DNA from: Verrucomicrobiia bacterium
GTDB lineage: Bacteria; Verrucomicrobiota; Verrucomicrobiia; Opitutales; Cerasicoccaceae
Reading direction: 5' to 3'
DNA length: 64,000 nt
Assembly (NCBI GenBank): GCA_030432235.1
Contig: JAUIHT010000007.1
Location: forward strand, 62,001 to 126,000
Part shown: one piece after another, positions 1-64,000 of the stretch
How positions within the stretch are numbered: the first letter of the stretch is position 1
Layout of the letters: each line of letters starts with the position of its first letter
Notes under the pieces: model-generated
Databases searched by the model: none
What the model was told of the DNA's origin: nothing
The model's input: the letters and a program-made list of their open reading frames with translations, nothing else
Translations under genes and position numbers: made by a program

Positions 1-1
1 G

Positions 2-163
2 TATGCCGGCAAGGTAGTCGAGACAGGCACGGCAGCGGAGCTTTTTGAACATCCGCAGCACCCGTACACACAGTCTCTCATTTCGGCGATCCCCTATCCG
101 GACCCGCGCAGGAAGATGAAAATCATTCCCTACAAGCCCGAGGTGACCGAGGTCTCGGCATGA
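2..163 (+). CDS. Oligopeptide/dipeptide ABC transporter ATPase, C-terminal fragment
   Basis: Only the last 53 residues are in the window; the gene starts upstream. The tail reads VVETG, then [10 protein letters not shown] and [11 protein letters not shown], which is the characteristic C-terminal extension of OppD/OppF/DppF-type ATPases, where 'HPYT..L..AIP.PDP' follows the ABC core. Walker motifs lie outside the window, so activity cannot be judged. Its stop overlaps the next start (ATGA at 160-163), so it is probably translationally coupled to the DUF1961 gene. By inference it energises uptake of oligosaccharides or peptides for the downstream genes. Substrate class is not decidable from this fragment. 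Confidence 0.85.
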
Positions 164-1671
164 GCCATCAATCCCCACCCCGGCCTGTCGTCACCGCCTT
201 CGGCGAAGTACAGCCCGTTATCGAGGGCCCCGCGAACTGGATCAACAAAGACGGTCGGCGCGGCCTGCTCGCCGGGAGTCTGTCCACCCGCTTTACGCTG
301 AAAGGTCCACATACGCTCAATTGCCCACGCGGGAGTCTCACCTTCTGGGTGCTGCCTCTGGAGGACCTCGTGCAGTCCCCTCTGCCGGATTACACCGTCA
401 CCCGCAAGGTCGAGCCTCACTTCGAGCTGTACACGCTTCTTATCGACCATCCGCAATTGCGCAACACGGACGAAGCCTCCTTCGCGCTCCTCTGGCGTAA
501 TCACTGGTGGCGGCAATTGATGGCCCGTTTCGTCAGTGGCCTGAACAAAACACCCTCGCCGCAAAAGCCGTCCTTTGGCCCCTGCGATTTCCATTTCCGC
601 CGCGGACATTGGTACCAATTGGGTCTGAGCTGGGACCGGCCAGCCAGCCTCTTCCGGCTCTACTGCAACGGCATTCGCGTCGGCCACAGCAACCTGGGCG
701 CTCCCCTGCGTGACGAACGCGCCGGTGAAACGCTCTATGCCGGCAACACCGCCTTCGCCCTCGGACAATTGAACTGGTATGACGAAGCGCTGGAGACCTC
801 GGACTTCGAAACGCTCTTCCAAGCCCAGGCCACGAATGTCGACACCGAAATCCAACATGAGCTGGAGTGGATGCACGGAGGCCGACACTTCGCACCCTTC
901 GCGTGGGAGCCGCATGGAGCATGGCAGGAAAGCCTGTCTCTGTCCCTGCGCGAGCCGGAGCACCTCGACGCTTTTCATATCCAAGGCAACCAAAACGCCG
1001 GCCAGATTACACCCGAGGGACTCAAGGTGGTTACGCCAGAAACTTTTGTCACCACCTCCACCGCAAGCAACCAAGCCGATACCGAGGTCCAGGTATACTT
1101 TCACAGCCGTCAGTGTTTCACGGGCGACATCGCGGTTTCGCTCGATTTCATGCCTTTGCAGAACAAAGGGCTCGCGCTGCTCATGGTGCAGGCCTCCGGC
1201 ATGCAGGGCGAGGACTTCCTCGCTGACCACCCCCACCGTACGGACGGCTCCATGAAGATGGTTTGTTGGGAAAACGTGCGCAACTATCACTGGGAATTCT
1301 GGCGTATGATGGAGGGCATCCGCCACGACGTCGCCACCCATGCGCTCTTTAAGAACCCCTGGTTCCGCGGCCTGGGCTACCGCGCCATGGACTCCTGCTA
1401 CGAGCCAAATCAATGGCATCGTCTATTACTGGTTCAAGAAAACGGACGCCTGCGCGCAGGCATCAACGGTCGCCTGATCTTCGACGTGGTGGACGACTCC
1501 CTCGCCGGCCACGGGCCCATCCCGCGCGGCGGCCACGTGTCGCTACGCAACATGTGGGGCAGCGCCTTTGTCTGGAAAAACCTACAGATCTGGAACCACC
1601 CGCCTGATTGGCAGGAGGAACCAGTGTCCGGTCAAGCCATCACCGAGTCCCCCAACACAACCATATGTTAA
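160..1671 (+). CDS. LamG-like plus DUF1961 (YesU-like) protein
   Basis: 503 residues with no signal peptide. Residues about 30-230 look like a concanavalin/LamG-type jelly roll (strand-rich, [20 protein letters not shown]). Residues about 280-480 match the DUF1961 family typified by Bacillus YesU ([44 protein letters not shown]). YesU sits in a rhamnogalacturonan locus and has a jelly-roll fold of unknown activity, so a role in handling imported glycan is inference. The start overlaps the ABC ATPase stop by 4 bp and the 3' end overlaps the next gene by 7 bp, indicating one operon. A two-domain arrangement is longer than YesU itself (about 220 residues). Confidence 0.75.
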
Positions 1672-2738
1672 TAGCCGATGCCACACCCGCCGCGGCTGAG
1701 CATCACCTGCACAGCTACTTCAACGTCTGTCCGGAAAGCCCGAACTCACAATGGGTGCTATACTTTGCCAGCACGGACCGTGACGCATCAGTCGGTGAGG
1801 TGCGCATTTCCAATCGCCAAACTGGCGAAGAGCGCACACTCGCCCGTGACGTCCATACGGAGGACGCCCACCGCGTGGCCTGCCAACAATGGGTCGACCT
1901 CGGACGTAAAGTTATTTTCCACGACGAGCGCGACGGTCAGTGGATGGTCGTCGTGGTGGATATCGAGACCGGCGAGGAAACGGTATTGGCCGAGGACCGC
2001 CTGGTCGGTTGGGGTCAGCCGGACTCTCCCCTGGTACCGATCTATGGCCCACACTGGAACCCGGGCGAACACCGCGACCTCGAAATCGTCAATGTCGAAA
2101 CCGGGGAGATTACCACCGCGCTGACCGTCGCCCAAGTCGAACAGGACAATGCCGCCTTTCTGGAAAAGTATCTTCCCGAAGAGCCGCGATCGATTTTCTT
2201 CCCCACCCTTAGCCCTGACGGCACGCGCGTCTTCTTCAAGCTCGCGGCAGTCAAATCCGGCGAAGTTCGCAACTCCAGTGCAAGCATTCGCAAAGGGCTG
2301 TTTTGCTATGACCTCACAACCGGCAAGCAAGTCTTCATGCGGGGCTCGTGGGGGCATCCGTCCTGGCATCCAGACTCGAGACACATTGTGGAGAAGGGCA
2401 ATAAACTCCTCGACACGGACACCGATGAGTCGGAGCAGATCCCGGGTCTGCCGGACTTTGGCTACGGCCACCCCTCAATGAATCCCGAAGGCACGCTTTA
2501 CATTACCGATGCCAGCATGGACCACTTCGATGGAAGCAAGAAGGACTGGGGCATTTTTTTTTGCGATGCAAAGGGCCATGACTATTTATGCATCGATACC
2601 TTTGACAACACCACCAGAGCCAAGTCCTGGCGGGCCCCTCATCCGCACCCGGCCATCAGTGCCGATGGCCAGCGCATCTACTACAACCGACCGGTCGACG
2701 GCTGGACCCGGCTCTACGTGGCGGAGATAGCCGAGTAG
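1665..2738 (+). CDS. Oligogalacturonate-lyase-like beta-propeller protein (copy 1)
   Basis: 357 residues from the ATG at 1665; an in-frame start at 1608 would lie deep in the previous gene and is not preferred. Repeated WD40/TolB-like blades (SPDGTRVFF, GHPSWHPDSRH, HPHPAISADG) and a C-terminal HPHP motif near residue 325 resemble oligogalacturonate lyase (Ogl, Pectate_lyase22), a cytoplasmic Mn-dependent propeller that splits unsaturated digalacturonate. No signal peptide is seen. The position three residues before the HPH motif, Gln in characterised Ogl as I recall it, is Arg here, so the metal site may differ. It overlaps the upstream stop by 7 bp and converges on the FAD oxidoreductase with a 25-bp 3' overlap. 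Confidence 0.6.
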   Translation: MLIADATPAAAEHHLHSYFNVCPESPNSQWVLYFASTDRDASVGEVRISNRQTGEERTLARDVHTEDAHRVACQQWVDLGRKVIFHDERDGQWMVVVVDIETGEETVLAEDRLVGWGQPDSPLVPIYGPHWNPGEHRDLEIVNVETGEITTALTVAQVEQDNAAFLEKYLPEEPRSIFFPTLSPDGTRVFFKLAAVKSGEVRNSSASIRKGLFCYDLTTGKQVFMRGSWGHPSWHPDSRHIVEKGNKLLDTDTDESEQIPGLPDFGYGHPSMNPEGTLYITDASMDHFDGSKKDWGIFFCDAKGHDYLCIDTFDNTTRAKSWRAPHPHPAISADGQRIYYNRPVDGWTRLYVAEIAE

Positions 2739-3835
2739 GCTTTTTCCGCCCATTCATGCGGGAGCTGGCCCCCAAGTGCAGCACGAGCAGCCGCGCAGCC
2801 AATGTTCTCCCCCATCTGCACGGCGTTTCCGGTAACCCTGTAGCTGGCTTCGCAAATGGCATCCGGGTGACGTCGCCCCTCGGCCAAATCTTCCGCCGTC
2901 ACGGTGTAGCGGCCAAGGACGCGGCGACCTTCGCGTACACCTATCTGTGCTGCGGTTGCTACCAGGCGAACATTTTCAAAAGGCGGCCCCGAACGGCGCA
3001 GGGCATCCACCGCCAGATTGACCTCCCGCCGGGCGTTGAGGGTGGCTTCCGTGATGTCATCCGCATCGATGGCCGAAAAACCATACTGGTGGTCGACCAT
3101 CAAAGCGAAGAGATCGTCGTGAACGCGGAAGAGCGTCGGCTGACCGTAGGAAGGCACAACTCCCTGTGCTTCCAGACGGCGTCGCAGGGCGGTCTTCGCA
3201 GCCTGGCGTTCCGGACCGCTTTCATCCGTGTAGTAACCCTCCAAGCGACTGGCCTCAAGTCCTGTCAGCAGCACGAGAAGACTCATCGGCTGCGTCTCAC
3301 CCGACTCTGGTCGCCCCATGGAAAAGCGGCAGCCTGCGCGTGCTGCCAAGTCGCCGTCGCCAGTCGCATCGACAAATACCTTGCCGGCCCAAGCCTCACG
3401 CCCGGACTTTGATTCGGTAATGACATGCGTCAGGCGACGGCCCTCAAGCCGGGCAGCAACCACACGCGTATGCACACGCAGACGAATGTCGGCCTCGACG
3501 GCCATCTCCTCCAGTACGCGCTTCATTACTTCGACATCATAGCCGTTGGGGATGGCGCCGCCCGCCCACTTCGGCATGCCGTCCTGGGCAATGAGACGCT
3601 GACGAATCTCCTGCATCAGGCCCGCCTTCTTGCGGTGATCCTGCAGCCAGCAAAGATTACCGGCCGTCCAGACACCACCAAGACAGCCATGCACCTCCAG
3701 CAGCAGCGTGGTTGCCCCCGAGCGCGCAGCGGCTATGGCAGCAGCCATGCCAGCCGGACCACCGCCGCAAACGACGACATCGAAGCTGCCCTTAACCGGG
3801 CTGCTCAAATCGCCTTCGCAGATGGTTTCCATCAT
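2714..3835 (-). CDS. FAD-dependent oxidoreductase (FAD_oxidored family), internally shortened
   Basis: 373 residues. The N-terminus carries the dinucleotide-binding fold (VVVCGGGPAGMAAA, then LLLEVHGCLGGVW) typical of the PF12831-type oxidoreductases that accompany sugar genes in Verrucomicrobiota and Planctomycetes. VREGRRVLGRYTVTAEDL is the conserved later motif. Compared with the paralogue at 8805-10283, about 48 residues are missing between 'DAIC' and 'YRVTGNAVQMG', a stretch that in the paralogue contains PLRSLIARDVDSLLMAGKCL. The frame is kept, so the protein may be a variant or an inactive relic. It starts 18 bp after the glycosidase gene ends and is the last gene of this operon. Confidence 0.75.
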   Translation of the reverse strand: MMETICEGDLSSPVKGSFDVVVCGGGPAGMAAAIAAARSGATTLLLEVHGCLGGVWTAGNLCWLQDHRKKAGLMQEIRQRLIAQDGMPKWAGGAIPNGYDVEVMKRVLEEMAVEADIRLRVHTRVVAARLEGRRLTHVITESKSGREAWAGKVFVDATGDGDLAARAGCRFSMGRPESGETQPMSLLVLLTGLEASRLEGYYTDESGPERQAAKTALRRRLEAQGVVPSYGQPTLFRVHDDLFALMVDHQYGFSAIDADDITEATLNARREVNLAVDALRRSGPPFENVRLVATAAQIGVREGRRVLGRYTVTAEDLAEGRRHPDAICEASYRVTGNAVQMGENIGCAAARAALGGQLPHEWAEKAYSAISAT

Positions 3836-3853
3836 AAACAGTCTTCCGGAGTA

Positions 3854-6205
3854 TCAGCCACCCTTGGGCTTCTTTTTCCTGGCATCGTTGTAGGCCGCCT
3901 TGAGGGATTCCTGCGTAATCTCTTCCATGATGCGATAACCCTCGGTCTCGCGGGCGGCTTCAATCTCTTTCGCCGGATAGAAGCTTTGTAAGAGAGAGTC
4001 GTTGCTCCATCCCTTGAAGACGTTGAGCTCTCCCAGGACCTTACCGTTGTCCAGATTGAGGCGCAGCGTCAATGGCTCGGGACGGGTCACCCAAAAGGCG
4101 CCGCCGTTGTTCAAGTGATAGCGGGCAATATCTCCGCGATGCCATTCCTCCGGCTTGGCCAGACGGGGGTCATACTTTTCCCAGAAGCAGCCGAGGGCTA
4201 GGCGACCATTGCTGATCGGTTGGTCGGCAAAGATAGTGCTCTGTGTATTCGGAATGGTGTTGTTGGTAAACGCCCACCAGATTTGCAGAGCCTGGATGGC
4301 ATTCTGCTGAGTGGCAGCATTGGGGTCACCCTTGCGTCCACCGTAGTCCGGATTGAAATTGCCCAAGTGCGGGTAGCCTACCACCCAGGGGCTGTTGGCC
4401 ATGGCCAGAATGGAGGGCTGGCCAAGCTCCGGCATGGCGGAGACGACCTTGGCGTAAAAGTCCGGGTCGAAGTTCTTTTTAGCGGCTGCCGCAGCGGCAC
4501 GAATTTGGTCCGCCTGGGCGAGGTCCTTGCCCATTTGCAGCTCGATGAGATTTTCCGGCACGGACCCCTCCAGCAGATTGGCGGCGGAACGTCCACGGGA
4601 CATCTGAGCCATATCCACATAGCGGAGGATGGGCTCGCTGGGCATGACCTCTGTGGCGATAGCAACGTTTGCAAGACCATGCGCGTCGAATGTCTCGCGC
4701 AGCAGCTTGTAGAGTTCACGCAGGCCTTGAGCCGTGTTGTACTCAAATCGATCGTCGTTTTTATCGTGCCAAAGGGAGGGAACGTCTAGGTGGATCATAT
4801 CGGCGCCGGTAGCCTGCACCGCGGCCACAATGTTGGCCACCTTCATGTAGCGGTAGGCTTCCCAGCCCGGATGCATGTGGTAGCCGGTCATGATGGTGTC
4901 CAGCCCCATGCGCCGATAGTGCGAACTGCCAAAATCCTTGTTGCGCTGAATCATGGGCATATCGCGCAGCGCACAGTAGCCCACACCGTAGGGAATGTCG
5001 TCGGCCGTGTTTTCTTCCAACTTGCCCTCACCCATCAGACGGCTCTGATCGCGGATGTAACGCTGATAGAAAACCGTCTCGTCATGCACCAGGTGGTTAT
5101 GGAGGTGCAACATGACATGGAAGCCGAGTTGCCGGGCCATCCGACAGGTGTAAACGAAGTACGGGTCGATGTCGTTCGAGGGAAAATTGTTGTCATTGCC
5201 CGCCTGACGCCAGCCGGTGGTGTAGAACATGACCTTGTCGGGCTCAACCACCTTGGCCAGAGATTCCAGCCACTCCTTCGAAGCCTTGAGACTTTCCGTC
5301 CAGTCGGAGTTATAGTTGTAGCTGCCCACCCCGCCAGGGCCGACATACGGAGGGGGACGGAAGGCGGCGGGCTTGTTAATGCAGAAGGCCAGATTAGCCA
5401 CCCAGGCGGTGGGACGCTGCTCCAGCGGAGTGACATCATAGGTCTTCGCCAAGAAGTCCTGATAAAGTTGCGCGCCCTCGTTGATCCACCCCTCGTACTG
5501 CCGGATGACCCATTTGGACGAGGTCAGGTCCGACGACAGAGGCGCACAGCCCATGCTGCGGTTGGTCAAGGTCATGAAGCCCTTGCGGGAAAGGTCCCAC
5601 TCCAGGGCCTGCCGGCTATCAAAGGCCGGATCGTCACAATAGATAAGCAGGCCTCCGGTCTTGCCCTGGATGAGGTACCAGCGCTGCCGCCATTCATGAA
5701 AGGACAGGATGCCGGTGCGCTTCTCCCAGTAATAGCTGGGCGAATCGAAATTGCCCGTATGGTAGTCCGCGGTAATAAACCGTGCCGGCGCCAGCCCCCA
5801 GGGCATGTGGACGGCCTCAATCTCGTTCAAGGGTATCTGAATGCTCCACTGCACCGCCTCAGCCGGCCCTTGGTTTACATGAGCGTTCTGCGTCAGGATC
5901 ACCTCATCCGGTTGAGGCGTGCTCAATTGCATGTTCCAATCGGAGGCTATCGTCTCACCCTTCTTGGGGCGCTCGGAGGGATGCCACCAAACACCCGGCT
6001 GATAGACCCAGGCCTTGTCATCATTCGGGGCGAGGTCACGACAGCCAAACTGAACCGTCTCCCCCGTCTTCTTATTTGTCCAGGACGTCAACCAGCCATC
6101 CTCAAACTCAAGCCGCATGGAGGAGGTATCGACGACTTCGGCGGATAGGGAAACAGCGGCCAGGGCAATCAAGGCCAGCGAGATGGGTGTGCTTTTGTAT
6201 TTCAT
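3854..6205 (-). CDS. Exported TIM-barrel glycosidase-like protein (DUF6259-like)
   Basis: 783 residues from the ATG at 6205, which gives a clean signal peptide (MKYKSTPISLALIALAAVSLSA); the ORF-first ATG at 6235 only adds a poor N-terminus. After an N-terminal beta-rich part (residues about 25-260) comes a long alpha/beta part (about 270-680) with GFHVMLHLHNH, GLDTIMTGYHMHPG and ADMIHLDVPSLWHD, which suggests a glycosidase barrel, and then a short beta-rich tail. It resembles proteins annotated with DUF6259; substrate and catalytic residues are not assignable. The C-terminus is lysine-rich (ARKKKPKGG). It lies 66 bp after the propeller gene and 18 bp before the FAD oxidoreductase gene. Confidence 0.6.
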   Translation of the reverse strand: MKYKSTPISLALIALAAVSLSAEVVDTSSMRLEFEDGWLTSWTNKKTGETVQFGCRDLAPNDDKAWVYQPGVWWHPSERPKKGETIASDWNMQLSTPQPDEVILTQNAHVNQGPAEAVQWSIQIPLNEIEAVHMPWGLAPARFITADYHTGNFDSPSYYWEKRTGILSFHEWRQRWYLIQGKTGGLLIYCDDPAFDSRQALEWDLSRKGFMTLTNRSMGCAPLSSDLTSSKWVIRQYEGWINEGAQLYQDFLAKTYDVTPLEQRPTAWVANLAFCINKPAAFRPPPYVGPGGVGSYNYNSDWTESLKASKEWLESLAKVVEPDKVMFYTTGWRQAGNDNNFPSNDIDPYFVYTCRMARQLGFHVMLHLHNHLVHDETVFYQRYIRDQSRLMGEGKLEENTADDIPYGVGYCALRDMPMIQRNKDFGSSHYRRMGLDTIMTGYHMHPGWEAYRYMKVANIVAAVQATGADMIHLDVPSLWHDKNDDRFEYNTAQGLRELYKLLRETFDAHGLANVAIATEVMPSEPILRYVDMAQMSRGRSAANLLEGSVPENLIELQMGKDLAQADQIRAAAAAAKKNFDPDFYAKVVSAMPELGQPSILAMANSPWVVGYPHLGNFNPDYGGRKGDPNAATQQNAIQALQIWWAFTNNTIPNTQSTIFADQPISNGRLALGCFWEKYDPRLAKPEEWHRGDIARYHLNNGGAFWVTRPEPLTLRLNLDNGKVLGELNVFKGWSNDSLLQSFYPAKEIEAARETEGYRIMEEITQESLKAAYNDARKKKPKGG

Positions 6206-6271
6206 AAATTTGGGGTAAAAAAGGAATCTGTCCAAGCCACGATAAAGCCGTCCAAGGTCACGATGATGATG

Positions 6272-7477
6272 TCATGCTTCCGCCGGATCCAGGCGCACTT
6301 CGTAGACATCGCCTTCGCCATGGCGGTTTGAGCAAAAGACAACACCGCGGCCATCGGGAGTTTGCAGGGGATGCGGATGATGGTCCTGGTTGCGATTGAA
6401 TCCTTCGCGGGCATGATGGTGGCAAAGCGACCGCACTGACACTTGCCCATCTTCACCAAACCGGACCACCGAAATGGATTCCGGACCGTCGATGACCGAG
6501 GCATACGGGTCGTTCATGGCGGTGGCATGCATCAAGGGCGTGTCCCTCAAAAGAGATTCATAAACGAGGGAGCCGTCCCAATGCCGGGCAGACACGAACT
6601 TGTGACGCACCTCGTCGCGAGTGAGAACACCGTGATAGACGACCCAGTTCTGGGCGCGGGTGAAGTTCTCGTGATTGACCTGCATGCCCTCGGGCTGGTC
6701 GAAAAGAGGGCGGTAAGTTCCGTCGGCCTCAACACACCAAATGCGAGGTGGGCGGCCAGTACGGAAAGAAGCCATGCCCTCTGAATTCGCCAGCAAACGC
6801 CCGGAATTGTCCGGCATGAAGTTGACGTGAGTCACCCACAAGGGCATCTCGGTCAGTATACGAGCCTCACCGGTGGCGGTATCGACAAGATAAAGGCGCG
6901 TTCGATGCCCGAGCTCAGCCAGACGCTGAGGCACGGTATCGAGCTGCTCCCACTGCGTCGTCTGGCCAGACGGGAACGCCTCCGGCGGCGTACAAGGTAC
7001 GCAGAGCAAACGACCATCAGGCGAGATATGCGTAAATGCGGTCCACCAACCTGATGGAATCGAAAAGAGCCGGACCCTTTCCAGCGTCTCCAGGCATATC
7101 CGCCAAACAACATTCGCCTGAATGTAGAACAGGACTTTGCGCTCAGAATCCAGGCAAGGCGAGGACTTACCCAGCCCTTGCCAATTATCCGAGGGATAAC
7201 AATAACTGGCCAAAGACCCTTCGCGGTTATCCGTCAGCCGGGTAATGTTTCCACTGCAACGGTCAATACGGTAAAAGTTGGGATGACCATCGCGCTCGGA
7301 AAGGAAAACCAACCAGCGGTCGTCCGCAGTCACGCTTTGCGACGTAAAATACAACGGACGGTCCAGTGACTCCGAGGCCGTCCAGCGAATAACACGCAAC
7401 CCGGTATCAGGCTCCAGTGCCTCACTTTTTTCGCTGGGGTACTTTTCTAAAAGGTCTGAAGCAGCCTCAAGGTTCAT
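6272..7477 (-). CDS. Oligogalacturonate-lyase-like beta-propeller protein (copy 2)
   Basis: 401 residues, close to the 388 of characterised Ogl. Propeller blades with SPDGRLLCV and DDRWLVFLSERDG are visible, and near residue 362 the motif QDHHPHPLQTPDG has the Q-x-x-H-x-H spacing that I recall as metal ligands (Gln, His, His) in Yersinia Ogl. The VNHENF region near residue 268 could supply a further His. This is the copy with the most complete lyase signature of the three in the window. There is no signal peptide, so it should act in the cytoplasm on unsaturated uronate disaccharides or similar. It is the first gene of the - strand operon 7477-2714. Confidence 0.75.
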   Translation of the reverse strand: MNLEAASDLLEKYPSEKSEALEPDTGLRVIRWTASESLDRPLYFTSQSVTADDRWLVFLSERDGHPNFYRIDRCSGNITRLTDNREGSLASYCYPSDNWQGLGKSSPCLDSERKVLFYIQANVVWRICLETLERVRLFSIPSGWWTAFTHISPDGRLLCVPCTPPEAFPSGQTTQWEQLDTVPQRLAELGHRTRLYLVDTATGEARILTEMPLWVTHVNFMPDNSGRLLANSEGMASFRTGRPPRIWCVEADGTYRPLFDQPEGMQVNHENFTRAQNWVVYHGVLTRDEVRHKFVSARHWDGSLVYESLLRDTPLMHATAMNDPYASVIDGPESISVVRFGEDGQVSVRSLCHHHAREGFNRNQDHHPHPLQTPDGRGVVFCSNRHGEGDVYEVRLDPAEA

Positions 7478-7855
7478 CGCATGATGTCGCTAAGTTTATA
7501 ACCGACCTCATAGGCCAGGATGGCGATAGAATGAGTTGGGAAAGGCAGTCGTGAGGTAATCATATTCATAGCTTATTGGGGTTTAGAAGCACTGGATTTC
7601 CTATTGCCGAAAAACATGCCTAAGGCAGTCGATGCAATGTTGTCAAAGGAAAATTGTGCTCGTGCTCAATAATAATCCAAAAATGCTGTAATACATCGAT
7701 TACCCCAAACTAATGAACGGCAAAATACCGTATTCAGCAATAAGGAACCCTAAACAGGACCGTAGTCCTAAGCCATTCACAAAGAGCGGGAGCCCGTGAC
7801 AGACGCTCTTCGAACTTTTGCGGCATAAGAACTGCTATTGCTTCCAGCCAAAACA
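7478..7855. other. 378-bp intergenic region upstream of the propeller operon
   Basis: No credible gene was found. It holds the presumed promoter of the 7477-2714 operon, AT-rich sequence around 7580-7745, and at 7749-7830 a degenerate repeat shared with 41968-42047. The repeat contains a small perfect hairpin (AGGAC-CGTA-GTCCT at 7757-7770). The AraC gene on the same strand ends at 7856. Confidence 0.6.
7749..7830. repeat. Degenerate repeat element R, copy 1
   Basis: About 82 bp, roughly 70% identical by eye to 41968-42047. Conserved blocks are CCTAAAC, GACCGTA, TCCTAA, CCATTCAC, ACGC and TAAGA. Both copies lie just beyond the 3' end of a - strand gene. No coding potential is seen. It could be a dispersed intergenic repeat, a 3' structured element, or the relic of an insertion end. 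Confidence 0.55.
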
Positions 7856-8695
7856 CTATCGCTCCGCTGTCGGACGGTCCGCAGCGGGGGTAGCACCGTA
7901 GCGCTGGCGGTAAAGGCGGATGAAATAGTTGGCACTTCCGAAACCGGTACGGGCGGCGATTTCCCCCACGTTAAGCCTGGGATCAGCCAGTAGAATGCGC
8001 GCGTGTTCCAGACGCTTGTCCTGCAGGTAACGCGCAAAGCTCACCTTCGCGAAACGCAGACACAGGCGTGAAAGGTGATTGGGATGAATGTGCAAGTATG
8101 CCGCCACTTCCTCCCGGCCCACTGAAAGGTGCAGATGATCCGCCAAGTAGCCCTCAGCCGCCTGCCAGGTAATCTGTGCCTTACTGTGGGAACGTTCCTG
8201 CGGTTGGGCGAGGATGTAGCGACAGTGAGCCAGCAAGGCCTCAAACAATCCGTGGTAGTAACGACAATCGCCGCCTGCGCATTCCAGCAGACGGCAAAGT
8301 GTGTGACCTTCCTCTGGTAGGGTGCGCGGCCAGCGCAGTTGGGCGGGGAGATGAGTAGTCCATCTACGATTCGCTTGACGCTGGGGCCGGGAAAGGTAGC
8401 AGCGCGGCGACGCCTCGAAGACGACACCGAGGGTGAGGTAACTGCACCGCGGAGTAGCCTTGATCCACTTGCCCGGCGCGATAAAAAGGCCGTCACCCAC
8501 GCCGAGCCGGATTTGTCCGCGCTGGGCCGTATAGTGAGCCGTGCCTCTCAGGCAGACGATTATTCGTGCCGCCGGCTGAACCGAAGCTTCCGCCGGCATG
8601 CCCTTATAACCGAACTCCACCACTCTCGTGACTGAGCCCAAGGGTTGGTCCATATCGGCCTGGTATGGTTCAAGAAATTGAGCGAGCGCATCCAT
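7856..8695 (-). CDS. AraC family transcriptional regulator (divergent from FAD oxidoreductase)
   Basis: 279 residues. Residues about 20-110 form a cupin-like ligand domain (RIIVCLRGTAHY, GDGLFIAPGKWI). Residues about 175-275 carry the paired AraC helix-turn-helix, with VGREEVAAYLHIHPNHLSRL for the first and LNVGEIAARTGFGSANYFI for the second, followed by RQRYGATP. It is transcribed divergently from the FAD oxidoreductase at 8805, with only 109 bp between them, so it probably controls the + strand glycan operon in response to a sugar. The C-terminal tail (AADRPTAER) is short. An inverted repeat in the shared promoter is listed separately. Confidence 0.9.
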   Translation of the reverse strand: MDALAQFLEPYQADMDQPLGSVTRVVEFGYKGMPAEASVQPAARIIVCLRGTAHYTAQRGQIRLGVGDGLFIAPGKWIKATPRCSYLTLGVVFEASPRCYLSRPQRQANRRWTTHLPAQLRWPRTLPEEGHTLCRLLECAGGDCRYYHGLFEALLAHCRYILAQPQERSHSKAQITWQAAEGYLADHLHLSVGREEVAAYLHIHPNHLSRLCLRFAKVSFARYLQDKRLEHARILLADPRLNVGEIAARTGFGSANYFIRLYRQRYGATPAADRPTAER

Positions 8696-8722
8696 TATGT
8701 TTCTTTTTTACTATAAAGGTTC

Positions 8723-8780
8723 GAAACTTTCCATAGTAATCTAAATAAACAGGCTTATAATGGAAAATCATTAAAGTTTC
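8723..8780. promoter_or_regulatory. Inverted repeat in the AraC / FAD-oxidoreductase divergent promoter
   Basis: Perfect 8-bp arms GAAACTTT (8723-8730) and AAAGTTTC (8773-8780), with CCAT (8731-8734) and ATGG (8760-8763) forming a further inner inverted pair. The 109-bp region between divergent starts is otherwise AT-rich. The position suits an operator for the adjacent AraC protein; binding is inference. Confidence 0.5.
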
Positions 8781-8804
8781 TATTTTAACGCTTTCGACTC
8801 CCCA

Positions 8805-10283
8805 ATGACTTTAACCCATAACACTCAAGTACTGGTCGTTGGATCTGGTGCTGCTGGTATTTGCGCAGCCTTGGCAGCCGCACGTAACGGTGCTGAGACC
8901 ACCCTCATCGAGTATAACGGATTTCTTGGCGGAATCAGTTCCACTCTTCCGTGGTTGGGTTTCCATGATCGAGACTATCGGCTACTGGTTAAGGGACTAC
9001 CGCTGGAGATTGTAAAACGCCTGCACAAGGCAGGGGGCGCATCGGACTTCGTCTTCGATCCCAAGTGCGCCTCAACCGTGAGCATCGACACTCACGCGTG
9101 GAAAATTCAAGCTGTCGAGATGTGCGAGGAGGCTGGCGTACGGATCATGCTCCATAGCCAGATGGTTGAAACCTTGCGCGAAGGTGATCGCATCGCCGGC
9201 GTCATCGTGGAGAACAAGAGTGGTCGTGTGGAAGTGCGCGCTGATATTACCATCGACTGTAGCGGTGACGGCGATGTGGCAGCACGTGGCGATGTCGCCT
9301 GGGAAAAAGGACGCACCACCGACGGACTCGTGCAGGCCCCCACCCTCGTCTTCAAACTCGGAGGGGTGGACCGTCCGGCCTTTATTGCCGGCTGCAAGGA
9401 TCCCGCCAATAACTATCGCGAGTGGATTCGCCCCTATCCTGAGCTGTGGAAGAAGATGATGAAGCGAATCGACAGCATGGACGCAATTATCTGCGGCGGG
9501 TTCGCTCCTCTGATGGAAAAGGCACGCGCCGCAGGGGATCTCGATATCCCGCAAACACGTGTCGTCGGCGTCAAAACCCATCGGCCCGACGAGTTTCTGG
9601 TGGTCATGACGCGCGTCCTGGGCCTCGATCCTACCAACGCGCAAAGCCTCTCTCTGGCCTACGCGCGTATCTATCAGCAGATTCCCCAAATCGTGGGCTT
9701 TTTTCAGAAGTATGTGCCGGGCTTTGCCGGGGCCAGCTTGCGCGAGATCGCGCCGATGCTGGGTGTCCGCGAAAGCAGACGCATCATGGGAGATTACGTG
9801 ATGTCGGCTGATGACTTGATCGAAGGGCGCGTCTTCGATGATGCTGTTTCCATGGGAGGCTACCATATTGACATCCACCGCCCCGCCGGCACCTGGGTGG
9901 ATTCGCGTAACGTACAGGCTTACACCATCCCGCTACGCAGCCTTATCGCACGCGATGTGGACTCGCTTTTGATGGCGGGTAAGTGCCTATCGGCCACCCA
10001 CGAAGCGGTCGCCTCGACTCGTGTCGTGCCCATCTGTATGGGCCAGGGGCAGGCTGCCGGCACAGCTGCGGCTCTGGCCGTGGCACGGGGAGTTTCCGTG
10101 CGGCAGACACCCATCTCCGCTATTCAGGACGCACTCGCTAGCCAAGGTGCGGAAATCGGCCGCTCCCTGGAAGAGCCGAACTGGGAAATCATTGAAGAAT
10201 TGGGGCAGCTTCCACTGGTTGAAGAGGAATCCACGGGAGACCGAGACGCGGCCTCATCCACCCAACTTGCCTGGGTTCGGTAA
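8805..10283 (+). CDS. FAD-dependent oxidoreductase (FAD_oxidored family)
   Basis: 492 residues, a complete member of the family. The N-terminal VLVVGSGAAGICAALAAA is the GxGxxG FAD-binding fold, LIEYNGFLGG follows, IDCSGDGDVAA lies near residue 155, LGVRESRRIMGDY near residue 320, and the C-terminal RVVPICMGQGQAAGTAAAL closes the FAD site. It has no signal peptide, so it is cytoplasmic. Such enzymes often sit in verrucomicrobial sugar loci, but their substrates are unknown. It is the first gene of the + strand run to 17335 and divergent from its probable AraC regulator. Its full-length paralogue status shows what the copy at 2714-3835 has lost. Confidence 0.85.
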   Translation: MTLTHNTQVLVVGSGAAGICAALAAARNGAETTLIEYNGFLGGISSTLPWLGFHDRDYRLLVKGLPLEIVKRLHKAGGASDFVFDPKCASTVSIDTHAWKIQAVEMCEEAGVRIMLHSQMVETLREGDRIAGVIVENKSGRVEVRADITIDCSGDGDVAARGDVAWEKGRTTDGLVQAPTLVFKLGGVDRPAFIAGCKDPANNYREWIRPYPELWKKMMKRIDSMDAIICGGFAPLMEKARAAGDLDIPQTRVVGVKTHRPDEFLVVMTRVLGLDPTNAQSLSLAYARIYQQIPQIVGFFQKYVPGFAGASLREIAPMLGVRESRRIMGDYVMSADDLIEGRVFDDAVSMGGYHIDIHRPAGTWVDSRNVQAYTIPLRSLIARDVDSLLMAGKCLSATHEAVASTRVVPICMGQGQAAGTAAALAVARGVSVRQTPISAIQDALASQGAEIGRSLEEPNWEIIEELGQLPLVEEESTGDRDAASSTQLAWVR

Positions 10284-10364
10284 TGCAATCAGGAAACCCC
10301 AACACAACAGCACCCGGCCCATTAAACACTCTCATGAACAACAAATCCTAACCCCTAGTTATCT

Positions 10365-11189
10365 ATGAAGCTATTATCACTCCAATCCCTCCTGTGCCCG
10401 TTCGTCTTTGGCTTATTCGTAACGGCCCAAGCGCAAGTCATGTATCTTGACGATAATTTCAACTATACGGATGGCCCCCTGGGCAGTCCTTGGGTGGTGA
10501 GCACCAGCGGGAGTTCCACTGCAACGGTCGGCGCGGCCCAAACGCTCAATGACTACACCCCGACCGGCAAGGAAGTGGTACTCGTCCGTCCCACGACCGG
10601 CGATGGTGTCGTCTCCGCATCAATCACGACGGGAGCAAACGCGGGCACCAGTGCCTGGGACATTACCACCAACGACCAGGTCCAGCTGTCTCTGGACTTC
10701 AACCTCACGACGCTCAACAGCGGCAACGCGTTCTCCTTCTTTCTGCGTGGTGAGTCGGTAACGATATTCGGCATCCGCGTACGTGGAAACGGCGCAGACC
10801 CGCAAATCCAAACCATGTCCACGAGTTCCACGAGCAGCTTTGCCTACGTATCCAATACACCTAATCTGGACATGGATACGTGGTACCACCTGGATGTGAA
10901 CCTGGAAGTGACCAGCAACTCCTCAACCATTTCCTCCATCACACTTGAGCAGTTGGGCACGGGCGGAGGCGTCATCTATGATGAAAGCGGCTTTGTCTTA
11001 AACACCCTGTCCCCGATTGGAGGCACTTCCACATTCCTGATGGGAACTTCCTCGGGAACGCCGAACTTCAGCACCGCCAACGTCCAGCTCACCGCAATTC
11101 CCGAGGCTTCCAGCATACTGTTTGTTGCCGGTTCCTCCTTGATGGGACTGATGCTCCTGCGCCATCGCCGCCGGAAATCAGCCCGCTGA
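10365..11189 (+). CDS. PEP-CTERM-type exported surface protein
   Basis: 274 residues. An N-terminal signal peptide (MKLLSLQSLL...FVTAQAQ) leads into a strand-rich LamG-like body (DNFNYTDGPLGSPWVVS near the start, DTWYHLDVNLE in the middle). The C-terminus has the tripartite sorting signal: IPEASS, a hydrophobic helix, then RHRRRKSAR. PEA rather than PEP is a common verrucomicrobial variant. By family knowledge, exosortase would cleave here and the protein would be displayed at the envelope; no exosortase gene is in the window. It lies 81 bp after the FAD oxidoreductase and 87 bp before the large exported protein. Confidence 0.8.
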   Translation: MKLLSLQSLLCPFVFGLFVTAQAQVMYLDDNFNYTDGPLGSPWVVSTSGSSTATVGAAQTLNDYTPTGKEVVLVRPTTGDGVVSASITTGANAGTSAWDITTNDQVQLSLDFNLTTLNSGNAFSFFLRGESVTIFGIRVRGNGADPQIQTMSTSSTSSFAYVSNTPNLDMDTWYHLDVNLEVTSNSSTISSITLEQLGTGGGVIYDESGFVLNTLSPIGGTSTFLMGTSSGTPNFSTANVQLTAIPEASSILFVAGSSLMGLMLLRHRRRKSAR

Positions 11190-11276
11190 AGCAGCCTTTT
11201 TACCCCACAACCGTATTTTATCTTTATCGACGGACCCTCTGGCCGTTGCGAGCTTGGCGTGTCCCTCCCTCATGGC

Positions 11277-14138
11277 ATGAATATCTTCCGATATATTCCC
11301 TATACCTCCTGTTTTCCCATGGCACCACTCACCCGGATAACCACGATGATGCTCAGTATTACTTCCACTTGGCTGGGCGGACTCGGCTCTCCCTGCCCGG
11401 CACAAGACCTTCTCCCCTTCAACGGGGGTTCCGCCATCTCACCCGTCCCACTCACCCGTGAGCCGGTACAAACCTCCCTTAGCGAGGAGGGTGGCCAGTA
11501 TAGCTTTATCTGTAGTGGGAATGGCGAAAAGCTGGAATATATCCTCAACCCGCAACTGGGGTTACTGAAGGGCTTAAGCATCCGGGTCAACGGTCAGGAC
11601 ATCGCCAACCCGTTCCGCGTAAAATTTACGATGGCGCCTGAGTCGAAAGAGTTCACCGAAGCCGACCGCGAACGGCAAGCCGCGGACGAGACGGTTGACT
11701 TGAGCAAGCTCCAGCAGCTCGCCGCCTCCGTCAAGGCCAGCACCCGCTTCCTCGGAGCCAGGAAAGAAGGCGACATACTCGTAACCGACTACGAGTTATC
11801 CGATCCCTCCGTCGGCACAGCCACACTACGCATGACGATCCAGGCCATTGGCAAGTCGCTGGAAATCAGCATGGCCGCGGACAAGCCGATCCTTGATTCC
11901 GTCACCATCTCCACATGGGGCAAGCCCATCCCCAGCGAGTACGAGATCGGCGGACCGTCCTACCGCATTTCGGATAACTGCTTTGCTGCGGCCTTTCCCG
12001 ACATGTGGCAGTCCGACGCCTCGAAGGTGAAATCTGATGGCACCGTTTACAATACATTGACCGACGGCTCGCGCGCACTCCTGCGCGAGACTTTCTACCT
12101 GACCGTTTCCGATGTCTATGCTGAGACCCTGGCGAACTCGCCCTGGCCGGCCTCTCCTTACCTCGAAGAGTTCGAAAACCGGGTAGTACTCGATTTGTTC
12201 GAGGGCACCTTTGCCGATCACTTGTCCCTGCTCGAAGAGCTTAAGGACTACCAGGTGGATAGCTTCCTCATAATCCTGCACTACTGGCAGGATAAAGGCT
12301 TCGACCGCAGCAATCCGGATATGATGCCCGCCAACGACGGCCCCGGTGGCGATGCGGGCCTACGCGCGCTGTCAGTCCGCGCACAGGAGCTTGGCCACCG
12401 CTTCAGCCTGCATGAAAACTACTACGACATCGCCGTCGCCACCGTGCCACAGTATGAGGACTTCCTCGCGCTCAATCCGGATGGAAGCCACCTGCCGCGT
12501 TCGGGCGGGAATATGTTCTTCATCAAACCATCACGCCATATGGAGATGGCTCTGCCCCGTGCAGCCGAGGCGACACAAGCCTACGACCTCAACCTGACTT
12601 TCCACGACGTCATGCCGCACTGGAAAGTAGACTACGACGCGACGGCGGAAGACGTCGGCAGCCTTCGACTGAGCGCCTTGAAGCAGAAAGATTATTTTGA
12701 AGCCATGCGCGTGGAACGCAATAGCCCCATCATCACAGAAATGCTGGGGTCCTCGCTGGCGGGACTTTGGGATGGCGGCTGTAACGCCTACATGAACAAC
12801 CAGCGCAATCGCAAGCTCCTGCCCCTGGCGAGCCTCCTTAAAGTTCATAACAAGCAGGCCAATCACGGTGTCGGCTACTACGAGCGCTGGCTCCCCTGGG
12901 GCTTTAAGCCTGGCTGGAGCACCTACAAGTTGACCGACCGCGAGCTAGACCGCTACCGCGCCATGCAGATCGGCTTCGGGCGGATGGGCTTCATCGGCCG
13001 ACAGCTCACCAACTACACTCCGCACCTTCATGCCATAGTGAGAGAGTACCACCTCATGCGCGCCTTTGGGGCGGCCTACATCAATCAGAACATCCGCCAG
13101 TTGGAATACCAGACCGACAACGGCCAGTGGATAGGTCCTGTCGAAGCGGCAGAGACCGGACAATGGCAGCGCCTACGCGCCACCTATGACGGCGGTCAGG
13201 TCGTCTGGGTCAACTACTCCGACGCACCGTGGAAGGTGGACGGGCTCGATCTGCCCGCCTGGGGCAGCGCCACCCGCGGCCCGCGAAGCGTCGCCGGCAC
13301 GGAGTTGCGCGACGGCCAAATCAGCGACTATGCCGAGTACGGGGATATCGTCTATGCGGACGCGCGTTCGCACACCTGGACTCCGGTGGAGAACCAACCG
13401 CCGATTACCCCGAGGCTTGGCAACTGGAAAGACCTGGGCAACGGTCGTTTCGAACTGGAAGTAGTCTGGGACGCCGGTCGCACGCTGCCTCATGACTACC
13501 GTAGCTTCTGGATGTTCCGTGACGCAGGCTCTACCGTTTCCAGGCCCGTCTTCCATACCGTGGTTCAGCCAGGCGATGTGCCCACTTCCGCTTGGCAGGC
13601 AGGACAATCTTATTCCGACACGCGCTTCCTGAGCATCCCGGATAAGGATGCGCGCACAGGCGGCCCGAACAAGACCGACAAATACGATATAGTTGTGGGA
13701 ATGACCCACCCCACCGGAGCAACGACGCGGCCCGAGCTGACGCATCGACTCGACCAGATGCGCATCGCCACCATGGAAGTACAACGCAAGGGCGACAAAA
13801 TTATCGGCATCCAGATCACCGAAGCCGACCAGGCGCCGCCGCCCGGGGAAGACCCGGCCCCTTACCGCGAAGGCCTCAACGCGGACGGGAAGGTGCTCGA
13901 CTTCGGCGAGGTCTCCACCAACGGGGCCGTCGTCATACGCAAGCTGCCGGACGGATGTGAAGTCGTCCCCCTCCCGCAGGGCGAGCCGATGGTCATTGGC
14001 CTGAACGGGGCTTTGCAGGAGGTCGTGGCCTATGTCGGAAACCAGAACGAACCGATGACGCTCGAAACGAAGGTCGTGGGGGACAAGACCTACTTTAAAC
14101 TGCCTGCGGGTGTGAACCGTGTCATGGTAAAGGAGTAA
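11277..14138 (+). CDS. Large exported glycoside-hydrolase-like protein, family unknown
   Basis: 953 residues from the first ATG; a GTG at 11259 and an ATG at 11319 are alternatives, the last giving a compact signal peptide (MAPLTRITTMMLSITSTWLG). Residues about 40-280 are beta-rich, as in the N-terminal domains of large glycosidases. Residues about 290-640 look like an alpha/beta barrel: DSFLIILHYWQDKGFDRSNP, RFSLHENYYD, FHDVMPHWKVDYD and SPIITEMLGSSLAGLWDGG. The last 300 residues are beta-rich. Several acidic residues could be catalytic but I cannot assign a GH family. It is followed 5 bp later by the sialidase-like gene. Confidence 0.6.
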   Translation: MNIFRYIPYTSCFPMAPLTRITTMMLSITSTWLGGLGSPCPAQDLLPFNGGSAISPVPLTREPVQTSLSEEGGQYSFICSGNGEKLEYILNPQLGLLKGLSIRVNGQDIANPFRVKFTMAPESKEFTEADRERQAADETVDLSKLQQLAASVKASTRFLGARKEGDILVTDYELSDPSVGTATLRMTIQAIGKSLEISMAADKPILDSVTISTWGKPIPSEYEIGGPSYRISDNCFAAAFPDMWQSDASKVKSDGTVYNTLTDGSRALLRETFYLTVSDVYAETLANSPWPASPYLEEFENRVVLDLFEGTFADHLSLLEELKDYQVDSFLIILHYWQDKGFDRSNPDMMPANDGPGGDAGLRALSVRAQELGHRFSLHENYYDIAVATVPQYEDFLALNPDGSHLPRSGGNMFFIKPSRHMEMALPRAAEATQAYDLNLTFHDVMPHWKVDYDATAEDVGSLRLSALKQKDYFEAMRVERNSPIITEMLGSSLAGLWDGGCNAYMNNQRNRKLLPLASLLKVHNKQANHGVGYYERWLPWGFKPGWSTYKLTDRELDRYRAMQIGFGRMGFIGRQLTNYTPHLHAIVREYHLMRAFGAAYINQNIRQLEYQTDNGQWIGPVEAAETGQWQRLRATYDGGQVVWVNYSDAPWKVDGLDLPAWGSATRGPRSVAGTELRDGQISDYAEYGDIVYADARSHTWTPVENQPPITPRLGNWKDLGNGRFELEVVWDAGRTLPHDYRSFWMFRDAGSTVSRPVFHTVVQPGDVPTSAWQAGQSYSDTRFLSIPDKDARTGGPNKTDKYDIVVGMTHPTGATTRPELTHRLDQMRIATMEVQRKGDKIIGIQITEADQAPPPGEDPAPYREGLNADGKVLDFGEVSTNGAVVIRKLPDGCEVVPLPQGEPMVIGLNGALQEVVAYVGNQNEPMTLETKVVGDKTYFKLPAGVNRVMVKE

Positions 14139-14143
14139 GCGAG

Positions 14144-15277
14144 GTGAACAAGATTTATACAAAAGCGCAACTGGCTGCACTGCTGCCCAAGCCCTTTCGT
14201 GTGCAGGACACCCACTACGCCGTACCGGCGAAGGAAATCGCTCCCGCGAACGAACGCTTCGGACGACGCAGCGAGGCCTCTTGCGTGGCCCTGCAGAACG
14301 GCCATGTGCTCGCGGCTTATAGCAACCACACTGGCGTGCATGATAATTCCAAAGGTCACATCGCCTGCGTAGAAGTTTCTCCGGAAGGTGATGTCGTATC
14401 GGACGAACGTGTGTTGATCGAGACTCCGGCCAATACCATGAACGTTATGTCGCCCGCGTTGCGGCGTCTACCTGATGGGCGGCTGGCCATGGCTTACAGT
14501 CATCGAGAAGCGATCGAGAGCGCCTGCCGTCGCATCCTGTTTTCGGAAGACGACGGTCACACCTGGTCCGAACCGGTGACAGTAGCCGAGGGCATTTATA
14601 TCACCGGTTGCCATGACCGCTTCACCATTCTTTCCGATGGCCGTCTGCTGCTGCCCTGCCACCAGAGCATGGGCTGGGGGCAAACCATCCACGTGCGCGT
14701 GGCGTACTCTGACGACGCCGGGGCCAACTGGCAACTGAGCGAGCCTATCCGCGCGCCCCACGTTGAGCCCGAGCAAGGACGCGGTGATCACTTCTGGCTC
14801 GATACGGGTATTCTGGAGCCGAGCGTCGCGGAATGCCCGGACGGTTCACTTCTGCTCGTAGCCCGCACGGCCATGGGCACGCTCTTCAGCAGCAGGTCTT
14901 ACGACCGGGGCACTACCTGGTCGAGCCCCGGCAGCATGGAGATTACCAGCCCCTCCGCGCCAGGTCATGTTTCCCGCATTCCAGGAACCGACGATCTCCT
15001 GTTGCTTTGGACGCCTACTTTCGACCTCGAACATCATCACTTTGGTCCTCGCCGTACTATCGCGGCGGCAATCAGCGCCGACGGCGGTTGGTCATGGCCC
15101 ATGGAGCGACGCAGGATTCTCGTACACGACCACGATCACGGTGTGGACTACCCCAGCCTGCTTTTCCACAACGATGAAGTCTGGATTACCCTGCGCCGCA
15201 GTCGCGGGCCCGGCATTCTTGATACGGCGGTTTCCACCATACTCCTAACCCCTCCACGTACATGGTTCTACGACTGA
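14144..15277 (+). CDS. Sialidase-like BNR-repeat enzyme, probably cytoplasmic
   Basis: 377 residues from a GTG at 14144, preceded by AAAGGAG at a good distance. Four Asp-box (BNR) motifs fit the S-x-D-x-G-x-T-W pattern: SEDDGHTW, SDDAGANW, SYDRGTTW and SADGGWSW, giving the six-bladed propeller of the exo-sialidase superfamily. An N-terminal RRSEASCVALQNGHVLAAYS resembles the sialidase-type start of blade one. No signal peptide is present, so it should act inside the cell. True sialidases, other exo-glycosidases and lyases share this fold. It is 5 bp after the large exported gene and overlaps the next gene by 16 bp. Confidence 0.75.
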   Translation: MNKIYTKAQLAALLPKPFRVQDTHYAVPAKEIAPANERFGRRSEASCVALQNGHVLAAYSNHTGVHDNSKGHIACVEVSPEGDVVSDERVLIETPANTMNVMSPALRRLPDGRLAMAYSHREAIESACRRILFSEDDGHTWSEPVTVAEGIYITGCHDRFTILSDGRLLLPCHQSMGWGQTIHVRVAYSDDAGANWQLSEPIRAPHVEPEQGRGDHFWLDTGILEPSVAECPDGSLLLVARTAMGTLFSSRSYDRGTTWSSPGSMEITSPSAPGHVSRIPGTDDLLLLWTPTFDLEHHHFGPRRTIAAAISADGGWSWPMERRRILVHDHDHGVDYPSLLFHNDEVWITLRRSRGPGILDTAVSTILLTPPRTWFYD

Positions 15278-16077
15278 TCCTCATTCACACCGCGCTACCC
15301 CTGATTAGCGCGTGGTCTCTCCTTCAAGCCGCGGATGGCTCCACTACGGTCGCCTACTGGCGCTTTGAGCAAACAGGATTGGGACAAGACGGCATCTACA
15401 TGGTAGTACCCTCAGCAGGAATGGTGACCCTTGAGGGTGGCCCCTCCTATCATCGGCCCGACGCATCAAACGAAGTACCGCTTGCGAGCATACCCAACCC
15501 TGATCCCGCGGACACGCTCATGGGCAAGAATGAAAGGTCTGTGCGCTCTGTCGGTCCACGCGATGTTGACGGGCAACGGGTCGGAGCGGATTTTCTCGTG
15601 GCGGAGTCAGTACCGGAACTGAATTTCAACGAGGGTGAGGACTTTACAATCGAAGGCTGGATCAAGCTGAAGTCCTTGCCCCCTCTGGGCGCGAGCTGGC
15701 ACGTGGTTTCGAAGTACGGCCCATCGCCCGAGCGCCTGGGATACGCGGTCATGATCAACCCCAACGGGCAACTGCTGTTCCGCATCATGACCGAGGCCGG
15801 TGGCCAGAGCGTGGCCTCCATCGAAGGCATGAAAGCAGGCCAATGGACTCATTTCGCCGCGCGACGCAGCAGCCAGGGCGACATCGACGTTTACCTCGAT
15901 GGTAAGTTCTTCGGCAGCGAGCAGACACCGGCCGGATCTCTGGCCAACACCGGCAGGTTTTACTTGGGGACTCGAGACGAGATTACCCTTTCCAGTCACC
16001 TCGATGGCTGGTTCGACGAAATCCGTATTTCCTCCCGGCTGCTCCAACCAGAGGAATTTCTCAATGCCTCCCAATAG
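15262..16077 (+). CDS. Exported LamG/concanavalin-like domain protein
   Basis: 271 residues with a signal peptide (MVLRLILIHTALPLISAWSL). Residues about 120-260 form a Laminin_G_3-type jelly roll: FTIEGWIKLKSLP, WHVVSKYG, GQWTHFAARRS, IDVYLDGKFFGS and GWFDEIRISSRLLQPEEF are the classic strands. Such domains bind glycans or act as lids on surface enzymes. The start codon overlaps the sialidase-like gene by 16 bp, so it is translationally linked. No sorting signal or anchor is visible at the C-terminus. Function beyond glycan binding cannot be stated. Confidence 0.75.
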   Translation: MVLRLILIHTALPLISAWSLLQAADGSTTVAYWRFEQTGLGQDGIYMVVPSAGMVTLEGGPSYHRPDASNEVPLASIPNPDPADTLMGKNERSVRSVGPRDVDGQRVGADFLVAESVPELNFNEGEDFTIEGWIKLKSLPPLGASWHVVSKYGPSPERLGYAVMINPNGQLLFRIMTEAGGQSVASIEGMKAGQWTHFAARRSSQGDIDVYLDGKFFGSEQTPAGSLANTGRFYLGTRDEITLSSHLDGWFDEIRISSRLLQPEEFLNASQ

Positions 16078-16122
16078 GGTTCCTTACGCTGGAAGCCTCA
16101 ACGACATTCATAGGTTTTCACC

Positions 16123-16587
16123 ATGATTCACACCGAACTATCACATGCCGGCCGCTATACTGCCGTGCATCCTCACCTCGGCGAAATCGTCGAGTACCTG
16201 AAAAACCTGCCGTCCGACACCGCTCTCGGCCGTTACGACATTGGAAGCACCGGTTCTTATGCGTTAGTGCAGCGCTATGAGACCGTTGATCCCTCCGAGC
16301 GTCAACTGGAGGGGCACCGCCACTACATCGACTTGCATTACATCATGGCTGGCGGCGAAGAGCTCGTACTCGGCAACGGCTTACCTCCACATAAGCCACT
16401 CGGTCCTTTCGCTGATGACAAGGATGTCCAATTTTTTGCCGATGGTCCCGGGGACTGGTCATGCGTGCTAGGCACTGGCGAGGTACTGATCCTTTTTCCT
16501 GAAGATTTACACAAACCGGGCTGCCATCGCAATCGGTGCAGTGAGGAGGTCTTCAAGGTAGTTGTCAAAATACCGGTGGTTACTTGA
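16123..16587 (+). CDS. YhcH/YjgK/YiaL (DUF386) family protein, possible sugar anomerase
   Basis: 154 residues, the normal family length. The hallmark metal-binding stretch QLEGHRHYIDLHYIMAGGEE is present around residues 65-85, and a later EDLHKPGCH supplies further His/Glu residues. The family includes YhcH (NanQ), an N-acetylneuraminate anomerase, and proteins tied to uptake of sialate and other acidic sugars. It is cytoplasmic. Its place after a BNR sialidase-like gene fits processing of a sialate-like or uronate-like sugar, but no NanA, NanK or NanE homologue of classic type is in the window. It is 45 bp after the LamG gene. Confidence 0.85.
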   Translation: MIHTELSHAGRYTAVHPHLGEIVEYLKNLPSDTALGRYDIGSTGSYALVQRYETVDPSERQLEGHRHYIDLHYIMAGGEELVLGNGLPPHKPLGPFADDKDVQFFADGPGDWSCVLGTGEVLILFPEDLHKPGCHRNRCSEEVFKVVVKIPVVT

Positions 16588-16627
16588 GTTTCCCGTCCAC
16601 CTAAAACCCCAAACCACCCCAGTTACC

Positions 16628-17335
16628 ATGTTCTTAAACATACCGACGAATTCCTCCTCTGCGGTGGCCCGCTCGTCTCGTGCTTTTTCCCTCATAGAGC
16701 TACTCGCCGTCATTGCGATACTATCCATTCTCGCCGCGATCATTTTTCCCATCATCTCACAAATGCGGCATAAGGCTAATACCACAACGACGTTATCCAA
16801 CCTGCGCCAAATTTACCTGGGCCTGGCAAACTATAATAATGAGCACGGAAATTTGCCACCGATGACTTCAACAGTTACCAACGGACCAAGCGGACAGGAG
16901 CCCTTTTGGAACCAACTGATCATCCCCTACCTCGTTCCTGGATTCTCTCCGCCGCCCGCGCCTGACAACCAACTCCCTGGAGTGTTTTACGATCCAAATG
17001 CCAGCGCTCACAACTATAGGCGCGGTGATTTTGGCGTTCTCTTCGACGCCACTCGTGGGCCTTTCCGGGGCATCGAAAAAGGTTCGCTCTCACTGACCCA
17101 GATCATAAATCCGGCGGATACTGTTCTGGTAGCGACTGCCGAGCAAAATGGTCCCGGAACACAGCAGATTGGCACCTTCTATTTTAACAACAATACCAAC
17201 CCCAGCCAGTCATTCCCGCGTATGGCTGAGGCTCATCAGGGCAAGGCTGTTGTCTGTTTTGCCGACGGTTCCATCCGTCAGACCAGCAAAGCCGACCTCT
17301 ACGTCACAGAAATCCTGCCTTTCCGCAACGACTAG
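16628..17335 (+). CDS. Type II secretion/type IV pilus-like pseudopilin with H-X9-DG motif
   Basis: 235 residues from the ATG at 16628, chosen over 16562 because the latter lies in the DUF386 gene. The N-terminal prepilin signal is RAFSLIELLAVIAILSILAA, with Ala instead of Gly before the cleavage site and the conserved Glu five residues after it. The C-terminal HQGKAVVCFADG fits H-X9-DG exactly, the signature of the very numerous pseudopilin-like proteins of Planctomycetes and Verrucomicrobiota. It would be processed by prepilin peptidase and sit in the envelope. It ends the + strand glycan operon, and its role there is unknown. Confidence 0.85.
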   Translation: MFLNIPTNSSSAVARSSRAFSLIELLAVIAILSILAAIIFPIISQMRHKANTTTTLSNLRQIYLGLANYNNEHGNLPPMTSTVTNGPSGQEPFWNQLIIPYLVPGFSPPPAPDNQLPGVFYDPNASAHNYRRGDFGVLFDATRGPFRGIEKGSLSLTQIINPADTVLVATAEQNGPGTQQIGTFYFNNNTNPSQSFPRMAEAHQGKAVVCFADGSIRQTSKADLYVTEILPFRND

Positions 17336-17408
17336 GGGCCAAGAACTCTTTTTCCTAGTGTCCTGCCACGTTCAAATGTCTTGGAGAAGGATTGGGCGAT
17401 GGAAAGCT

Positions 17409-17423
17409 ACTTCACGCTGCATT
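17409..17423. terminator. Weak hairpin between convergent genes
   Basis: GCTGC-ATTGA-GCAGC is a perfect 5-bp stem with a 5-nt loop, lying between the pseudopilin end (17335) and the converging epimerase end (17431). It has no T-run, so it is only a possible termination or mRNA-stabilising structure. Confidence 0.25.
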
Positions 17424-17430
17424 GAGCAGC

Positions 17431-18810
17431 TCATAACGCACTAAAACATTTCATCGAATCGATTAGGCTAAGTCCGGTATGGTAGCATGGGTCTACATCG
17501 GGCACAGCCGGGATGCTGCGGTCAGGTTTCCCAGAGTTGTCCAAAGCCTGTACTGCCAACAAGTGGGGAGGCTTTACATAATACTCAAAAAATGCCTTTG
17601 TACATTTGTCTATAACTGAGAAATAGTCTGCACGCTCCTCCTTGGGCACAACCAGAATACACTCGGAAGCGGCACGAATCACTTCGGGCAGATTCCACCA
17701 TGGCAACTGCGTATAGATAGGCTTTCCGCTCACGATATCCACTGATTGGTAGATCCCGTATCCTTGCGGATGCCATCCAAGCCGAAAGGCGGTCAAAAAC
17801 ACCTGAGGCAAGAGACGTTTAAACTGAGAAATGACTTCACGGAACTGACCATCGAAGTATCTCTCACAGTTGCGGATAAACTTAAGACTCAACCCGGCAA
17901 ATTCGATCGCGTGGCCTGGAAGCGACGGCAGGCAATCCCCCTCGAAATAGGGCTCGCCGTTCATGGTCGTATATTCCCACATCGCGCAATGCGGAATATC
18001 GAGCTGGCCTTCCGTATTTACATAGTCATCCAAGACATCACGTATAAACTCCAGGCCAAGCGTGAGATAACGGCTATCGTGGGTACCCTCCAAAAACAAC
18101 GGAAGTCCACTTAAAGCAATCATGCGCGTCGCCTGCGTCCTGCGTTTAGCCGCTGTTTTAAGAGAGGAATTAGCAGGGTCCAGAGCCAACTGATCGGAAC
18201 GAAAGCGGCTCGCCTGAATAACCTCTACCGCTTCGTCAAAAATTCCCTGTGCTATCTTCATGCGTGGCAAGTCTCCCAGATAGCGCGTTGCCGCAAATAA
18301 ACCTTTGGCGTAAAAAATATCCGTATAGCTACGAGCAACTTCCTTGAGACCATTTCTTGGCCGCAATTGCCCGTCCTGGCCGACCTCCAAGGGCTGACCG
18401 GACGAGTTCATGAGGAATGCCAGCCGACCGCCCTGACTTAAACGTATCGTTTCCAATCGCTCAACCAAGCCTTCCAGAGCTAGGCGTATCGTATCCAGCG
18501 GAACCGTGTCCTCGCCCATGGGCTCTTTTGACTCTTGAAACCAGACAGCGTGGCCTGCCAATGCCTCCAGCGCCCTACCCTGTATCCAGCCGTAAACGAC
18601 CTCCTTGCTTCGAATGGTCCCGAATTCATCAAAGTCACGCGCATTGATGATATCGTATTTGGTATCGACGAGACCATTCCCATGCGCAGGCCCCATTCGC
18701 TGCAGCACAAAGCGTAGATTCTCCCTTATCAGCGGGACAAAATCAGCCACATAGGACTTAGTGGCAACAGACTGATGATCACTTTCGACAGGGACTGAAG
18801 CGTCCATCAC
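17431..18810 (-). CDS. N-acylglucosamine 2-epimerase (AGE)-like (alpha/alpha)6-barrel protein
   Basis: 459 residues, no signal peptide, so cytoplasmic. Helix-rich throughout. RSYTDIFYAKGLFAATRYLG and GLPLFLEGTHDSRYL near the middle, and LPWWNLPEVIRAASECILVV near residue 395, resemble the AGE/mannose-isomerase fold with the conserved 'PWW...E..RA' segment. Known members epimerise N-acetylglucosamine/mannosamine or cellobiose, or isomerise mannose. The neighbouring six-hairpin and GH-A genes are in the same operon. It starts 19 bp after the six-hairpin gene ends. Substrate is not predicted; it could also be an unsaturated glucuronyl hydrolase-like relative. Confidence 0.65.
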   Translation of the reverse strand: MMDASVPVESDHQSVATKSYVADFVPLIRENLRFVLQRMGPAHGNGLVDTKYDIINARDFDEFGTIRSKEVVYGWIQGRALEALAGHAVWFQESKEPMGEDTVPLDTIRLALEGLVERLETIRLSQGGRLAFLMNSSGQPLEVGQDGQLRPRNGLKEVARSYTDIFYAKGLFAATRYLGDLPRMKIAQGIFDEAVEVIQASRFRSDQLALDPANSSLKTAAKRRTQATRMIALSGLPLFLEGTHDSRYLTLGLEFIRDVLDDYVNTEGQLDIPHCAMWEYTTMNGEPYFEGDCLPSLPGHAIEFAGLSLKFIRNCERYFDGQFREVISQFKRLLPQVFLTAFRLGWHPQGYGIYQSVDIVSGKPIYTQLPWWNLPEVIRAASECILVVPKEERADYFSVIDKCTKAFFEYYVKPPHLLAVQALDNSGKPDRSIPAVPDVDPCYHTGLSLIDSMKCFSAL

Positions 18811-18829
18811 AGAAAAACCTTTCTGAGGT

Positions 18830-20086
18830 TCATGGGATGCTCACCCGGCTTTTCTCGATTATCTTATCCGATAAGGGAAAAAGCGAATTTCCAGTCTGCA
18901 TGAGCAAAGCAAAAATAGAATAGCCGGTAACACGAAGGTTAATCCATTCGCCATGCCCATGTAAGCAACTGCTGTTCATCCCCGGAAAGGCGCCATTGAG
19001 AGCGGGGTCATCCGATGAAATCTGTAAATCCACCAGATGGTCGAGAGCTCTCTGAATGGCAAGACTCAGCACTTCGACCTCACCGGGCTGCGCGATACTC
19101 AAGTAGCGGGAGAGGAATATGCTTGCCGTTGCAGAGCCGACTTCCAGCTCCGGCTGCATGAAGCCACCATCGGCGTTTTGCTTGTCGAGTACCCATTTCA
19201 CATAGGCCTTGAGGCGCTCACGATAGATTTCCCTGCCGAACTGTTCGTAGCTCTCGATCATGGCTACTCCGGAAAAGTCATCGTTTATTTTGTGCATTTC
19301 GCGCCAATCAAACGGAAACTTTTTCAGGGACGCAGGATCCTCAAACTTACCCCCGTGGATATCATCGTACACAATGGTGATTTCTCCATCGTCATGCAGG
19401 AAAGTGCGGACGTAATAGTCACTCATCGCAAGCGCGGCGTCCTGGAATTTCACTTCGTGGGTTTCCTTGAAAAGGTCATGCAAGAACAGGATGGCGCCAC
19501 CTTGGCAACTTGCCTGAGTGATATCCGTATCGCGTCCACTCGGCCCGAGCTTGACCGTTGCCAGTACCCAATCACGGCGATATGCGTTCTTTAACATCCA
19601 CCGGGCGTAGAGCACGGCGCGTTCGATGCTGTCGGCATCGCCGGTATAGCGCCCGTAACACAGCAGGCCCCACGCAGCGGATAACCCATCGCGGGGGTGA
19701 ATCCACTCCGTCTGAGGAGTCTCTTCCACAATCGCCCCAAAGCTGTGCGAATCTCGCGAGTCCAGCCTTTGCAGTGACTTGATGTACCGCACCGCATACT
19801 GGGCTGCTTCCAGGTATTTCTCATCCCCCGTGAGACGATGGAGAGATAACATGGCAATGGCCCCGAAGCCCGTCGTCCAGTTAGTGCTGTAGCCATCCCA
19901 GCCTCCCTTAATTAGGCGGGCGTACAGAAAACGGCCATGATTCGCATCAAATGGTTTTCGTACCTGATTATTAACCAACCAATTGCCTGCCTTGATCGCA
20001 CATTCCTGGTAACGCACCCCTTGCTCCGCAGCAGGTGCCTTACCCTCAATTTCCTCGCTTTTATTAAGATCCAGACTGTTAATCAT
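18830..20086 (-). CDS. Six-hairpin (alpha/alpha toroid) protein, function unknown
   Basis: 418 residues, no signal peptide. Repeating helical hairpins (AIKAGNWLVNNQ, TGFGAIAMLSLHRLTGDEKY, LEAAQYAVRYIKSLQ, AVLYARWMLKNAY, DAALAMSDYYVRTFL, RLKAYVKWVLDKQNADGGF) are typical of six-hairpin glycosidase-like folds such as GH88/GH105, epimerases and lyases. Conserved-looking acidic residues (WREMHKINDDFSG) could be catalytic, but no family-defining motif is certain. It sits between the GH-A gene (32-bp gap) and the AGE-like gene (19-bp gap), so the three probably act on the same sugar. Cytoplasmic location is expected. Confidence 0.55.
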   Translation of the reverse strand: MINSLDLNKSEEIEGKAPAAEQGVRYQECAIKAGNWLVNNQVRKPFDANHGRFLYARLIKGGWDGYSTNWTTGFGAIAMLSLHRLTGDEKYLEAAQYAVRYIKSLQRLDSRDSHSFGAIVEETPQTEWIHPRDGLSAAWGLLCYGRYTGDADSIERAVLYARWMLKNAYRRDWVLATVKLGPSGRDTDITQASCQGGAILFLHDLFKETHEVKFQDAALAMSDYYVRTFLHDDGEITIVYDDIHGGKFEDPASLKKFPFDWREMHKINDDFSGVAMIESYEQFGREIYRERLKAYVKWVLDKQNADGGFMQPELEVGSATASIFLSRYLSIAQPGEVEVLSLAIQRALDHLVDLQISSDDPALNGAFPGMNSSCLHGHGEWINLRVTGYSIFALLMQTGNSLFPLSDKIIEKSRVSIP

Positions 20087-20117
20087 CGTTTATTTTCCTG
20101 TTAAGTGTCCTCTCGCA

Positions 20118-22745
20118 TCACGCAGGTGGAACAGCCTCGATTTCATACCATAAGGTAGAGGCACCCTTCCCGATCGTGAACACGTAGAAACCGTCTTTCC
20201 GCCTGCTAACCGCTATTTCATCGGCACGCTCGCCGGTTTCATTCAAGGCCCAAACACGAATCGAGCCCTCATGCTTGAAACTGAGTTGGGCCGAAATGAC
20301 TTCAATCCGGCTCGGCGCCTTCCCCCAGTCCTTACCGACGGATACCTTACGTTCATCGGTCCAGCCCATTTCCGTGTTTTCGGTAAAACCATTTGCCACG
20401 ATCAGCATCCGCTTGCTCTTCAGGAGCGGTAGGTCGTCCTGCGACGTAACGGCTATGATCTGCCAGCGCTTGTCTGTATGCACGGGAGCTATTTCCAGTC
20501 CCTTCAACGCAACAGGGTTTCCCGTGGTATAGCCCAGAAGCAGCTTGGTTTTCGGTGTGTCGATGGTAATACGGCCGGCATCGGTATCGCTTCGGTCCCA
20601 GACAAATTGCCCATTATCAGAACGAATGACGGGCGTCGAATCCTCGGCATCCACCTCATGGATTTCACCGACATTCTCCGCGGGCAACAAGCCGACCCGG
20701 TGACGCACTGCCTGCGCCGGGTCGAGACCGTAAAAATCCACGCCGAGTTCAAACAGGGATGGGCGCTCCTGAAGTAGCTTTGCCTGTTCATGTTCGACAG
20801 ACTGCGGGACTTCCACGGCATACTTGTTGGGCTTCAAGTCACCGCGCAGAAACAGATTTGCCGCGATGATCATGTTGGCCATCTTGGCCGGGTGGTGTGA
20901 ATAATCAAAGAAACCGCGCACCATACCGCTATCCCATCCCTCACCATCGCCTTGATAGAGAAAATAAAAGAGCCCATCCCAGTCCTGTAGCGCCGCATAA
21001 GCCGCTGAAATGATGGGAGACTCTCCGGCAAAGTGAGAGGGCGCGGGGTGATCATACTCGGTCACCATGAATGGCTTTCCAAAGACCCTTTGCATGCCTA
21101 GCCGGGTAATCTCCATCCTCGGGTCGTTGACCATGCTGACATTATTCACGTACCAGTTCCCCAAGTCCCACATGCGACCGGGGAATTTCGGGTGCTGCCA
21201 ATAGTAGTGGGTATCCACAACATCCTGTTCGGACATCAACATGGGCGTAGAAAAGCCGACCTGGCTGCCTACGATCAAAGAGCGGTACCCGAGGTCTTTC
21301 CGCAGGTAGTCATACATATCTTTCCAATAGCGCGACTCGAGAAAGTACAGAAAAGCCACCCAATCCTTGAGCGCATTTTCGGAAATGGCGGAAGTATCCA
21401 GAGCTAGGTTACCTGCCTCCAGAGACTGCCCTTCAGGAAGTGTGCTGCCGACCAAGGAGACATCTTTGAAAAAAAACTGTGCGCCCGTGTTAGAGAGCGA
21501 TGAAAAATTGACACGCAATTTGGCTTTGTCCGCCAGAAAGCTGAACTTGAAATCCTGCCAGTATGGTTTGAGCCGGATGTATTGATCGAGGCTCGTACTG
21601 CTCCACGGCGACTCCGTTTCCTGCATGCGTACTTTGATAGTCCGGTAGTCTTTAGCGCGGGCACGGAACTTCAGAGTATAGCCTTTGCCCGGCTCCAAAT
21701 CGACCACCTGATAGAACTCGACGGTCCATGGCTGGGAACCCGCTTTCAGGACTTCCACCATGCCCACATGCTTGTAGAACTCCGTCGAAACGGCATCGGC
21801 TTTTGCTTCAGCGCCCTGCTGGGTATTCAGCACCCAATTTCTGACTCCATCCTCAAAACCGCCATTGCGCAGTATGTTGGTAGCCTCCGCTTCCTGTTCG
21901 ATGCCCCAGGCTTTACTCAGCGCATCCATACTGGAATATTTGCGACTAAGCCACTCATTCCACTGGCGTTGCAAATCCTCTTCAAACGTCTTCGGTACGG
22001 GCCCATCGCGCAGCAGACCCGTGTAGCCACTCAGCCAACCGGCGACCAAGCCGTTTTCGTTGTTGATTTCGACAATGGCCACGGCGGGATCCTCCGCCAA
22101 AGTAATCCCGGTATAGGGATTTTCATAGGTGAGTAACTGCTTTGCGAAGCGCTTTTGGAGTTTGATAAGCGGTTCGTAGAACATACCGATACGGTGCGCA
22201 TCTTTTGAACTGAGCTTATCGATATCCTCAGGTAATCCATCTTCCAACGAGAAATCGCGCGAGCACAGCAGATTGAGATTTGTATAAATGCCTTTTGCCT
22301 TCAGTGCGGCGATAAAATACCCCAACCGATCCAGTGATTCCGGGTCAGCGTGGAGTGTGTTTTCCGGCTTGATACCAAAGATGTTGCGGTCCTCGGGAGC
22401 CCAGCCGAAATCCATATGGTGGAAGCGTACGGCATTAACTCCGAATTTGGCCAGGCGGTTAGCAGTCAAATCTACGATTTCGTGTTCAGGAAAATTCGCA
22501 TCAGCCCCCAGATTAAACCCAAGAAAACGAATCGGCTGCTCGCCAGAATAGAGCCGGCCATCTTTGCCGGCATGTACGTACCCTTCCTTACCCGCAGGCG
22601 CCACTAACAAGGTGTCAGCGCTAACGACATTCCTGGAACCATCGTCATAAGGAAGCGCAAAAGGAACCGTTTCCTTTGCATAGGCATAGCTCGATGAAAG
22701 TAGACCAAGCAGGCATGCAACAAGCTTGTATATGTTATTTGTCAT
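20118..22745 (-). CDS. Exported clan GH-A glycoside hydrolase with inserted carbohydrate-binding domain
   Basis: 875 residues from the ATG at 22745, which gives a signal peptide (MTNNIYKLVACLLGLLSSSYAYA). Residues about 55-290 begin a TIM barrel: IRFLGFNLGADANFPE, FGVNAVRFHHMDFGWAP, GIYTNLNLL, and VEINNENG near residue 228 with the Asn-Glu pair of an acid/base. An insertion at about 300-450 (NGGFEDGVRNWVLNTQQ...PGKGYTLKFRARAKD) is a CBM4/9-like jelly roll. The barrel then resumes, with VTEYDHPAP near residue 562 a likely nucleophile, and a beta-rich tail ends the protein. It is the first gene of the operon and exported, so it should attack the polymer outside the cytoplasm. Confidence 0.8.
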   Translation of the reverse strand: MTNNIYKLVACLLGLLSSSYAYAKETVPFALPYDDGSRNVVSADTLLVAPAGKEGYVHAGKDGRLYSGEQPIRFLGFNLGADANFPEHEIVDLTANRLAKFGVNAVRFHHMDFGWAPEDRNIFGIKPENTLHADPESLDRLGYFIAALKAKGIYTNLNLLCSRDFSLEDGLPEDIDKLSSKDAHRIGMFYEPLIKLQKRFAKQLLTYENPYTGITLAEDPAVAIVEINNENGLVAGWLSGYTGLLRDGPVPKTFEEDLQRQWNEWLSRKYSSMDALSKAWGIEQEAEATNILRNGGFEDGVRNWVLNTQQGAEAKADAVSTEFYKHVGMVEVLKAGSQPWTVEFYQVVDLEPGKGYTLKFRARAKDYRTIKVRMQETESPWSSTSLDQYIRLKPYWQDFKFSFLADKAKLRVNFSSLSNTGAQFFFKDVSLVGSTLPEGQSLEAGNLALDTSAISENALKDWVAFLYFLESRYWKDMYDYLRKDLGYRSLIVGSQVGFSTPMLMSEQDVVDTHYYWQHPKFPGRMWDLGNWYVNNVSMVNDPRMEITRLGMQRVFGKPFMVTEYDHPAPSHFAGESPIISAAYAALQDWDGLFYFLYQGDGEGWDSGMVRGFFDYSHHPAKMANMIIAANLFLRGDLKPNKYAVEVPQSVEHEQAKLLQERPSLFELGVDFYGLDPAQAVRHRVGLLPAENVGEIHEVDAEDSTPVIRSDNGQFVWDRSDTDAGRITIDTPKTKLLLGYTTGNPVALKGLEIAPVHTDKRWQIIAVTSQDDLPLLKSKRMLIVANGFTENTEMGWTDERKVSVGKDWGKAPSRIEVISAQLSFKHEGSIRVWALNETGERADEIAVSRRKDGFYVFTIGKGASTLWYEIEAVPPA

Positions 22746-23157
22746 ATAATATATCCAATTATCTTCCGTATCGCAGCTATTCAAAAAGCGGTGTACATGA
22801 GTATCGGATGCATCGAATAAATCGGGGGATTAACTTAAAGATCGATATATCAAAAAGCATATTTGTTTGGGGTTCGGTTACCCTATTCTGGCTAAGGAGC
22901 TATTAACGTTCTTATTCGATATTCAAGACGTTTCAACCAGCCGCCAAGCATATGGCAGAAAAAGCATATTTTATAGATGTTAATCAATGCTTCAGCCAAG
23001 CGGCTATCGATACTCAGAACCGTTTGAAAGTGACAAATAGCTGGAACAAAGACATGTCTAAAAATGTATATTTATCATCACAATGATTGTCGACAGTTTG
23101 CCCGATGGCGTGTAAGTTGAAATTGTTCTTCAAGAAAAAGCCCAATTAGAGAAGAGG
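22746..23157. other. 412-bp divergent intergenic region with AGCATAT repeats
   Basis: This lies between the GH-A operon (-) and the GH20 gene (+). No credible ORF was found. AGCATAT occurs three times (22856, 22947, 22963), twice within the identical 12-mer AAAAAGCATATT (22852-22863 and 22959-22970). It presumably holds both promoters, and the direct repeats may be AraC-type sites for the regulator at 24770. Confidence 0.45.
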
Positions 23158-24702
23158 ATGCTGCCATTTCGTCCATTAGGGGATACACGCAAATGTGCCT
23201 TCCTTACCCCCTACCCTCAGCAGATTGAGCTGTGCGGAAGTGAATTCGATGCAACCGGCTTTTGCCCCGACATTCACAACGAAGCCGGAGAGGCAGATAT
23301 TGCTGAGCTTTTCGAAAATCGCCTGGCGCATTTCCTCAACATAAAGAACTCCCCCAAGTACGATACCAAGCTACCATTCCACCTACATATCGATGAATTA
23401 GGTTTACGGCCGGAAAGCTACAGACTTTCCATACGAAAAGAGGCAATCGTCGTGGCTGGTCAGGATGCTGCCGGCCTGTTCTACGGGCTGCAAACGCTCC
23501 TTCAACTGGTCGCCTTTTGCCCCCACAGCCTGCCAGAGCTGGATATCACAGACTGGCCCAACGCCAAGGTTCGTTCCGTCATGCTCGACCTGGGACGAAG
23601 CGTCTACCCGAGGCCACTGATAGAACGCTGCATACGCATTATGGCGCAGTTGAAGATGAATGTCCTGCACCTGCATTTGTACGACGATCAACTATGCGGG
23701 ATTCGCTTCGATAATCTTCCGTTGGGCCGGGAGAACCCTGGTGCCCTTTCGATTGACGACCTAAAAGCTATCATACTCTACGCACGACAATTCCATATCT
23801 CCGTCTGGCCGGAAATGGAGTCCTGGGGACACTGCGGCTCTTTGATTTACCATTACCCGGAATGCTATGGCGGCCCCGGCATGTGGGAAGGCCAGTCGCT
23901 CGGTATCGGAGAAACGACTTTCCAGCTTCTTGAACGCATTTATGAGTCAATCATACCTGTACTTGAGCCCAATAGCACAGTCCATTTGGGGCTCGATGAA
24001 GCCACGTGGAAACTCCTGCCGGACTATGAAAACAAAGGCAAGGACCTTACCCCGGAATGGCTCGTCGAGCACCTCTACGAGCGCGTCGATGCCATCGCTC
24101 GTTCCCATCGCAAAAATCTGGATGTCTGTGTGTGGGCAGACCATGGCGGACGTCCGATACCAGACAGGCTGCACGATAAAATCATCGTCGAACCATGGGC
24201 CTACTTTGACCTGCAAGAGCGCGAAATCACCGAGAAGGTACGTAAATATAGCAGTAAAGATCAGCCAAGATTTCTCATGGGGGCCGGTCAAAGCTCCGTG
24301 CACTTCAGCGGTTCATTCGGAGCCACGAGACATTGGTGCCTCCAAGGTTACACAACGACGAACTGCCTCGGAGTGGATTTGTGCCTATGGGAAGGCAACT
24401 ATCTGGAGCGCTATTTGCTGACCCTATACGGCGGTGCGGATTATGCCTGGAACGCCAGCAACGCCTACCAGCCTCCGGCGTTGGATAAGGACCCGTACCG
24501 CGAAATGGCCATCGCGCAGGTCCACAGCAGGATGCTTAGCTGGCAGACACTATTTGAAGAAGCCAACGACACCGGCATTCTGACCGATCGGGGTCCCGCC
24601 ATTTACCGTGGCTATTACATTGATGGCGCCTTGGCAGGCCAGCCCGTCGCGCCGACAGTGAACGCGGTGAACCACACCCACTCTGCCGAAATGACCGAAT
24701 AA
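23158..24702 (+). CDS. GH20 beta-hexosaminidase-like enzyme, probably cytoplasmic
   Basis: 514 residues, no signal peptide. Residues about 75-125 match the GH20b accessory domain (ESYRLSIRKEAIVVAGQDAA, GLFYGLQTLLQL). The catalytic barrel starts at about 140 (VRSVMLDLGRSVYPRPLIER, LKMNVLHLHLYDDQ, SVWPEMESWGH). HLGLDEATW near residue 279 supplies the Asp-Glu pair of the substrate-assisted GH20 mechanism, in the usual HIGGDE position. VEPWAYFD follows near residue 345. The family removes terminal GlcNAc, GalNAc or their 6-sulfates. With no signal it would act on imported oligosaccharides. The next gene, an AraC regulator, starts 67 bp after its stop. Confidence 0.85.
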   Translation: MLPFRPLGDTRKCAFLTPYPQQIELCGSEFDATGFCPDIHNEAGEADIAELFENRLAHFLNIKNSPKYDTKLPFHLHIDELGLRPESYRLSIRKEAIVVAGQDAAGLFYGLQTLLQLVAFCPHSLPELDITDWPNAKVRSVMLDLGRSVYPRPLIERCIRIMAQLKMNVLHLHLYDDQLCGIRFDNLPLGRENPGALSIDDLKAIILYARQFHISVWPEMESWGHCGSLIYHYPECYGGPGMWEGQSLGIGETTFQLLERIYESIIPVLEPNSTVHLGLDEATWKLLPDYENKGKDLTPEWLVEHLYERVDAIARSHRKNLDVCVWADHGGRPIPDRLHDKIIVEPWAYFDLQEREITEKVRKYSSKDQPRFLMGAGQSSVHFSGSFGATRHWCLQGYTTTNCLGVDLCLWEGNYLERYLLTLYGGADYAWNASNAYQPPALDKDPYREMAIAQVHSRMLSWQTLFEEANDTGILTDRGPAIYRGYYIDGALAGQPVAPTVNAVNHTHSAEMTE

Positions 24703-24769
24703 CGAATCATGGAAACGCCCATTACCAAACCGCTTGCTCCGTACCAGTCTCGTCTATCTTAAATTGAGT

Positions 24770-25615
24770 ATGAAGCCACCTAGAAAAGCCGGCATCTTTA
24801 AAGGGGATCGAGTTATTGCACACGAGGATTCCTACTTTCAAATGCTGGCGGCGGCTTATTGGGTGGACGACAAACTGGGGCTGTACGGAAGCTATATTTA
24901 TAACGCACTGGAGCCCGCTGTTCACTGGATATATACCATTGAGGGCAAAGCCATATTACAAACGAATCAGGGCAATTACCTGCTCGAGCCCGGCCATGAC
25001 CTCGTCTTTACCGTTCCGTGCCAGGCCAAGATAATACGCTTCGATACTTCAAGCCTGTGGCGGCATCTCGCGTTTTATTTCATCGGAGACTGGGCGAATG
25101 CCTTTTTCGACCAAAGCATACGCGAATACGGCAACTATCACGCCATCCCTTTTGAGTCGCCCGTCATTGAGGATGCCGTCTCCATCGCGGAAAGCCTGAT
25201 CGGGACTCAGAACGTTGACCCGCATTTGCTGTCCGGGCGCGCCTATGCCTGGGCCATGCAGTGGTATAAAGCGGTCTCTCAGTATGCCACCTCTCAACCT
25301 TCGCACAGCCAATATATGATATCATCATCCCCTCTTCTGGGATCAGGGCAAAAGTCCGTCACTGAATTGGCACGCTCACTGGGCTATTCCGAAAGGCATA
25401 TATCCAGGATGTTAAAGAAAATGTGGAATCGAACCCCCGGAAATATTTTGAAGAACAACAGGCTCGAACGCGCCAAGCGGTTGTTGCGCCAACCGGGCAC
25501 ACGTGTTTCCGATATTGCGATCCAAGTGGGCTACAATAGCCCCTCATCCTTTATCCGTGCTTTCAAGCGTGCCTATGGCTCCACTCCACATCAGTATGCC
25601 AGTAATATTGACTAA
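24770..25615 (+). CDS. AraC family transcriptional regulator
   Basis: 281 residues from the ATG at 24770; an upstream start at 24734 is possible. Residues about 20-95 form a cupin-like sensor (AVHWIYTIEGKAIL, NYLLEPGHDLVFTVP). The C-terminal third holds both AraC helix-turn-helix units: SVTELARSLGYSERHISRML and VSDIAIQVGYNSPSSFIRAF, then KRAYGSTPHQY. It follows the GH20 gene on the same strand and probably autoregulates this locus and the divergent GH-A operon; that link is inference. The gene ends 107 bp from the converging deacetylase gene. Confidence 0.9.
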   Translation: MKPPRKAGIFKGDRVIAHEDSYFQMLAAAYWVDDKLGLYGSYIYNALEPAVHWIYTIEGKAILQTNQGNYLLEPGHDLVFTVPCQAKIIRFDTSSLWRHLAFYFIGDWANAFFDQSIREYGNYHAIPFESPVIEDAVSIAESLIGTQNVDPHLLSGRAYAWAMQWYKAVSQYATSQPSHSQYMISSSPLLGSGQKSVTELARSLGYSERHISRMLKKMWNRTPGNILKNNRLERAKRLLRQPGTRVSDIAIQVGYNSPSSFIRAFKRAYGSTPHQYASNID

Positions 25616-25722
25616 GGTTTAGGGGACATCCAAATCCGGCAGCTAGATAGGGAATAATCTCATAACTGCTATAGAGAAAGCTCGCGCGTGGTTACCATAT
25701 CAAGCCCGGGTCACCGTAAGCG

Positions 25723-27255
25723 CTATCGCTGAGACACATGCTGGCTCAGCTCAGCCATGGTTGTCGCAAAGACACGCTCGTAGGTTTCGCCAAGGTTAAA
25801 GTCCAATTCGGCGACAAAATATTGTTTCCCTGACAGGAAGCGCTCCTCCGAACGGATGTCCGGCAGCTCAATCCGCCGCTCCAGCGACTCACCTGCTTTA
25901 ATGCTGCCTAGCTCCAGAGATATAACCCCTTCCGCATAACATAACGGCAACCTGAAATACGCGTGAATATCGGTAGCAGGATGCGGACTAGTGTTAGTCA
26001 ATCGAAGGGCCAACTGATTCACCGCCGGGAGGTATTGCAGCCAAGCCTGGACATCCGAGCCGCTGTCCATCTTGTCGGTGGGGTCGGCCAGATTGTCATC
26101 ATTCACATAGGCGGAGATGACCGTCGGCACCTGCTTTCCAGAGTCATGCTCAAGAGTAATATGCGGGATGCTGGCTATCGTTTTCAGTGAAGGCTCAGCC
26201 GTATCGCCAAAGACCCCCACGGCACCGTCGGCCTTGAATGACAAGGGTATCGTATCACCAAGGTCTACCGGCAGGAATCGTGTGATCCGGTAGGTTACCT
26301 TGTTACCGTCCTGGCCTGCTTTTTCCAACTGTGAGTACTGAAACTCATAACGGTATGCGGCAAACTCGTTTTGATTGCAATACCACCAGTCATCGCGATG
26401 TGCATACTTCTTGAGCGCAGCCTCCATGTCATCCCAGGCATCATCATTCATCCACGCGTGAATGCCCAAGGTCATGTTGGGATGTAGATTTTTAACCCAG
26501 GGTTCATGCGTGTATTTGTCAACCCACTTGTCAAATTCCTCGACTGTGGTGTCGCGATCACCCGGGCGAACCTGTACGCAGGAAGAAAGCATTTTCGGGC
26601 TTAGTCCGTACTGTTCCTTCAAAAACCAAGCGTAAGGAGTGTGATGATAGCCCGTACGCAGAAAAGCCTCCGCGACATCCTTGGACAAAAGGGGGTCCTC
26701 TTTACTTTCAAAAACACCACCGGGGAAAGCGAAACTGGCAATCGGCTTGTCGGTCGAGGATTCCCTCTCCACCCGAATGGCCAACATCTCCCACCAGATA
26801 ACATTACGGGGAATATTGTTGAAATAGGCATGGGTCATACTGTGCCCCCCAAGGCTGAAATCTTCCGCCAAGAGCGTATCCGTGTATTCTGTTCCCCATT
26901 CAAAACGACCATCTTTGGTCCGGTGATTTTCACTATTTAGATAAAAGGTACCTTTATAACCATATTTGGCCATTAGGTCGTGGACGCGGATATTATTCTC
27001 CAGATTATCATCCCAGCGCGCAGAAAACGCCCACTCTTTGCTGTCAGGCAGCGGAGTGATAACCAGCTCAGCCGCGTTCGCCGCTTCTTCGCTATCGTAC
27101 ACCACGGTGAAAGTCTGCTCGTAGGTACGCATGCCCAACGGATTAGGACCCGTGCGCAGCAGACCAACATCGCGAGCCGAATCGTCCTGCTCCGCGTGCA
27201 TCAGAGACAGTCCCGCCAACAAACCCACCAATCCAAATCGAGACAATATTCTCAT
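25723..27255 (-). CDS. Exported polysaccharide deacetylase-like protein (NodB fold)
   Basis: 510 residues. A signal peptide (MRILSRFGLVGLLAGLSLMHA) is followed by a NodB-type catalytic domain at about 65-300. FSARWDDN carries the Asp pair, LGGHSMTHAYF the HSxTH metal motif, and SFAFPGG the third conserved motif. HPNMTLGIHAWMND may provide the last His. The C-terminal 180 residues are beta-rich and may bind substrate. CE4 enzymes remove N- or O-acetyl groups from chitin, peptidoglycan, xylan or other polymers, consistent with an acetylated amino-sugar or uronan target. It lies in the same orientation as the PEP-CTERM gene upstream, with a 97-bp gap. Confidence 0.8.
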   Translation of the reverse strand: MRILSRFGLVGLLAGLSLMHAEQDDSARDVGLLRTGPNPLGMRTYEQTFTVVYDSEEAANAAELVITPLPDSKEWAFSARWDDNLENNIRVHDLMAKYGYKGTFYLNSENHRTKDGRFEWGTEYTDTLLAEDFSLGGHSMTHAYFNNIPRNVIWWEMLAIRVERESSTDKPIASFAFPGGVFESKEDPLLSKDVAEAFLRTGYHHTPYAWFLKEQYGLSPKMLSSCVQVRPGDRDTTVEEFDKWVDKYTHEPWVKNLHPNMTLGIHAWMNDDAWDDMEAALKKYAHRDDWWYCNQNEFAAYRYEFQYSQLEKAGQDGNKVTYRITRFLPVDLGDTIPLSFKADGAVGVFGDTAEPSLKTIASIPHITLEHDSGKQVPTVISAYVNDDNLADPTDKMDSGSDVQAWLQYLPAVNQLALRLTNTSPHPATDIHAYFRLPLCYAEGVISLELGSIKAGESLERRIELPDIRSEERFLSGKQYFVAELDFNLGETYERVFATTMAELSQHVSQR

Positions 27256-27311
27256 TTTTATAAATTATTTTATAGTACTTATTATTAAAAATAACCATCT
27301 GAAGTTTCGCA

Positions 27312-27344
27312 AAACAGCTGACAAGACAAGGAAAGCCGCTGTTT
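27312..27344 (-). terminator. Possible intrinsic terminator after the PEP-CTERM gene
   Basis: Read on the - strand, arms AAACAGC and GCTGTTT enclose a 19-nt loop and are followed by a short T-run. It is placed just after the stop of the PEP-CTERM gene and before the deacetylase gene, so it may only partly end transcription. Confidence 0.35.
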
Positions 27345-27352
27345 ATCGAGAA

Positions 27353-28168
27353 CTACTTTCTTTTGCGTCGAAGGAATACCAGGCAGCCGGCCATGGCACC
27401 CAAAGCAAGAACCATCGAGCTACTGGAGGCCTCGGGGATCAACGAAGTGACAAGCACATTACCGTAAGTGTAATCGACATCAATCGAGCCAGCCGTTACC
27501 CCGGTGGCCCAGCCAATGGAGCCAATACCATTCGCGGGCACATAGCTGTTAGAGAAAAAATCAAATCCATCGAGATCTGCCCCCATAATAACATCATCTA
27601 CATAGGCATCGAGAGTTGAGGGCAGAATCGTACGCTCTCCACTCCCATTTAAGGCTTCATAAGTATAGCTTTCCGTTGTGCTGGGGTTGATAATAAGGCT
27701 TAGCGTATGCGTTCCCGAGGTGAGGGTTGAGCCAAGAGAGTTGCCTCCATTGTAATACACACGCACACGACTGTCAGAGCGGAACTGTAAATAGAATGGT
27801 ACCGCTGATGAAAAGGTCGGTGTCCCGTCGGGATTGCCTAAAGCAAATTGTATAATGGCAAAGCCCGCACTGTGATCACTATTATTAACGAAATCCATAT
27901 CCAGACGTAGTGGGTCCGTCACTCCTGTATCAGAAATGACCCCGGTGGAAGTGGCCTGGCTTGCGCCTTCATCCTGATAAACCTGCATACCATTGCCGGA
28001 GCCGAAGCTAGTTAACTGAACCCCTCTGTCAGCTTGAGCCGTAGATGGATTGAGAGTGAAGCCGTCTAGATTATCGAACTCATTCTGATAGATGACTTGA
28101 CCGTAAGCAAAGGAGCTAAATGCGCATGCGAGAATGCTGGTTAGCTTGAGTATATTTACAATTTTCAT
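27353..28168 (-). CDS. PEP-CTERM-type exported surface protein
   Basis: 271 residues from the ATG at 28168, giving the signal peptide MKIVNILKLTSILACAFSS. The body is strand- and Gly/Ser/Thr-rich (GQVIYQNEFDNLDGF, TLSLIINPSTTESYTYEA) and LamG-like. The C-terminus shows the sorting signal: LIPEASSSS, a hydrophobic helix (MVLALGAMAGCLVFL) and RRKRK. It closely parallels the protein at 10365-11189, including PEA in place of PEP. It is upstream of the deacetylase gene and divergent from an AraC regulator. Likely displayed at the outer envelope after exosortase processing. Confidence 0.8.
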   Translation of the reverse strand: MKIVNILKLTSILACAFSSFAYGQVIYQNEFDNLDGFTLNPSTAQADRGVQLTSFGSGNGMQVYQDEGASQATSTGVISDTGVTDPLRLDMDFVNNSDHSAGFAIIQFALGNPDGTPTFSSAVPFYLQFRSDSRVRVYYNGGNSLGSTLTSGTHTLSLIINPSTTESYTYEALNGSGERTILPSTLDAYVDDVIMGADLDGFDFFSNSYVPANGIGSIGWATGVTAGSIDVDYTYGNVLVTSLIPEASSSSMVLALGAMAGCLVFLRRKRK

Positions 28169-28529
28169 GATGATTCCTTGTCTGTGATGGGTTGACAACT
28201 GTTGTTATGAAACAGATTTCTCAGGGTTTTGATCCAGTCTAAGTATTGTCTGGATAATAAAGCATTCAAGCAATGCCCACAATAGATAATTTTGTGGTTA
28301 ATGTACATTTTTAGCCATTTGCTTTCAGCTGAAACGCAAAGAGTAGTAAGCTTTCCGACATCGGAGCGCATTGAAACCGCTCTTCATGAACCCTCAAAGG
28401 CCGATATATCGAGATGTTTGCGAAAGTACTGAGGCATCACCCACAGGCTTTGCGGAAGCAACGGAGTAAGCAAGTCGCGTTTACAAACCACAGGAATGGG
28501 GCAAAACCTTGCACCGGACAGGCAAATCA
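28169..28529. other. 361-bp divergent intergenic region
   Basis: This is the promoter region for the PEP-CTERM gene (-) and an AraC gene (+). It contains a perfect 12-bp palindrome TTTCAGCTGAAA at 28323-28334 and a GAGCG-N9-CGCTC inverted repeat at 28364-28382. The stretch 28336-28386 resembles 32646-32711. No credible gene was seen. Confidence 0.45.
28336..28386. repeat. Short dispersed element, copy 1
   Basis: It shares the ordered blocks GCAAAG, AGTAAGCTT and GAGC(C)GCATTGAAAC(C)GCT with 32646-32711, though spacing between blocks differs. It lies between divergent genes. The element may be the remnant of a duplicated or mobile sequence, or a shared regulatory site. Confidence 0.4.
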
Positions 28530-29495
28530 ATGATGTTAGTCATCGAAGACGCAATCACCGACACAATCATGACGACCGTCACACCGATTTTACGGCCCAG
28601 AATACGTCCGGATAAGGACTTCAAAGCCATATTTTCGGAACAGATAAAAAAGGGGGATTGCGCCTACTCAAACACTACGGAGCCTTCCTTTCCCCTATTG
28701 TTCCACTTGGCGTATTTAGAATTCAAGCGAGTGGGCGCAAAGCAGAAACTCGACAAAGGCCTTCTCACAGTCACCCCGGAAAGTGCAAGATGTCTACTCG
28801 TATTAGGTGGTGATATGACTCTGAAAGAGAGCATCGGTAAGCGCGAATTGGTGCCGGGCAACATCGTCATTACAACGAGTTCCACTAACCCGGAAGTACC
28901 AATTTTTTCACATCACGGCGATGTGCACTACCTTCGCCTCACCTTTTCGGGAAAGCAGGCGACGAATGCCCTGCATAATCTATCCCGCACCTATGGACCC
29001 CTGCAAAAGCTCCCGCTGAACAGTTCGACTTTCAAGACTGCGCTCCTACTCACCGATCAGATACGCGCAGGCATCCACATGGACGAATTTCAAGTATCTG
29101 CGGAAGCCTATCTGTGGCTTCAAACCTGGTGGAGCGATCTGGACAGGATTTCTCATGCAAAGCTGAAACGCATTCGCCACCGCGCCACCCCGGAAAGCCT
29201 CATTCGTGCAGGCCTTTTTACCGTAAAATCATATGCCCAATACTTGGGACAGCCGCACTCGCATCTTTCTGAGAAATTAAGAAAATCATGGAACACTCCA
29301 CCCGGCGCAGCGCTCTATCAGGCGCGCCTGCAAGAAGCAGCACGCCTGCTGAAGAAAACACATTTAAGCGTTAATGACATTGCAAAAAGAACCGGCTATT
29401 CGTCTGCCAGTTCTTTTATCCGGGCGTTCAAAACCCGGTATCCAGATACACCGAGTGATTTTCGTCTCAGGGAATACAGCCAGAGCAGCGGTTAG
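28530..29495 (+). CDS. AraC family transcriptional regulator
   Basis: 321 residues from the ATG at 28530; a TTG at 28509 would add seven residues, and a later Met is also possible. The N-terminal 200 residues form a sensor domain (CLLVLGGDMTLKESIGKREL, ELVPGNIVITTSS). The C-terminal domain has a first HTH (TVKSYAQYLGQPHSHLSEKL) and a second (LSVNDIAKRTGYSSASSFI), followed by TRYPDTPSDF. It is divergent from the PEP-CTERM/deacetylase pair, which it probably controls. A strong terminator follows it and overlaps the end of the converging isomerase gene. Confidence 0.85.
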   Translation: MMLVIEDAITDTIMTTVTPILRPRIRPDKDFKAIFSEQIKKGDCAYSNTTEPSFPLLFHLAYLEFKRVGAKQKLDKGLLTVTPESARCLLVLGGDMTLKESIGKRELVPGNIVITTSSTNPEVPIFSHHGDVHYLRLTFSGKQATNALHNLSRTYGPLQKLPLNSSTFKTALLLTDQIRAGIHMDEFQVSAEAYLWLQTWWSDLDRISHAKLKRIRHRATPESLIRAGLFTVKSYAQYLGQPHSHLSEKLRKSWNTPPGAALYQARLQEAARLLKKTHLSVNDIAKRTGYSSASSFIRAFKTRYPDTPSDFRLREYSQSSG

Positions 29496-29539
29496 TTGCG
29501 CTAAAAGGTTCGCCGAAAACTTTGTGATAAAGTCAGTGG

Positions 29540-29571
29540 AGCCTTGTCTCTACTCAGAGAGAAGGCTTTTT
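29540..29571 (+). terminator. Intrinsic terminator of the AraC gene
   Basis: AGCCTT-G-TCTCT-ACTC-AGAGA-G-AAGGCT forms an 11-pair stem interrupted by one G-G mismatch, with a 4-nt loop and TTTT after it. It lies 44 bp after the AraC stop. The stem overlaps the last codons and stop of the converging isomerase gene (stop at 29550-29552). Confidence 0.75.
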
Positions 29572-30410
29572 AGCTGCTTGCTGGAGCGCTCCAGGGCTTC
29601 CTTCGCGGAGGCCGTGACATCATAACCTTGAATGCCTATTGGACCCTTGAAGCTATGCTTTCTCAGAGACTCAATGATGCCAGCATTATCCAACGCACCG
29701 ACATCCAGCGGCTCTATCGTTGGATTCCGCATTTTTTTGTTGGGATTCACCTCTATGAAGCGCGAACCGCAAAGGTTCACCGCATTGAGACGCTCGCCCG
29801 CTTCTGAAATAAGCTTATTGAAATCAGATTCTTTGCCGACGGAATACCAGTGGTACCCGCAAAAAATAACGCCTAAGTTCGATGAGCCGACCGCGTCTAT
29901 CAGCCTCATGGCATCGGTAAAGGTTTCCAGATAGTAGCCCATATGGGGATAGAGCGAACCAGGTATGTTGTACTTTTCCAGCAACTCGGAAATCGGGGTC
30001 AGCCACTTCTGCGCCTGACCGTCCAGTGTCTGGTCGCCTGGACGGATATACATGCTCTCATAGACAAGGGCTATCTCGAAGCGCGTGGGTGATTCTATCT
30101 GTTTCAAGACCCGCTCAATTTCCAGCAGATTATCATCCGATGGCGGCTTGCTGATATCGAAGCACTCAAAGGCCGCATTCAGCCCCAAACCAACCGCCTT
30201 GGAAGCATCGAGAATCTCGGTAAACCGCTGAGGCTTATTTACCGCCCAGGTAACGTAGTAATCATCATAGCCGGTCTCCTTGACCAGCACAGCCTGCTCC
30301 TCAGCAGTCGGCCCCTCGTTTGCGCACATAAAGTGCGTATCCATTGCGAATATACGATTATCCATAAAAAAAGAGATTAGAATTTCATCAGACTTCGAGA
30401 CAGCATCCAT
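29550..30410 (-). CDS. Sugar phosphate isomerase/epimerase-like protein (xylose isomerase-like TIM barrel)
   Basis: 286 residues from the ATG at 30410, chosen because it forms a TGATG stop-start overlap with the upstream dehydrogenase; the ATG at 30365 (MDNRIFAMDTHF) is a good alternative. The sequence has the AP-endonuclease-2/xylose-isomerase-like barrel pattern: LVKETGYDDYYVTW, LGLNAAFECFDI, YESMYIRPGD, IPGSLYPHMGYYLETF, NLGVIFCGYHWY and FKGPIGIQGYDVT. Family members isomerise keto-sugars such as inosose or allulose. Coupling to a Gfo/Idh/MocA dehydrogenase is a common catabolic pair. A terminator of the opposite gene overlaps its 3' end. Confidence 0.75.
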   Translation of the reverse strand: MDAVSKSDEILISFFMDNRIFAMDTHFMCANEGPTAEEQAVLVKETGYDDYYVTWAVNKPQRFTEILDASKAVGLGLNAAFECFDISKPPSDDNLLEIERVLKQIESPTRFEIALVYESMYIRPGDQTLDGQAQKWLTPISELLEKYNIPGSLYPHMGYYLETFTDAMRLIDAVGSSNLGVIFCGYHWYSVGKESDFNKLISEAGERLNAVNLCGSRFIEVNPNKKMRNPTIEPLDVGALDNAGIIESLRKHSFKGPIGIQGYDVTASAKEALERSSKQLKSLLSE

Positions 30411-31495
30411 CAAAAGTGCTCCTGAACACATATCGTTTTCTTTTCCGTCGAACTCATCACCGCCGCATCCACGATCACTTGACCTATCCGAGCGACCTCG
30501 GAGCTCAAAGGGCCTTCGATGGGCAAGTCGTGCTCCAGACAATGCAAGACATAGGGAATCGGCGCATGAAAAGGAGCCTCCAACTTATCGACCGGGATGA
30601 GTTCCCCTTCCGGCTTGGAGCGGGTCTGTACGCGAATCGCCGTTTCATAGTCATAGGAAGCGATAGTGCCGTCCGCACCAACGATATTGAATCCGCACTT
30701 GGGTAATGGCTGATGTACCCAGGGATCGGTAAAGCAGCCCCATTTTGTCTCGAATCGAGAAAGGCTGCCGTCATCATAACGACAAATCGTAATGCTATGC
30801 TCGTCTACCTCGAGTGACGGGTCTCCACCAATGACTGAGGTAACTTCGACGGGAACTTTGCCGCCGTTGAACCAGGCTCCCAGAGTGGTCCCGTAGCCAA
30901 GGTAGTCCAAAAGCGATCCCCCGCCCTGCTCTTTGCTATAGAACCAACTTTGTGCTTTTCGTTCAGCCGTGACATCAAAGACCACTTTGTCGGCCCCATG
31001 GGCCAGCGGTCCCCGGTTGCCGTCAAAATAATACACTTCACGAACATTGCCGATGAGACCTTCCTGAATCAGCCTGAATGCGGTAATATGTGAGGGGTAC
31101 CATCGCAACGGCCAGTTGATGATGAGGCGTTGCCCCTCGCGAACCGCGGCAGCCATGCGATCCGCATCGGCCAAGTTAGCCGCAAAGGGTTTTTCGACAA
31201 GCAGGTGCTTGCCATAGGGCGCCACTTTCTCGACATACTCGGCATGCTTGGCAGTGGAAGGGCACAGGATAACCAGATCGGGATCGGATTCCCGCATACA
31301 GGCGTCAACATCATCGAATATACGTTTCTCGGGAATATTGAACTTCTCGATAACACCTTTGACGCCATCCGCGGATAAATCCTCATGATAAATGCCACAG
31401 ATCTCGGCCGTCGGATGCTCGTGCACTTGGCGCAACAGGTCTCCCATGTGCATATGATCAAAATTAATACCGGCGATCTTCCAGTGCTTGGACAT
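30410..31495 (-). CDS. Gfo/Idh/MocA family NAD(P)-dependent oxidoreductase
   Basis: 361 residues. The N-terminal half is a Rossmann domain (WKIAGINFDHMHMGDLL, PDLVILCPSTAKHAEYV), with the glycine motif less regular than usual. HLLVEKPFAANLADADRM contains the family's EKP motif, whose Lys is catalytic. The C-terminal half is the beta-sheet substrate domain (SLLDYLGYGTTLGAWF). The family oxidises sugars, inositols or their derivatives with NAD(P). It overlaps the isomerase gene through TGATG and is divergent from the GntR/LacI-type regulator at 31639, which likely controls it. Confidence 0.85.
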   Translation of the reverse strand: MSKHWKIAGINFDHMHMGDLLRQVHEHPTAEICGIYHEDLSADGVKGVIEKFNIPEKRIFDDVDACMRESDPDLVILCPSTAKHAEYVEKVAPYGKHLLVEKPFAANLADADRMAAAVREGQRLIINWPLRWYPSHITAFRLIQEGLIGNVREVYYFDGNRGPLAHGADKVVFDVTAERKAQSWFYSKEQGGGSLLDYLGYGTTLGAWFNGGKVPVEVTSVIGGDPSLEVDEHSITICRYDDGSLSRFETKWGCFTDPWVHQPLPKCGFNIVGADGTIASYDYETAIRVQTRSKPEGELIPVDKLEAPFHAPIPYVLHCLEHDLPIEGPLSSEVARIGQVIVDAAVMSSTEKKTICVQEHF

Positions 31496-31584
31496 AGGTT
31501 AAGAGGGGTAAAGGTTATTGCATGCCTGCGGATGACTCTCCGCCCGTTCGGAATGGAATGCTAGATAGATAAAAAGCTCTGATT

Positions 31585-31631
31585 CAAGTGATAACTTTTC
31601 ACTTGTGGACTTAAGTGATATGATTACAAGT
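31585..31631. promoter_or_regulatory. Operator cluster for the GntR/LacI-hybrid regulator
   Basis: CAAGTG (31585-31590) and CACTTG (31600-31605) form a perfect inverted repeat with a 9-bp spacer. A second, overlapping pair is ACTTGT (31601-31606) and ACAAGT (31626-31631), with TAAGTG between them at 31612-31617. All lie in the 143-bp divergent region 8-54 bp before the regulator's ATG, as expected for autoregulation. Binding is inferred. Confidence 0.6.
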
Positions 31632-31638
31632 CCGAAAT

Positions 31639-32625
31639 ATGCCCAAAGTTCGTACGGCAAAAATAGCTGACCTAAAAGAAAAACTGAAGCAGCGCATTAC
31701 TGGCGGCTATTACCTTCCAGGCAGCCGATTTCCCTCCAATCGTGAAATTGCGCAAAGGTTCGATGTCAGCTACCAGACTGCGGACAATCTGATTCGTGAA
31801 ATTGTCGACGAAGGCCTGCTGCATCGTATTCACGGAAGTGGCACATACCTCCTTGGCGAGTCCTTTTCCTATCAAGGGGCACGTCTTATATTTCCAACAC
31901 GAGCCCGCCGAAAAGGCAGCTTTGGTGATCTTCTAAAAACACGCCTGCATCAAGCCTTTGCCAAGGCAGGCATTCCACTGAAAAGCGGCTGGGATAAAGG
32001 CAAAAAACTGGGACCGTATATTCCCATAGTATGGGAACAGGATGTTGGCTTCCTGAAAAAGCAGTCGCACAATCCCTACGCCGTATTACTGAACCAAACC
32101 CCGCCACAGGGCTTGATTGCCAGCTATATTGATGCCGTTCTTGTTGATGATTTCTCCGGAGGGATGGCTGCCGGGGAGCTCGCCTCTGAGCAATGCAACC
32201 CCACGCAACCGGTTGTCCTGGCGGGACCCCAGGCTGATTCACGTTGCCAAAATCGTGTGCAGGGTTTTAAGAGAATTCATCCCAAAGCCAAAGTCATTTA
32301 TGCACCGACTTGGTTCTACAGAGACGGCTTACCGATCGCCGCTCAAGTACTTAAATTGAAGCCGGATTTGGTTTTTTGCGCGAATGACCGGCTAGCGCAG
32401 GCTCTTTGCACCGCTATCAGAAAAAGCCGTAATCAGCCTCCAAAAATCATCGGTTTCGACAATGCCCCTATCGCCGAGGAGTTGGATTTGACCACCATTG
32501 CCATCCCCTGGAATGAGATGGTTGAAAACGTATTGGATATCATCCAAAAGCGCATGGCCGGCGACAACGCAACCGCCAGCCAGCGCATTTTGGCACCGCG
32601 CCCTATCCGTCGAAAAAGTTTGTGA
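31639..32625 (+). CDS. GntR-type HTH fused to LacI-like ligand domain, transcriptional regulator
   Basis: 328 residues. Residues about 8-75 are a GntR winged helix (ITGGYYLPGSRFPSNREIAQ, FDVSYQTADNLIREIVDEGL, IHGSGTYLL). The rest is a periplasmic-binding-protein-like sensor of the LacI type (IDAVLVDDFSGGMAAGELA, PDLVFCANDRLAQALCTAI, IIGFDNAPIAEELDLTTIAI). Such hybrids (AraR-like) sense sugars and repress adjacent catabolic genes. It is divergent from the dehydrogenase/isomerase pair, and the shared promoter holds repeated CAAGTG half-sites. Confidence 0.9.
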   Translation: MPKVRTAKIADLKEKLKQRITGGYYLPGSRFPSNREIAQRFDVSYQTADNLIREIVDEGLLHRIHGSGTYLLGESFSYQGARLIFPTRARRKGSFGDLLKTRLHQAFAKAGIPLKSGWDKGKKLGPYIPIVWEQDVGFLKKQSHNPYAVLLNQTPPQGLIASYIDAVLVDDFSGGMAAGELASEQCNPTQPVVLAGPQADSRCQNRVQGFKRIHPKAKVIYAPTWFYRDGLPIAAQVLKLKPDLVFCANDRLAQALCTAIRKSRNQPPKIIGFDNAPIAEELDLTTIAIPWNEMVENVLDIIQKRMAGDNATASQRILAPRPIRRKSL

Positions 32626-32645
32626 GTCGTGGTTCTTGAGTTCCT

Positions 32646-32711
32646 GCAAAGCAACTTGAAGTAAGCTTCAACGCACTGCTTGTTCGAGCCGCATTGAAAC
32701 GCTGCTTCTGG
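32646..32711. repeat. Short dispersed element, copy 2
   Basis: It has the same ordered blocks as 28336-28386 (GCAAAG, AGTAAGCTT, GAGCCGCATTGAAACGCT). It includes the perfect TTGAAG/CTTCAA hairpin and overlaps the 3' end of the doubtful ORF 32668-32907. Confidence 0.4.
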
Positions 32712-32907
32712 TTTGGATACCGACGCAGACGTTACGTCCGTTTGTTTGGCAGAGGTTGCACTGGTCGGCATTTGCGATGGTGGTGTTCTTGGGCAGGGCA
32801 AGGCGGACGCGATCTTCGTCCGTGCTGAAGTTGGTGATACCGATGATGCCAGTCACAAGAAACCATAGCCACAAACAAGCAGCCAAAAGTCTTACAATGC
32901 ACACCAT
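32668..32907 (-). CDS. Possible small membrane protein with cysteine motif, or gene remnant
   Basis: 79 residues, not recognised. The start MVCIVRLLAACLWLWFLVTG forms one hydrophobic helix of about 20 residues, and the rest is polar, with CNLCQTNGRNVC giving a CxxC-x6-C pattern. Third codon positions are rich in C (long run of ATC, ACC, AAC, TTC, GTC, CGC), unlike neighbouring non-coding DNA, so the stretch looks as if it was once or still is translated. No ribosome-binding site stands out. It could be a genuine small inner-membrane or lipid-linked protein, or the remainder of a larger gene lost by deletion. Confidence 0.3.
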   Translation of the reverse strand: MVCIVRLLAACLWLWFLVTGIIGITNFSTDEDRVRLALPKNTTIANADQCNLCQTNGRNVCVGIQTRSSVSMRLEQAVR

Positions 32908-33114
32908 CGCTATTTCTGTACATAGACAGCTTGTGCGATACCCGCTATATTCCTACACGAGCACCCGCAAGATGGTACACGTACTCCGCTCAAGCCGCCA
33001 ATTACTCTCAGGCAACACGGTTAAACATGTAGCCATGGCGCATGCTCACACATGGAGGGTTAGCAACTATTGCCTAACCCGATCACGACCCTAACCCCAA
33101 CCCAGTTAGATCAC

Positions 33115-36057
33115 ATGAAAGAGACACCCCTGCTTGGCCTCATTATCCTTCTCTGGCTCCAATTACCCATTTGGGCATATGGGCAAAGCCAGATTCCATT
33201 TGTCGGCTTTGAACCCCCAACTTTCATCACCGGAGAGATTGACAGCCAAAGCGGATGGTCAAGCAACGACACCGGAGCTACCACCGATGCCCTGGTCACC
33301 AGCAGCGAAGCCTATACAGGTAACCAGTCCCTTCTTCTGAGTGACGATGACTCCACGCTTAGCTCGAAGGCATGGTACGAACCAACCGGTAACAACGAAA
33401 CCGCCGGCCAGTTTGATATCGCTATCGGGGAAGACCAGAATACCGCTGGACGCGACTATTGGACCATTATTTTTAGCGACACGGGATCGAATAGCCCTAA
33501 CTTCCGTCTCGGACTCTCAAGTGCCACCACCTTGACCCTCTACGGCGGCCCGACTGGTTATGTCGCTCTTGCTAGCGTTGATACCACTACCACCAGCTAT
33601 GATCCCGCAGCCTGGAATACCTTTTCTATCGTTTTTGACGAATCCACCAATCAAGGCTCGGTTTACCTGAACGGGGAAACCAGCCCCATCCTCTCATCTT
33701 CAGACACCTCCACGGACTGGATACTGGGGCGCTGCATACTGAACGCAGGGTGGAGCACCTTTACAAACATCGCGGTATTCTTTGATGAGATATCCACCCC
33801 CACGCAAACCATCATCCCTCTCCCTAACTTTGAGGCCCCCACCTATGCGAGCGGAGCACTGGACGGCCAGGATGGCTGGACGCTACAATACCTGAATGCC
33901 CCGTCTCAGGCACTGGTCAGCTCAAACGACTCTTACCTGGGAAGCCAATCCATATTTTTACGCGACGATGACTCGACGCGAAACCCCAGGGCGTGGCGGG
34001 AACCCACTGGCAGTAATTACAACTCCGGCAGCTTTGATGTAGCACTACGCGAAGACCCCAGCACCACCGGTCGCGATTACTGGTCAATACTTTTCAGCGA
34101 CGCAGGTTCAACGGCTCCCAACTTCTGGCTGGCGCTCTCCAGCTCCACCAGCATTACCCTCTATGGCGGCACGACAGGTTACAGTGCGCTTGCTACCGTT
34201 GATACATCGACGACAAGCTACGACCCTGATACTTGGAACACTCTTTCCGTCCAGTTCAGCGAAGACAACAATGCCGTCGCTGTCTACCTGAACGAAGAAA
34301 GCTTCCCCATCCTCACTTCCACGGACACCTCCACGGACTGGATTCTTGGTCGCTACACCCTTGCCGCCGGGTGGAGCACGATGACCGATATAGCCGTGTA
34401 TTATGATGACACCGACGGCAGCGGCATTCTGCCGGAATGGGAAACCACTGAAAAGCTCCGCTATGCTCCGCCCACGCTGGTGGCCCCGACCGTTTGGGAA
34501 ACCCCGGTTGGATACGCCGCCGAAACGTTTCCCGAAGATGAGGACGCCATCGTGCAGCTCCCCATTAATACGGTACGCACACACAATATGGCTATCTACA
34601 GCGGGCGCAACGTTCGCGTCATCGGGGGCGATTTAGGCAGCTACTATATCGCGGCCGATGGGCAAACGGAATCCATTTTCATTGAAGGCATCAAGTCCGA
34701 CCATGCCTTAATGCTTCCTATCGTCAACGGAGTCCCGGTCGAATTGTATGAGACGAAAACCGCCGGCAGTATGGAACACGATGGTTTAATGGTCTCGGGG
34801 CTGAGCGATAGCGAGCCTGGGCAGGACGTCTACATCCAAAACTGCTCCATAAAAGGCGTGCATGGCACTGCGTATCGACACAGTGCGGCCATAGAAGCCC
34901 TGTCCATTGTCTGCACGTCTATTACCGGAGATGCCTATACGGTCACCCTGACGCTCAATGAAAGCATCACCATGGCTCAGAACGACTGGATCATCGTCGG
35001 GGCCACGGACAATGCCAGCCTGAGCGGCCAATACAAATATACCAGTTCCACGCCTACCACGGGCAGCGTGTTTACATTAAGTAGGGCCGATCCTTTCAAC
35101 CCGCTCCCCACGGGGCTTTATGTGGGCGCAACCGGTTATGGCGGCTATGGTTGGAGAAATGCTGTCGGGGGCTCCTTACATGCTGATGCTTTTCAGACCC
35201 TGGCCAACAACTATCTCGGCGAATACACCATGCTCAATTACGCCTATTTTTACCGGGTCAGTCTCTCCAGCAATGCCGAATGTTTCCTGGGATTGAATCA
35301 ATATGACACTCAGGGTATGCGTGGCCTCGTCATGACCCGCGTAAACATGAGCGTCAATGATATATGGCCGCAGAACTACGACTCCCAGTCACTCTACATC
35401 GGAACAACAGACCAATCCAGTGGCGGCTGGGGCAGTGAGGGCATGCCCGTCACGCTTGACCGCGTTTACATCAAGCCACGTGAAAACCGTCGTCTCGATG
35501 CCGCAGTGTATCCTGGTGCCGGTACAACGCGATATGGCAACAATGTCTCCCCCTTTACCACGGACGGATGGGAGAGCTTAGAATGGCCCTCAATCATGGA
35601 GGCATCCGGAAAAGTCACCCTCTCTACCAGTCCCGATGGCTATCCGGGTGAGTCCGGCTTCACTGACCGGGACTACGCGGATCTTACCGGTACTTATGCC
35701 CCCGGACTCAACTATGTTTCACCCGGCTATTCCTCCGATTCCATCGAGCCCCTGGTCATGAGTGACATCATCGGCTCACCGGCACTCACCAGCACCATTG
35801 TCATCCCCTCCGATGCCGCCGCAGGCACTCTGGTTTCAAGACTCGACGTAGAGTTCTCCGGACGCGGGCACATTATCAACCTGGATCTGACGGACGCCAG
35901 CGGCCAGTTTGAAATGGATCCCGATAACAAGCGCAACATCGTCGTCGCCTCGAGTCTTGGCCTGGGCACCTATCAGGTTACATCCACGGCTTCTGAAGAC
36001 GGCAACAGCTCAAATCAGATAACCAGACAGATCACGATACAGGTCGTCGCCCCCTGA
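33115..36057 (+). CDS. Exported protein with two tandem LamG-like repeats and a beta-helix-like domain
   Basis: 980 residues from the ATG at 33115, which gives a signal peptide (MKETPLLGLIILLWLQLPIWAYG); 33070 would spoil it. Two homologous domains follow, at about 30-225 and 237-430. Shared motifs include GRDYW(T/S)I(I/L)FSD, LTLYGGPTGY / ITLYGGTTGY and STDWILGR. Residues about 480-860 have many short strands and Asn/Gly turns (VYIQNCSIKGVHGTAYRHSA) suggesting a parallel beta-helix of polysaccharide-lyase type. A cadherin-like domain ends the protein (GTYQVTSTASEDGNSSNQ). No PEP-CTERM tail is present. No catalytic residues can be assigned. It may bind and cleave a uronan, but that is inference. 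Confidence 0.6.
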   Translation: MKETPLLGLIILLWLQLPIWAYGQSQIPFVGFEPPTFITGEIDSQSGWSSNDTGATTDALVTSSEAYTGNQSLLLSDDDSTLSSKAWYEPTGNNETAGQFDIAIGEDQNTAGRDYWTIIFSDTGSNSPNFRLGLSSATTLTLYGGPTGYVALASVDTTTTSYDPAAWNTFSIVFDESTNQGSVYLNGETSPILSSSDTSTDWILGRCILNAGWSTFTNIAVFFDEISTPTQTIIPLPNFEAPTYASGALDGQDGWTLQYLNAPSQALVSSNDSYLGSQSIFLRDDDSTRNPRAWREPTGSNYNSGSFDVALREDPSTTGRDYWSILFSDAGSTAPNFWLALSSSTSITLYGGTTGYSALATVDTSTTSYDPDTWNTLSVQFSEDNNAVAVYLNEESFPILTSTDTSTDWILGRYTLAAGWSTMTDIAVYYDDTDGSGILPEWETTEKLRYAPPTLVAPTVWETPVGYAAETFPEDEDAIVQLPINTVRTHNMAIYSGRNVRVIGGDLGSYYIAADGQTESIFIEGIKSDHALMLPIVNGVPVELYETKTAGSMEHDGLMVSGLSDSEPGQDVYIQNCSIKGVHGTAYRHSAAIEALSIVCTSITGDAYTVTLTLNESITMAQNDWIIVGATDNASLSGQYKYTSSTPTTGSVFTLSRADPFNPLPTGLYVGATGYGGYGWRNAVGGSLHADAFQTLANNYLGEYTMLNYAYFYRVSLSSNAECFLGLNQYDTQGMRGLVMTRVNMSVNDIWPQNYDSQSLYIGTTDQSSGGWGSEGMPVTLDRVYIKPRENRRLDAAVYPGAGTTRYGNNVSPFTTDGWESLEWPSIMEASGKVTLSTSPDGYPGESGFTDRDYADLTGTYAPGLNYVSPGYSSDSIEPLVMSDIIGSPALTSTIVIPSDAAAGTLVSRLDVEFSGRGHIINLDLTDASGQFEMDPDNKRNIVVASSLGLGTYQVTSTASEDGNSSNQITRQITIQVVAP

Positions 36058-36124
36058 TTTCATATCAGTTTGACCAGGCAATGACTAATAATGCGTTGGC
36101 ACACCGGAACGGCAGAATATTGAT

Positions 36125-37273
36125 ATGACTACCATGAGTAAAAAAAGTGAGAGTGACTACCAACTCCGTTCCGGTGAGGCCGGCGAGGCTGCCCCAGGCT
36201 TCATGCCGCAAATCGACTATGCCCCCCGCTTCCCAAAGCACTACCGTCCTAAAATCGGCTTGATTGGTTGCGGGGGCATTTCTCGCTCGCACCTCAAGGC
36301 ATACCTGGCTGCCGGCCTGGACGTCGTCGCCCTGTGTGATATAGACGAAGCGGCCGCCCGTACCCGGCAGGAAGAATACTACCCGAATGCCAAAATAGTC
36401 ACCAACAGCGATGAGCTGCTTGCGCGGGAAGATATCGAGGTAGTGGATATCGCACTGCATCCCAAGCCGCGTGCTGCGGTCATTGAAGCAGCGCTGAAGG
36501 CCGGCAAGCATGTCCTAAGCCAAAAACCGTTTGCTCTGGATCTCGATGAAGCCGAGAGACTGGTCGCGCTGGCTGAATCGAAAAACTTGAAACTGGCAGT
36601 CAATCAGAATGGCCGCTGGGCGCCCTACGTGCGTTGCCTGCATAAGATTATCGAGCAGGGACTGATTGGTGATATCCACACCGCCAATATCAACCTGCAC
36701 TGGGACCATACCTGGATCCGGGGCAAAGCTTTCGAGAAAATCCACCATATCATCCTCTATGATTTCGCGGTGCATTGGGTGGACATGACATTGGGCTTTT
36801 TTGGCCACAACGCTCCAAAGAAAGTATTTGGCTCTGTTGTCCATTTGCCAAACCAGACCATCGTGCCTCCCTTGGCTGCAGGAGCCCTACTGGAGTTTGA
36901 GCACGGCTTGGCCAACCTTAGCTTTGACGCCTTCTGCGTTCAGGGCCCCGCGGAAACACTTATCATCACGGGCTCAAAGGGCGTGGCCACGGCCACGGGT
37001 GGCGTGACCAGCCCCAGTGAAATCCACCTGGTCACCGACCAAGGTGAAGCCCGTATTGCCCTGCAGGGCAGCTGGTTCACGGAAGGTTTTCAGGGTACGA
37101 TGGCGGAGTTGCTTTGCAGTATCGAAGAAGATCGGGAACCGAGTAACTCCGGCCGGAATAATCTGGTAACACTGGCCACGGTCTTCGCCGCCATTGGATC
37201 AGCCGACAGCGGCCAACCCCTCGTGCCAGGTGCAAATCGACAGTTGGATCATCGCTGCGTACCGGATCTTTGA
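36125..37273 (+). CDS. Gfo/Idh/MocA family oxidoreductase with QKP motif
   Basis: 382 residues. A 40-residue N-terminal extension precedes the Rossmann fold (KIGLIGCGGISRSHLKAYLA, VVALCDIDE). The usual EKP is HVLSQKPFALDLDEAERLV here, with the Lys kept and Glu changed to Gln. The second half has the family's sheet domain (LNLHWDHTW-like segment, HHIILYDFAVHWVDM). It has no signal peptide and should act in the cytoplasm as an NAD(P)-dependent sugar dehydrogenase. It starts 68 bp after the beta-helix gene. Substrate unknown. Confidence 0.85.
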   Translation: MTTMSKKSESDYQLRSGEAGEAAPGFMPQIDYAPRFPKHYRPKIGLIGCGGISRSHLKAYLAAGLDVVALCDIDEAAARTRQEEYYPNAKIVTNSDELLAREDIEVVDIALHPKPRAAVIEAALKAGKHVLSQKPFALDLDEAERLVALAESKNLKLAVNQNGRWAPYVRCLHKIIEQGLIGDIHTANINLHWDHTWIRGKAFEKIHHIILYDFAVHWVDMTLGFFGHNAPKKVFGSVVHLPNQTIVPPLAAGALLEFEHGLANLSFDAFCVQGPAETLIITGSKGVATATGGVTSPSEIHLVTDQGEARIALQGSWFTEGFQGTMAELLCSIEEDREPSNSGRNNLVTLATVFAAIGSADSGQPLVPGANRQLDHRCVPDL

Positions 37274-37524
37274 CGATTATAGGTGGCCTGGGATATCCAG
37301 CATCACCGCCTTGGCGTAATAGTTGTAGCCAGGCCTCGTGCAGGCTCTGACTGCGTCATTGGCCATGCAAAATGCTGAGGCACAACGCGATTAAACCGGT
37401 ATAGAAGGCCTCCAGCTCGATACGACACGGACATGTCCTTTTATGTACACTTCCATCAATAATAGGCATAGACACAGGGACGTAGCATCAGTAAAATACA
37501 GGGAATTTCGTTATCGAAAACACT

Positions 37525-40500
37525 TTGAAGGCTAGGATTATCAACAAGCGCAATGCGAGCACCACAAGAGGCTTCGCTCTCATTACCGCGATTGCCCTGA
37601 TGGGGTTTATTGTATTGCTCCTTTCCGCACTAGTGACACTCGTCCAAATTGAGTTGGCGAGTATGTCGATCTCCAAGTCTCAAGCGGAGGCGGAGCAGAA
37701 CGCGCTTCTTGGCCTGCAAACCGCGCTTGGTCAACTGCAAGAGCTCAATGGGCACGACCAGCGGGTCACCGTCCGGGCCGACCTGTTCGATGACGCAAAA
37801 ACGATTGTACAGCCTTATTGGACGGGGGTCGTTTCCACCAACCAGCCACCGGCCGCCTGGAACACCACCATGACCATGGATGAAAAATTCGATGCCGTGA
37901 AGTGGCTGGTCAGCGGCAATGAGACACTGGAGCCGAGTGACTCCGACTATCACCAACCCGGTGAAAGCATCGCGAATCCGGCGCTCCTCGTTAGCGCACC
38001 GGATACCGGACCAGGGCCACTCGTCTCGGTTACTGCACCCCAGCAACCCGTACTCAAGGATGGCACAACCACCGGTTATTATGCCTACTGGATAGGCGAT
38101 GAGGGCATCAAAGCCAGATTTAACCTCGTCAATCCCTATGCGGATTCCGGCGCAACGGACGTTGAAAAGATACGTGCCTTTCAGACTGCCCAGCGTACCG
38201 GCATCGAAGCCATCGATGCGATGTCGAGCTACCCTGTCAATGGGGCCAACCTACCTTTGCTGACCTCCGTTTCTGATGCACGTCTACTTGTAGACGATAC
38301 AGTGAAAGACCGCTTTCACGATATCACGTTTTGGAGCAATGGAGTGCTTTCCAATGTACGTGATGGCGGCCTCAAGCGAGACCTCACTTCCGCCTTTGAG
38401 AACAGTACAGTCTACGACCTGGCCTTCCCAACCGACCAAAGCAAGGAGCTGTTGAACGAGAGCGGGCTGGTAGACCTCAGCGTTTCCGGTGCCACTGGCG
38501 GGCCCAATTGGGATAACCTCCGTGCGTATTACAATCTCAAGGACCAAGTAAACGCCGACGGCTCGGTTGACATGATCAAACCGAGTCCGGCAGCGCCCGA
38601 GGCAGTTGATGGCCCGCCGTACCGATTAACAAATGCACACAAAACAGCACCTCATACCAGAAACAGCCCCATCTATCCCGTCATATCACGCATCCAAATT
38701 GGCTTCGCCCTCGAAAGCTATCAGACAACCCTCGAGAGTGGTGAAACCGTCTATAAGCTTCGTCTGCACATCAAACCGGTGATCGGCCTCTATAATCCCT
38801 ACAATGTTAAAATTAACGCAGCGGATTATTACGTATCCTGGTTCTTACGTCCTTTCATAAGGATAACGATCTTTTCCAATTCTGAGGTTCAATTCTATTT
38901 ATCGGAAGTACTGCCGATTATAAACGAAGTAAATCAAGACTTAAAGATGTCCGCCAAAAATCTGGACTTTGAGCCCGGCGAGACGCGCTTACTTACGCTT
39001 TACGAACCACACGACCTTTATGAGTCGGACTCATGGGCCGAACTCAGCTCGAATGACTGGGCTGCCGATGGTTCCTTCTGGCTCGACTTTGAGGATGTCC
39101 ACGTGGCCACTCACGACGGAAAAGGAGGCGCCAAAAATCCTAAAGTCCCTGGTTGGGAGTATGTGGGCTTTACCACCAATGAGCAGGAACAATTGACCGC
39201 GACGGATGCCAATAGCAGTGTCAAGATAACCATCTTGTCTAACGACATGGGCACCTTCTCACTTCTTGTCGATAATCCAGCGTCGAAGTTGAATTACCTC
39301 CAGACAATCGAGCGGCCTTGGAAAGGCACTGCCGGCCAGAGTCCAGGTAACGCCAGTAAGAGCTTTATCATAGGCCAGCTCCAGGGAGCGCTGGATATTG
39401 TTAATTGGGTCTACTGGCTGAGAACCAGTAACGCCACCCAACCGCTACGTGCGTTGGTGGACACCAATATCCGTCCCATGGCCATCACAAAACTATTCGA
39501 TGGTTTCTACAATGACTATGGTTACCCACTGCCCAGCTTCATGGAGGCCCCGCAGACTGGCGACAGCAGTACATTGGCCGTCCAGAGCAGCTCGGATGTT
39601 GCCATCACCGGTGATCGCAACCAGGGGTTCTGGGGCGCAGGCGTATCAGCATCAAAGGGAGAAAACCATGTGACCCTCTTTGATGTGCCTCGTGAACCCT
39701 TGACCTCATTGGGAGCACTGCAGCATGCCCACCTGACCTATTTCGTTTCCGACACCACCTATCCCTTAGGCAACTCTTTTGCCAATCCACGCATCGCACG
39801 TGACCAACCACTGCATATCTATCCTGATATGGTCTACTGGCTCGGAGGACCTACCCATGATGTCCCGGTCGCCGACTTAAGCTACTTCATTAACCGAGTG
39901 ATTTGGGACGGCTATTTCTTCTCTAGCATCAAAGAATCGGTCACGGACACGGAAATCGAGCAAGCCATGGCGGGCACGGGTGAAGAACTCATGGCAAATC
40001 CCCGTATAAAGTTCTATCAACCCACTGAAGACACCCTGACAGCCACTCAATTCACCGCGCCATCTTCGTTGGAGGATTACGAAGCCCTGGGGAGCACACT
40101 GATGGTTGATGGTGCTTTTAACGTCAATTCCACCTCAGTCAACGCCTGGAAAGCACTTCTCAACAGCATGAGCGGACTGGAGGTCCCACGCTATACCCCA
40201 TCCTCACCTGGCAACGCGCAATTCGCAACCGAGAGCAACGCACTTTTCTCTCGCCTCTCCCACCCGTTCGCGGGCGGATTCGACTCCAACGAAGATTCCA
40301 CCAATGACGCATTCTGGACAGGCTACCGCCGTCTCGACAGCACACAGGTAGATGCCCTGGCCAGGGAAATTGTCCATCAGGTTAAATTGCGCGGCCCGTT
40401 TCTCTCCATGGCAGATTTCGTCAACCGCAAATTAAGCAATGACGATCTTGGCCTGAATGGCACTCTGCAAGCCGCCTTGGACCACCCGGATGTAAAAATC

Positions 40501-40920
40501 AACAGCAAGCTGAACACCGACCTCGATGGCGGCGAACTGGCAGCAGATACATTAGGAGAAGGTTTTTATCCGAACTTCCACGGCACCCAAGCCTCCGGTT
40601 TTACCGGCTACCTGATGCAAAGCGATATCCTGCAGGCGCTGGCTCCGGTCCTAAGCGTACGCTCGGATACCTTTGTTATTCGCTCATACGGCAGTTCGCT
40701 CGATCCACTCACCCAGCGGCCGGTTGCTAAGGCGTGGTGCGAAGCAATTGTGCAGCGCGTCCCCACTCCAGCATCCATGGATAGCGGGTTGAGCGACGAA
40801 CGGAACTTGTTTACCGGCGGGAATCTTTTCCCAGAGACCACCCCCACCAATGGCATGAGTCTCGGCAGCAGGTCTTATAAAGTGGTTGCATTTCGCTGGC
40901 TCAACGAAAGTGAATTATAA
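37525..40920 (+). CDS. Very large pseudopilin-like protein (Verru_Chthon cassette protein A-like)
   Basis: 1131 residues from a TTG start at 37525; no ATG lies close upstream in frame. The N-terminus RGFALITAIALMGFIVLLLS is a prepilin-type signal and helix, with cleavage expected between Gly and Phe. Position 5 after cleavage is Thr, not Glu, as in GspK/PilX-like minor pseudopilins. Next come heptad-like SISKSQAEAEQNALLGLQTALGQLQ and the motif TTGYYAYWIGDEGIKARFNL, which I associate with the Verru_Chthon cassette A family. The remaining 900 residues are unrecognised. By inference it is a tip or cargo-docking component of a type II secretion-like machine. The partner gene starts 9 bp after it. 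Confidence 0.65.
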   Translation: MKARIINKRNASTTRGFALITAIALMGFIVLLLSALVTLVQIELASMSISKSQAEAEQNALLGLQTALGQLQELNGHDQRVTVRADLFDDAKTIVQPYWTGVVSTNQPPAAWNTTMTMDEKFDAVKWLVSGNETLEPSDSDYHQPGESIANPALLVSAPDTGPGPLVSVTAPQQPVLKDGTTTGYYAYWIGDEGIKARFNLVNPYADSGATDVEKIRAFQTAQRTGIEAIDAMSSYPVNGANLPLLTSVSDARLLVDDTVKDRFHDITFWSNGVLSNVRDGGLKRDLTSAFENSTVYDLAFPTDQSKELLNESGLVDLSVSGATGGPNWDNLRAYYNLKDQVNADGSVDMIKPSPAAPEAVDGPPYRLTNAHKTAPHTRNSPIYPVISRIQIGFALESYQTTLESGETVYKLRLHIKPVIGLYNPYNVKINAADYYVSWFLRPFIRITIFSNSEVQFYLSEVLPIINEVNQDLKMSAKNLDFEPGETRLLTLYEPHDLYESDSWAELSSNDWAADGSFWLDFEDVHVATHDGKGGAKNPKVPGWEYVGFTTNEQEQLTATDANSSVKITILSNDMGTFSLLVDNPASKLNYLQTIERPWKGTAGQSPGNASKSFIIGQLQGALDIVNWVYWLRTSNATQPLRALVDTNIRPMAITKLFDGFYNDYGYPLPSFMEAPQTGDSSTLAVQSSSDVAITGDRNQGFWGAGVSASKGENHVTLFDVPREPLTSLGALQHAHLTYFVSDTTYPLGNSFANPRIARDQPLHIYPDMVYWLGGPTHDVPVADLSYFINRVIWDGYFFSSIKESVTDTEIEQAMAGTGEELMANPRIKFYQPTEDTLTATQFTAPSSLEDYEALGSTLMVDGAFNVNSTSVNAWKALLNSMSGLEVPRYTPSSPGNAQFATESNALFSRLSHPFAGGFDSNEDSTNDAFWTGYRRLDSTQVDALAREIVHQVKLRGPFLSMADFVNRKLSNDDLGLNGTLQAALDHPDVKINSKLNTDLDGGELAADTLGEGFYPNFHGTQASGFTGYLMQSDILQALAPVLSVRSDTFVIRSYGSSLDPLTQRPVAKAWCEAIVQRVPTPASMDSGLSDERNLFTGGNLFPETTPTNGMSLGSRSYKVVAFRWLNESEL

Positions 40921-40929
40921 ATCGTCGAA

Positions 40930-41685
40930 ATGGTGTTCCCCGTACGTATACCCAAACACAGAAGCATGACGGTAACCTTTCTCTGTCTGACTTGTCTGTT
41001 AGTGTGTTCTTTGGCCTTTGCGGAAACCAATGGCGAGATCACGAAAATAGCCTTTCGCGCCATTAGCTGGGACGAGAGTTTGCCGGAAGTACAGTACTTC
41101 GATGGCAGCAAGGTAGTCACCTTTTTCGTACCGAATGGAAGTCGCTCCGCTCTTCAGGATTATCAGGGTCCAAGACAGGTAGCATTCTATGATGAATTGA
41201 TTTGGGATGAAGACGGACAACCACTCCATCCACCCATTGCCATAGCAAACGTTCCTCCCGGGCTAAACTCCCCGCTCTTCATATTCATGACCAGCAATCA
41301 AGACAGGGGACGTCCCTATGAAGTGATGGTGATCGACGATGACGCCGACAAATTCCCCCGGGAGAGCTACCGGTTTTTTAATCTCACCTCCCGTAGGCTG
41401 GCATGCCTCTTCGGCCAGGAGCGCTTCATGCTTCTCCCGGGAGGCAGGGAAACGGTACCGGCCACTTTATCCGGAAAAAAGAGCATTGAGATAAAGTTAG
41501 CCAGAGAAGATGAAGAAGACCAGTGGGAGTTGGCCTACGCCTCGAAATGGGGAATCATGCCTGGCCGCCGTGCCTTGGCCTTTATCATGTCGCCACCAAA
41601 CGACCCGCGTGAGATAAGCACTCGGATATTTTTTGACTATCCGGAGCAGCCTCTGTCTTTCAACCCGGACAGCGCCAAGCCATAA
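40930..41685 (+). CDS. Exported hypothetical protein paired with the large pseudopilin
   Basis: 251 residues, not recognised. An N-terminal signal peptide (RSMTVTFLCLTCLLVCSLAFA; start could also be the ATG at 40966) is followed by a strand-rich body in two halves (about 35-130 and 135-235). The 9-bp gap to the Verru_Chthon A-like gene implies one operon. I recall similar small exported proteins beside Verru_Chthon A genes, but cannot name a family. It may be an envelope partner or stabiliser of the large protein. No lipobox or anchor is visible. Confidence 0.55.
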   Translation: MVFPVRIPKHRSMTVTFLCLTCLLVCSLAFAETNGEITKIAFRAISWDESLPEVQYFDGSKVVTFFVPNGSRSALQDYQGPRQVAFYDELIWDEDGQPLHPPIAIANVPPGLNSPLFIFMTSNQDRGRPYEVMVIDDDADKFPRESYRFFNLTSRRLACLFGQERFMLLPGGRETVPATLSGKKSIEIKLAREDEEDQWELAYASKWGIMPGRRALAFIMSPPNDPREISTRIFFDYPEQPLSFNPDSAKP

Positions 41686-41745
41686 AAACAGACGACATAC
41701 AACCTCTTCCGCTAAGCTAATATCCCACGCTTACGGTAGACGCAG

Positions 41746-41825
41746 AGCAATCTTAGCTCAGTTGGACAGACGCATGCTATAGCAAACTATGCTCACGAGA
41801 TCGGTTATTTAATAATCCCAATAGA
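41746..41825 (+). pseudogene. Degenerate tRNA-like sequence
   Basis: The D-arm block TTAGCTCAGTTGGACAGAC is close to that of many tRNAs (compare TAGCTCAGTTGG in the tRNA-His of this window), and a T-arm-like GGTTATTTAATAATCCC follows at about the right distance. The anticodon and acceptor stems do not pair, so it is at best a decayed gene. It may be chance resemblance. Confidence 0.25.
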
Positions 41826-41884
41826 GCCAGCTGCTTTGAGTGGCCAATATGTTAGGTGATAAGCACCGGTTCGCGCCCCGCCTC

Positions 41885-41967
41885 AATTCGCTTGGAAGTT
41901 TCTGAAACCCACTCCCAGCGCTTGTTGCTTTCCAAGAAAAAGGAAGCCTTCGAGAAAAGACTGGGGT
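41885..41967. repeat. 83-bp direct repeat, left copy (possible attachment-site scar)
   Basis: Identical to 55092-55174 except for two substitutions. The right-hand end, ACTGGGGT, corresponds to the last bases of tRNA-His and its CCA end (read on the - strand). It contains an internal inverted repeat CTTGGAAG...CTTTCCAAG. In this copy the tRNA body is missing and element R begins instead. Confidence 0.85.
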
Positions 41968-42047
41968 CCTAAACGTGACCGTAATCCTAACCCATTCACG
42001 GAGAATGGGCAGCCTAACCGAACGCCCTTCTAACTTCTCAGGTAAGA
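41968..42047. repeat. Degenerate repeat element R, copy 2
   Basis: 80 bp, about 70% identical by eye to 7749-7830. It begins exactly where the 83-bp tRNA-flank repeat ends. It includes the hairpin CCCATTC-N5-GAATGGG read on the - strand (41990-42008 region). It lies just past the 3' end of the propeller gene at 42132. Confidence 0.55.
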
Positions 42048-42131
42048 GGGTGATCACTCGCGAATAGGGTATAGTAATGTGACAGTGCATTGCCAGCTAA
42101 GTACGAGAAATCGCCTTCGATTTTCGAAGCG

Positions 42132-43226
42132 CTAGCAATCATCAAACGAAACTGGCAATAGACAGGCTCCTCGGGAAAGATCCGTCCAAGCCACCCACTT
42201 GCCATCCAGACTGATCGCCGGATGCGGATGGTAGGGATGCTGGCTCCGGCGTGCAGTCGCCAGCAAGAGACTTTTCCGCTTTTTCAAGTCAAGCAGTACG
42301 ATATCCGACTCGATAGTTGTCTTGTCCATGTCTGCTTTTACGTGCTGGTCACGATACGTAATAAAGTCCGCTTCAGACATTTCGGCGTCCGCCCAGGGGC
42401 CTGACGTATCGATGACCGCAAACCTGCCGGTCCTGTCCATGTTACAATGCCAGACTACATCGCTTTCCCAGAGCAGGCATCCGGGTTTCCGATCAGCGTA
42501 TACCTCGTAGAGGCCACGCTTGCCTGCCGGGCTAACGGCATAGGCCACGGCATAGGCCGACAGTCCGTGGAAACACCATCGCTCATGACCTATACACAAC
42601 GGCTTGCCGTCCTGCTCCGAGTGCTGGTCGAACACCGGGATGCCTTGAGGTGCTTTTCCTGCATGCCATGCCCAGCAACGATCACTTACTTCCTCCGTGC
42701 GTCCTTCATGCGAAAAACCGACCCAAGCTTCGTCATAAGGGCAATAGTGAAAGTGATTGGCGAGCCACGATTGAGAAAAGAGCTGTCGGTGCTCACCCGT
42801 GCCGGTGTCGACTTCCACCGCGGCGTAGGAATCCGTTTGCGTCACCCCGCATACTATTCGTGAACCATCCGCTTTTATACTGACCAGCCCGTGGAGCTTA
42901 TTGGGAGGCGCTACTTCATAGAGGCATCTCCAGCCACTCGGCTTCACCAGGTTCAGTAGCCATACCTTGTTATCAAACGCCGCTGCCAGCAGCGGAGCTT
43001 CCAGCGCAACGTCAAACCAGAGCAAAGGTGGCGTCTGCCCCTGAAAAGGTATTTCTTCAATCGTGAAGATCTTACCCGTCCCCAGCTCGAGCCCTCGCAA
43101 TTCAATACACTGCGAACAAATTCGGGTATAAACAAGCAAACGCCCGCCATCGGCAAAGCCGTTGCAATGGGGGTATGTCGTATAGCTACCTTGCCCGAGT
43201 TCAAACGGTTGGCCGAGAACATCCAT
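42132..43226 (-). CDS. Oligogalacturonate-lyase-like beta-propeller protein (copy 3)
   Basis: 364 residues, no signal peptide. Propeller blades with short strands (WKCLYEV-type segments, GRFAVIDTSGPW) end in HPYHPHPAISLDGKWVAWTD, the lyase-like HPHP motif near residue 344. The residue three before HPH is His, where copy 2 has Gln and copy 1 has Arg, so the metal-ligand set may vary. It starts 44 bp after the PEP-CTERM gene and is the last gene of that operon, next to the left boundary of the putative island. Lyase activity is inferred from similarity in pattern only. Confidence 0.6.
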   Translation of the reverse strand: MDVLGQPFELGQGSYTTYPHCNGFADGGRLLVYTRICSQCIELRGLELGTGKIFTIEEIPFQGQTPPLLWFDVALEAPLLAAAFDNKVWLLNLVKPSGWRCLYEVAPPNKLHGLVSIKADGSRIVCGVTQTDSYAAVEVDTGTGEHRQLFSQSWLANHFHYCPYDEAWVGFSHEGRTEEVSDRCWAWHAGKAPQGIPVFDQHSEQDGKPLCIGHERWCFHGLSAYAVAYAVSPAGKRGLYEVYADRKPGCLLWESDVVWHCNMDRTGRFAVIDTSGPWADAEMSEADFITYRDQHVKADMDKTTIESDIVLLDLKKRKSLLLATARRSQHPYHPHPAISLDGKWVAWTDLSRGACLLPVSFDDC

Positions 43227-43270
43227 GAGATGTAGCCACTACCTGCAATGATCTTAGGCGAGATGGCAAC

Positions 43271-44002
43271 CTATCTGTTCCGGCGGTAGCGCTTGTAAGC
43301 AAGCCCAGCCAAAGCAAAGAGTCCCGTTAGTAACGCGGTGGTGCTGGGTTCGGGCACCTGCGTAAACGTGAGTGACGGTTTGAGCGCATCACTGGCTGTC
43401 GAACCGAGTAAGTTGTAACCGCGAGGCGCACTGGCAAAGGTGATGGTCGGGTTCAAGCGGAAATAGACAAACTGGCCAATACCGGCTCCCCCGTCATACT
43501 GCGCGTTCAGGTAGTCGACCACGGTAGAAGACGAGGTGTCGATCGCGGTGTTGGCAGTATAGCCCGCGTTCGCTTGAAGGAAGCTCGAGACGAGCTTGGT
43601 AGCGTCGAGAGATGTGTCGTTTGCCCCGAAATAGCCCATGCTCGAAGCAGGCGCTGCCGAGGCCGCAGCAGCGATACCGTAAAGGTCGATTTCAACCGTC
43701 CCTTGCTGGAATGCGTAGCTGGAGAATCCAACGCTGAAAGTCGCACTGGCAAAGGGATCAGATACCGCGCCCAGATCTGGCAGTTCAAAGGAGAATACTG
43801 CGTTGGTGAACTGAAAGGGATCCGCAGCAGCACTGCCTACCCGAGGGGAATTATCCTCATAGGTACTGGAGTAAGAAGCCGGCGTATTGCTGGCATCTGA
43901 GTAGTTCAGTTGATTACCGGTTCCATAAATCGTAGTGCCAAAGGCAAATGATGCACACGAGGCAGAAGCGATAATGACGATAGATAGAGGTATTTTTTTC
44001 AT
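43271..44002 (-). CDS. PEP-CTERM surface protein (canonical VPEPS motif)
   Basis: 243 residues from the ATG at 44002, giving the signal peptide MKKIPLSIVIIASASCASFAFG. The body is Ala/Ser/Thr-rich and strand-forming (FSFELPDLGAVSDPFASATF, FVYFRLNPTITFASAP). The C-terminus carries a canonical sorting signal: VPEPSTTALLTGLFALAGLAY followed in the last seven residues by basic KRYRRNR-type sequence. It is first in an operon with propeller copy 3. Two CTTTA-N3-TAAAG palindromes lie in its upstream region, shared with the divergent dehydrogenase gene, so it is probably part of the LacI regulon. Confidence 0.85.
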   Translation of the reverse strand: MKKIPLSIVIIASASCASFAFGTTIYGTGNQLNYSDASNTPASYSSTYEDNSPRVGSAAADPFQFTNAVFSFELPDLGAVSDPFASATFSVGFSSYAFQQGTVEIDLYGIAAAASAAPASSMGYFGANDTSLDATKLVSSFLQANAGYTANTAIDTSSSTVVDYLNAQYDGGAGIGQFVYFRLNPTITFASAPRGYNLLGSTASDALKPSLTFTQVPEPSTTALLTGLFALAGLAYKRYRRNR

Positions 44003-44051
44003 AAGTAATAGCTTTTCTAAGATTTCCTTCATCTTGTCAAAAAACCAGTAG

Positions 44052-44064
44052 CTTTATCGTAAAG
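44052..44064. promoter_or_regulatory. Putative LacI operator 1 (CTTTATCGTAAAG)
   Basis: A perfect palindrome of 5-bp arms with a 3-bp centre. It lies 50 bp upstream of the PEP-CTERM start, in the divergent region with the dehydrogenase gene. The same arms recur at 44127 and 46538. Confidence 0.65.
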
Positions 44065-44126
44065 TTAAAAGAGCACCTCCCGCATATGATAAGACGGTCG
44101 AGGATGCTACCCTCCTCTCCCCGGCT

Positions 44127-44139
44127 CTTTACAATAAAG
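44127..44139. promoter_or_regulatory. Putative LacI operator 2 (CTTTACAATAAAG)
   Basis: Identical, including the centre, to the site at 46538-46550. It lies 57 bp before the ATG of the Gfo/Idh/MocA gene, in position to block its promoter. Confidence 0.7.
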
Positions 44140-44196
44140 TGGCGAAACCCTTGTCGTTACATCTCCCCAAGGCCTGAATTTTCAGCCTTTATCAGT

Positions 44197-45387
44197 ATGG
44201 ATAATCCCATTCGAGTTGCTCAGATAGGAGCAGGCGGTTTCGGCTATCGTCATTTTGACTGCCTTACGGCCCCATGCGGTCGTCAATTCTTCGACTTTTG
44301 CGCGGCGGCCGATCCCGTCTTTGCCAGCGACCACAGCTTGAGACGGAAATATGAAAAAGCCGGCTACCGCTATTACGAAGATTTCAAGGCGATGCTCGTA
44401 AATGAGCCCTCACTGGAGGCAGTCACCATCGTCGCACCCATACACCTGCATGAAGATATATTACGCGAATGCCTGCGTCATGACTTGTATATTTATTTGG
44501 AAAAGCCTCCGGTGCCCCGCATTGAACAACTGAACAATCTCCTGATGCTTAATAACCAGGAAAAAGTCGCCGTCGGCTTTCAATGGATTGCTTCGCATCC
44601 GCTACAACAGGCAAAACGTTGGGTACTTGAGGGCAGACTCGGTCGTTTGGAATCCTTACGAGCCTTGGCTGCATGGCCACGAAAGGACGATTATTACCAG
44701 CGCAATGATTGGGCCGGAAAGATGGAGTATGATGGAGCCCCGGTATTTGATGGTCCCGCCACAAACGCCCTCGCCCACTTGGTTCATAACATCATGTTTC
44801 TGGGAGGCGATAAGCTAAATAGCTTTACGGAACCATCCTCTTGCGAAGGGGAATATTATCGAGTACGTCCGGAAATAGACAGTTACGATTTGGCCGTGCT
44901 GCGTGGTACTCTCGAAACCGGGCCGTCTTATCATGCGGTTCTGACTCACGCCTGTGAAGAAACGATACCTTTCTTCGTCGAGATGACCGGCACACGGGGA
45001 TGGATCCGCATTGGGAGCGATGGCTGTTCCCTGGAAAGCTCATGGGGCGAGCATCACTTCTATGCCAACGAGGTGGATGACTCCTATCATTTGAATTTTT
45101 CCGATTTCGCCTTGTTCTCCCGAGGACTGAAGCAGCATCCACATACTCGGCTGCTCGATTCCAAGGGCTACTTAAAAGCAGTTTGTGGGGGCCTCAGTGC
45201 CTCCGGTGGCATCCATACCGTATCAACCAAGTGGACCGAAAAGCTGAAAGACGGCAGCTATATCATTCAGGACGGAGCTGACTACTTCATCAGGGCCTCA
45301 AAGGAGCGTAAGCTTTTATCGGAATTGGGATGGCTCGGGATGGAAGAGGAGAATACCTGCACATCAACCATCAGCCTTGGCGATTAG
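44197..45387 (+). CDS. Gfo/Idh/MocA family oxidoreductase
   Basis: 396 residues from the ATG at 44197; the longer reading from 44086 would include operator 2 and is unlikely. The N-terminus is a Rossmann fold (IRVAQIGAGGFGYRHFDCL), followed by EAVTIVAPIHLHEDIL and YIYLEKPPVPRIEQLNNLL with the catalytic EKP. WPRKDDYYQRNDWAGKM and APVFDGPATNALAHLVHNIM lie in the sheet domain. It is cytoplasmic and probably oxidises a sugar of the cassette. It is divergent from the PEP-CTERM operon and converges on the LacI gene with a 17-bp 3' overlap. Confidence 0.85.
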   Translation: MDNPIRVAQIGAGGFGYRHFDCLTAPCGRQFFDFCAAADPVFASDHSLRRKYEKAGYRYYEDFKAMLVNEPSLEAVTIVAPIHLHEDILRECLRHDLYIYLEKPPVPRIEQLNNLLMLNNQEKVAVGFQWIASHPLQQAKRWVLEGRLGRLESLRALAAWPRKDDYYQRNDWAGKMEYDGAPVFDGPATNALAHLVHNIMFLGGDKLNSFTEPSSCEGEYYRVRPEIDSYDLAVLRGTLETGPSYHAVLTHACEETIPFFVEMTGTRGWIRIGSDGCSLESSWGEHHFYANEVDDSYHLNFSDFALFSRGLKQHPHTRLLDSKGYLKAVCGGLSASGGIHTVSTKWTEKLKDGSYIIQDGADYFIRASKERKLLSELGWLGMEEENTCTSTISLGD

Positions 45388-46459
45388 CCATCGCCTGGAT
45401 GTTGCCCGAAACGGGCTCCTGCGGTATCGTACGGGTTGTCTTCCCTTGGACATAACTGCCCTGCACTTTCAGAATAGTTGGCACGTCGGGAATGCCTCGC
45501 TCATTAATTCGCATGAGCGACAGAATCATGTCGACGGAGGAAATACCCACCTTTTTTGAGTTCTGATCAATGCCGGTGATATCCTGCATTTTATCAGTCA
45601 AATCAACATTGGCCAATCCTACGTCTACAGGCGTCTTGAGCCCCATTTGCTTAAGCCAGTCGCCAACCTCCAAGCCGACGGTAACGATAACCTCCGGCCG
45701 CTGGCGTTCATACCAGCGCTCAAAGGTAGTGAGTGTCCATTGCTTGGACAATAGCATCGGCAAAGTCTTTATCGACTTGGCGATGCTGCATCCCGCCAGG
45801 TAGCCAGCCCTCCAGTTATGGTTCGCCCGCTCATCCTGACCCGCATGCATGGCGAGTCCGATTCTGCGATATCCCGCCTCAGCCAACTTTTCCATAAGAA
45901 GCATTATGCTATGGAACTGGTGATTGCTCGCGCGATGAAGCTCCGGACTCAGCAGGGAATACCCCAGTTCGACACAGGAAAAATAGTTCCATTGGAACTT
46001 CTGGTAATTATGTGCCGCTTCTGGAAGCGGCGACACCAGCACTCCATCGATTCCACGATTGCGAATAATGTCGCTGAGTCGCTGTTCTGTCATTTTGGCC
46101 TCGGTCAAACGAAACTCTTCAAGGCGGTAACCATACATGTCCGCGCGCTCGCGCGCACCCTCGTAGTACATCCGGTGTGTGTATTCCTTGTTCCACCCGT
46201 TCTGCTCTTTGTATGCGGTCAAATAAGCAATGATGTTCCCTTTGCCATGCTCCTTTTTATCCCGTATTTTCTCCATGAGCTTGGCGATGTCGGGATCGGG
46301 GCGATAGCCCATTTCCTCCGCCAGCGCCTGTATACGCTGACAAGTGCTAGCTGGCAAACTGGTGTGATTGCGCAATGCCAACGATACGGTCATGCGTGAG
46401 ACTTGGGCAGCCTCCGCAATATCTTTAAGAGTAATCGTCGAACTTTTTTTCCTGGGCAT
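45371..46459 (-). CDS. LacI family transcriptional regulator
   Basis: 362 residues from the ATG at 46459; a start at 46483 adds eight residues. The N-terminal HTH and hinge are typical (TLKDIAEAAQVSRMTVSLAL, STCQRIQALAEEMGYRPDPD). The sensor domain follows, with RNRGIDGVLVSPLPEAA, YRRIGLAMHAGQDERANHNW, RPEVIVTVGLEVGDWLKQMG and DVGLANVDLTDKMQDITGIDQN, the last matching the usual effector/dimer region. It is divergent from the pseudopilin gene with 157 bp between. The palindrome CTTTA-N3-TAAAG in this region and at two further sites is the likely operator, giving autoregulation and control of the whole cassette. Confidence 0.95.
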   Translation of the reverse strand: MPRKKSSTITLKDIAEAAQVSRMTVSLALRNHTSLPASTCQRIQALAEEMGYRPDPDIAKLMEKIRDKKEHGKGNIIAYLTAYKEQNGWNKEYTHRMYYEGARERADMYGYRLEEFRLTEAKMTEQRLSDIIRNRGIDGVLVSPLPEAAHNYQKFQWNYFSCVELGYSLLSPELHRASNHQFHSIMLLMEKLAEAGYRRIGLAMHAGQDERANHNWRAGYLAGCSIAKSIKTLPMLLSKQWTLTTFERWYERQRPEVIVTVGLEVGDWLKQMGLKTPVDVGLANVDLTDKMQDITGIDQNSKKVGISSVDMILSLMRINERGIPDVPTILKVQGSYVQGKTTRTIPQEPVSGNIQAMANRQG

Positions 46460-46537
46460 GGGCGTCACAAACTTATGTACCACTTCTTAAAACCGGCACT
46501 AAAAAGAAGTCTAGTTGGCGCCACAACCCGGTCAAGG

Positions 46538-46550
46538 CTTTACAATAAAG
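46538..46550. promoter_or_regulatory. Putative LacI operator 3 (CTTTACAATAAAG)
   Basis: Identical 13-mer to 44127-44139. It lies between the divergent LacI gene and the pseudopilin-led + strand operon, about 80 bp from each start. Confidence 0.7.
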
Positions 46551-46616
46551 CTCGTTTCCGTTTGCGAGTTCTACAGCGATGATTCAGTCTGTGGATAAAT
46601 AACCTCACGTTGCCAG

Positions 46617-47309
46617 ATGCCCCCCAACCAACCAAATGCTTCAAAAGTCAGGAAGCTCCATGGGTTCACGATTACGGAACTCTTGGTGGCCATAAGTATT
46701 ATTGCCATTCTTAGCGTACTTCTGATCGCTACCATCGGAAAAGCCAGAAGTAAGATGGACCAAACAAAATGCGCCTCGAACCTGCGGCAATTGGGCATGG
46801 CATTCCACATGTATGCGTCCGAGAACGATAATATTTTATTAGCTACAGGCAACAACGACGTGAGTATAATAACAGGAAGCTCCTGGTCTATAATGCTGAT
46901 GCGCTATATGGATTTTAAATTTCCAGCCAAAAACCAGGAAAGCCTTTTTCTTTGTCCATCGGCGCTTGATACCTACCCAAACGGAATTGCCACGCGCACC
47001 TATGCCATGAATTGGCAGAACCTACCCACAGAAGGTTCCGACGTTCACCCTACCCGCGGTTGGGAGCAAAAGACACTCCTCTCCTGGCACAGCAATCCCA
47101 CTGAAACGGCACTGCTGATTGACAGCAGGGGCAATGTTAATCAAGCCGGAGATGGCGCCGCGCGCTACACCACCAGCAATTTCGACAGCTTCGCCGATTG
47201 GCGCCATTCCAATGGACTCAATGTGCTGTTTCTCGACGGTCATGTCTCTTGGATGGGACGCGATGAATCAGACAAAATAAAGGAATACACCAATAACTTT
47301 GCCCGTTAA
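46617..47309 (+). CDS. Type II secretion/type IV pilus-like pseudopilin with H-X9-DG motif
   Basis: 230 residues. A 16-residue leader precedes the prepilin signal HGFTITELLVAISIIAILSV, with Gly before the cleavage site and Glu at position 5 of the mature protein. NLRQLGMAFHMYASENDN and, near the end, HSNGLNVLFLDG give the conserved H-X9-DG signature. The gene heads a + strand operon of carbohydrate genes inside the LacI cassette. Its role there is unknown; it may help place the exported glycosidase and binding proteins. The next gene starts 2 bp after its stop. Confidence 0.9.
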   Translation: MPPNQPNASKVRKLHGFTITELLVAISIIAILSVLLIATIGKARSKMDQTKCASNLRQLGMAFHMYASENDNILLATGNNDVSIITGSSWSIMLMRYMDFKFPAKNQESLFLCPSALDTYPNGIATRTYAMNWQNLPTEGSDVHPTRGWEQKTLLSWHSNPTETALLIDSRGNVNQAGDGAARYTTSNFDSFADWRHSNGLNVLFLDGHVSWMGRDESDKIKEYTNNFAR

Positions 47310-47311
47310 TA

Positions 47312-47863
47312 ATGAAGAGAATAATATCATCGCTAAAGTGCTTCGCCGACTGGCGTAAGACCGCCTTCGTTGCGCTGTTCTCGCTGGCAAGCACGCTCAT
47401 GGCAGACCAAGTCAATCTGCTGGAGTCCGGCTCGGAATCCTGGACCCAAGGCTGGAAAGCCGGTTATGGCTGTAGCCTCTCCCTTGCCCCGGTCGGCTCG
47501 GAGATGGTATTGAGGCAGACGCTTCCAGACGACTTTTCAAAGGGAAACCACTCCTGGCAAATGCGAGTCCCCGTTACCCCCGGAGATGCCTATAGTTTCC
47601 ACGTTCTCTATCAATTACAAGATGTGGACAGTGCCATGGTGCAGTTCCATTTCGCTGACCAGAAGGGGAAGCTAATGGATTATCTGAAGTTTCGTCTGTC
47701 GACTGAAGTGCTGAAAGGCAGCACGCAAGACTGGAAAACTTTGAACTACAATTTTGAGGCCCCTGAAGGAGCCGCCTATGTACTGGTCGCGCTCAGGCTC
47801 AACTCGCCCGGGACCGTCTATTGGGATAAGCCCACGCTGCAAGTGGTGGATAAATCCAACTAA
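47312..47863 (+). CDS. Stand-alone exported carbohydrate-binding module-like protein
   Basis: 183 residues: a signal peptide with a long basic N-region, then a single jelly-roll domain (about 30-180). It closely matches the N-terminal domain of the next gene: WTQGWKAGYGCS versus WTSGWTAGYGCS, GNHSW in both, AMVQFHF in both, and LRLNSPGTVYW versus LRLDSPGTIYW. The fold pattern is that of CBM4/9-like modules. It starts 2 bp after the pseudopilin stop and ends 6 bp before the glycosidase start. It probably binds the same glycan as the enzyme; a direct role as a surface glycan-binding protein is inferred. Confidence 0.7.
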   Translation: MKRIISSLKCFADWRKTAFVALFSLASTLMADQVNLLESGSESWTQGWKAGYGCSLSLAPVGSEMVLRQTLPDDFSKGNHSWQMRVPVTPGDAYSFHVLYQLQDVDSAMVQFHFADQKGKLMDYLKFRLSTEVLKGSTQDWKTLNYNFEAPEGAAYVLVALRLNSPGTVYWDKPTLQVVDKSN

Positions 47864-47869
47864 AGGACC

Positions 47870-50239
47870 ATGGTAAAACCACTTTTTAGAACACTCACAG
47901 CCGCCATCCTCGCCGTTGTGAGTTCGATTACCGCACAGGCCAATCTACTGACATCCCCTGCGGACTCCGACTGGACCTCTGGTTGGACCGCCGGTTACGG
48001 ATGCAGCACCACTCGCGATTCGGCTGGTGAGCGCGTTCTCAGACAGACTTTGCCTGAGAGCTTCACCTCGGGAAACCACTCCTGGCATCGCCGACTCAAT
48101 GCTCAAGCGGGGGCAAGCTATCGCTTTTCCGCCCAGTACAAACTGGAAGATGTGAAAAAGGCTATGGTGCAGTTTCACTTCGTCTATCCTGACGGAAAGT
48201 TTATGACCTATCAGGATTTCCGGTTCTCCACCCCACTCCTATCTGGAACGGAAGATTCGTGGCAGGAACTTGTATATGAGTACCAGGTGCCTCAGGGAGC
48301 GGCAGCTGTGGAGCTCGCCTTACGCCTGGACTCCCCGGGCACCATTTACTGGAAAGATGTGCGCCTGATAAAAACCTCATCATCACCAAGTCTCAGTTTC
48401 GAAGAGGATGTACAATCGTATGACTTGCGCGATTCAGTGGGTATTGTCGTACGCGAGCTTCCGGTGGATAAACTTCTTCCCCTCAACGCCAAATGGATGC
48501 GTTACAATATCAACTGGGCATCGGTCGAAAAGGACGGCCCCGGCCAATGGAATCAGGAATACCTGGATAAAGTCGAAGCGGACATTGCCGCAGCCAAAGC
48601 CGCCGGCATCCACGTCATGGTCTCTCTGGGCTATCCCCCACGTTGGGCAGCCCGTAAAAACGAGGGTGTTCGTGGTGGTTTTGTCGTGGCCAAAGAACCG
48701 GTTGCGTTTGGCAAATACGTAGCTGTAGTGGCCGGGCGGCTGAACCACCTGGTCGACTGCTACCGCATCATGAACGAGGTCAACCATCAGTGGGACAACG
48801 GCTCCCAACCCCAGGAATACACCATCTTTCTCAAGGAAGCCTATCAGACAATCAAGGCCATCGACCCCGATGCCACCGTCCTGATGGCGGGCGTATCGGG
48901 AACACCAGGCGGCTACCTCAATGCCATATTCCAAGCCGGTGGCGGTGCCTACTTCGATGTCGCGGCCTGCCAACCCTACATGCACGGGCGCGCCACCCCG
49001 GAAGAAGGCCGCTTGGCGGATCGCCTACGAGCCTATCGCATGGTCCTGGCCGAAAACGGTTCCAACAAACCCATTTGGGCAACCGAGTACGGCTATCCCT
49101 CCGAGCCACTCGACCGCATCACGCCGGAGCAGCAGGCCGCCATGAGCGTCCGCTCGCAATTGCTGGCCATCAGCAGTGGAGCCGGAGTCACCAAGTTCTT
49201 TTTCTTCCTCCTGCGCGATCAAGTGGGAGACACGATCAGCCAAACGGGCGGTCTCTACACTCGCGATTGGGAACTCAAACCCTTGGGCCAGGCCATCCAA
49301 ACGCTCGCGAAAGTCATCAACCCGGTGCGACGCTACGTCGGCGAAGTCGACCTCGGCGATGATCCAACCCTCTATAATCGATTGTTCGAGGTAGAACCGG
49401 GAGAATACGTCTGGGCCTTGTGGCAAACCGAAGGTGAAACGGAACTGTCACTGAACTTCCCACAGCCCGTCGAAAAAGTCAGTTGGGAAGGCAAGACCAG
49501 CACACCAAGCCAGAGCCATTCTATTACGTTGGGAGAGCTGCCCGTTTATTTTACCGGAGATATGCGGGATATGGCGGCCCAGGCCACCAAGGAAAAGCGT
49601 ATCGGTTACCACTCCATTGACCAAATTACCAAGAACTCTCAAATCATTCCGTGGTCCACCACAATGACAGCCTGGGACGAAGTTCCGGTCATGGAATTGA
49701 AAGCCAAGCGTGATGTCAGCAACAAGACGATTGCCAAAGCGCAGGTCACCGCCTCAACACAAGGATTGTGGTGCAAAGTGGATATCGAGGACAGCTCGCC
49801 AGCGCTCAACACGACAGAAGGCTTTGCCGCAATCTGGAGGCAAGACTCCGTAGAAGTTTTCTTAAATTACACCCCGGAAAATGCGCCGGCGGGCTTCGTC
49901 ACGGATGACTGTTACCACTACATCGTTAGCCCGGGAGTCCACGGCACAGGCGCTCGCGCTTACTGGGCCAGCCAAGGCAGTCGTTCCATGCAGCAAATCG
50001 TTAAGGGTTCGAATCCAAAGGTAACTGTCTGGCCGGACAAATCCGGATATACCATCAGCTTTTTCGTGCCTTGGAAGGATGGCATCGCACCCAAGCCGGG
50101 AGAAAGCATCGGTTTTGATATACTGGCCACACGCTCAAACGCCAACGGGGAACGGGAGGAAACCGCCGTTTGGTCTGGCAGCCTGGACAACTCGACGGAT
50201 GCTTCCCTCTGGGGTGTTCTGAACTTTGCCAGCCTGTAG
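47870..50239 (+). CDS. Exported modular glycoside hydrolase: CBM, clan GH-A barrel, CBM9-like
   Basis: 789 residues. A signal peptide (MVKPLFRTLTAAILAVVSSI) is followed by a CBM4/9-like domain (about 25-165) and a clan GH-A barrel (about 180-545). The barrel has KWMRYNINWASVEKDGPG at its start, IMNEVNHQW near residue 301 (Asn-Glu acid/base) and IWATEYGYPSEP near 405 (nucleophile Glu). The C-terminus (about 590-789) resembles a CBM9/DOMON-type module with DSVEVFLNYTP. The barrel looks closest to GH39/GH5-like enzymes; the family is not certain. The first domain is duplicated as the separate upstream gene. It should act on extracellular polymer. Confidence 0.75.
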   Translation: MVKPLFRTLTAAILAVVSSITAQANLLTSPADSDWTSGWTAGYGCSTTRDSAGERVLRQTLPESFTSGNHSWHRRLNAQAGASYRFSAQYKLEDVKKAMVQFHFVYPDGKFMTYQDFRFSTPLLSGTEDSWQELVYEYQVPQGAAAVELALRLDSPGTIYWKDVRLIKTSSSPSLSFEEDVQSYDLRDSVGIVVRELPVDKLLPLNAKWMRYNINWASVEKDGPGQWNQEYLDKVEADIAAAKAAGIHVMVSLGYPPRWAARKNEGVRGGFVVAKEPVAFGKYVAVVAGRLNHLVDCYRIMNEVNHQWDNGSQPQEYTIFLKEAYQTIKAIDPDATVLMAGVSGTPGGYLNAIFQAGGGAYFDVAACQPYMHGRATPEEGRLADRLRAYRMVLAENGSNKPIWATEYGYPSEPLDRITPEQQAAMSVRSQLLAISSGAGVTKFFFFLLRDQVGDTISQTGGLYTRDWELKPLGQAIQTLAKVINPVRRYVGEVDLGDDPTLYNRLFEVEPGEYVWALWQTEGETELSLNFPQPVEKVSWEGKTSTPSQSHSITLGELPVYFTGDMRDMAAQATKEKRIGYHSIDQITKNSQIIPWSTTMTAWDEVPVMELKAKRDVSNKTIAKAQVTASTQGLWCKVDIEDSSPALNTTEGFAAIWRQDSVEVFLNYTPENAPAGFVTDDCYHYIVSPGVHGTGARAYWASQGSRSMQQIVKGSNPKVTVWPDKSGYTISFFVPWKDGIAPKPGESIGFDILATRSNANGEREETAVWSGSLDNSTDASLWGVLNFASL

Positions 50240-50297
50240 AAACCACGGCTGGCACAGGATACCACGTACGCTTAGCAGAGGAACCAACCTTGCGGTC

Positions 50298-52718
50298 ATG
50301 AAAAACCTGACTTTGGAAGTTTCCCTCAAGCCATTCTACGGCCTCGACGCATCTGCACTGCTTACGGTTTGCGAGCAGGCCTTGGGTCAATGGCGTGCAC
50401 TTATCGAGCGTACCGACACGGTATCCATCCTTTTCTGGGCGGCGGATGGCTCGGAAATACTGGATTACAACGGCGATCTCGATCAGGAGATGGAATGGGC
50501 GCGCTACATCGGAAATGCCAATGCCCATATTCATCCGCACATTCCAAGCGATCCAGAAAACAGGAGTCTGCATGCGAGGTCGTACCTTTATCGTGAAGAC
50601 GCCCAGCCAATTACCTACCGGCGCTTTGCTCAAATCATTCAGACTTGGCGCAAGGCAATTACAGCCCTTGGCAAAGCTGTCCGCATTGGGCTGACCTTCG
50701 ACCCCGGTGGTGAGTTCTCGCCTTCTTCCTTCAAGTACGAGCGCCACCGCGAGATTTGCCTGGCCAACACCATGGGCAAGGCAAGCTTTGCCTGCTGTTA
50801 TGGTGTGCTGCACGCGGATGATCGCGCTTACGCGGGCTTTCCCGGCGGCATTCCGGAGGGCACCAGTATGGGTACATTTCTGGGGCGGCAGTTCCAGAGC
50901 CTGGCCAAAGACCTGCGCGCAGACTATCTTTGGCTCTCCAATGGTTTTGGGTTCGGCATGGAAACCTGGATGACGGTCGGGCCCCTCTTTGACGGTAAAC
51001 ACTTCCACCCCGAAAACGCGTCCACTGTGCGTGATGAAATCCTGAGCTTCTGGCGCGACTTTCGGCGGGAATGCCCCACCCTGGCCATCGAAACACGTGG
51101 GACCAACCTTGGCACTGGAACCGACCTCGCCAGCGATGCGACTCCGTTGCGCGAACTCTACGAGGGCGACTTCAACTTCGCACCGCCCCCGAACTCTCCC
51201 TGGGCCGCGATCAATGGCGACTTCGGCCTCGAAATGACCGGCTATCTCAGTCGCATAGCCGAGTTGCCCCCGGGTCGGCCCTTGCCCTTCCGTTTCTATA
51301 TTCACGACCCCTGGTGGTTAAACAGCCCCTGGCTGGACCGTTACGAACGTCAGGCACACGATATCTACCTGCCACTGGCGACGGCCCGCCTCAGCAGCGA
51401 AGGCCTACTCGAAACGGCCGATACACTCAATCTGCTGACCATCGACGACTCTTATGGACAAATGCCGGAAGCGGTCCCGAACGAAGTGATCCCACACCTG
51501 CTGCGTGCCTGGGATGAGCAACCGGATGCAGCCGGGCCCTTTGTTTGGCTTTACCCCTTCGATGAACTGCACGAGGCCATGTTCTCGTCGCCACAACGAC
51601 CGGAACGCCTCTTTCATGTCGATTGGTTCATGCGCGAAGCGATCAACCATGGATTCCCATTGAACACGGTTCTTAGCACACGCACTTTGCAGAGCCTGGT
51701 TCAGAAAAAATCCGACGCGCTTCGGGGTCGCATTCTCGTTTCTCCCGCTCCCTTCGATGCCGCGGCCGAAGCACTGCTGCTATCCTGGATCGACTCCGGT
51801 GAGAAGGTGATTGTTTATGGTCCGCTCGGGCAGGCACCTGAAATGTGCGAACGACTCGGCCTCATCCAGGATACTCCCCTGAGTGGACAAATGGAAATAC
51901 AAGGTGACGCGACTTTACCGGATCGGATCGAGGACGACGAGGCGTCGCTCACTTATGAACACCGCCCTTTGATGTCCGGTGGCGGCCTGGAGGAAACACC
52001 ACAACATGGTTGCGAGTCGCCACTCCGTGCCCAACAGGGAGAAAACACTCGCGCACTGATTGCGAAACATACCACCCCATCCGGCGGATGCCTATGCTGG
52101 CTGCGCGGCCCCTTGCCCCTGAAGATCGAGAAGGATTGCCATCTGCCCGTTCCAGACGTTGCAGGCTCCTCGTTTCCAGTAGGCAAACTCATACGGAAAG
52201 TCATCACCCAGTGGGGCTGGCATATCGGCTTCCACGCGAACGACTCTCGGCAAAAGCAGCCCGTGCTTGCCTTGCATCGTCATGACAACGCCTGGCTTTT
52301 CTCCGGCTACACTCCGGACACAACCGTCGGCTTCTCCCTGAAAACACCTTGGGGCGCTCCCATCCTGCTCGGCCAGGAAACCCGCCTCCAGAACGGCTCC
52401 GCCTGCTTCCATCAGCAACGCGGCTGGCGTAATGAATGCCGTGTATTTGTGGACCAATCGGAAGGACTCATCAGCCACCGCGAAGAGCTTCCCGGCCAGA
52501 TGGGAGTGACGCGCAGGATGTGGGTCCACGGCTTGTGCGAAGCGACACTGCGCTTCTTCCCTCCCATCGGATTCGACGACCGCGTAACGGCGAGGGACAA
52601 CCCGGAATGGCCTTTCATCAGTGGAAAGCAAATCAGACTGAAGCGCGTCGACACGCCCCATGGCACCTTGCTGGAGACCCTTGATCCGACCAACGGAACT
52701 ATCCTCCTTTCCTGGTAA
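50298..52718 (+). CDS. Large hypothetical protein, probably carbohydrate-active
   Basis: 806 residues from the ATG at 50298; the reading from 50226 would overlap the previous gene. No signal peptide. The first 480 residues look like an alpha/beta barrel: FDPGGEFSPSSFKYERHREI, DYLWLSNGFGFGMETWMTVG, EILSFWRDFRRECPTLAIETRGTN-type segments, INGDFGLEMTGYLSRI and PFRFYIHDPWW. Residues about 490-560 resemble a class-I-amidotransferase-like domain (LLSWIDSGEKVIVYGPL), as seen in some beta-galactosidases, and the rest is beta-rich. I recognise no GH family. It lies in the middle of the cassette, so a cytoplasmic glycosidase is a fair guess. Confidence 0.5.
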   Translation: MKNLTLEVSLKPFYGLDASALLTVCEQALGQWRALIERTDTVSILFWAADGSEILDYNGDLDQEMEWARYIGNANAHIHPHIPSDPENRSLHARSYLYREDAQPITYRRFAQIIQTWRKAITALGKAVRIGLTFDPGGEFSPSSFKYERHREICLANTMGKASFACCYGVLHADDRAYAGFPGGIPEGTSMGTFLGRQFQSLAKDLRADYLWLSNGFGFGMETWMTVGPLFDGKHFHPENASTVRDEILSFWRDFRRECPTLAIETRGTNLGTGTDLASDATPLRELYEGDFNFAPPPNSPWAAINGDFGLEMTGYLSRIAELPPGRPLPFRFYIHDPWWLNSPWLDRYERQAHDIYLPLATARLSSEGLLETADTLNLLTIDDSYGQMPEAVPNEVIPHLLRAWDEQPDAAGPFVWLYPFDELHEAMFSSPQRPERLFHVDWFMREAINHGFPLNTVLSTRTLQSLVQKKSDALRGRILVSPAPFDAAAEALLLSWIDSGEKVIVYGPLGQAPEMCERLGLIQDTPLSGQMEIQGDATLPDRIEDDEASLTYEHRPLMSGGGLEETPQHGCESPLRAQQGENTRALIAKHTTPSGGCLCWLRGPLPLKIEKDCHLPVPDVAGSSFPVGKLIRKVITQWGWHIGFHANDSRQKQPVLALHRHDNAWLFSGYTPDTTVGFSLKTPWGAPILLGQETRLQNGSACFHQQRGWRNECRVFVDQSEGLISHREELPGQMGVTRRMWVHGLCEATLRFFPPIGFDDRVTARDNPEWPFISGKQIRLKRVDTPHGTLLETLDPTNGTILLSW

Positions 52719-52737
52719 TATCAACACCGACTATTTA

Positions 52738-54228
52738 ATGAAAACGCGCACTCCACCACCCACTATTGAACGACGTCGCAAACTGACCGCGAAGGCAGGC
52801 CTGCTCGGAATCGGCCACCATGTTTACTGGCCGCAATTCGATGGCCTGCTGGACGAGATGCACCGTAAGCTGGGCCTGGCCAAAACGATGATTGCCGCTC
52901 ATGGTGTCGAAGTCGCCGAATTCGGATTGATCGACAACGCCCAGAAGGCCTACGACAGCATTCCCGCTATCAAGGCCGCCGACATCGACATCCTGTTTGT
53001 CGACATGGTAACCTACGGAACATCGTCGACCTTTGGCATTCTCTGTCGGGAAATCAACGTACCCATTGTACTGCTCGCCATCCAGCCTCTGAAGGCGATG
53101 GACTACCCCAACGGCACCACCTTCATGCAGCTCTGCAACGACGACTTTTGCTCCGTGCCGGAGTTTACGGGGGTCGCCGTGCGTTTTGGCCGCAAGCCTC
53201 CGCCGGTAATCCTGGGACACGAGGGCGACGACCCCACGGTGGCACGGGAACTCAAGGCCTGGTGCGGTATCGCCAAAGCACTGCACTCATTGCGCAAAAG
53301 CCGTATTGGCCTGATGGGGCATGTCCTCGAGTCCATGCTCGATATGCATACGGACCCAACCGCAATCACTGCAGCCTTTGGTCCGCATATTGTTCTGATA
53401 GAGGCAAACGACGTCTATCGCCACTACCGGGAACCAAACCCAAATGCAGTCGAAACCTGGAAGCAGAATATTCTGTCGTTTTTCGATACTCCCGATCCCA
53501 AGTCCGACCCCATCACAGAGAAACTCACGGACGCAGACCTCGATAAAGCCGCCCGTGCCGGTGTGGCGCTGGACGGCCTCATCGCGGACAAAAACCTCGA
53601 CGGATTTGCCTACTACTACGAGGCGGAGGAAGGTTCCGATTTACGCACGCTGGTCACGAACTTCATCGTTCCCAATTCCCTGCTGACCGGCGCCGGGTTC
53701 CCCATGTGCGGAGAGTTCGATTTAAAAACCTGCATCGCCATGATGATTATGGACCGTCTCGACATCGGCGGCAGCTTCGCCGAATTCCACCCGGTGGATT
53801 TCGCACGCGACAGCGTGCTGGTTGGCCACGACGGCCCACATCATATCAACATCGCCGCTGAAAAGCCCGTCATCCGAAGCCTCAAGAAGTATCATGGCAA
53901 ACCCGGTTCGGGCGCGGGCGTCGAGTTCCGCATCAAAGAAGGCCCCATAACCATGCTTAGCATCGGCCAGACCGCCGAAGGGAAGTTCAAGTTTGTCATC
54001 GCCGAAGGCGAGTCCGCCGACCGTCCGATCCCACCGACCGGCAACACGAACACCCATGGTATTTTCCAGCCCGATGTGCGCACCTTCCTCAAGCGCTGGG
54101 TCGCCGAAGGCCCCACACACCACTTCGCACTCGGTATCGGCCATCATGCCGCCGAGCTGGTCGAGCTCGCTAAAATCCTGGACCTGGACTATGCAGTGGT
54201 TACCCCTTGGCAATCAGCCCCCCTGTAA
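52738..54228 (+). CDS. L-arabinose/L-fucose isomerase-like aldose isomerase
   Basis: 496 residues from the ATG at 52738, the usual AraA length; the start at 52660 lies in the previous gene. Residues matching the family's Mn site and general base are seen in order: Glu in YYYEAEEGSDLRT (about 296), Glu in CGEFDLKT (about 324), His in FHPVDFARD (about 351) and His in LGIGHHAAEL (about 468). IDILFVDMVTYGTSS and RKSRIGLMGHVLESMLDMH fit the N-terminal sugar-isomerase domains. It should convert an aldose to a ketose in the cytoplasm. Substrate (arabinose, fucose or another) is not decidable. Confidence 0.8.
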   Translation: MKTRTPPPTIERRRKLTAKAGLLGIGHHVYWPQFDGLLDEMHRKLGLAKTMIAAHGVEVAEFGLIDNAQKAYDSIPAIKAADIDILFVDMVTYGTSSTFGILCREINVPIVLLAIQPLKAMDYPNGTTFMQLCNDDFCSVPEFTGVAVRFGRKPPPVILGHEGDDPTVARELKAWCGIAKALHSLRKSRIGLMGHVLESMLDMHTDPTAITAAFGPHIVLIEANDVYRHYREPNPNAVETWKQNILSFFDTPDPKSDPITEKLTDADLDKAARAGVALDGLIADKNLDGFAYYYEAEEGSDLRTLVTNFIVPNSLLTGAGFPMCGEFDLKTCIAMMIMDRLDIGGSFAEFHPVDFARDSVLVGHDGPHHINIAAEKPVIRSLKKYHGKPGSGAGVEFRIKEGPITMLSIGQTAEGKFKFVIAEGESADRPIPPTGNTNTHGIFQPDVRTFLKRWVAEGPTHHFALGIGHHAAELVELAKILDLDYAVVTPWQSAPL

Positions 54229-54237
54229 TAGTCACCC

Positions 54238-55017
54238 ATGGTTACAGTCTATCGGGATATTGCCTATGGACCGGGCCCACGGCAAATCGGTGATTTCTTC
54301 ACCGTCACCACCGAAGTCATCCGCTGCCCGGTGCTACTCATACATGGAGGAGGTTGGGATTCGCTGTCCAAGGAGTCCCTGGAGCCAGTGGCGCGTTTAC
54401 TCCAGACTCTGAGGCATCCTGTATTCAGTATCAATTATCGCCTCCTTCAGCATGCCCCCTGGCCAGCCTGTGGGGATGACTGCCTGTTGGCTGGTAGTTT
54501 CATGTTGAGCGGGGGGCTGGCAAGCTGTGGGATAAGCCAACCCGGCCAGATCATCCTTTGTGGCGCTTCGGCGGGCGGGCACCTTGCCATGATGACCGGC
54601 TTGTGCCTACCCCATGACAATGTCCTGAGAATCATTTCATTAGCCGGGCCTTCTCGCTTGTACCCCACTGATGATACAAGTGAGTCGGCAATATGTACCG
54701 AAGGGTTTCTGAAACGATTTTTTGGCCGAACCACCGCCGAGGATGATTTCTGCGTAAAAAAGGCCAGCCCTCTCGATATCATCCAGACAATGCCCCCACC
54801 ACTTGCTTGCATCCACAGTGTTAACGACCAACTCGTGCCACTATCCCACTCGGAAGACGCAGTGAGAGCCTGGACTCGTGCAGGCGCCTCGGCCTCACTC
54901 CATACCTTTAACGGCTCTGGCCGACAGCATGGCTTCTGGGATAGCGACGACCTACAACATCGCCAATTAGTTCCAGAAGTAGCCAACCATCTCAGAATAT
55001 TATTCCTTCAATTATGA
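54238..55017 (+). CDS. Alpha/beta hydrolase, BD-FAE/esterase-like
   Basis: 259 residues, no signal peptide. The oxyanion motif HGGGW is near residue 37, the nucleophile elbow GASAGG near 110, a likely acid Asp in HSVNDQLVP near 195, and the catalytic His in GRQHGFW near 230. This is the arrangement of BD-FAE/carbohydrate-esterase and DLH-type alpha/beta hydrolases. It starts 9 bp after the isomerase gene, so it is the last gene of the operon. It may remove acetyl or other ester groups from imported sugars. It is also the last gene before the tRNA-flank repeat. Confidence 0.75.
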   Translation: MVTVYRDIAYGPGPRQIGDFFTVTTEVIRCPVLLIHGGGWDSLSKESLEPVARLLQTLRHPVFSINYRLLQHAPWPACGDDCLLAGSFMLSGGLASCGISQPGQIILCGASAGGHLAMMTGLCLPHDNVLRIISLAGPSRLYPTDDTSESAICTEGFLKRFFGRTTAEDDFCVKKASPLDIIQTMPPPLACIHSVNDQLVPLSHSEDAVRAWTRAGASASLHTFNGSGRQHGFWDSDDLQHRQLVPEVANHLRILFLQL

Positions 55018-55091
55018 TAAGTATGCTGGCACCCGAAAGTTACTCCTAGGTTCCCTATCAGAAATGCCTGCCTTGCCCGGCATGTACCCAT

Positions 55092-55174
55092 AATTCGCTT
55101 GGAAGTTTCTGAAACCCACTCCCAGGGCTTGTTGCTTTCCAAGAAAAAGGAAGCCTTCGAGAAAAAACTGGGGT
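55092..55174. repeat. 83-bp direct repeat, right copy, running into tRNA-His
   Basis: Two mismatches to 41885-41967. On the - strand it begins with the final six bases of tRNA-His (ACCCCA) and continues 77 bp downstream. It holds a hairpin GCTTTCC...GGAAGC that may be part of the tRNA terminator. Confidence 0.85.
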
Positions 55175-55246
55175 GGCTAACCGGGTTCGAACCGGCGACC
55201 CTCGGTACCACAAACCGATGCTCTAACCAACTGAGCTATAGCCACC
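55169..55246 (-). tRNA. tRNA-His (GTG anticodon)
   Basis: 78 nt including an encoded CCA. Read on the - strand it starts GGTGGCTATAGCTCAGTTGG, has the anticodon loop TTGTGGT (GTG) between the stems TCGGT and ACCGA, the T-loop TTCGAAC, and ends TAGCCACCCCA. The extra G at -1 facing C73 and the general form match bacterial tRNA-His. It sits between the LacI cassette and housekeeping genes, and its 3' end overlaps the 83-bp repeat. Confidence 0.95.
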
Positions 55247-55403
55247 AAATAAAGCGAAAGAAAAAAGCAGCTCTCGGCATGCCTGTCAATCCCTTCCTTT
55301 TGGTGAAGTGAAAGGAATTTTACCATCGAACTTGCGGGATGCCCGGAGATGCCCCAAGGTTAATTTCTTAAACAGTACGCACACTCAATTTATTCCCCAG
55401 GCC

Positions 55404-55940
55404 ATGAAGCATTACAATTACCAGCAACGTCTCCATCAGCTCTGGAACAAAGCCGTCGAGCAATACCAAGCCGGCCAGCGTGGCTCCAAGAGCTATTTCA
55501 CCGACGAGGAAGCGGCATGGCTACAGGCCAACGGCATCACCCCGCAAGAGATTTACGACTTCGCGGAGGACTTCGTTTCCGGAGGCGAGCCGGATTTCTC
55601 CACTTTTGCGATGATCACCGATGTGCGCCGCTCGCACTTCCTGGACAAGCTCGACGGCAGGCCAGGCACCATCAAGCGCGATCCGGCCACCTACCCACCA
55701 AAGGACTCCTCCATCGACGGCATTGGCTGGCTACCCCGCATCCTCGAAAAGGCCAAGGACAAGCTTCGCGGAGAGCTCAACGAGGACACCATGTACGGCT
55801 GTGGCGGTGACAGGAAATTCCTCAAGGAGCACGACATTCACCCCGCCGAATTCCTCCGCAAGGTAGACGCGCATATCGACGACGACCAAGCCGTCATCGA
55901 CTGGGTCAAAAAGCGTAGCGCGAACAAAATATCCTCTTAG
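55404..55940 (+). CDS. DUF5069 domain protein
   Basis: 178 residues from the ATG at 55404; the reading from 55308 adds an unlikely leader. Residues about 10-75 are helical (QRLHQLWNKAVEQYQAGQRG, GSKSYFTDEEAAWLQANGIT). The C-terminal part matches DUF5069 (DSSIDGIGWLPRILEKAKDK, LNEDTMYGCGGDRKFLKEH), a small protein family common in Verrucomicrobiota and Planctomycetes with no known function. No signal peptide or membrane segment. It overlaps the 3' end of the converging gene by 4 bp. Confidence 0.8.
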   Translation: MKHYNYQQRLHQLWNKAVEQYQAGQRGSKSYFTDEEAAWLQANGITPQEIYDFAEDFVSGGEPDFSTFAMITDVRRSHFLDKLDGRPGTIKRDPATYPPKDSSIDGIGWLPRILEKAKDKLRGELNEDTMYGCGGDRKFLKEHDIHPAEFLRKVDAHIDDDQAVIDWVKKRSANKISS

Positions 55941-56860
55941 CCTGCCAAAGACGCCATCGTCAGCCCCAATCGGGGGTCCCCAGGCGGATTCAGTGGAAGA
56001 TATAACGTTCGGCCCGCAATCTCCACTTGGAGATAAAGGGCGGCATCGCTGGGCAGTTCTGCCTCAATGACCCCTTTGTGATTGGGAGACCATTTGTTGG
56101 ACTGATTGCCTTCAATGTAAGCGTTAAGGACGGGCAACTGTTTCCTCTCAAACGATGCCCATTGAATGCGGGCGGCCTCGATATCAGGATTCTTTTCGCT
56201 GAATTCCTTCCAATCTCTTTTCAACCGGACCCACTCCGAAATATAGGCAGGCATTTGCTTGAGGAAGGCCGTATCCGCCAAAAACTGGGCATTGGAAACG
56301 GAAGATGAGTCTATTTTGGATAGCCTGTTCTTCCAGCTATCCATTTTGAATTCAAGATTCTCAATGACGTAGTCGATTTCGTCGATGGACGCATTGCGTA
56401 CCGTGTGCCGGAAGTCGTTCACCATTTCCTGGTTGGTTGAACGAGTAACATCAATATAGTAGGGGCTAGTATCGTAAACACTTGGGTAATGCCCATCTGC
56501 TCGCTCATTATATTTGGTCACCGTGGCTGATTTCGCTTCAGGAAACGCACGACGCAGACGATCCAAATGCGCCATCACCATTTCCTCGCTGCTTTGCTGT
56601 TGCCCCAGCCCGGTCACGACCACCAGTAGCCTGCATTGCAATTCCATATCTTCCGTCAGTTCTTTGGGCAATGACTTGCTGCAGACAACTTTGGGCGGAG
56701 TACTAAGCCACTTTTCAAGCAGGGGATAGCCCACGCGATATTTCGGTATCACTACCTCCGCCACCGGTTCAGGCTGGTTCATTATCCAAGCCAGCCATCC
56801 CAAACCGACAGCAATCAACAGGGCAAATGCGGCGGCGAGTAAATTGACCGTTTCCTTCAT
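55937..56860 (-). CDS. Membrane-anchored hypothetical protein
   Basis: 307 residues, not recognised. One N-terminal membrane helix (VNLLAAAFALLIAVGLGWLAW) is followed by a soluble domain. This has helical stretches rich in Lys/Glu (DEIDYVIENLEFKMDSWKNRLSKID) and a beta-rich end (LYLQVEIAGRTLYLPLNP). The topology suggests a periplasmic or exported domain tethered to the inner membrane. It lies downstream of glmM on the same strand with a 79-bp gap, but no shared function is evident. Converges on the DUF5069 gene with a 4-bp overlap. Confidence 0.6.
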   Translation of the reverse strand: MKETVNLLAAAFALLIAVGLGWLAWIMNQPEPVAEVVIPKYRVGYPLLEKWLSTPPKVVCSKSLPKELTEDMELQCRLLVVVTGLGQQQSSEEMVMAHLDRLRRAFPEAKSATVTKYNERADGHYPSVYDTSPYYIDVTRSTNQEMVNDFRHTVRNASIDEIDYVIENLEFKMDSWKNRLSKIDSSSVSNAQFLADTAFLKQMPAYISEWVRLKRDWKEFSEKNPDIEAARIQWASFERKQLPVLNAYIEGNQSNKWSPNHKGVIEAELPSDAALYLQVEIAGRTLYLPLNPPGDPRLGLTMASLAG

Positions 56861-56939
56861 GAGACAGAGAGATAAGTACTTCTATAAGCATATCACAATA
56901 AGGGTGACCTTCACTCGTCAATCCCCGTATGCAACGAAC

Positions 56940-58289
56940 TTAAATTATCTCCAGGTCCTGACGGGCGGCGGCGACAAGAGCTGACATTGCAGGGGCTATA
57001 AGGGCAGCTTCTTCCGCCTCCACCAAAAAGCGTAGCTTGGGCTCCGTCCCGGAATAGCGCAGGAGCAACCGACCACGATCCCCGAGCTGCTTTGCCACCT
57101 CCGCCTGAGCCGTCTGCAGGCTGGCGCAGTCCTCCAATGGACGCTTTTCCGCCACACGGAGATTTTCGGTGGCCAAGGGAAAGAGCCGGACGGCCTGGCG
57201 CAGTTCGGAAAGCGCTTTTCCACTACGCAACATCAAATCGACTATCGTGATCGCCATCAGCAGGCCATCACCACTGACAGAATGCTCAAACAACAGGTAG
57301 TGCCCGGAGGATTCCCCTCCCAGGCTCAAACGCTGATCCTGCATAGCCATCAGGACATTGCGGTCGCCCACCGGAACGCGAATGGTCGAAATGCCGGCAT
57401 CGGCCAGGGCTCTATCAAGCCCGAGATTGCTCTGCACCGTCGTGACCACGGTTTTGCGATTCAGCTTCCCCTGCGCGTGCAAGTCCAGAGCCACCGCACC
57501 GAGAACCTCCTCCCCCGCCAGGATGGAACCGGTCTCATCGCAGAAGACCACCCGATCCGCATCACCGTCATGAGCGATTCCCAACCGAGCCCCGTGCTTG
57601 CGAACAGCCTCGCACAGAACCTCGGGATGCTCGCTGCCCAGACCTTCGTTGATGTTCTGGCCGTCGGGCTTATCACCGATGTGGATGAGGTCTGCGCCAA
57701 AGTGACGGAAAACCGTGCTCGAGGTTTCACAAGCAGCTCCGTTGGCGGTGTCGAGCACCACCTTCCAACCGTCCAGGCAGCTCTGGTGCAGGAGCGAGCG
57801 CATGAAATTAGCATAATAGCCACGAGAATCGTGATCGTAGCCGCAATCGAACTGCGCCCCCTCCTCGTGCTCCTGCTCCGCTTCGATAAAGGCTTCGATT
57901 TCCCCTTCGGCGGCGGGGGCGAACTTCAGCCCGCGGTTGTCATAGAGTTTGATGCCGTTATCCGTCGCGGGGTTGTGCGAGGCGGTAATGCTGATGCCCA
58001 TGTCCGCATGGAGGTCGCGCACAGACATCGAAACCGCCGGCGAGGGCGTCACCCCAAGACGCACGACATGGAGACCTTCGGCACACAGGCCCTGACAGAG
58101 CGCTTCTTGAATCATCTCACCGGAGGCGCGCGTATCCCGGCCTACAGCCACAGTAATGGGCTTGGCTTGATTGTGTTTCTTCAGGAACTTGGCCAGGGCG
58201 TAACCGACCCGGCGAACAAACATCTCGTTCATGACAGGGCCACCCACCGTGCCACGAATGCCATCCGTCCCGAAGTAACGCTGACTCAT
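56940..58289 (-). CDS. glmM: Phosphoglucosamine mutase
   Basis: 449 residues, standard length. The start MSQRYFGTDGIRGTVG is diagnostic. The phosphoserine loop TASHNPATDNGIK is near residue 101, the metal-binding DGDADR near 241, the sugar-binding GESSGHY near 324 and the phosphate-binding RYSGTEP near 415. The enzyme converts glucosamine-6-phosphate to glucosamine-1-phosphate for peptidoglycan and LPS precursors. Its start overlaps the trpD stop by ATGA, so the two are co-transcribed, an unusual pairing that may be simple packing. Core gene; marks the return to the chromosomal backbone. Confidence 0.97.
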   Translation of the reverse strand: MSQRYFGTDGIRGTVGGPVMNEMFVRRVGYALAKFLKKHNQAKPITVAVGRDTRASGEMIQEALCQGLCAEGLHVVRLGVTPSPAVSMSVRDLHADMGISITASHNPATDNGIKLYDNRGLKFAPAAEGEIEAFIEAEQEHEEGAQFDCGYDHDSRGYYANFMRSLLHQSCLDGWKVVLDTANGAACETSSTVFRHFGADLIHIGDKPDGQNINEGLGSEHPEVLCEAVRKHGARLGIAHDGDADRVVFCDETGSILAGEEVLGAVALDLHAQGKLNRKTVVTTVQSNLGLDRALADAGISTIRVPVGDRNVLMAMQDQRLSLGGESSGHYLLFEHSVSGDGLLMAITIVDLMLRSGKALSELRQAVRLFPLATENLRVAEKRPLEDCASLQTAQAEVAKQLGDRGRLLLRYSGTEPKLRFLVEAEEAALIAPAMSALVAAARQDLEII

Positions 58290-59335
58290 GCGGCAAAAAA
58301 GTCTTTGGCCTGTTGTAGCCAGTTACGGAGCGCGCCACCGGACAAGACCTCCCGCGCCATGCCGATGCCTTCCTTGAGTTCCCCGGCACGGCCACTGATA
58401 AGCAATGCCAGTCCTGCGTTCAGGCAAACCGTATCGGTGAGCCCGGCGACCGCCTTGCCCGCCATGAGCAGCTCCAACAGCTCAAGGTTCCGCGTCATAT
58501 CGCCTCCCTTGAGGTCGTCCAGCGAGCAGGCAGTCAGCCCCGCATCCGACGCATTGAGCGTGCCCGGCAGCCCAGACATGCGCCCGACCCCGGCAAGGGT
58601 ATTCTCTCCCGCGCAGGACAGCTCGTCCATAAAGACACCATCACCCACGGTAGAGGACACCACGGCTGCGGATTCCGCCTCCATGGCTTCGAGGCTGCGA
58701 GCCAGCGGCTCGACCCAGGCCGGAGAAAAGACGCCCATGAGCAGACTTCCGGGGCGACCGGGATTGATGAGCGGACCCAGAAGATTAAAAATCGTGCGCT
58801 GCCCCTCAGCGGCGAGCTCCTTGCGCACCGGAACCACTTCCTTGAAGGCCGGATGGTAGGCCGGCGCGAACAGGAAAACGAACCCAAGGGTCTCAAAAGC
58901 TCCGCGCAGCTTCTCCGGTGACGGCTCCAGGGCAATGCCAAGGGCATCCAGGAAATCCGCGCTGCCACACTTGGAGGTAATGGAGCGATTACCGTGCTTG
59001 ACCACCGGCTGACCGGACGCCGCCAGGATGAGCGAGGTAGTCGTGGAAATATTAAAACTGCCCGACTTGTCGCCGCCCGTCCCCACGATATCGATGGCTG
59101 CGGAAGTGTCCCCCAGGCCGGGGTCGCGAGCCAGGCCCCGATAGGCTTGGGCAAATGCGGCCACCTCCACCGGGGTCTCACCCTTTTTCGCCAGCGCACG
59201 CAGGAAAGCCTTCTTCTGCTCGCGTGGGACAGCGGCGTCGGCCAAGGCATGCGCGGCAGCCGTGGCGGCAGCCGTGTCCAAATCGCTTCCCTGAGCGACC
59301 CAATCAGTCGTTTCCTGCAAAGAGGCAGCAGTCAT
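58286..59335 (-). CDS. trpD: Anthranilate phosphoribosyltransferase
   Basis: 349 residues from the ATG at 59335; a start at 59377 adds 14 residues. The PRPP-binding GTGGDKSGSFNIST is near residue 70, KHGNRSITSKCGSADFLDAL follows, and NLLGPLINPGRP and VGDGVFMDELS complete the family motifs. It transfers phosphoribose to anthranilate in tryptophan synthesis. No other trp gene is adjacent, so the pathway is dispersed. Coupled to glmM by a 4-bp overlap. A terminator of the upstream yceI gene lies 48 bp before its start. Confidence 0.95.
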   Translation of the reverse strand: MTAASLQETTDWVAQGSDLDTAAATAAAHALADAAVPREQKKAFLRALAKKGETPVEVAAFAQAYRGLARDPGLGDTSAAIDIVGTGGDKSGSFNISTTTSLILAASGQPVVKHGNRSITSKCGSADFLDALGIALEPSPEKLRGAFETLGFVFLFAPAYHPAFKEVVPVRKELAAEGQRTIFNLLGPLINPGRPGSLLMGVFSPAWVEPLARSLEAMEAESAAVVSSTVGDGVFMDELSCAGENTLAGVGRMSGLPGTLNASDAGLTACSLDDLKGGDMTRNLELLELLMAGKAVAGLTDTVCLNAGLALLISGRAGELKEGIGMAREVLSGGALRNWLQQAKDFFAA

Positions 59336-59382
59336 ATTCCCCAGCCAGTAGCTTGGCGGTGACTTGGCGGTGAACAAGCAAA

Positions 59383-59408
59383 AAACCCGCGATCTGCATC
59401 GCGGGTTT
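59383..59408 (-). terminator. Intrinsic terminator after yceI
   Basis: On the - strand AAACCCGCGAT-GCAG-ATCGCGGGTTT is a perfect 11-bp stem with a 4-nt loop, continuing into TTTTTTG. It ends yceI transcription 53 bp past its stop and separates it from trpD. Confidence 0.9.
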
Positions 59409-59460
59409 GAATAAAGTGAAAACGATTAACTATCTTTATACCAAAAGGTTTTGCATCGCT

Positions 59461-60093
59461 TTATTTACCACCGGCGCCACCGTTGGCCTGAGGCTCGGCT
59501 ACCGGACGATGTCCCTGGATGCTCAGCTCTATCTTGACGTCCTTGCCCACGATAGGCTGGCCGCCGTTCAGCCCCCACTCAGTGCGGTCAATCTCGCCGG
59601 AGGCTTCCCAGCCGGCTACCATCACCCCTTCGTAGGGCCCCTGGCCTTCCATTTCACCCAGATAGACGACATCCAGGGTCACGGGCTTGGTCTGGCCGAG
59701 CATGGTCAGGTCTCCGGTGACCTTGTACTTGTCCTGGCCGCTTTCGGACTGGCCGTTGGGCTCCCAGGCGGTGCTTTTGAACTCGATAGTCTTGTGCTGG
59801 TTGACGTGGAAGAAATCCTCGTTCTGCAGGTGCGAGTCGCGCTTGCCGTTGGAGGTATCAACGCTGGCAGGTACGATAATTGCCGTGGCCTGGCTCTTGG
59901 AGGGGTCGCCCTTGTCGAAAACGATGTTCCCTTTGAAGTCGGTGAACTTGCCGGGCACCTCGTTGAAGAAGTGGCGCACTTTGAAACTCACTCCGGAATG
60001 CACCGGGTCGATTTCGTAGGAATGCGAAGGCTGTGCGGACAGGCTGGCCAATCCGGCCAGTGTGGAGAATGCGATCAGATGTCGAATATTCAT
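59461..60093 (-). CDS. YceI-family exported lipid-binding protein
   Basis: 210 residues. A signal peptide (MNIRHLIAFSTLAGLASLSAQ) leads into the YceI lipocalin-like barrel: YEIDPVHSGVSFKVRHFFNE, GKFTDFKGNIVFD, FFHVNQHKTIEFKST, KYKVTGDLTMLGQTKPVTLDV and REWGL-type DRTEWGLNGG. Family members bind polyisoprenoids in the periplasm. A Gly/Gln-rich tail (PQANGGAGGK) ends the protein. It is a single-gene unit with a strong terminator behind it. Role in this organism unknown. Confidence 0.9.
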   Translation of the reverse strand: MNIRHLIAFSTLAGLASLSAQPSHSYEIDPVHSGVSFKVRHFFNEVPGKFTDFKGNIVFDKGDPSKSQATAIIVPASVDTSNGKRDSHLQNEDFFHVNQHKTIEFKSTAWEPNGQSESGQDKYKVTGDLTMLGQTKPVTLDVVYLGEMEGQGPYEGVMVAGWEASGEIDRTEWGLNGGQPIVGKDVKIELSIQGHRPVAEPQANGGAGGK

Positions 60094-60165
60094 AATTAGT
60101 GGAATGGTTTGGATGCGAAACCACTATCAGAATCAAAAACACCTATTTCGCAAGGCGATCAGGCG

Positions 60166-60193
60166 ACTTTTTCTTTATATCAAGAAAAAGAGT
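60166..60193. terminator. AT-rich hairpin after the anti-sigma gene
   Basis: CTTTTTCTT-TATATC-AAGAAAAAG is a perfect 9-bp stem. It lies 38 bp past the stop of the - strand anti-sigma gene and upstream of yceI, so it may end the sigma/anti-sigma transcript. No clear T-run follows. Confidence 0.35.
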
Positions 60194-60230
60194 CTCTGGT
60201 TATTCGCCTGGGTGATATTTGAGCTTCGGC

Positions 60231-60998
60231 TTACATCAACGATTGCAGGCTGTCGACAGACCCGACCACAGTCAAAACGTACAAGTGGCCTTCACTAGCC
60301 CAGGCCATCAGCGCCACATCCTCGACTTGGTGCAGCTCTGCATGGGTGGGTGGCACGTCGTCGTCTCCGAAGACAGCCAAGTCGATGACGAAAAGCTGGT
60401 AGTCGCTGCCGTCGTGCATGCAGACCAGCGCAACCGGGCTGCCCTGCCAGATGAAGGCGGTGGCGCCAACCTCCTCTAAAGGATCGACCTTCTCAGGAAG
60501 CGGTCCGGGCGAAGGCGCACCTCGCGAAGACAGGTAAGCCCGCAACTCGTCCAAATCGTCTGAGTTGCTCTCCAGAGCCGGGAGCTGCTTGGACGTATGG
60601 GCCACATCCTGATAGAAATCCGGGATGTCCGGGTCGGCCTCCAGGCTCTGCGGATCGAAGAGCAGGGAGCCAAAGGTGAAGACCAGGATGATACAGGCGG
60701 CGAGGGAAATGAACTTCGGGTTCTGCCACCAGGAGCGCTCCTGGGCCGGAAAAGGAATCGGGGTATTCCCCGTGGCGGGCGCCGCCGCCAGGATACGCTC
60801 CTTCAGCCCAGGTGGCGGGGCCACTTCGGCAATCTTGTCGCGTACTATTTGGTCAAAGCTCATTTCGTTTTCAAACCAGGCGGCCAGCTCTTCGTCCTGC
60901 TGCACCATGGCCAACGCCTCTTCCATGCGTTCATCCCCAGGCATGGCATCGTGTGCCAGACAGGATTGGAGGATGACTTTGGCTTCGTCGCGGGTCAT
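60231..60998 (-). CDS. Anti-sigma factor-like membrane protein
   Basis: 255 residues. The N-terminal cytoplasmic part (about 1-90) is helical, with AMVQQDEELAAWFENEMSFD. One membrane helix (KFISLAACIILVFTFGSLLF) lies near residues 93-112, and a soluble periplasmic domain follows. It starts 25 bp after the ECF sigma gene ends, the usual arrangement for sigma/anti-sigma pairs. No ZAS (HxxxCxxC) motif is visible. It would hold the sigma factor inactive until an envelope signal arrives, by family knowledge. Confidence 0.7.
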   Translation of the reverse strand: MTRDEAKVILQSCLAHDAMPGDERMEEALAMVQQDEELAAWFENEMSFDQIVRDKIAEVAPPPGLKERILAAAPATGNTPIPFPAQERSWWQNPKFISLAACIILVFTFGSLLFDPQSLEADPDIPDFYQDVAHTSKQLPALESNSDDLDELRAYLSSRGAPSPGPLPEKVDPLEEVGATAFIWQGSPVALVCMHDGSDYQLFVIDLAVFGDDDVPPTHAELHQVEDVALMAWASEGHLYVLTVVGSVDSLQSLM

Positions 60999-61023
60999 GG
61001 GCAGTATGAGTATTTGTGTAAAT

Positions 61024-61521
61024 TCAGGCGGAGAGCAGGGCCTTCTTCAATTGTGATTTACCCCGGGACAGCCTGGACATGACTGTCCCGATGGGGATGT
61101 CGAGGATTTCCGAGATTTCCTTATAGCTGAGATCCTTGAGATAAAAAAGCGTGAGGGGGGCACGGTATGTTTCGTCGATTTTTTGCAGGGCTGCCACGGC
61201 GCTGTTCCCGTCGAGGGAGCGGGCCATGCCAGGATCGACAGCCGGGGCCTCGGCCTCAAGGAGCTTGGGCTCATGAGGTGCCATGTTCGCAGCCTTGCGT
61301 CTCTGTCGAAGAAATTCACGGTAAAGGGTGGTAAAAAGCCAGGATTTGACTTTCGAGGTGTCCCTCAGAGACGAACCCTTCTCCGCGTAAATCGCAAAGG
61401 TCTGCTGCGTCAAATCGGAAGCCTCATGTTCATTTTTGGCCAGACTGTATCCGAAGCGGTAGAGAGGAGCATAATACTCATCCACGAGCTGCCGGAAATC
61501 CAGTTTGGTGTTATCAGACAT
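61024..61521 (-). CDS. ECF-type RNA polymerase sigma factor
   Basis: 165 residues. Region 2 is FGYSLAKNEHEASDLTQQTF, with the DLTQQTF core typical of ECF factors; region 4 is LKDLSYKEISEILDIPIGTV then MSRLSRGKSQL, a helix-turn-helix for the -35 element. No extra C-terminal domain is present. The partner anti-sigma gene follows by 25 bp. It probably directs an envelope-stress or surface-sensing regulon; no target promoter could be deduced. Start ATG at 61521 gives the full region 2. Confidence 0.92.
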   Translation of the reverse strand: MSDNTKLDFRQLVDEYYAPLYRFGYSLAKNEHEASDLTQQTFAIYAEKGSSLRDTSKVKSWLFTTLYREFLRQRRKAANMAPHEPKLLEAEAPAVDPGMARSLDGNSAVAALQKIDETYRAPLTLFYLKDLSYKEISEILDIPIGTVMSRLSRGKSQLKKALLSA

Positions 61522-61609
61522 GAGAGACGATTGAGACCGCGTTTATTCCGTGCTTTTGAAGGAAGTTGAGAAGTATTGGAAGGTTTTTTCGGCAGAAAGA
61601 AAGAAAAGC

Positions 61610-62686
61610 TTAGATAATCAGCATGGAATCGCCATAGCTAAAAAAACGGTAGCGTTGCGCCACGGCCTCGGCGTAGAGGCGTTTTAGGGTATTCAACCCG
61701 GTTTCACCACCCGGGTCGAGGAAGGCCGCCACGAGGCACAGAAGGGTCGATCTGGGTAGGTGAAAATTGGTGATCAGGTGGTCCGTTGCCTGAAAATCAT
61801 AAGGTGGGCGGATGAACAATCGCGAGCGCGCCGACCAGTCACCCGCATGGCCCTCAGGACAGTGGAACAGGCAGTCCTCACTGGAACGCACCGAGGTGGT
61901 GCCAACCATAACGCGAGGCCGCCCACCGGGAGTGCGGAGCGCCGCCAGGGTCCTGGCGGGCACCGAGTAAAACTCCTCGTGCATGACGTGCTCGTCCAGG
62001 GAATTCACACTGATGGGCTGGAAGGTGCCGAGGCCGACATGGAGCGTCAAATCGTGAAAATCCGCCCCTTTCTGCCTCATGACCTCAATGAGCTCCTTGG
62101 TGAAATGCAGCCCGGCGGTGGGGGCAGCCGCCGCCACGGTCTGACCGGGGCTGGCGTAAACAGTCTGGTAGCGCTCCGGGTCGAGGGTATCCAGGCGCTC
62201 ATCATGGCCTTTGTCCCGTCGAATGTAGGGCGGCAACGGCATGGAACCGTAGCGAGCCGCGATTGAAAGCGCCTCCACCGGCTCCTCGTTTTCGTGGAAA
62301 CTCACGGTAAACACACCCTCGGCATCCTTGTCCAGCACCCGGGCCTCGACGGACTCGCCGACCGTGAACGTCTTTCCCGGATCAAGCTTCTTTCCCGGTC
62401 GCAACAAACACCGAAACGCGCCGTCTTGAGCCGGTTCCAGCAGAAGGCACTCAACTTCGCCACCGCCGGACCGCCGCCCGGCCAATCGCGCTTTGAAGAC
62501 CTTGGCGTTGTTACGGAAAAACCGGCAGTGCCCGGGCAGGAAACGCGACAGGCCACGGAAGACCGTATGCGTGATCTCGCCGCTGGCCCGATCATAGACG
62601 AACAGGCGCGACTCGTCCCGGCGCTTGGCGGGCTCCTGCGCGATCAGCTCGGCAGGCAGAGGGAACTCGAGGTCGGTGGTTTTCAA
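61610..62686 (-). CDS. queA: S-adenosylmethionine:tRNA ribosyltransferase-isomerase
   Basis: 358 residues, standard length. Motifs in order: FPLPAELIAQEPAKRRDESR at the N-terminus, APTAGLHFTKELI, LTLHVGLGTFQPI, EEFYSVP, VGTTSVRSSE, ITNFHLPRSTLLCLVAAF and YRFFSYGDSMLI at the C-terminus. QueA transfers and rearranges the ribose of SAM onto preQ1-modified tRNA, making epoxyqueuosine. tRNA-His, one of the four queuosine tRNAs (GUN anticodon), is encoded 6.4 kb away, but this is probably coincidence. Confidence 0.97.
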   Translation of the reverse strand: MKTTDLEFPLPAELIAQEPAKRRDESRLFVYDRASGEITHTVFRGLSRFLPGHCRFFRNNAKVFKARLAGRRSGGGEVECLLLEPAQDGAFRCLLRPGKKLDPGKTFTVGESVEARVLDKDAEGVFTVSFHENEEPVEALSIAARYGSMPLPPYIRRDKGHDERLDTLDPERYQTVYASPGQTVAAAAPTAGLHFTKELIEVMRQKGADFHDLTLHVGLGTFQPISVNSLDEHVMHEEFYSVPARTLAALRTPGGRPRVMVGTTSVRSSEDCLFHCPEGHAGDWSARSRLFIRPPYDFQATDHLITNFHLPRSTLLCLVAAFLDPGGETGLNTLKRLYAEAVAQRYRFFSYGDSMLII

Positions 62687-62723
62687 GACAATCAGGCGGC
62701 CTCCGGCGGAAAGTACCGGCGGC

Positions 62724-63542
62724 TTAGGATGCCTTCCCTTCGACCTGATGCATCCAGACGTCCTGTTGCGGGAACGGGATGGTGATGCCCTCTTCGTCCA
62801 GGCGAATCTTAATCGTCTCCTGCAAGCGGAAAAAGACGGTCCAGTAATCCGCCGTATTAACCCAGGGGCGCACCGCGAAGTTGATGCTGCTGTCCGCCAT
62901 TTCGAGCAAACCGACCGTGTAAGCGGGGTCCTTCAGGACGCCTTCGTCGTTCTCCAGGATATCGGTGAGCACCTGCTTGACCTTGCGGATATCGTCCTCG
63001 TAGCTGACGCCTACGACGAGGTCCATGCGACGCGTATCGTGCGCTGTAAAATTGGTGATGGGCCCGCCGATGACCTGGCCGTTAGGGACAATGATCTTCT
63101 TGTTGTCCGGTGTCTTCAGGTGCGTTTCGAAGACGTTCAGGTCCATGACGACGCCCGTAATGCCCGCTGTTTCAATGAAGTCGCCCAGCTTGAAAGGCTT
63201 GAAGATGATAATCATAACACCGGCGGCGAAGTTACCCAGGGAGCCCTGCAGGGCCATGCCGACGGCCAGAGTACCGGCACCGACAATCGCCACGGCGGAT
63301 GTGGTGTTGAAGCCCAACGCTTCCAAGGCCGCAATGACAACGATGGCCAGGAGCGCGGCGTAAATCACGTTGGCCGAAAAGCTGGTCAACACCGGATCGA
63401 CATTGCGAGCCAGACAGACCTTCTTGAACAGGTCGCGCAGGAGAGCGGCGATCCATTTGCCGACGAAGAATATAGCGGCGGCGAAGAGCAGGTTCAAACC
63501 ATACTCAACGACGAGTGAGAGTACGTAATCTCCGAATTCCAT
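62724..63542 (-). CDS. mscS: Small-conductance mechanosensitive channel, MscS family
   Basis: 272 residues, near E. coli MscS (286). Three N-terminal helices are visible: VLSLVVEYGLNLLFAAAIFF, VIYAALLAIVVIAALEALGF and the Gly/Ala-rich pore helix with AIVGAGTLAVGMALQGSLGN. FKPFKLGDFIETAGITGVV starts the cytoplasmic beta domain, and the alpha/beta C-terminal domain follows. It opens under membrane tension to release solutes in hypo-osmotic shock. It lies 37 bp upstream of queA on the same strand. Confidence 0.93.
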   Translation of the reverse strand: MEFGDYVLSLVVEYGLNLLFAAAIFFVGKWIAALLRDLFKKVCLARNVDPVLTSFSANVIYAALLAIVVIAALEALGFNTTSAVAIVGAGTLAVGMALQGSLGNFAAGVMIIIFKPFKLGDFIETAGITGVVMDLNVFETHLKTPDNKKIIVPNGQVIGGPITNFTAHDTRRMDLVVGVSYEDDIRKVKQVLTDILENDEGVLKDPAYTVGLLEMADSSINFAVRPWVNTADYWTVFFRLQETIKIRLDEEGITIPFPQQDVWMHQVEGKAS

Positions 63543-63580
63543 GACAGTTGCGTAATGTTGTTAGTGAGCGGTACCCCGCG

Positions 63581-64000
63581 TCAGTGCGGTATTACCATAA
63601 AGCAGATGGCCATAATAATAGTCGGGATGCAGGCCCCCAGAAATAGACCCAGAGGAGAAATCGCGCCACCAAAATGTTTGCTCAAAATGGACTGACCGGC
63701 GGGGTTGGGCGCATTGGCGATAACGGTCAGGCCGCCACCGGTCACCGCGCCGGCGACCACGGCAAATTGCAGGCTGCGCGCGACCTCAAGAGCTTCGCCG
63801 GTCTTCATGGCGCCGTGGAGGTCCAACTGGTAAAAAGCGGGCACCTGCGAAGCCAGATAGGTGATAGCGGCATTGTCATTGAAGGCGGTCAGAATCGTGG
63901 CGCCGATGAAGAGCGGCACTTCCGTCAGGCTACTCAGCACCGGCGCAATCCACCAGCCCTGCAGACCACCGTGGGTGACCAGACCAGCGAGGAAGAAGCC
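63581..64000 (-). CDS. Putative Na+/H+ antiporter, C-terminal part
   Basis: The 5' part lies beyond the window; about 139 residues are visible. Hydrophobic segments with ATILTAFNDNAAITYLASQV, GAVTGGGLTVIANAPNPAGQ and LGLFLGACIPTIIMAICFMV resemble the putative Na+/H+ antiporter family (PF07399) of the ion-transporter superfamily. The NAPNPAG segment is characteristic. The gene ends 38 bp before mscS in the same direction, so the two may share a transcript and osmotic function. Family assignment from the tail alone. Confidence 0.75.
   Translation of the reverse strand, partial: GFFLAGLVTHGGLQGWWIAPVLSSLTEVPLFIGATILTAFNDNAAITYLASQVPAFYQLDLHGAMKTGEALEVARSLQFAVVAGAVTGGGLTVIANAPNPAGQSILSKHFGGAISPLGLFLGACIPTIIMAICFMVIPH

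Follow-up and report, generated by a model that had tools for sequence, protein, structure and literature searches.

Why a bacterium should encode what looks like one sugar-binding domain twice in succession, as a free protein and then as the first domain of a glycosidase, was asked of a locus in contig JAUIHT010000007.1 of a Verrucomicrobiia bacterium (Opitutales; Cerasicoccaceae), of which a stretch of 64,000 nucleotides, here called the window, was analyzed. The gene for the free protein starts 2 bases past the stop of a prepilin-like gene, and its own stop is separated from the start of the enzyme gene on the same strand by six bases (47864-47869), a gap that an earlier note on this DNA had also given. 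In BLASTP, 78 of 157 residues (50%) of the free protein and the enzyme N-terminus were identical (E 8e-49), a similarity far beyond chance. The four motifs that the note quoted as shared were all found in both copies, and both N-termini resemble Sec signal peptides when judged by eye, again in line with the note. The proposed tandem duplication into a free and a fused copy is supported by this identity over 157 residues and, in a tree, no other module was as close to either of the two adjacent homologues as they were to each other. Besides the two copies, the search of the bacterium's own genome at E up to 1 returned two weak matches (E 0.14 and 0.46). Features of the locus and of comparable loci are collected in Table 1.

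Table 1. Positions of the twin genes, their domains and neighbors in the window (numbered from its first base), and of comparable loci elsewhere.
Feature	Position	Strand	Remarks
Protein weakly like oligogalacturonate lyase	42132..43226	-	PF14583 20 bits, cut-off 30; 61% identity in G008
PEP-CTERM-like protein	43271..44032	-	PF07589 18.3 bits, cut-off 20.7; 59% identity over 202 aa in G008
Gfo/Idh/MocA oxidoreductase	44086..45387	+	59% identity in G008
LacI-family regulator, divergent	45371..46483	-	71% identical orthologue in G008
Prepilin-like protein, 230 aa, first gene of apparent operon	46617..47309	+	N-methylation motif, H-X9-DG C-terminus; 60% identity in G008
Stand-alone CBM-like protein, 183 aa	47312..47863	+	Apparent signal peptide ~1-31 (by eye), jelly-roll ~33-180
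Enzyme, 789 aa	47870..50239	+	CBM-like domain, GH-A-like catalytic module, CBM9-type domain
Homologous N-terminal CBM-like domain of enzyme, residues 25-168	47942..48373	+	Sequence homology
Catalytic module of enzyme, residues 201-525	48470..49444	+	Aligned with PslG
Putative catalytic E303, E406	48776-48778, 49085-49087	+	PslG alignment; role by general GH-A knowledge
CBM9_1 domain (PF06452) of enzyme, residues 600-785	49667..50224	+	51 bits, cut-off 23.4
Second free and fused CBM_4_9-type pair, right-handed beta-helix protein	L090:7941-11492 and L093:6910-10388
Split versus fused heparinase-like locus	L074:5789-8439 versus L017:6967-9651

The nature of the duplicated domain was judged from profiles and from a predicted structure. 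The free protein of the window gave a single chance-level match in NCBIfam, no match was obtained in a plasmid collection, and a CBM_4_9 (PF02018) search of the own genome (E up to 0.01) picked up neither window copy. When the corresponding proteins of Verrucomicrobiota bacterium JB024 (G008; same family, other genus) were examined with those of the window, three of the four twins, free and fused, matched CBM_4_9 weakly (best E 2.6e-4). The free protein, when modeled with AlphaFold2 (mean pLDDT 82.8, means of the five models 59.1-82.8, residues 1-3 and 6-31 at pLDDT under 50) took the form of a jelly-roll. In VIA-align this model reached Z 15.9 with a hyaluronan-binding module (4d0q), 14.2 with a porphyran-binding module (8xmz), and 14.1, 13.2 and 12.6, over 132-141 residues, with chains of CBM16 (2zey), CBM4 (2y64) and CBM22 (4xuo), respectively; phage tail proteins, insecticidal toxins and meprins were also among its fold matches. 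The twins thus share with CBM_4_9 and CBM4/16/22 modules their fold, size, N-terminal placement in a hydrolase and weak profile matches, and differ in that the CBM_4_9 scores shown lie below the curated cut-off of 25.9 bits (21.9 bits for the G008 free copy) and that, even at E up to 10, no Pfam family was matched by the window free protein. The earlier note could name no CBM family with certainty; the model and profiles point to a jelly-roll that can be placed, distantly and under the Pfam threshold, with the CBM_4_9 and CBM4/16/22 group. The fold fits a carbohydrate-binding module without proving binding, and carbohydrate binding is a prediction only. Aromatic and histidine columns were invariant across the four twins in 17 of 21 cases, against 40 of the 119 other columns, a conservation that may largely reflect the fold core.

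The enzyme carries a CBM9 domain that scored well over its curated cut-off and a middle part that matched the GH5 Cellulase profile weakly (PF00150, 25.9 bits, cut-off 23.5). By sequence, its nearest solved structures were PslG (5bx9, E 8.6e-11) and 5jvk (E 8.5e-8), the latter of which we take to be a GH39 enzyme; at E up to 1, Pfam GH39 (PF01229) was absent among the enzyme's hits. When the catalytic module was aligned with PslG by means of a two-row profile, 325 profile columns were covered and the NE and TE motifs came to lie in register. NEVN (E303) and TEYG (E406), both kept in G008, fall on NEPN and TEWG of PslG, which puts a glutamate after asparagine and a second glutamate at the places expected for clan GH-A; from general knowledge of that clan, these residues are presumably the acid/base and the nucleophile. 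On this alignment the enzyme resembles clan GH-A hydrolases, PslG most closely. It differs from PslG and GH39-type hydrolases in its low overall similarity and in its additional CBM-like and CBM9 domains, and, the whole-enzyme model from the two-row alignment having a pLDDT of 36, the GH-A likeness rests on sequence similarity to PslG and GH5. Distant relatives of the catalytic module were found in three of 384 genomes of the class besides the own genome (E up to 1e-20), and in none of the three was an N-terminal CBM of this type seen by eye, so that the fusion of CBM and enzyme looks lineage-specific.

The twin genes close a block of seven that recurs in G008 in identical order and orientation at 58-71% identity: PF14583-like protein, PEP-CTERM-like protein, Gfo/Idh/MocA oxidoreductase, LacI regulator, prepilin, free CBM and the CBM-GH-CBM9 enzyme. 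A search of other genomes for the same pair, proposed in the earlier note as a check, found it in G008. Beyond the block the two loci part: none of the 13 G008 proteins in the comparison was matched at E 1e-3 by the three window genes downstream. Assignment of a substrate was considered and rejected, because the PF14583-like neighbor scores below its cut-off and because the sulfatase-like genes that lie, as judged by eye, next to the block in G008 are not mirrored in any of the 10 window proteins scanned. Directly after the glycosidase, the window encodes an 830-aa protein (50226-52718) for which neither Pfam nor NCBIfam gave a match at E up to 1 and which was likewise unmatched in those 13 G008 proteins. 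A further protein (52660-54228) is isomerase-like; it matched the C-terminal domains of L-fucose and L-arabinose isomerases over cut-off and the full-length L-arabinose and sulfoquinovose isomerase models far below cut-off.

The age of the duplication was estimated from the four twins of the two genera. Between window and G008, the free copies were 59% identical and the fused copies 66%, while free and fused copies were 49-54% identical to each other; third codon positions were identical at 36-45% in all six comparisons (39% for the free copies) and are near saturation. Ten site patterns placed the duplication before the split of the genera and one after it, with none for cross pairing. Together with rejection of a tree in which the window copies were held together (AU p 1.6e-4), this rules out a recent duplication, and the duplication is old and predates the split of the genera; the tandem origin proposed in the note stands with that correction of its age. 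The split between free and fused copies of the window type had a support of only 73/60 in a tree of 14 rows and 87/77 in one of 13 rows. That the free gene is the remnant of a broken full-length enzyme was also considered and is unsupported, given that it is intact in two genera and six bases from the enzyme gene. Its intactness in two genera at this identity, with third positions near saturation, suggests that the free copy has probably been kept by selection.

The lower identity between free and fused copies than between orthologues would fit a divergence of ligands, the free copy taking the released oligosaccharides or a different stretch of the polymer as its ligand, which would make the twins complementary; as the quoted motifs are shared and most aromatic residues agree between the copies, we think such a division of labor rather unlikely. 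The reading preferred here is that free and fused modules serve one process, and it is carried by further loci as well as by this one.

The exact pair of the window type looks rare, since few matches were obtained in samples of the family, class and phylum and a single locus in a scan of contigs. The A1 profile gave strong matches in two of ten family genomes (G000 and G008) and weak ones in G002 (best E 4e-6). Among 384 genomes of the class, three further genomes had weak matches (E 7e-8 to 7e-7), and among 387 of the phylum two were matched (E 4e-13 and 7e-10). These last two (G633 and G513) carry distant modules in proteins of ~1,200 aa, with a GH123 domain recognized by Pfam for G513 only. 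The class and phylum samples were drawn from larger groups and neither lists G008, which was probably not drawn. A pattern-based scan of genome contigs returned one locus only, that of JB024 (JAUTCS010000069.1).

A free and fused arrangement of another type came to light in a search for CBM_4_9 across the ten family genomes. Of the 47 matches, 15 lay in open frames no longer than 260 aa, and all 15 neighborhoods were read. Two genomes that share one other genus, G003 and G005, each have a free copy (203 and 190 aa, respectively) directly before a right-handed beta-helix protein (962 and 967 aa; Beta_helix over cut-off), which carries a homologous module at its N-terminus and is probably also an enzyme. 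Taking the longest open reading frames, the gaps between the genes are 51 and 2 bases; free and fused modules are 50% identical in G003 (E 3e-52) and 36% in G005 (E 6e-32). The G005 free copy exceeded the CBM_4_9 cut-off, and the other three modules of these two genomes lay below it. None of the four matched the window copies at E 0.01; the closest link to the window type was with the fused module of G008, at 25% identity (E 0.002). In the 14-row tree, the eight twin modules fell on one side of a branch (99/99), and grouping all four free copies, as by one ancestral duplication behind both pair types, was rejected (AU p 5e-64; 0% of 200 bootstrap trees), so that the free and fused arrangement arose at least twice. 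The 14 rows were picked by hand, with groups chosen after the BLAST table had been seen, and leave out the free copies of L079, L101 and L097 and the modules of G633, G513, G307 and G353; the 13-row tree includes those four modules and L079, whose branch is very long. The order within the G003/G005 type was not settled by the 14-row tree. A free copy that is merely a redundant duplicate with no role of its own, a reading to which only the homology itself lends support, seems very improbable beside its intact state in two genera, its near-saturated third positions and this second appearance of a free and fused pair.

Modules were found both split from and fused to an enzyme at a further locus. 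Here the own genome has two genes, one for a free CBM_4_9 protein of 203 aa and one, whose start it overlaps, for a heparinase-like protein of 680 aa (Pfam below cut-off), whereas in G002 the module and the heparinase-like part form one protein of 894 aa; the enzyme parts are 40% identical over 638 aa and the module parts 37% over 189 aa. This case supports the view that free and fused copies work in one process. Another free CBM_4_9-like protein of the own genome overlaps a GH106-type gene, a free module of G002 has a heparinase II/III-like gene directly behind it, and one of G001 overlaps a GH5 gene. Altogether, 7 of the 15 short CBM_4_9 open frames of the ten family genomes lay within 51 bases of an enzyme or presumed enzyme gene on the same strand and the other eight had no adjoining enzyme gene in the stretch read; the association is thus common and not general. 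CBM_4_9 was matched in 149 of 372 genomes of the order and, outside the family, at least four CBM_4_9 open frames of 260 aa or less (G297, G083, G214 and G881) were present among the matches listed.

In both genera the free gene comes straight after a prepilin gene, which raises a different explanation: the free copy might act in structure or assembly, with a partner such as the enzyme or the pseudopilin, its jelly-roll serving protein contact or surface display. Similar jelly-rolls in phage tail proteins and meprins would agree with this, as would a 1300-aa protein with a pilin-like N-terminus (by eye) encoded two genes upstream of the pair in G005. Within three open reading frames on either side of the G003 and G005 pairs, however, no ordinary short prepilin gene was flagged, and the free copy and enzyme module have stayed ~50% identical with most aromatic residues conserved; such a role seems rather unlikely on these grounds.

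One hint of a link between pseudopilins and polysaccharide use comes from the same order. In Verruconatronum alginivorum (Opitutales), whose two alginate gene clusters were over-expressed on alginate, a pseudopilin is one of three genes outside these clusters that were over-expressed too, in data with one proteome replicate per treatment, and an alginate cluster includes a PulG-like pseudopilin with 67 homologues in that genome (PMC13274419). This cluster resembles the window locus as an Opitutales polysaccharide cluster with a pseudopilin gene and differs in encoding alginate lyases, with no free and fused CBM pair mentioned in the available part of the report; that part also places the alginate genes of the one studied strain outside any canonical polysaccharide utilization locus (PMC13274419).

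Two prepilin-like genes of the H-X9-DG kind occur in the window, the one upstream of the twins and another at 16562-17335. At least 16 such matches were counted in the own genome, where 150 of 172 candidates were scored; they recur in carbohydrate loci, although one (C39) looks antisense and spurious. Four of the 16 have one of 59 LacI-type matches no more than 2 kb away, where ~0.7 would be expected by simple arithmetic, and most of the other 12 appear by eye to be near other regulators, PEP-CTERM-like proteins, hydrolases or sulfatases. At three loci (window 37525-41685, L074:2-3210 and L093:2222-6844) a recurring pair was seen by eye, made up of a protein of ~850-1300 aa, with a pilin-like N-terminus where complete, and an apparently secreted protein of 229-251 aa; the pair resembles what we take to be the Verru_Chthon cassette. 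As a long shot, the pairing of free and fused modules might be, within this family of Verrucomicrobiota, a repeatedly evolved device in which the free copy sits on, or is handed to, a locus-specific pseudopilus encoded upstream, making substrate-specific capture fibers that feed the matching enzyme.

The reading in which free and fused modules serve one process is favored because of the operon-like layout, the retention of both twins and the second origin. On this reading, a secreted CBM4/16/22-like sugar-binding domain would have been duplicated in tandem long ago; one copy would now stand alone as a protein of one domain, and the other would form the N-terminus of a GH-A-like glycosidase with CBM9. 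Both twins would most likely be expressed from one LacI-controlled operon with the pseudopilin gene, be exported, and have the same polysaccharide, or closely related ones, as ligand. The fused copy would target the enzyme in cis, and the free copy would act in trans by concentrating or loosening the substrate or by holding products. That both modules bind the polysaccharide of the enzyme, one in trans and one in cis, is given a little better than an even chance, and the putative "capture and cleave" role suggested in the earlier note is plausible.

Stand-alone CBMs and CBM-bearing enzymes are both already known. Secreted or surface CBM-only proteins occur in the polysaccharide loci of marine degraders, and surface glycan-binding proteins are found in Bacteroidota. 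Like these, the free twin is a non-catalytic putative binder encoded beside an enzyme; it differs in having no lipobox that could be seen by eye and in its close homology to the module of the enzyme itself. Among the open-licence papers listed in literature searches, none was found to describe a free twin that evolved repeatedly beside a fused copy, although absence is not thereby proved. Should the twins share a ligand, they would provide a natural test of a free against an attached binding module, with an independent replicate at another locus, and a handle on how Verrucomicrobiota organize the secreted breakdown of polysaccharides.
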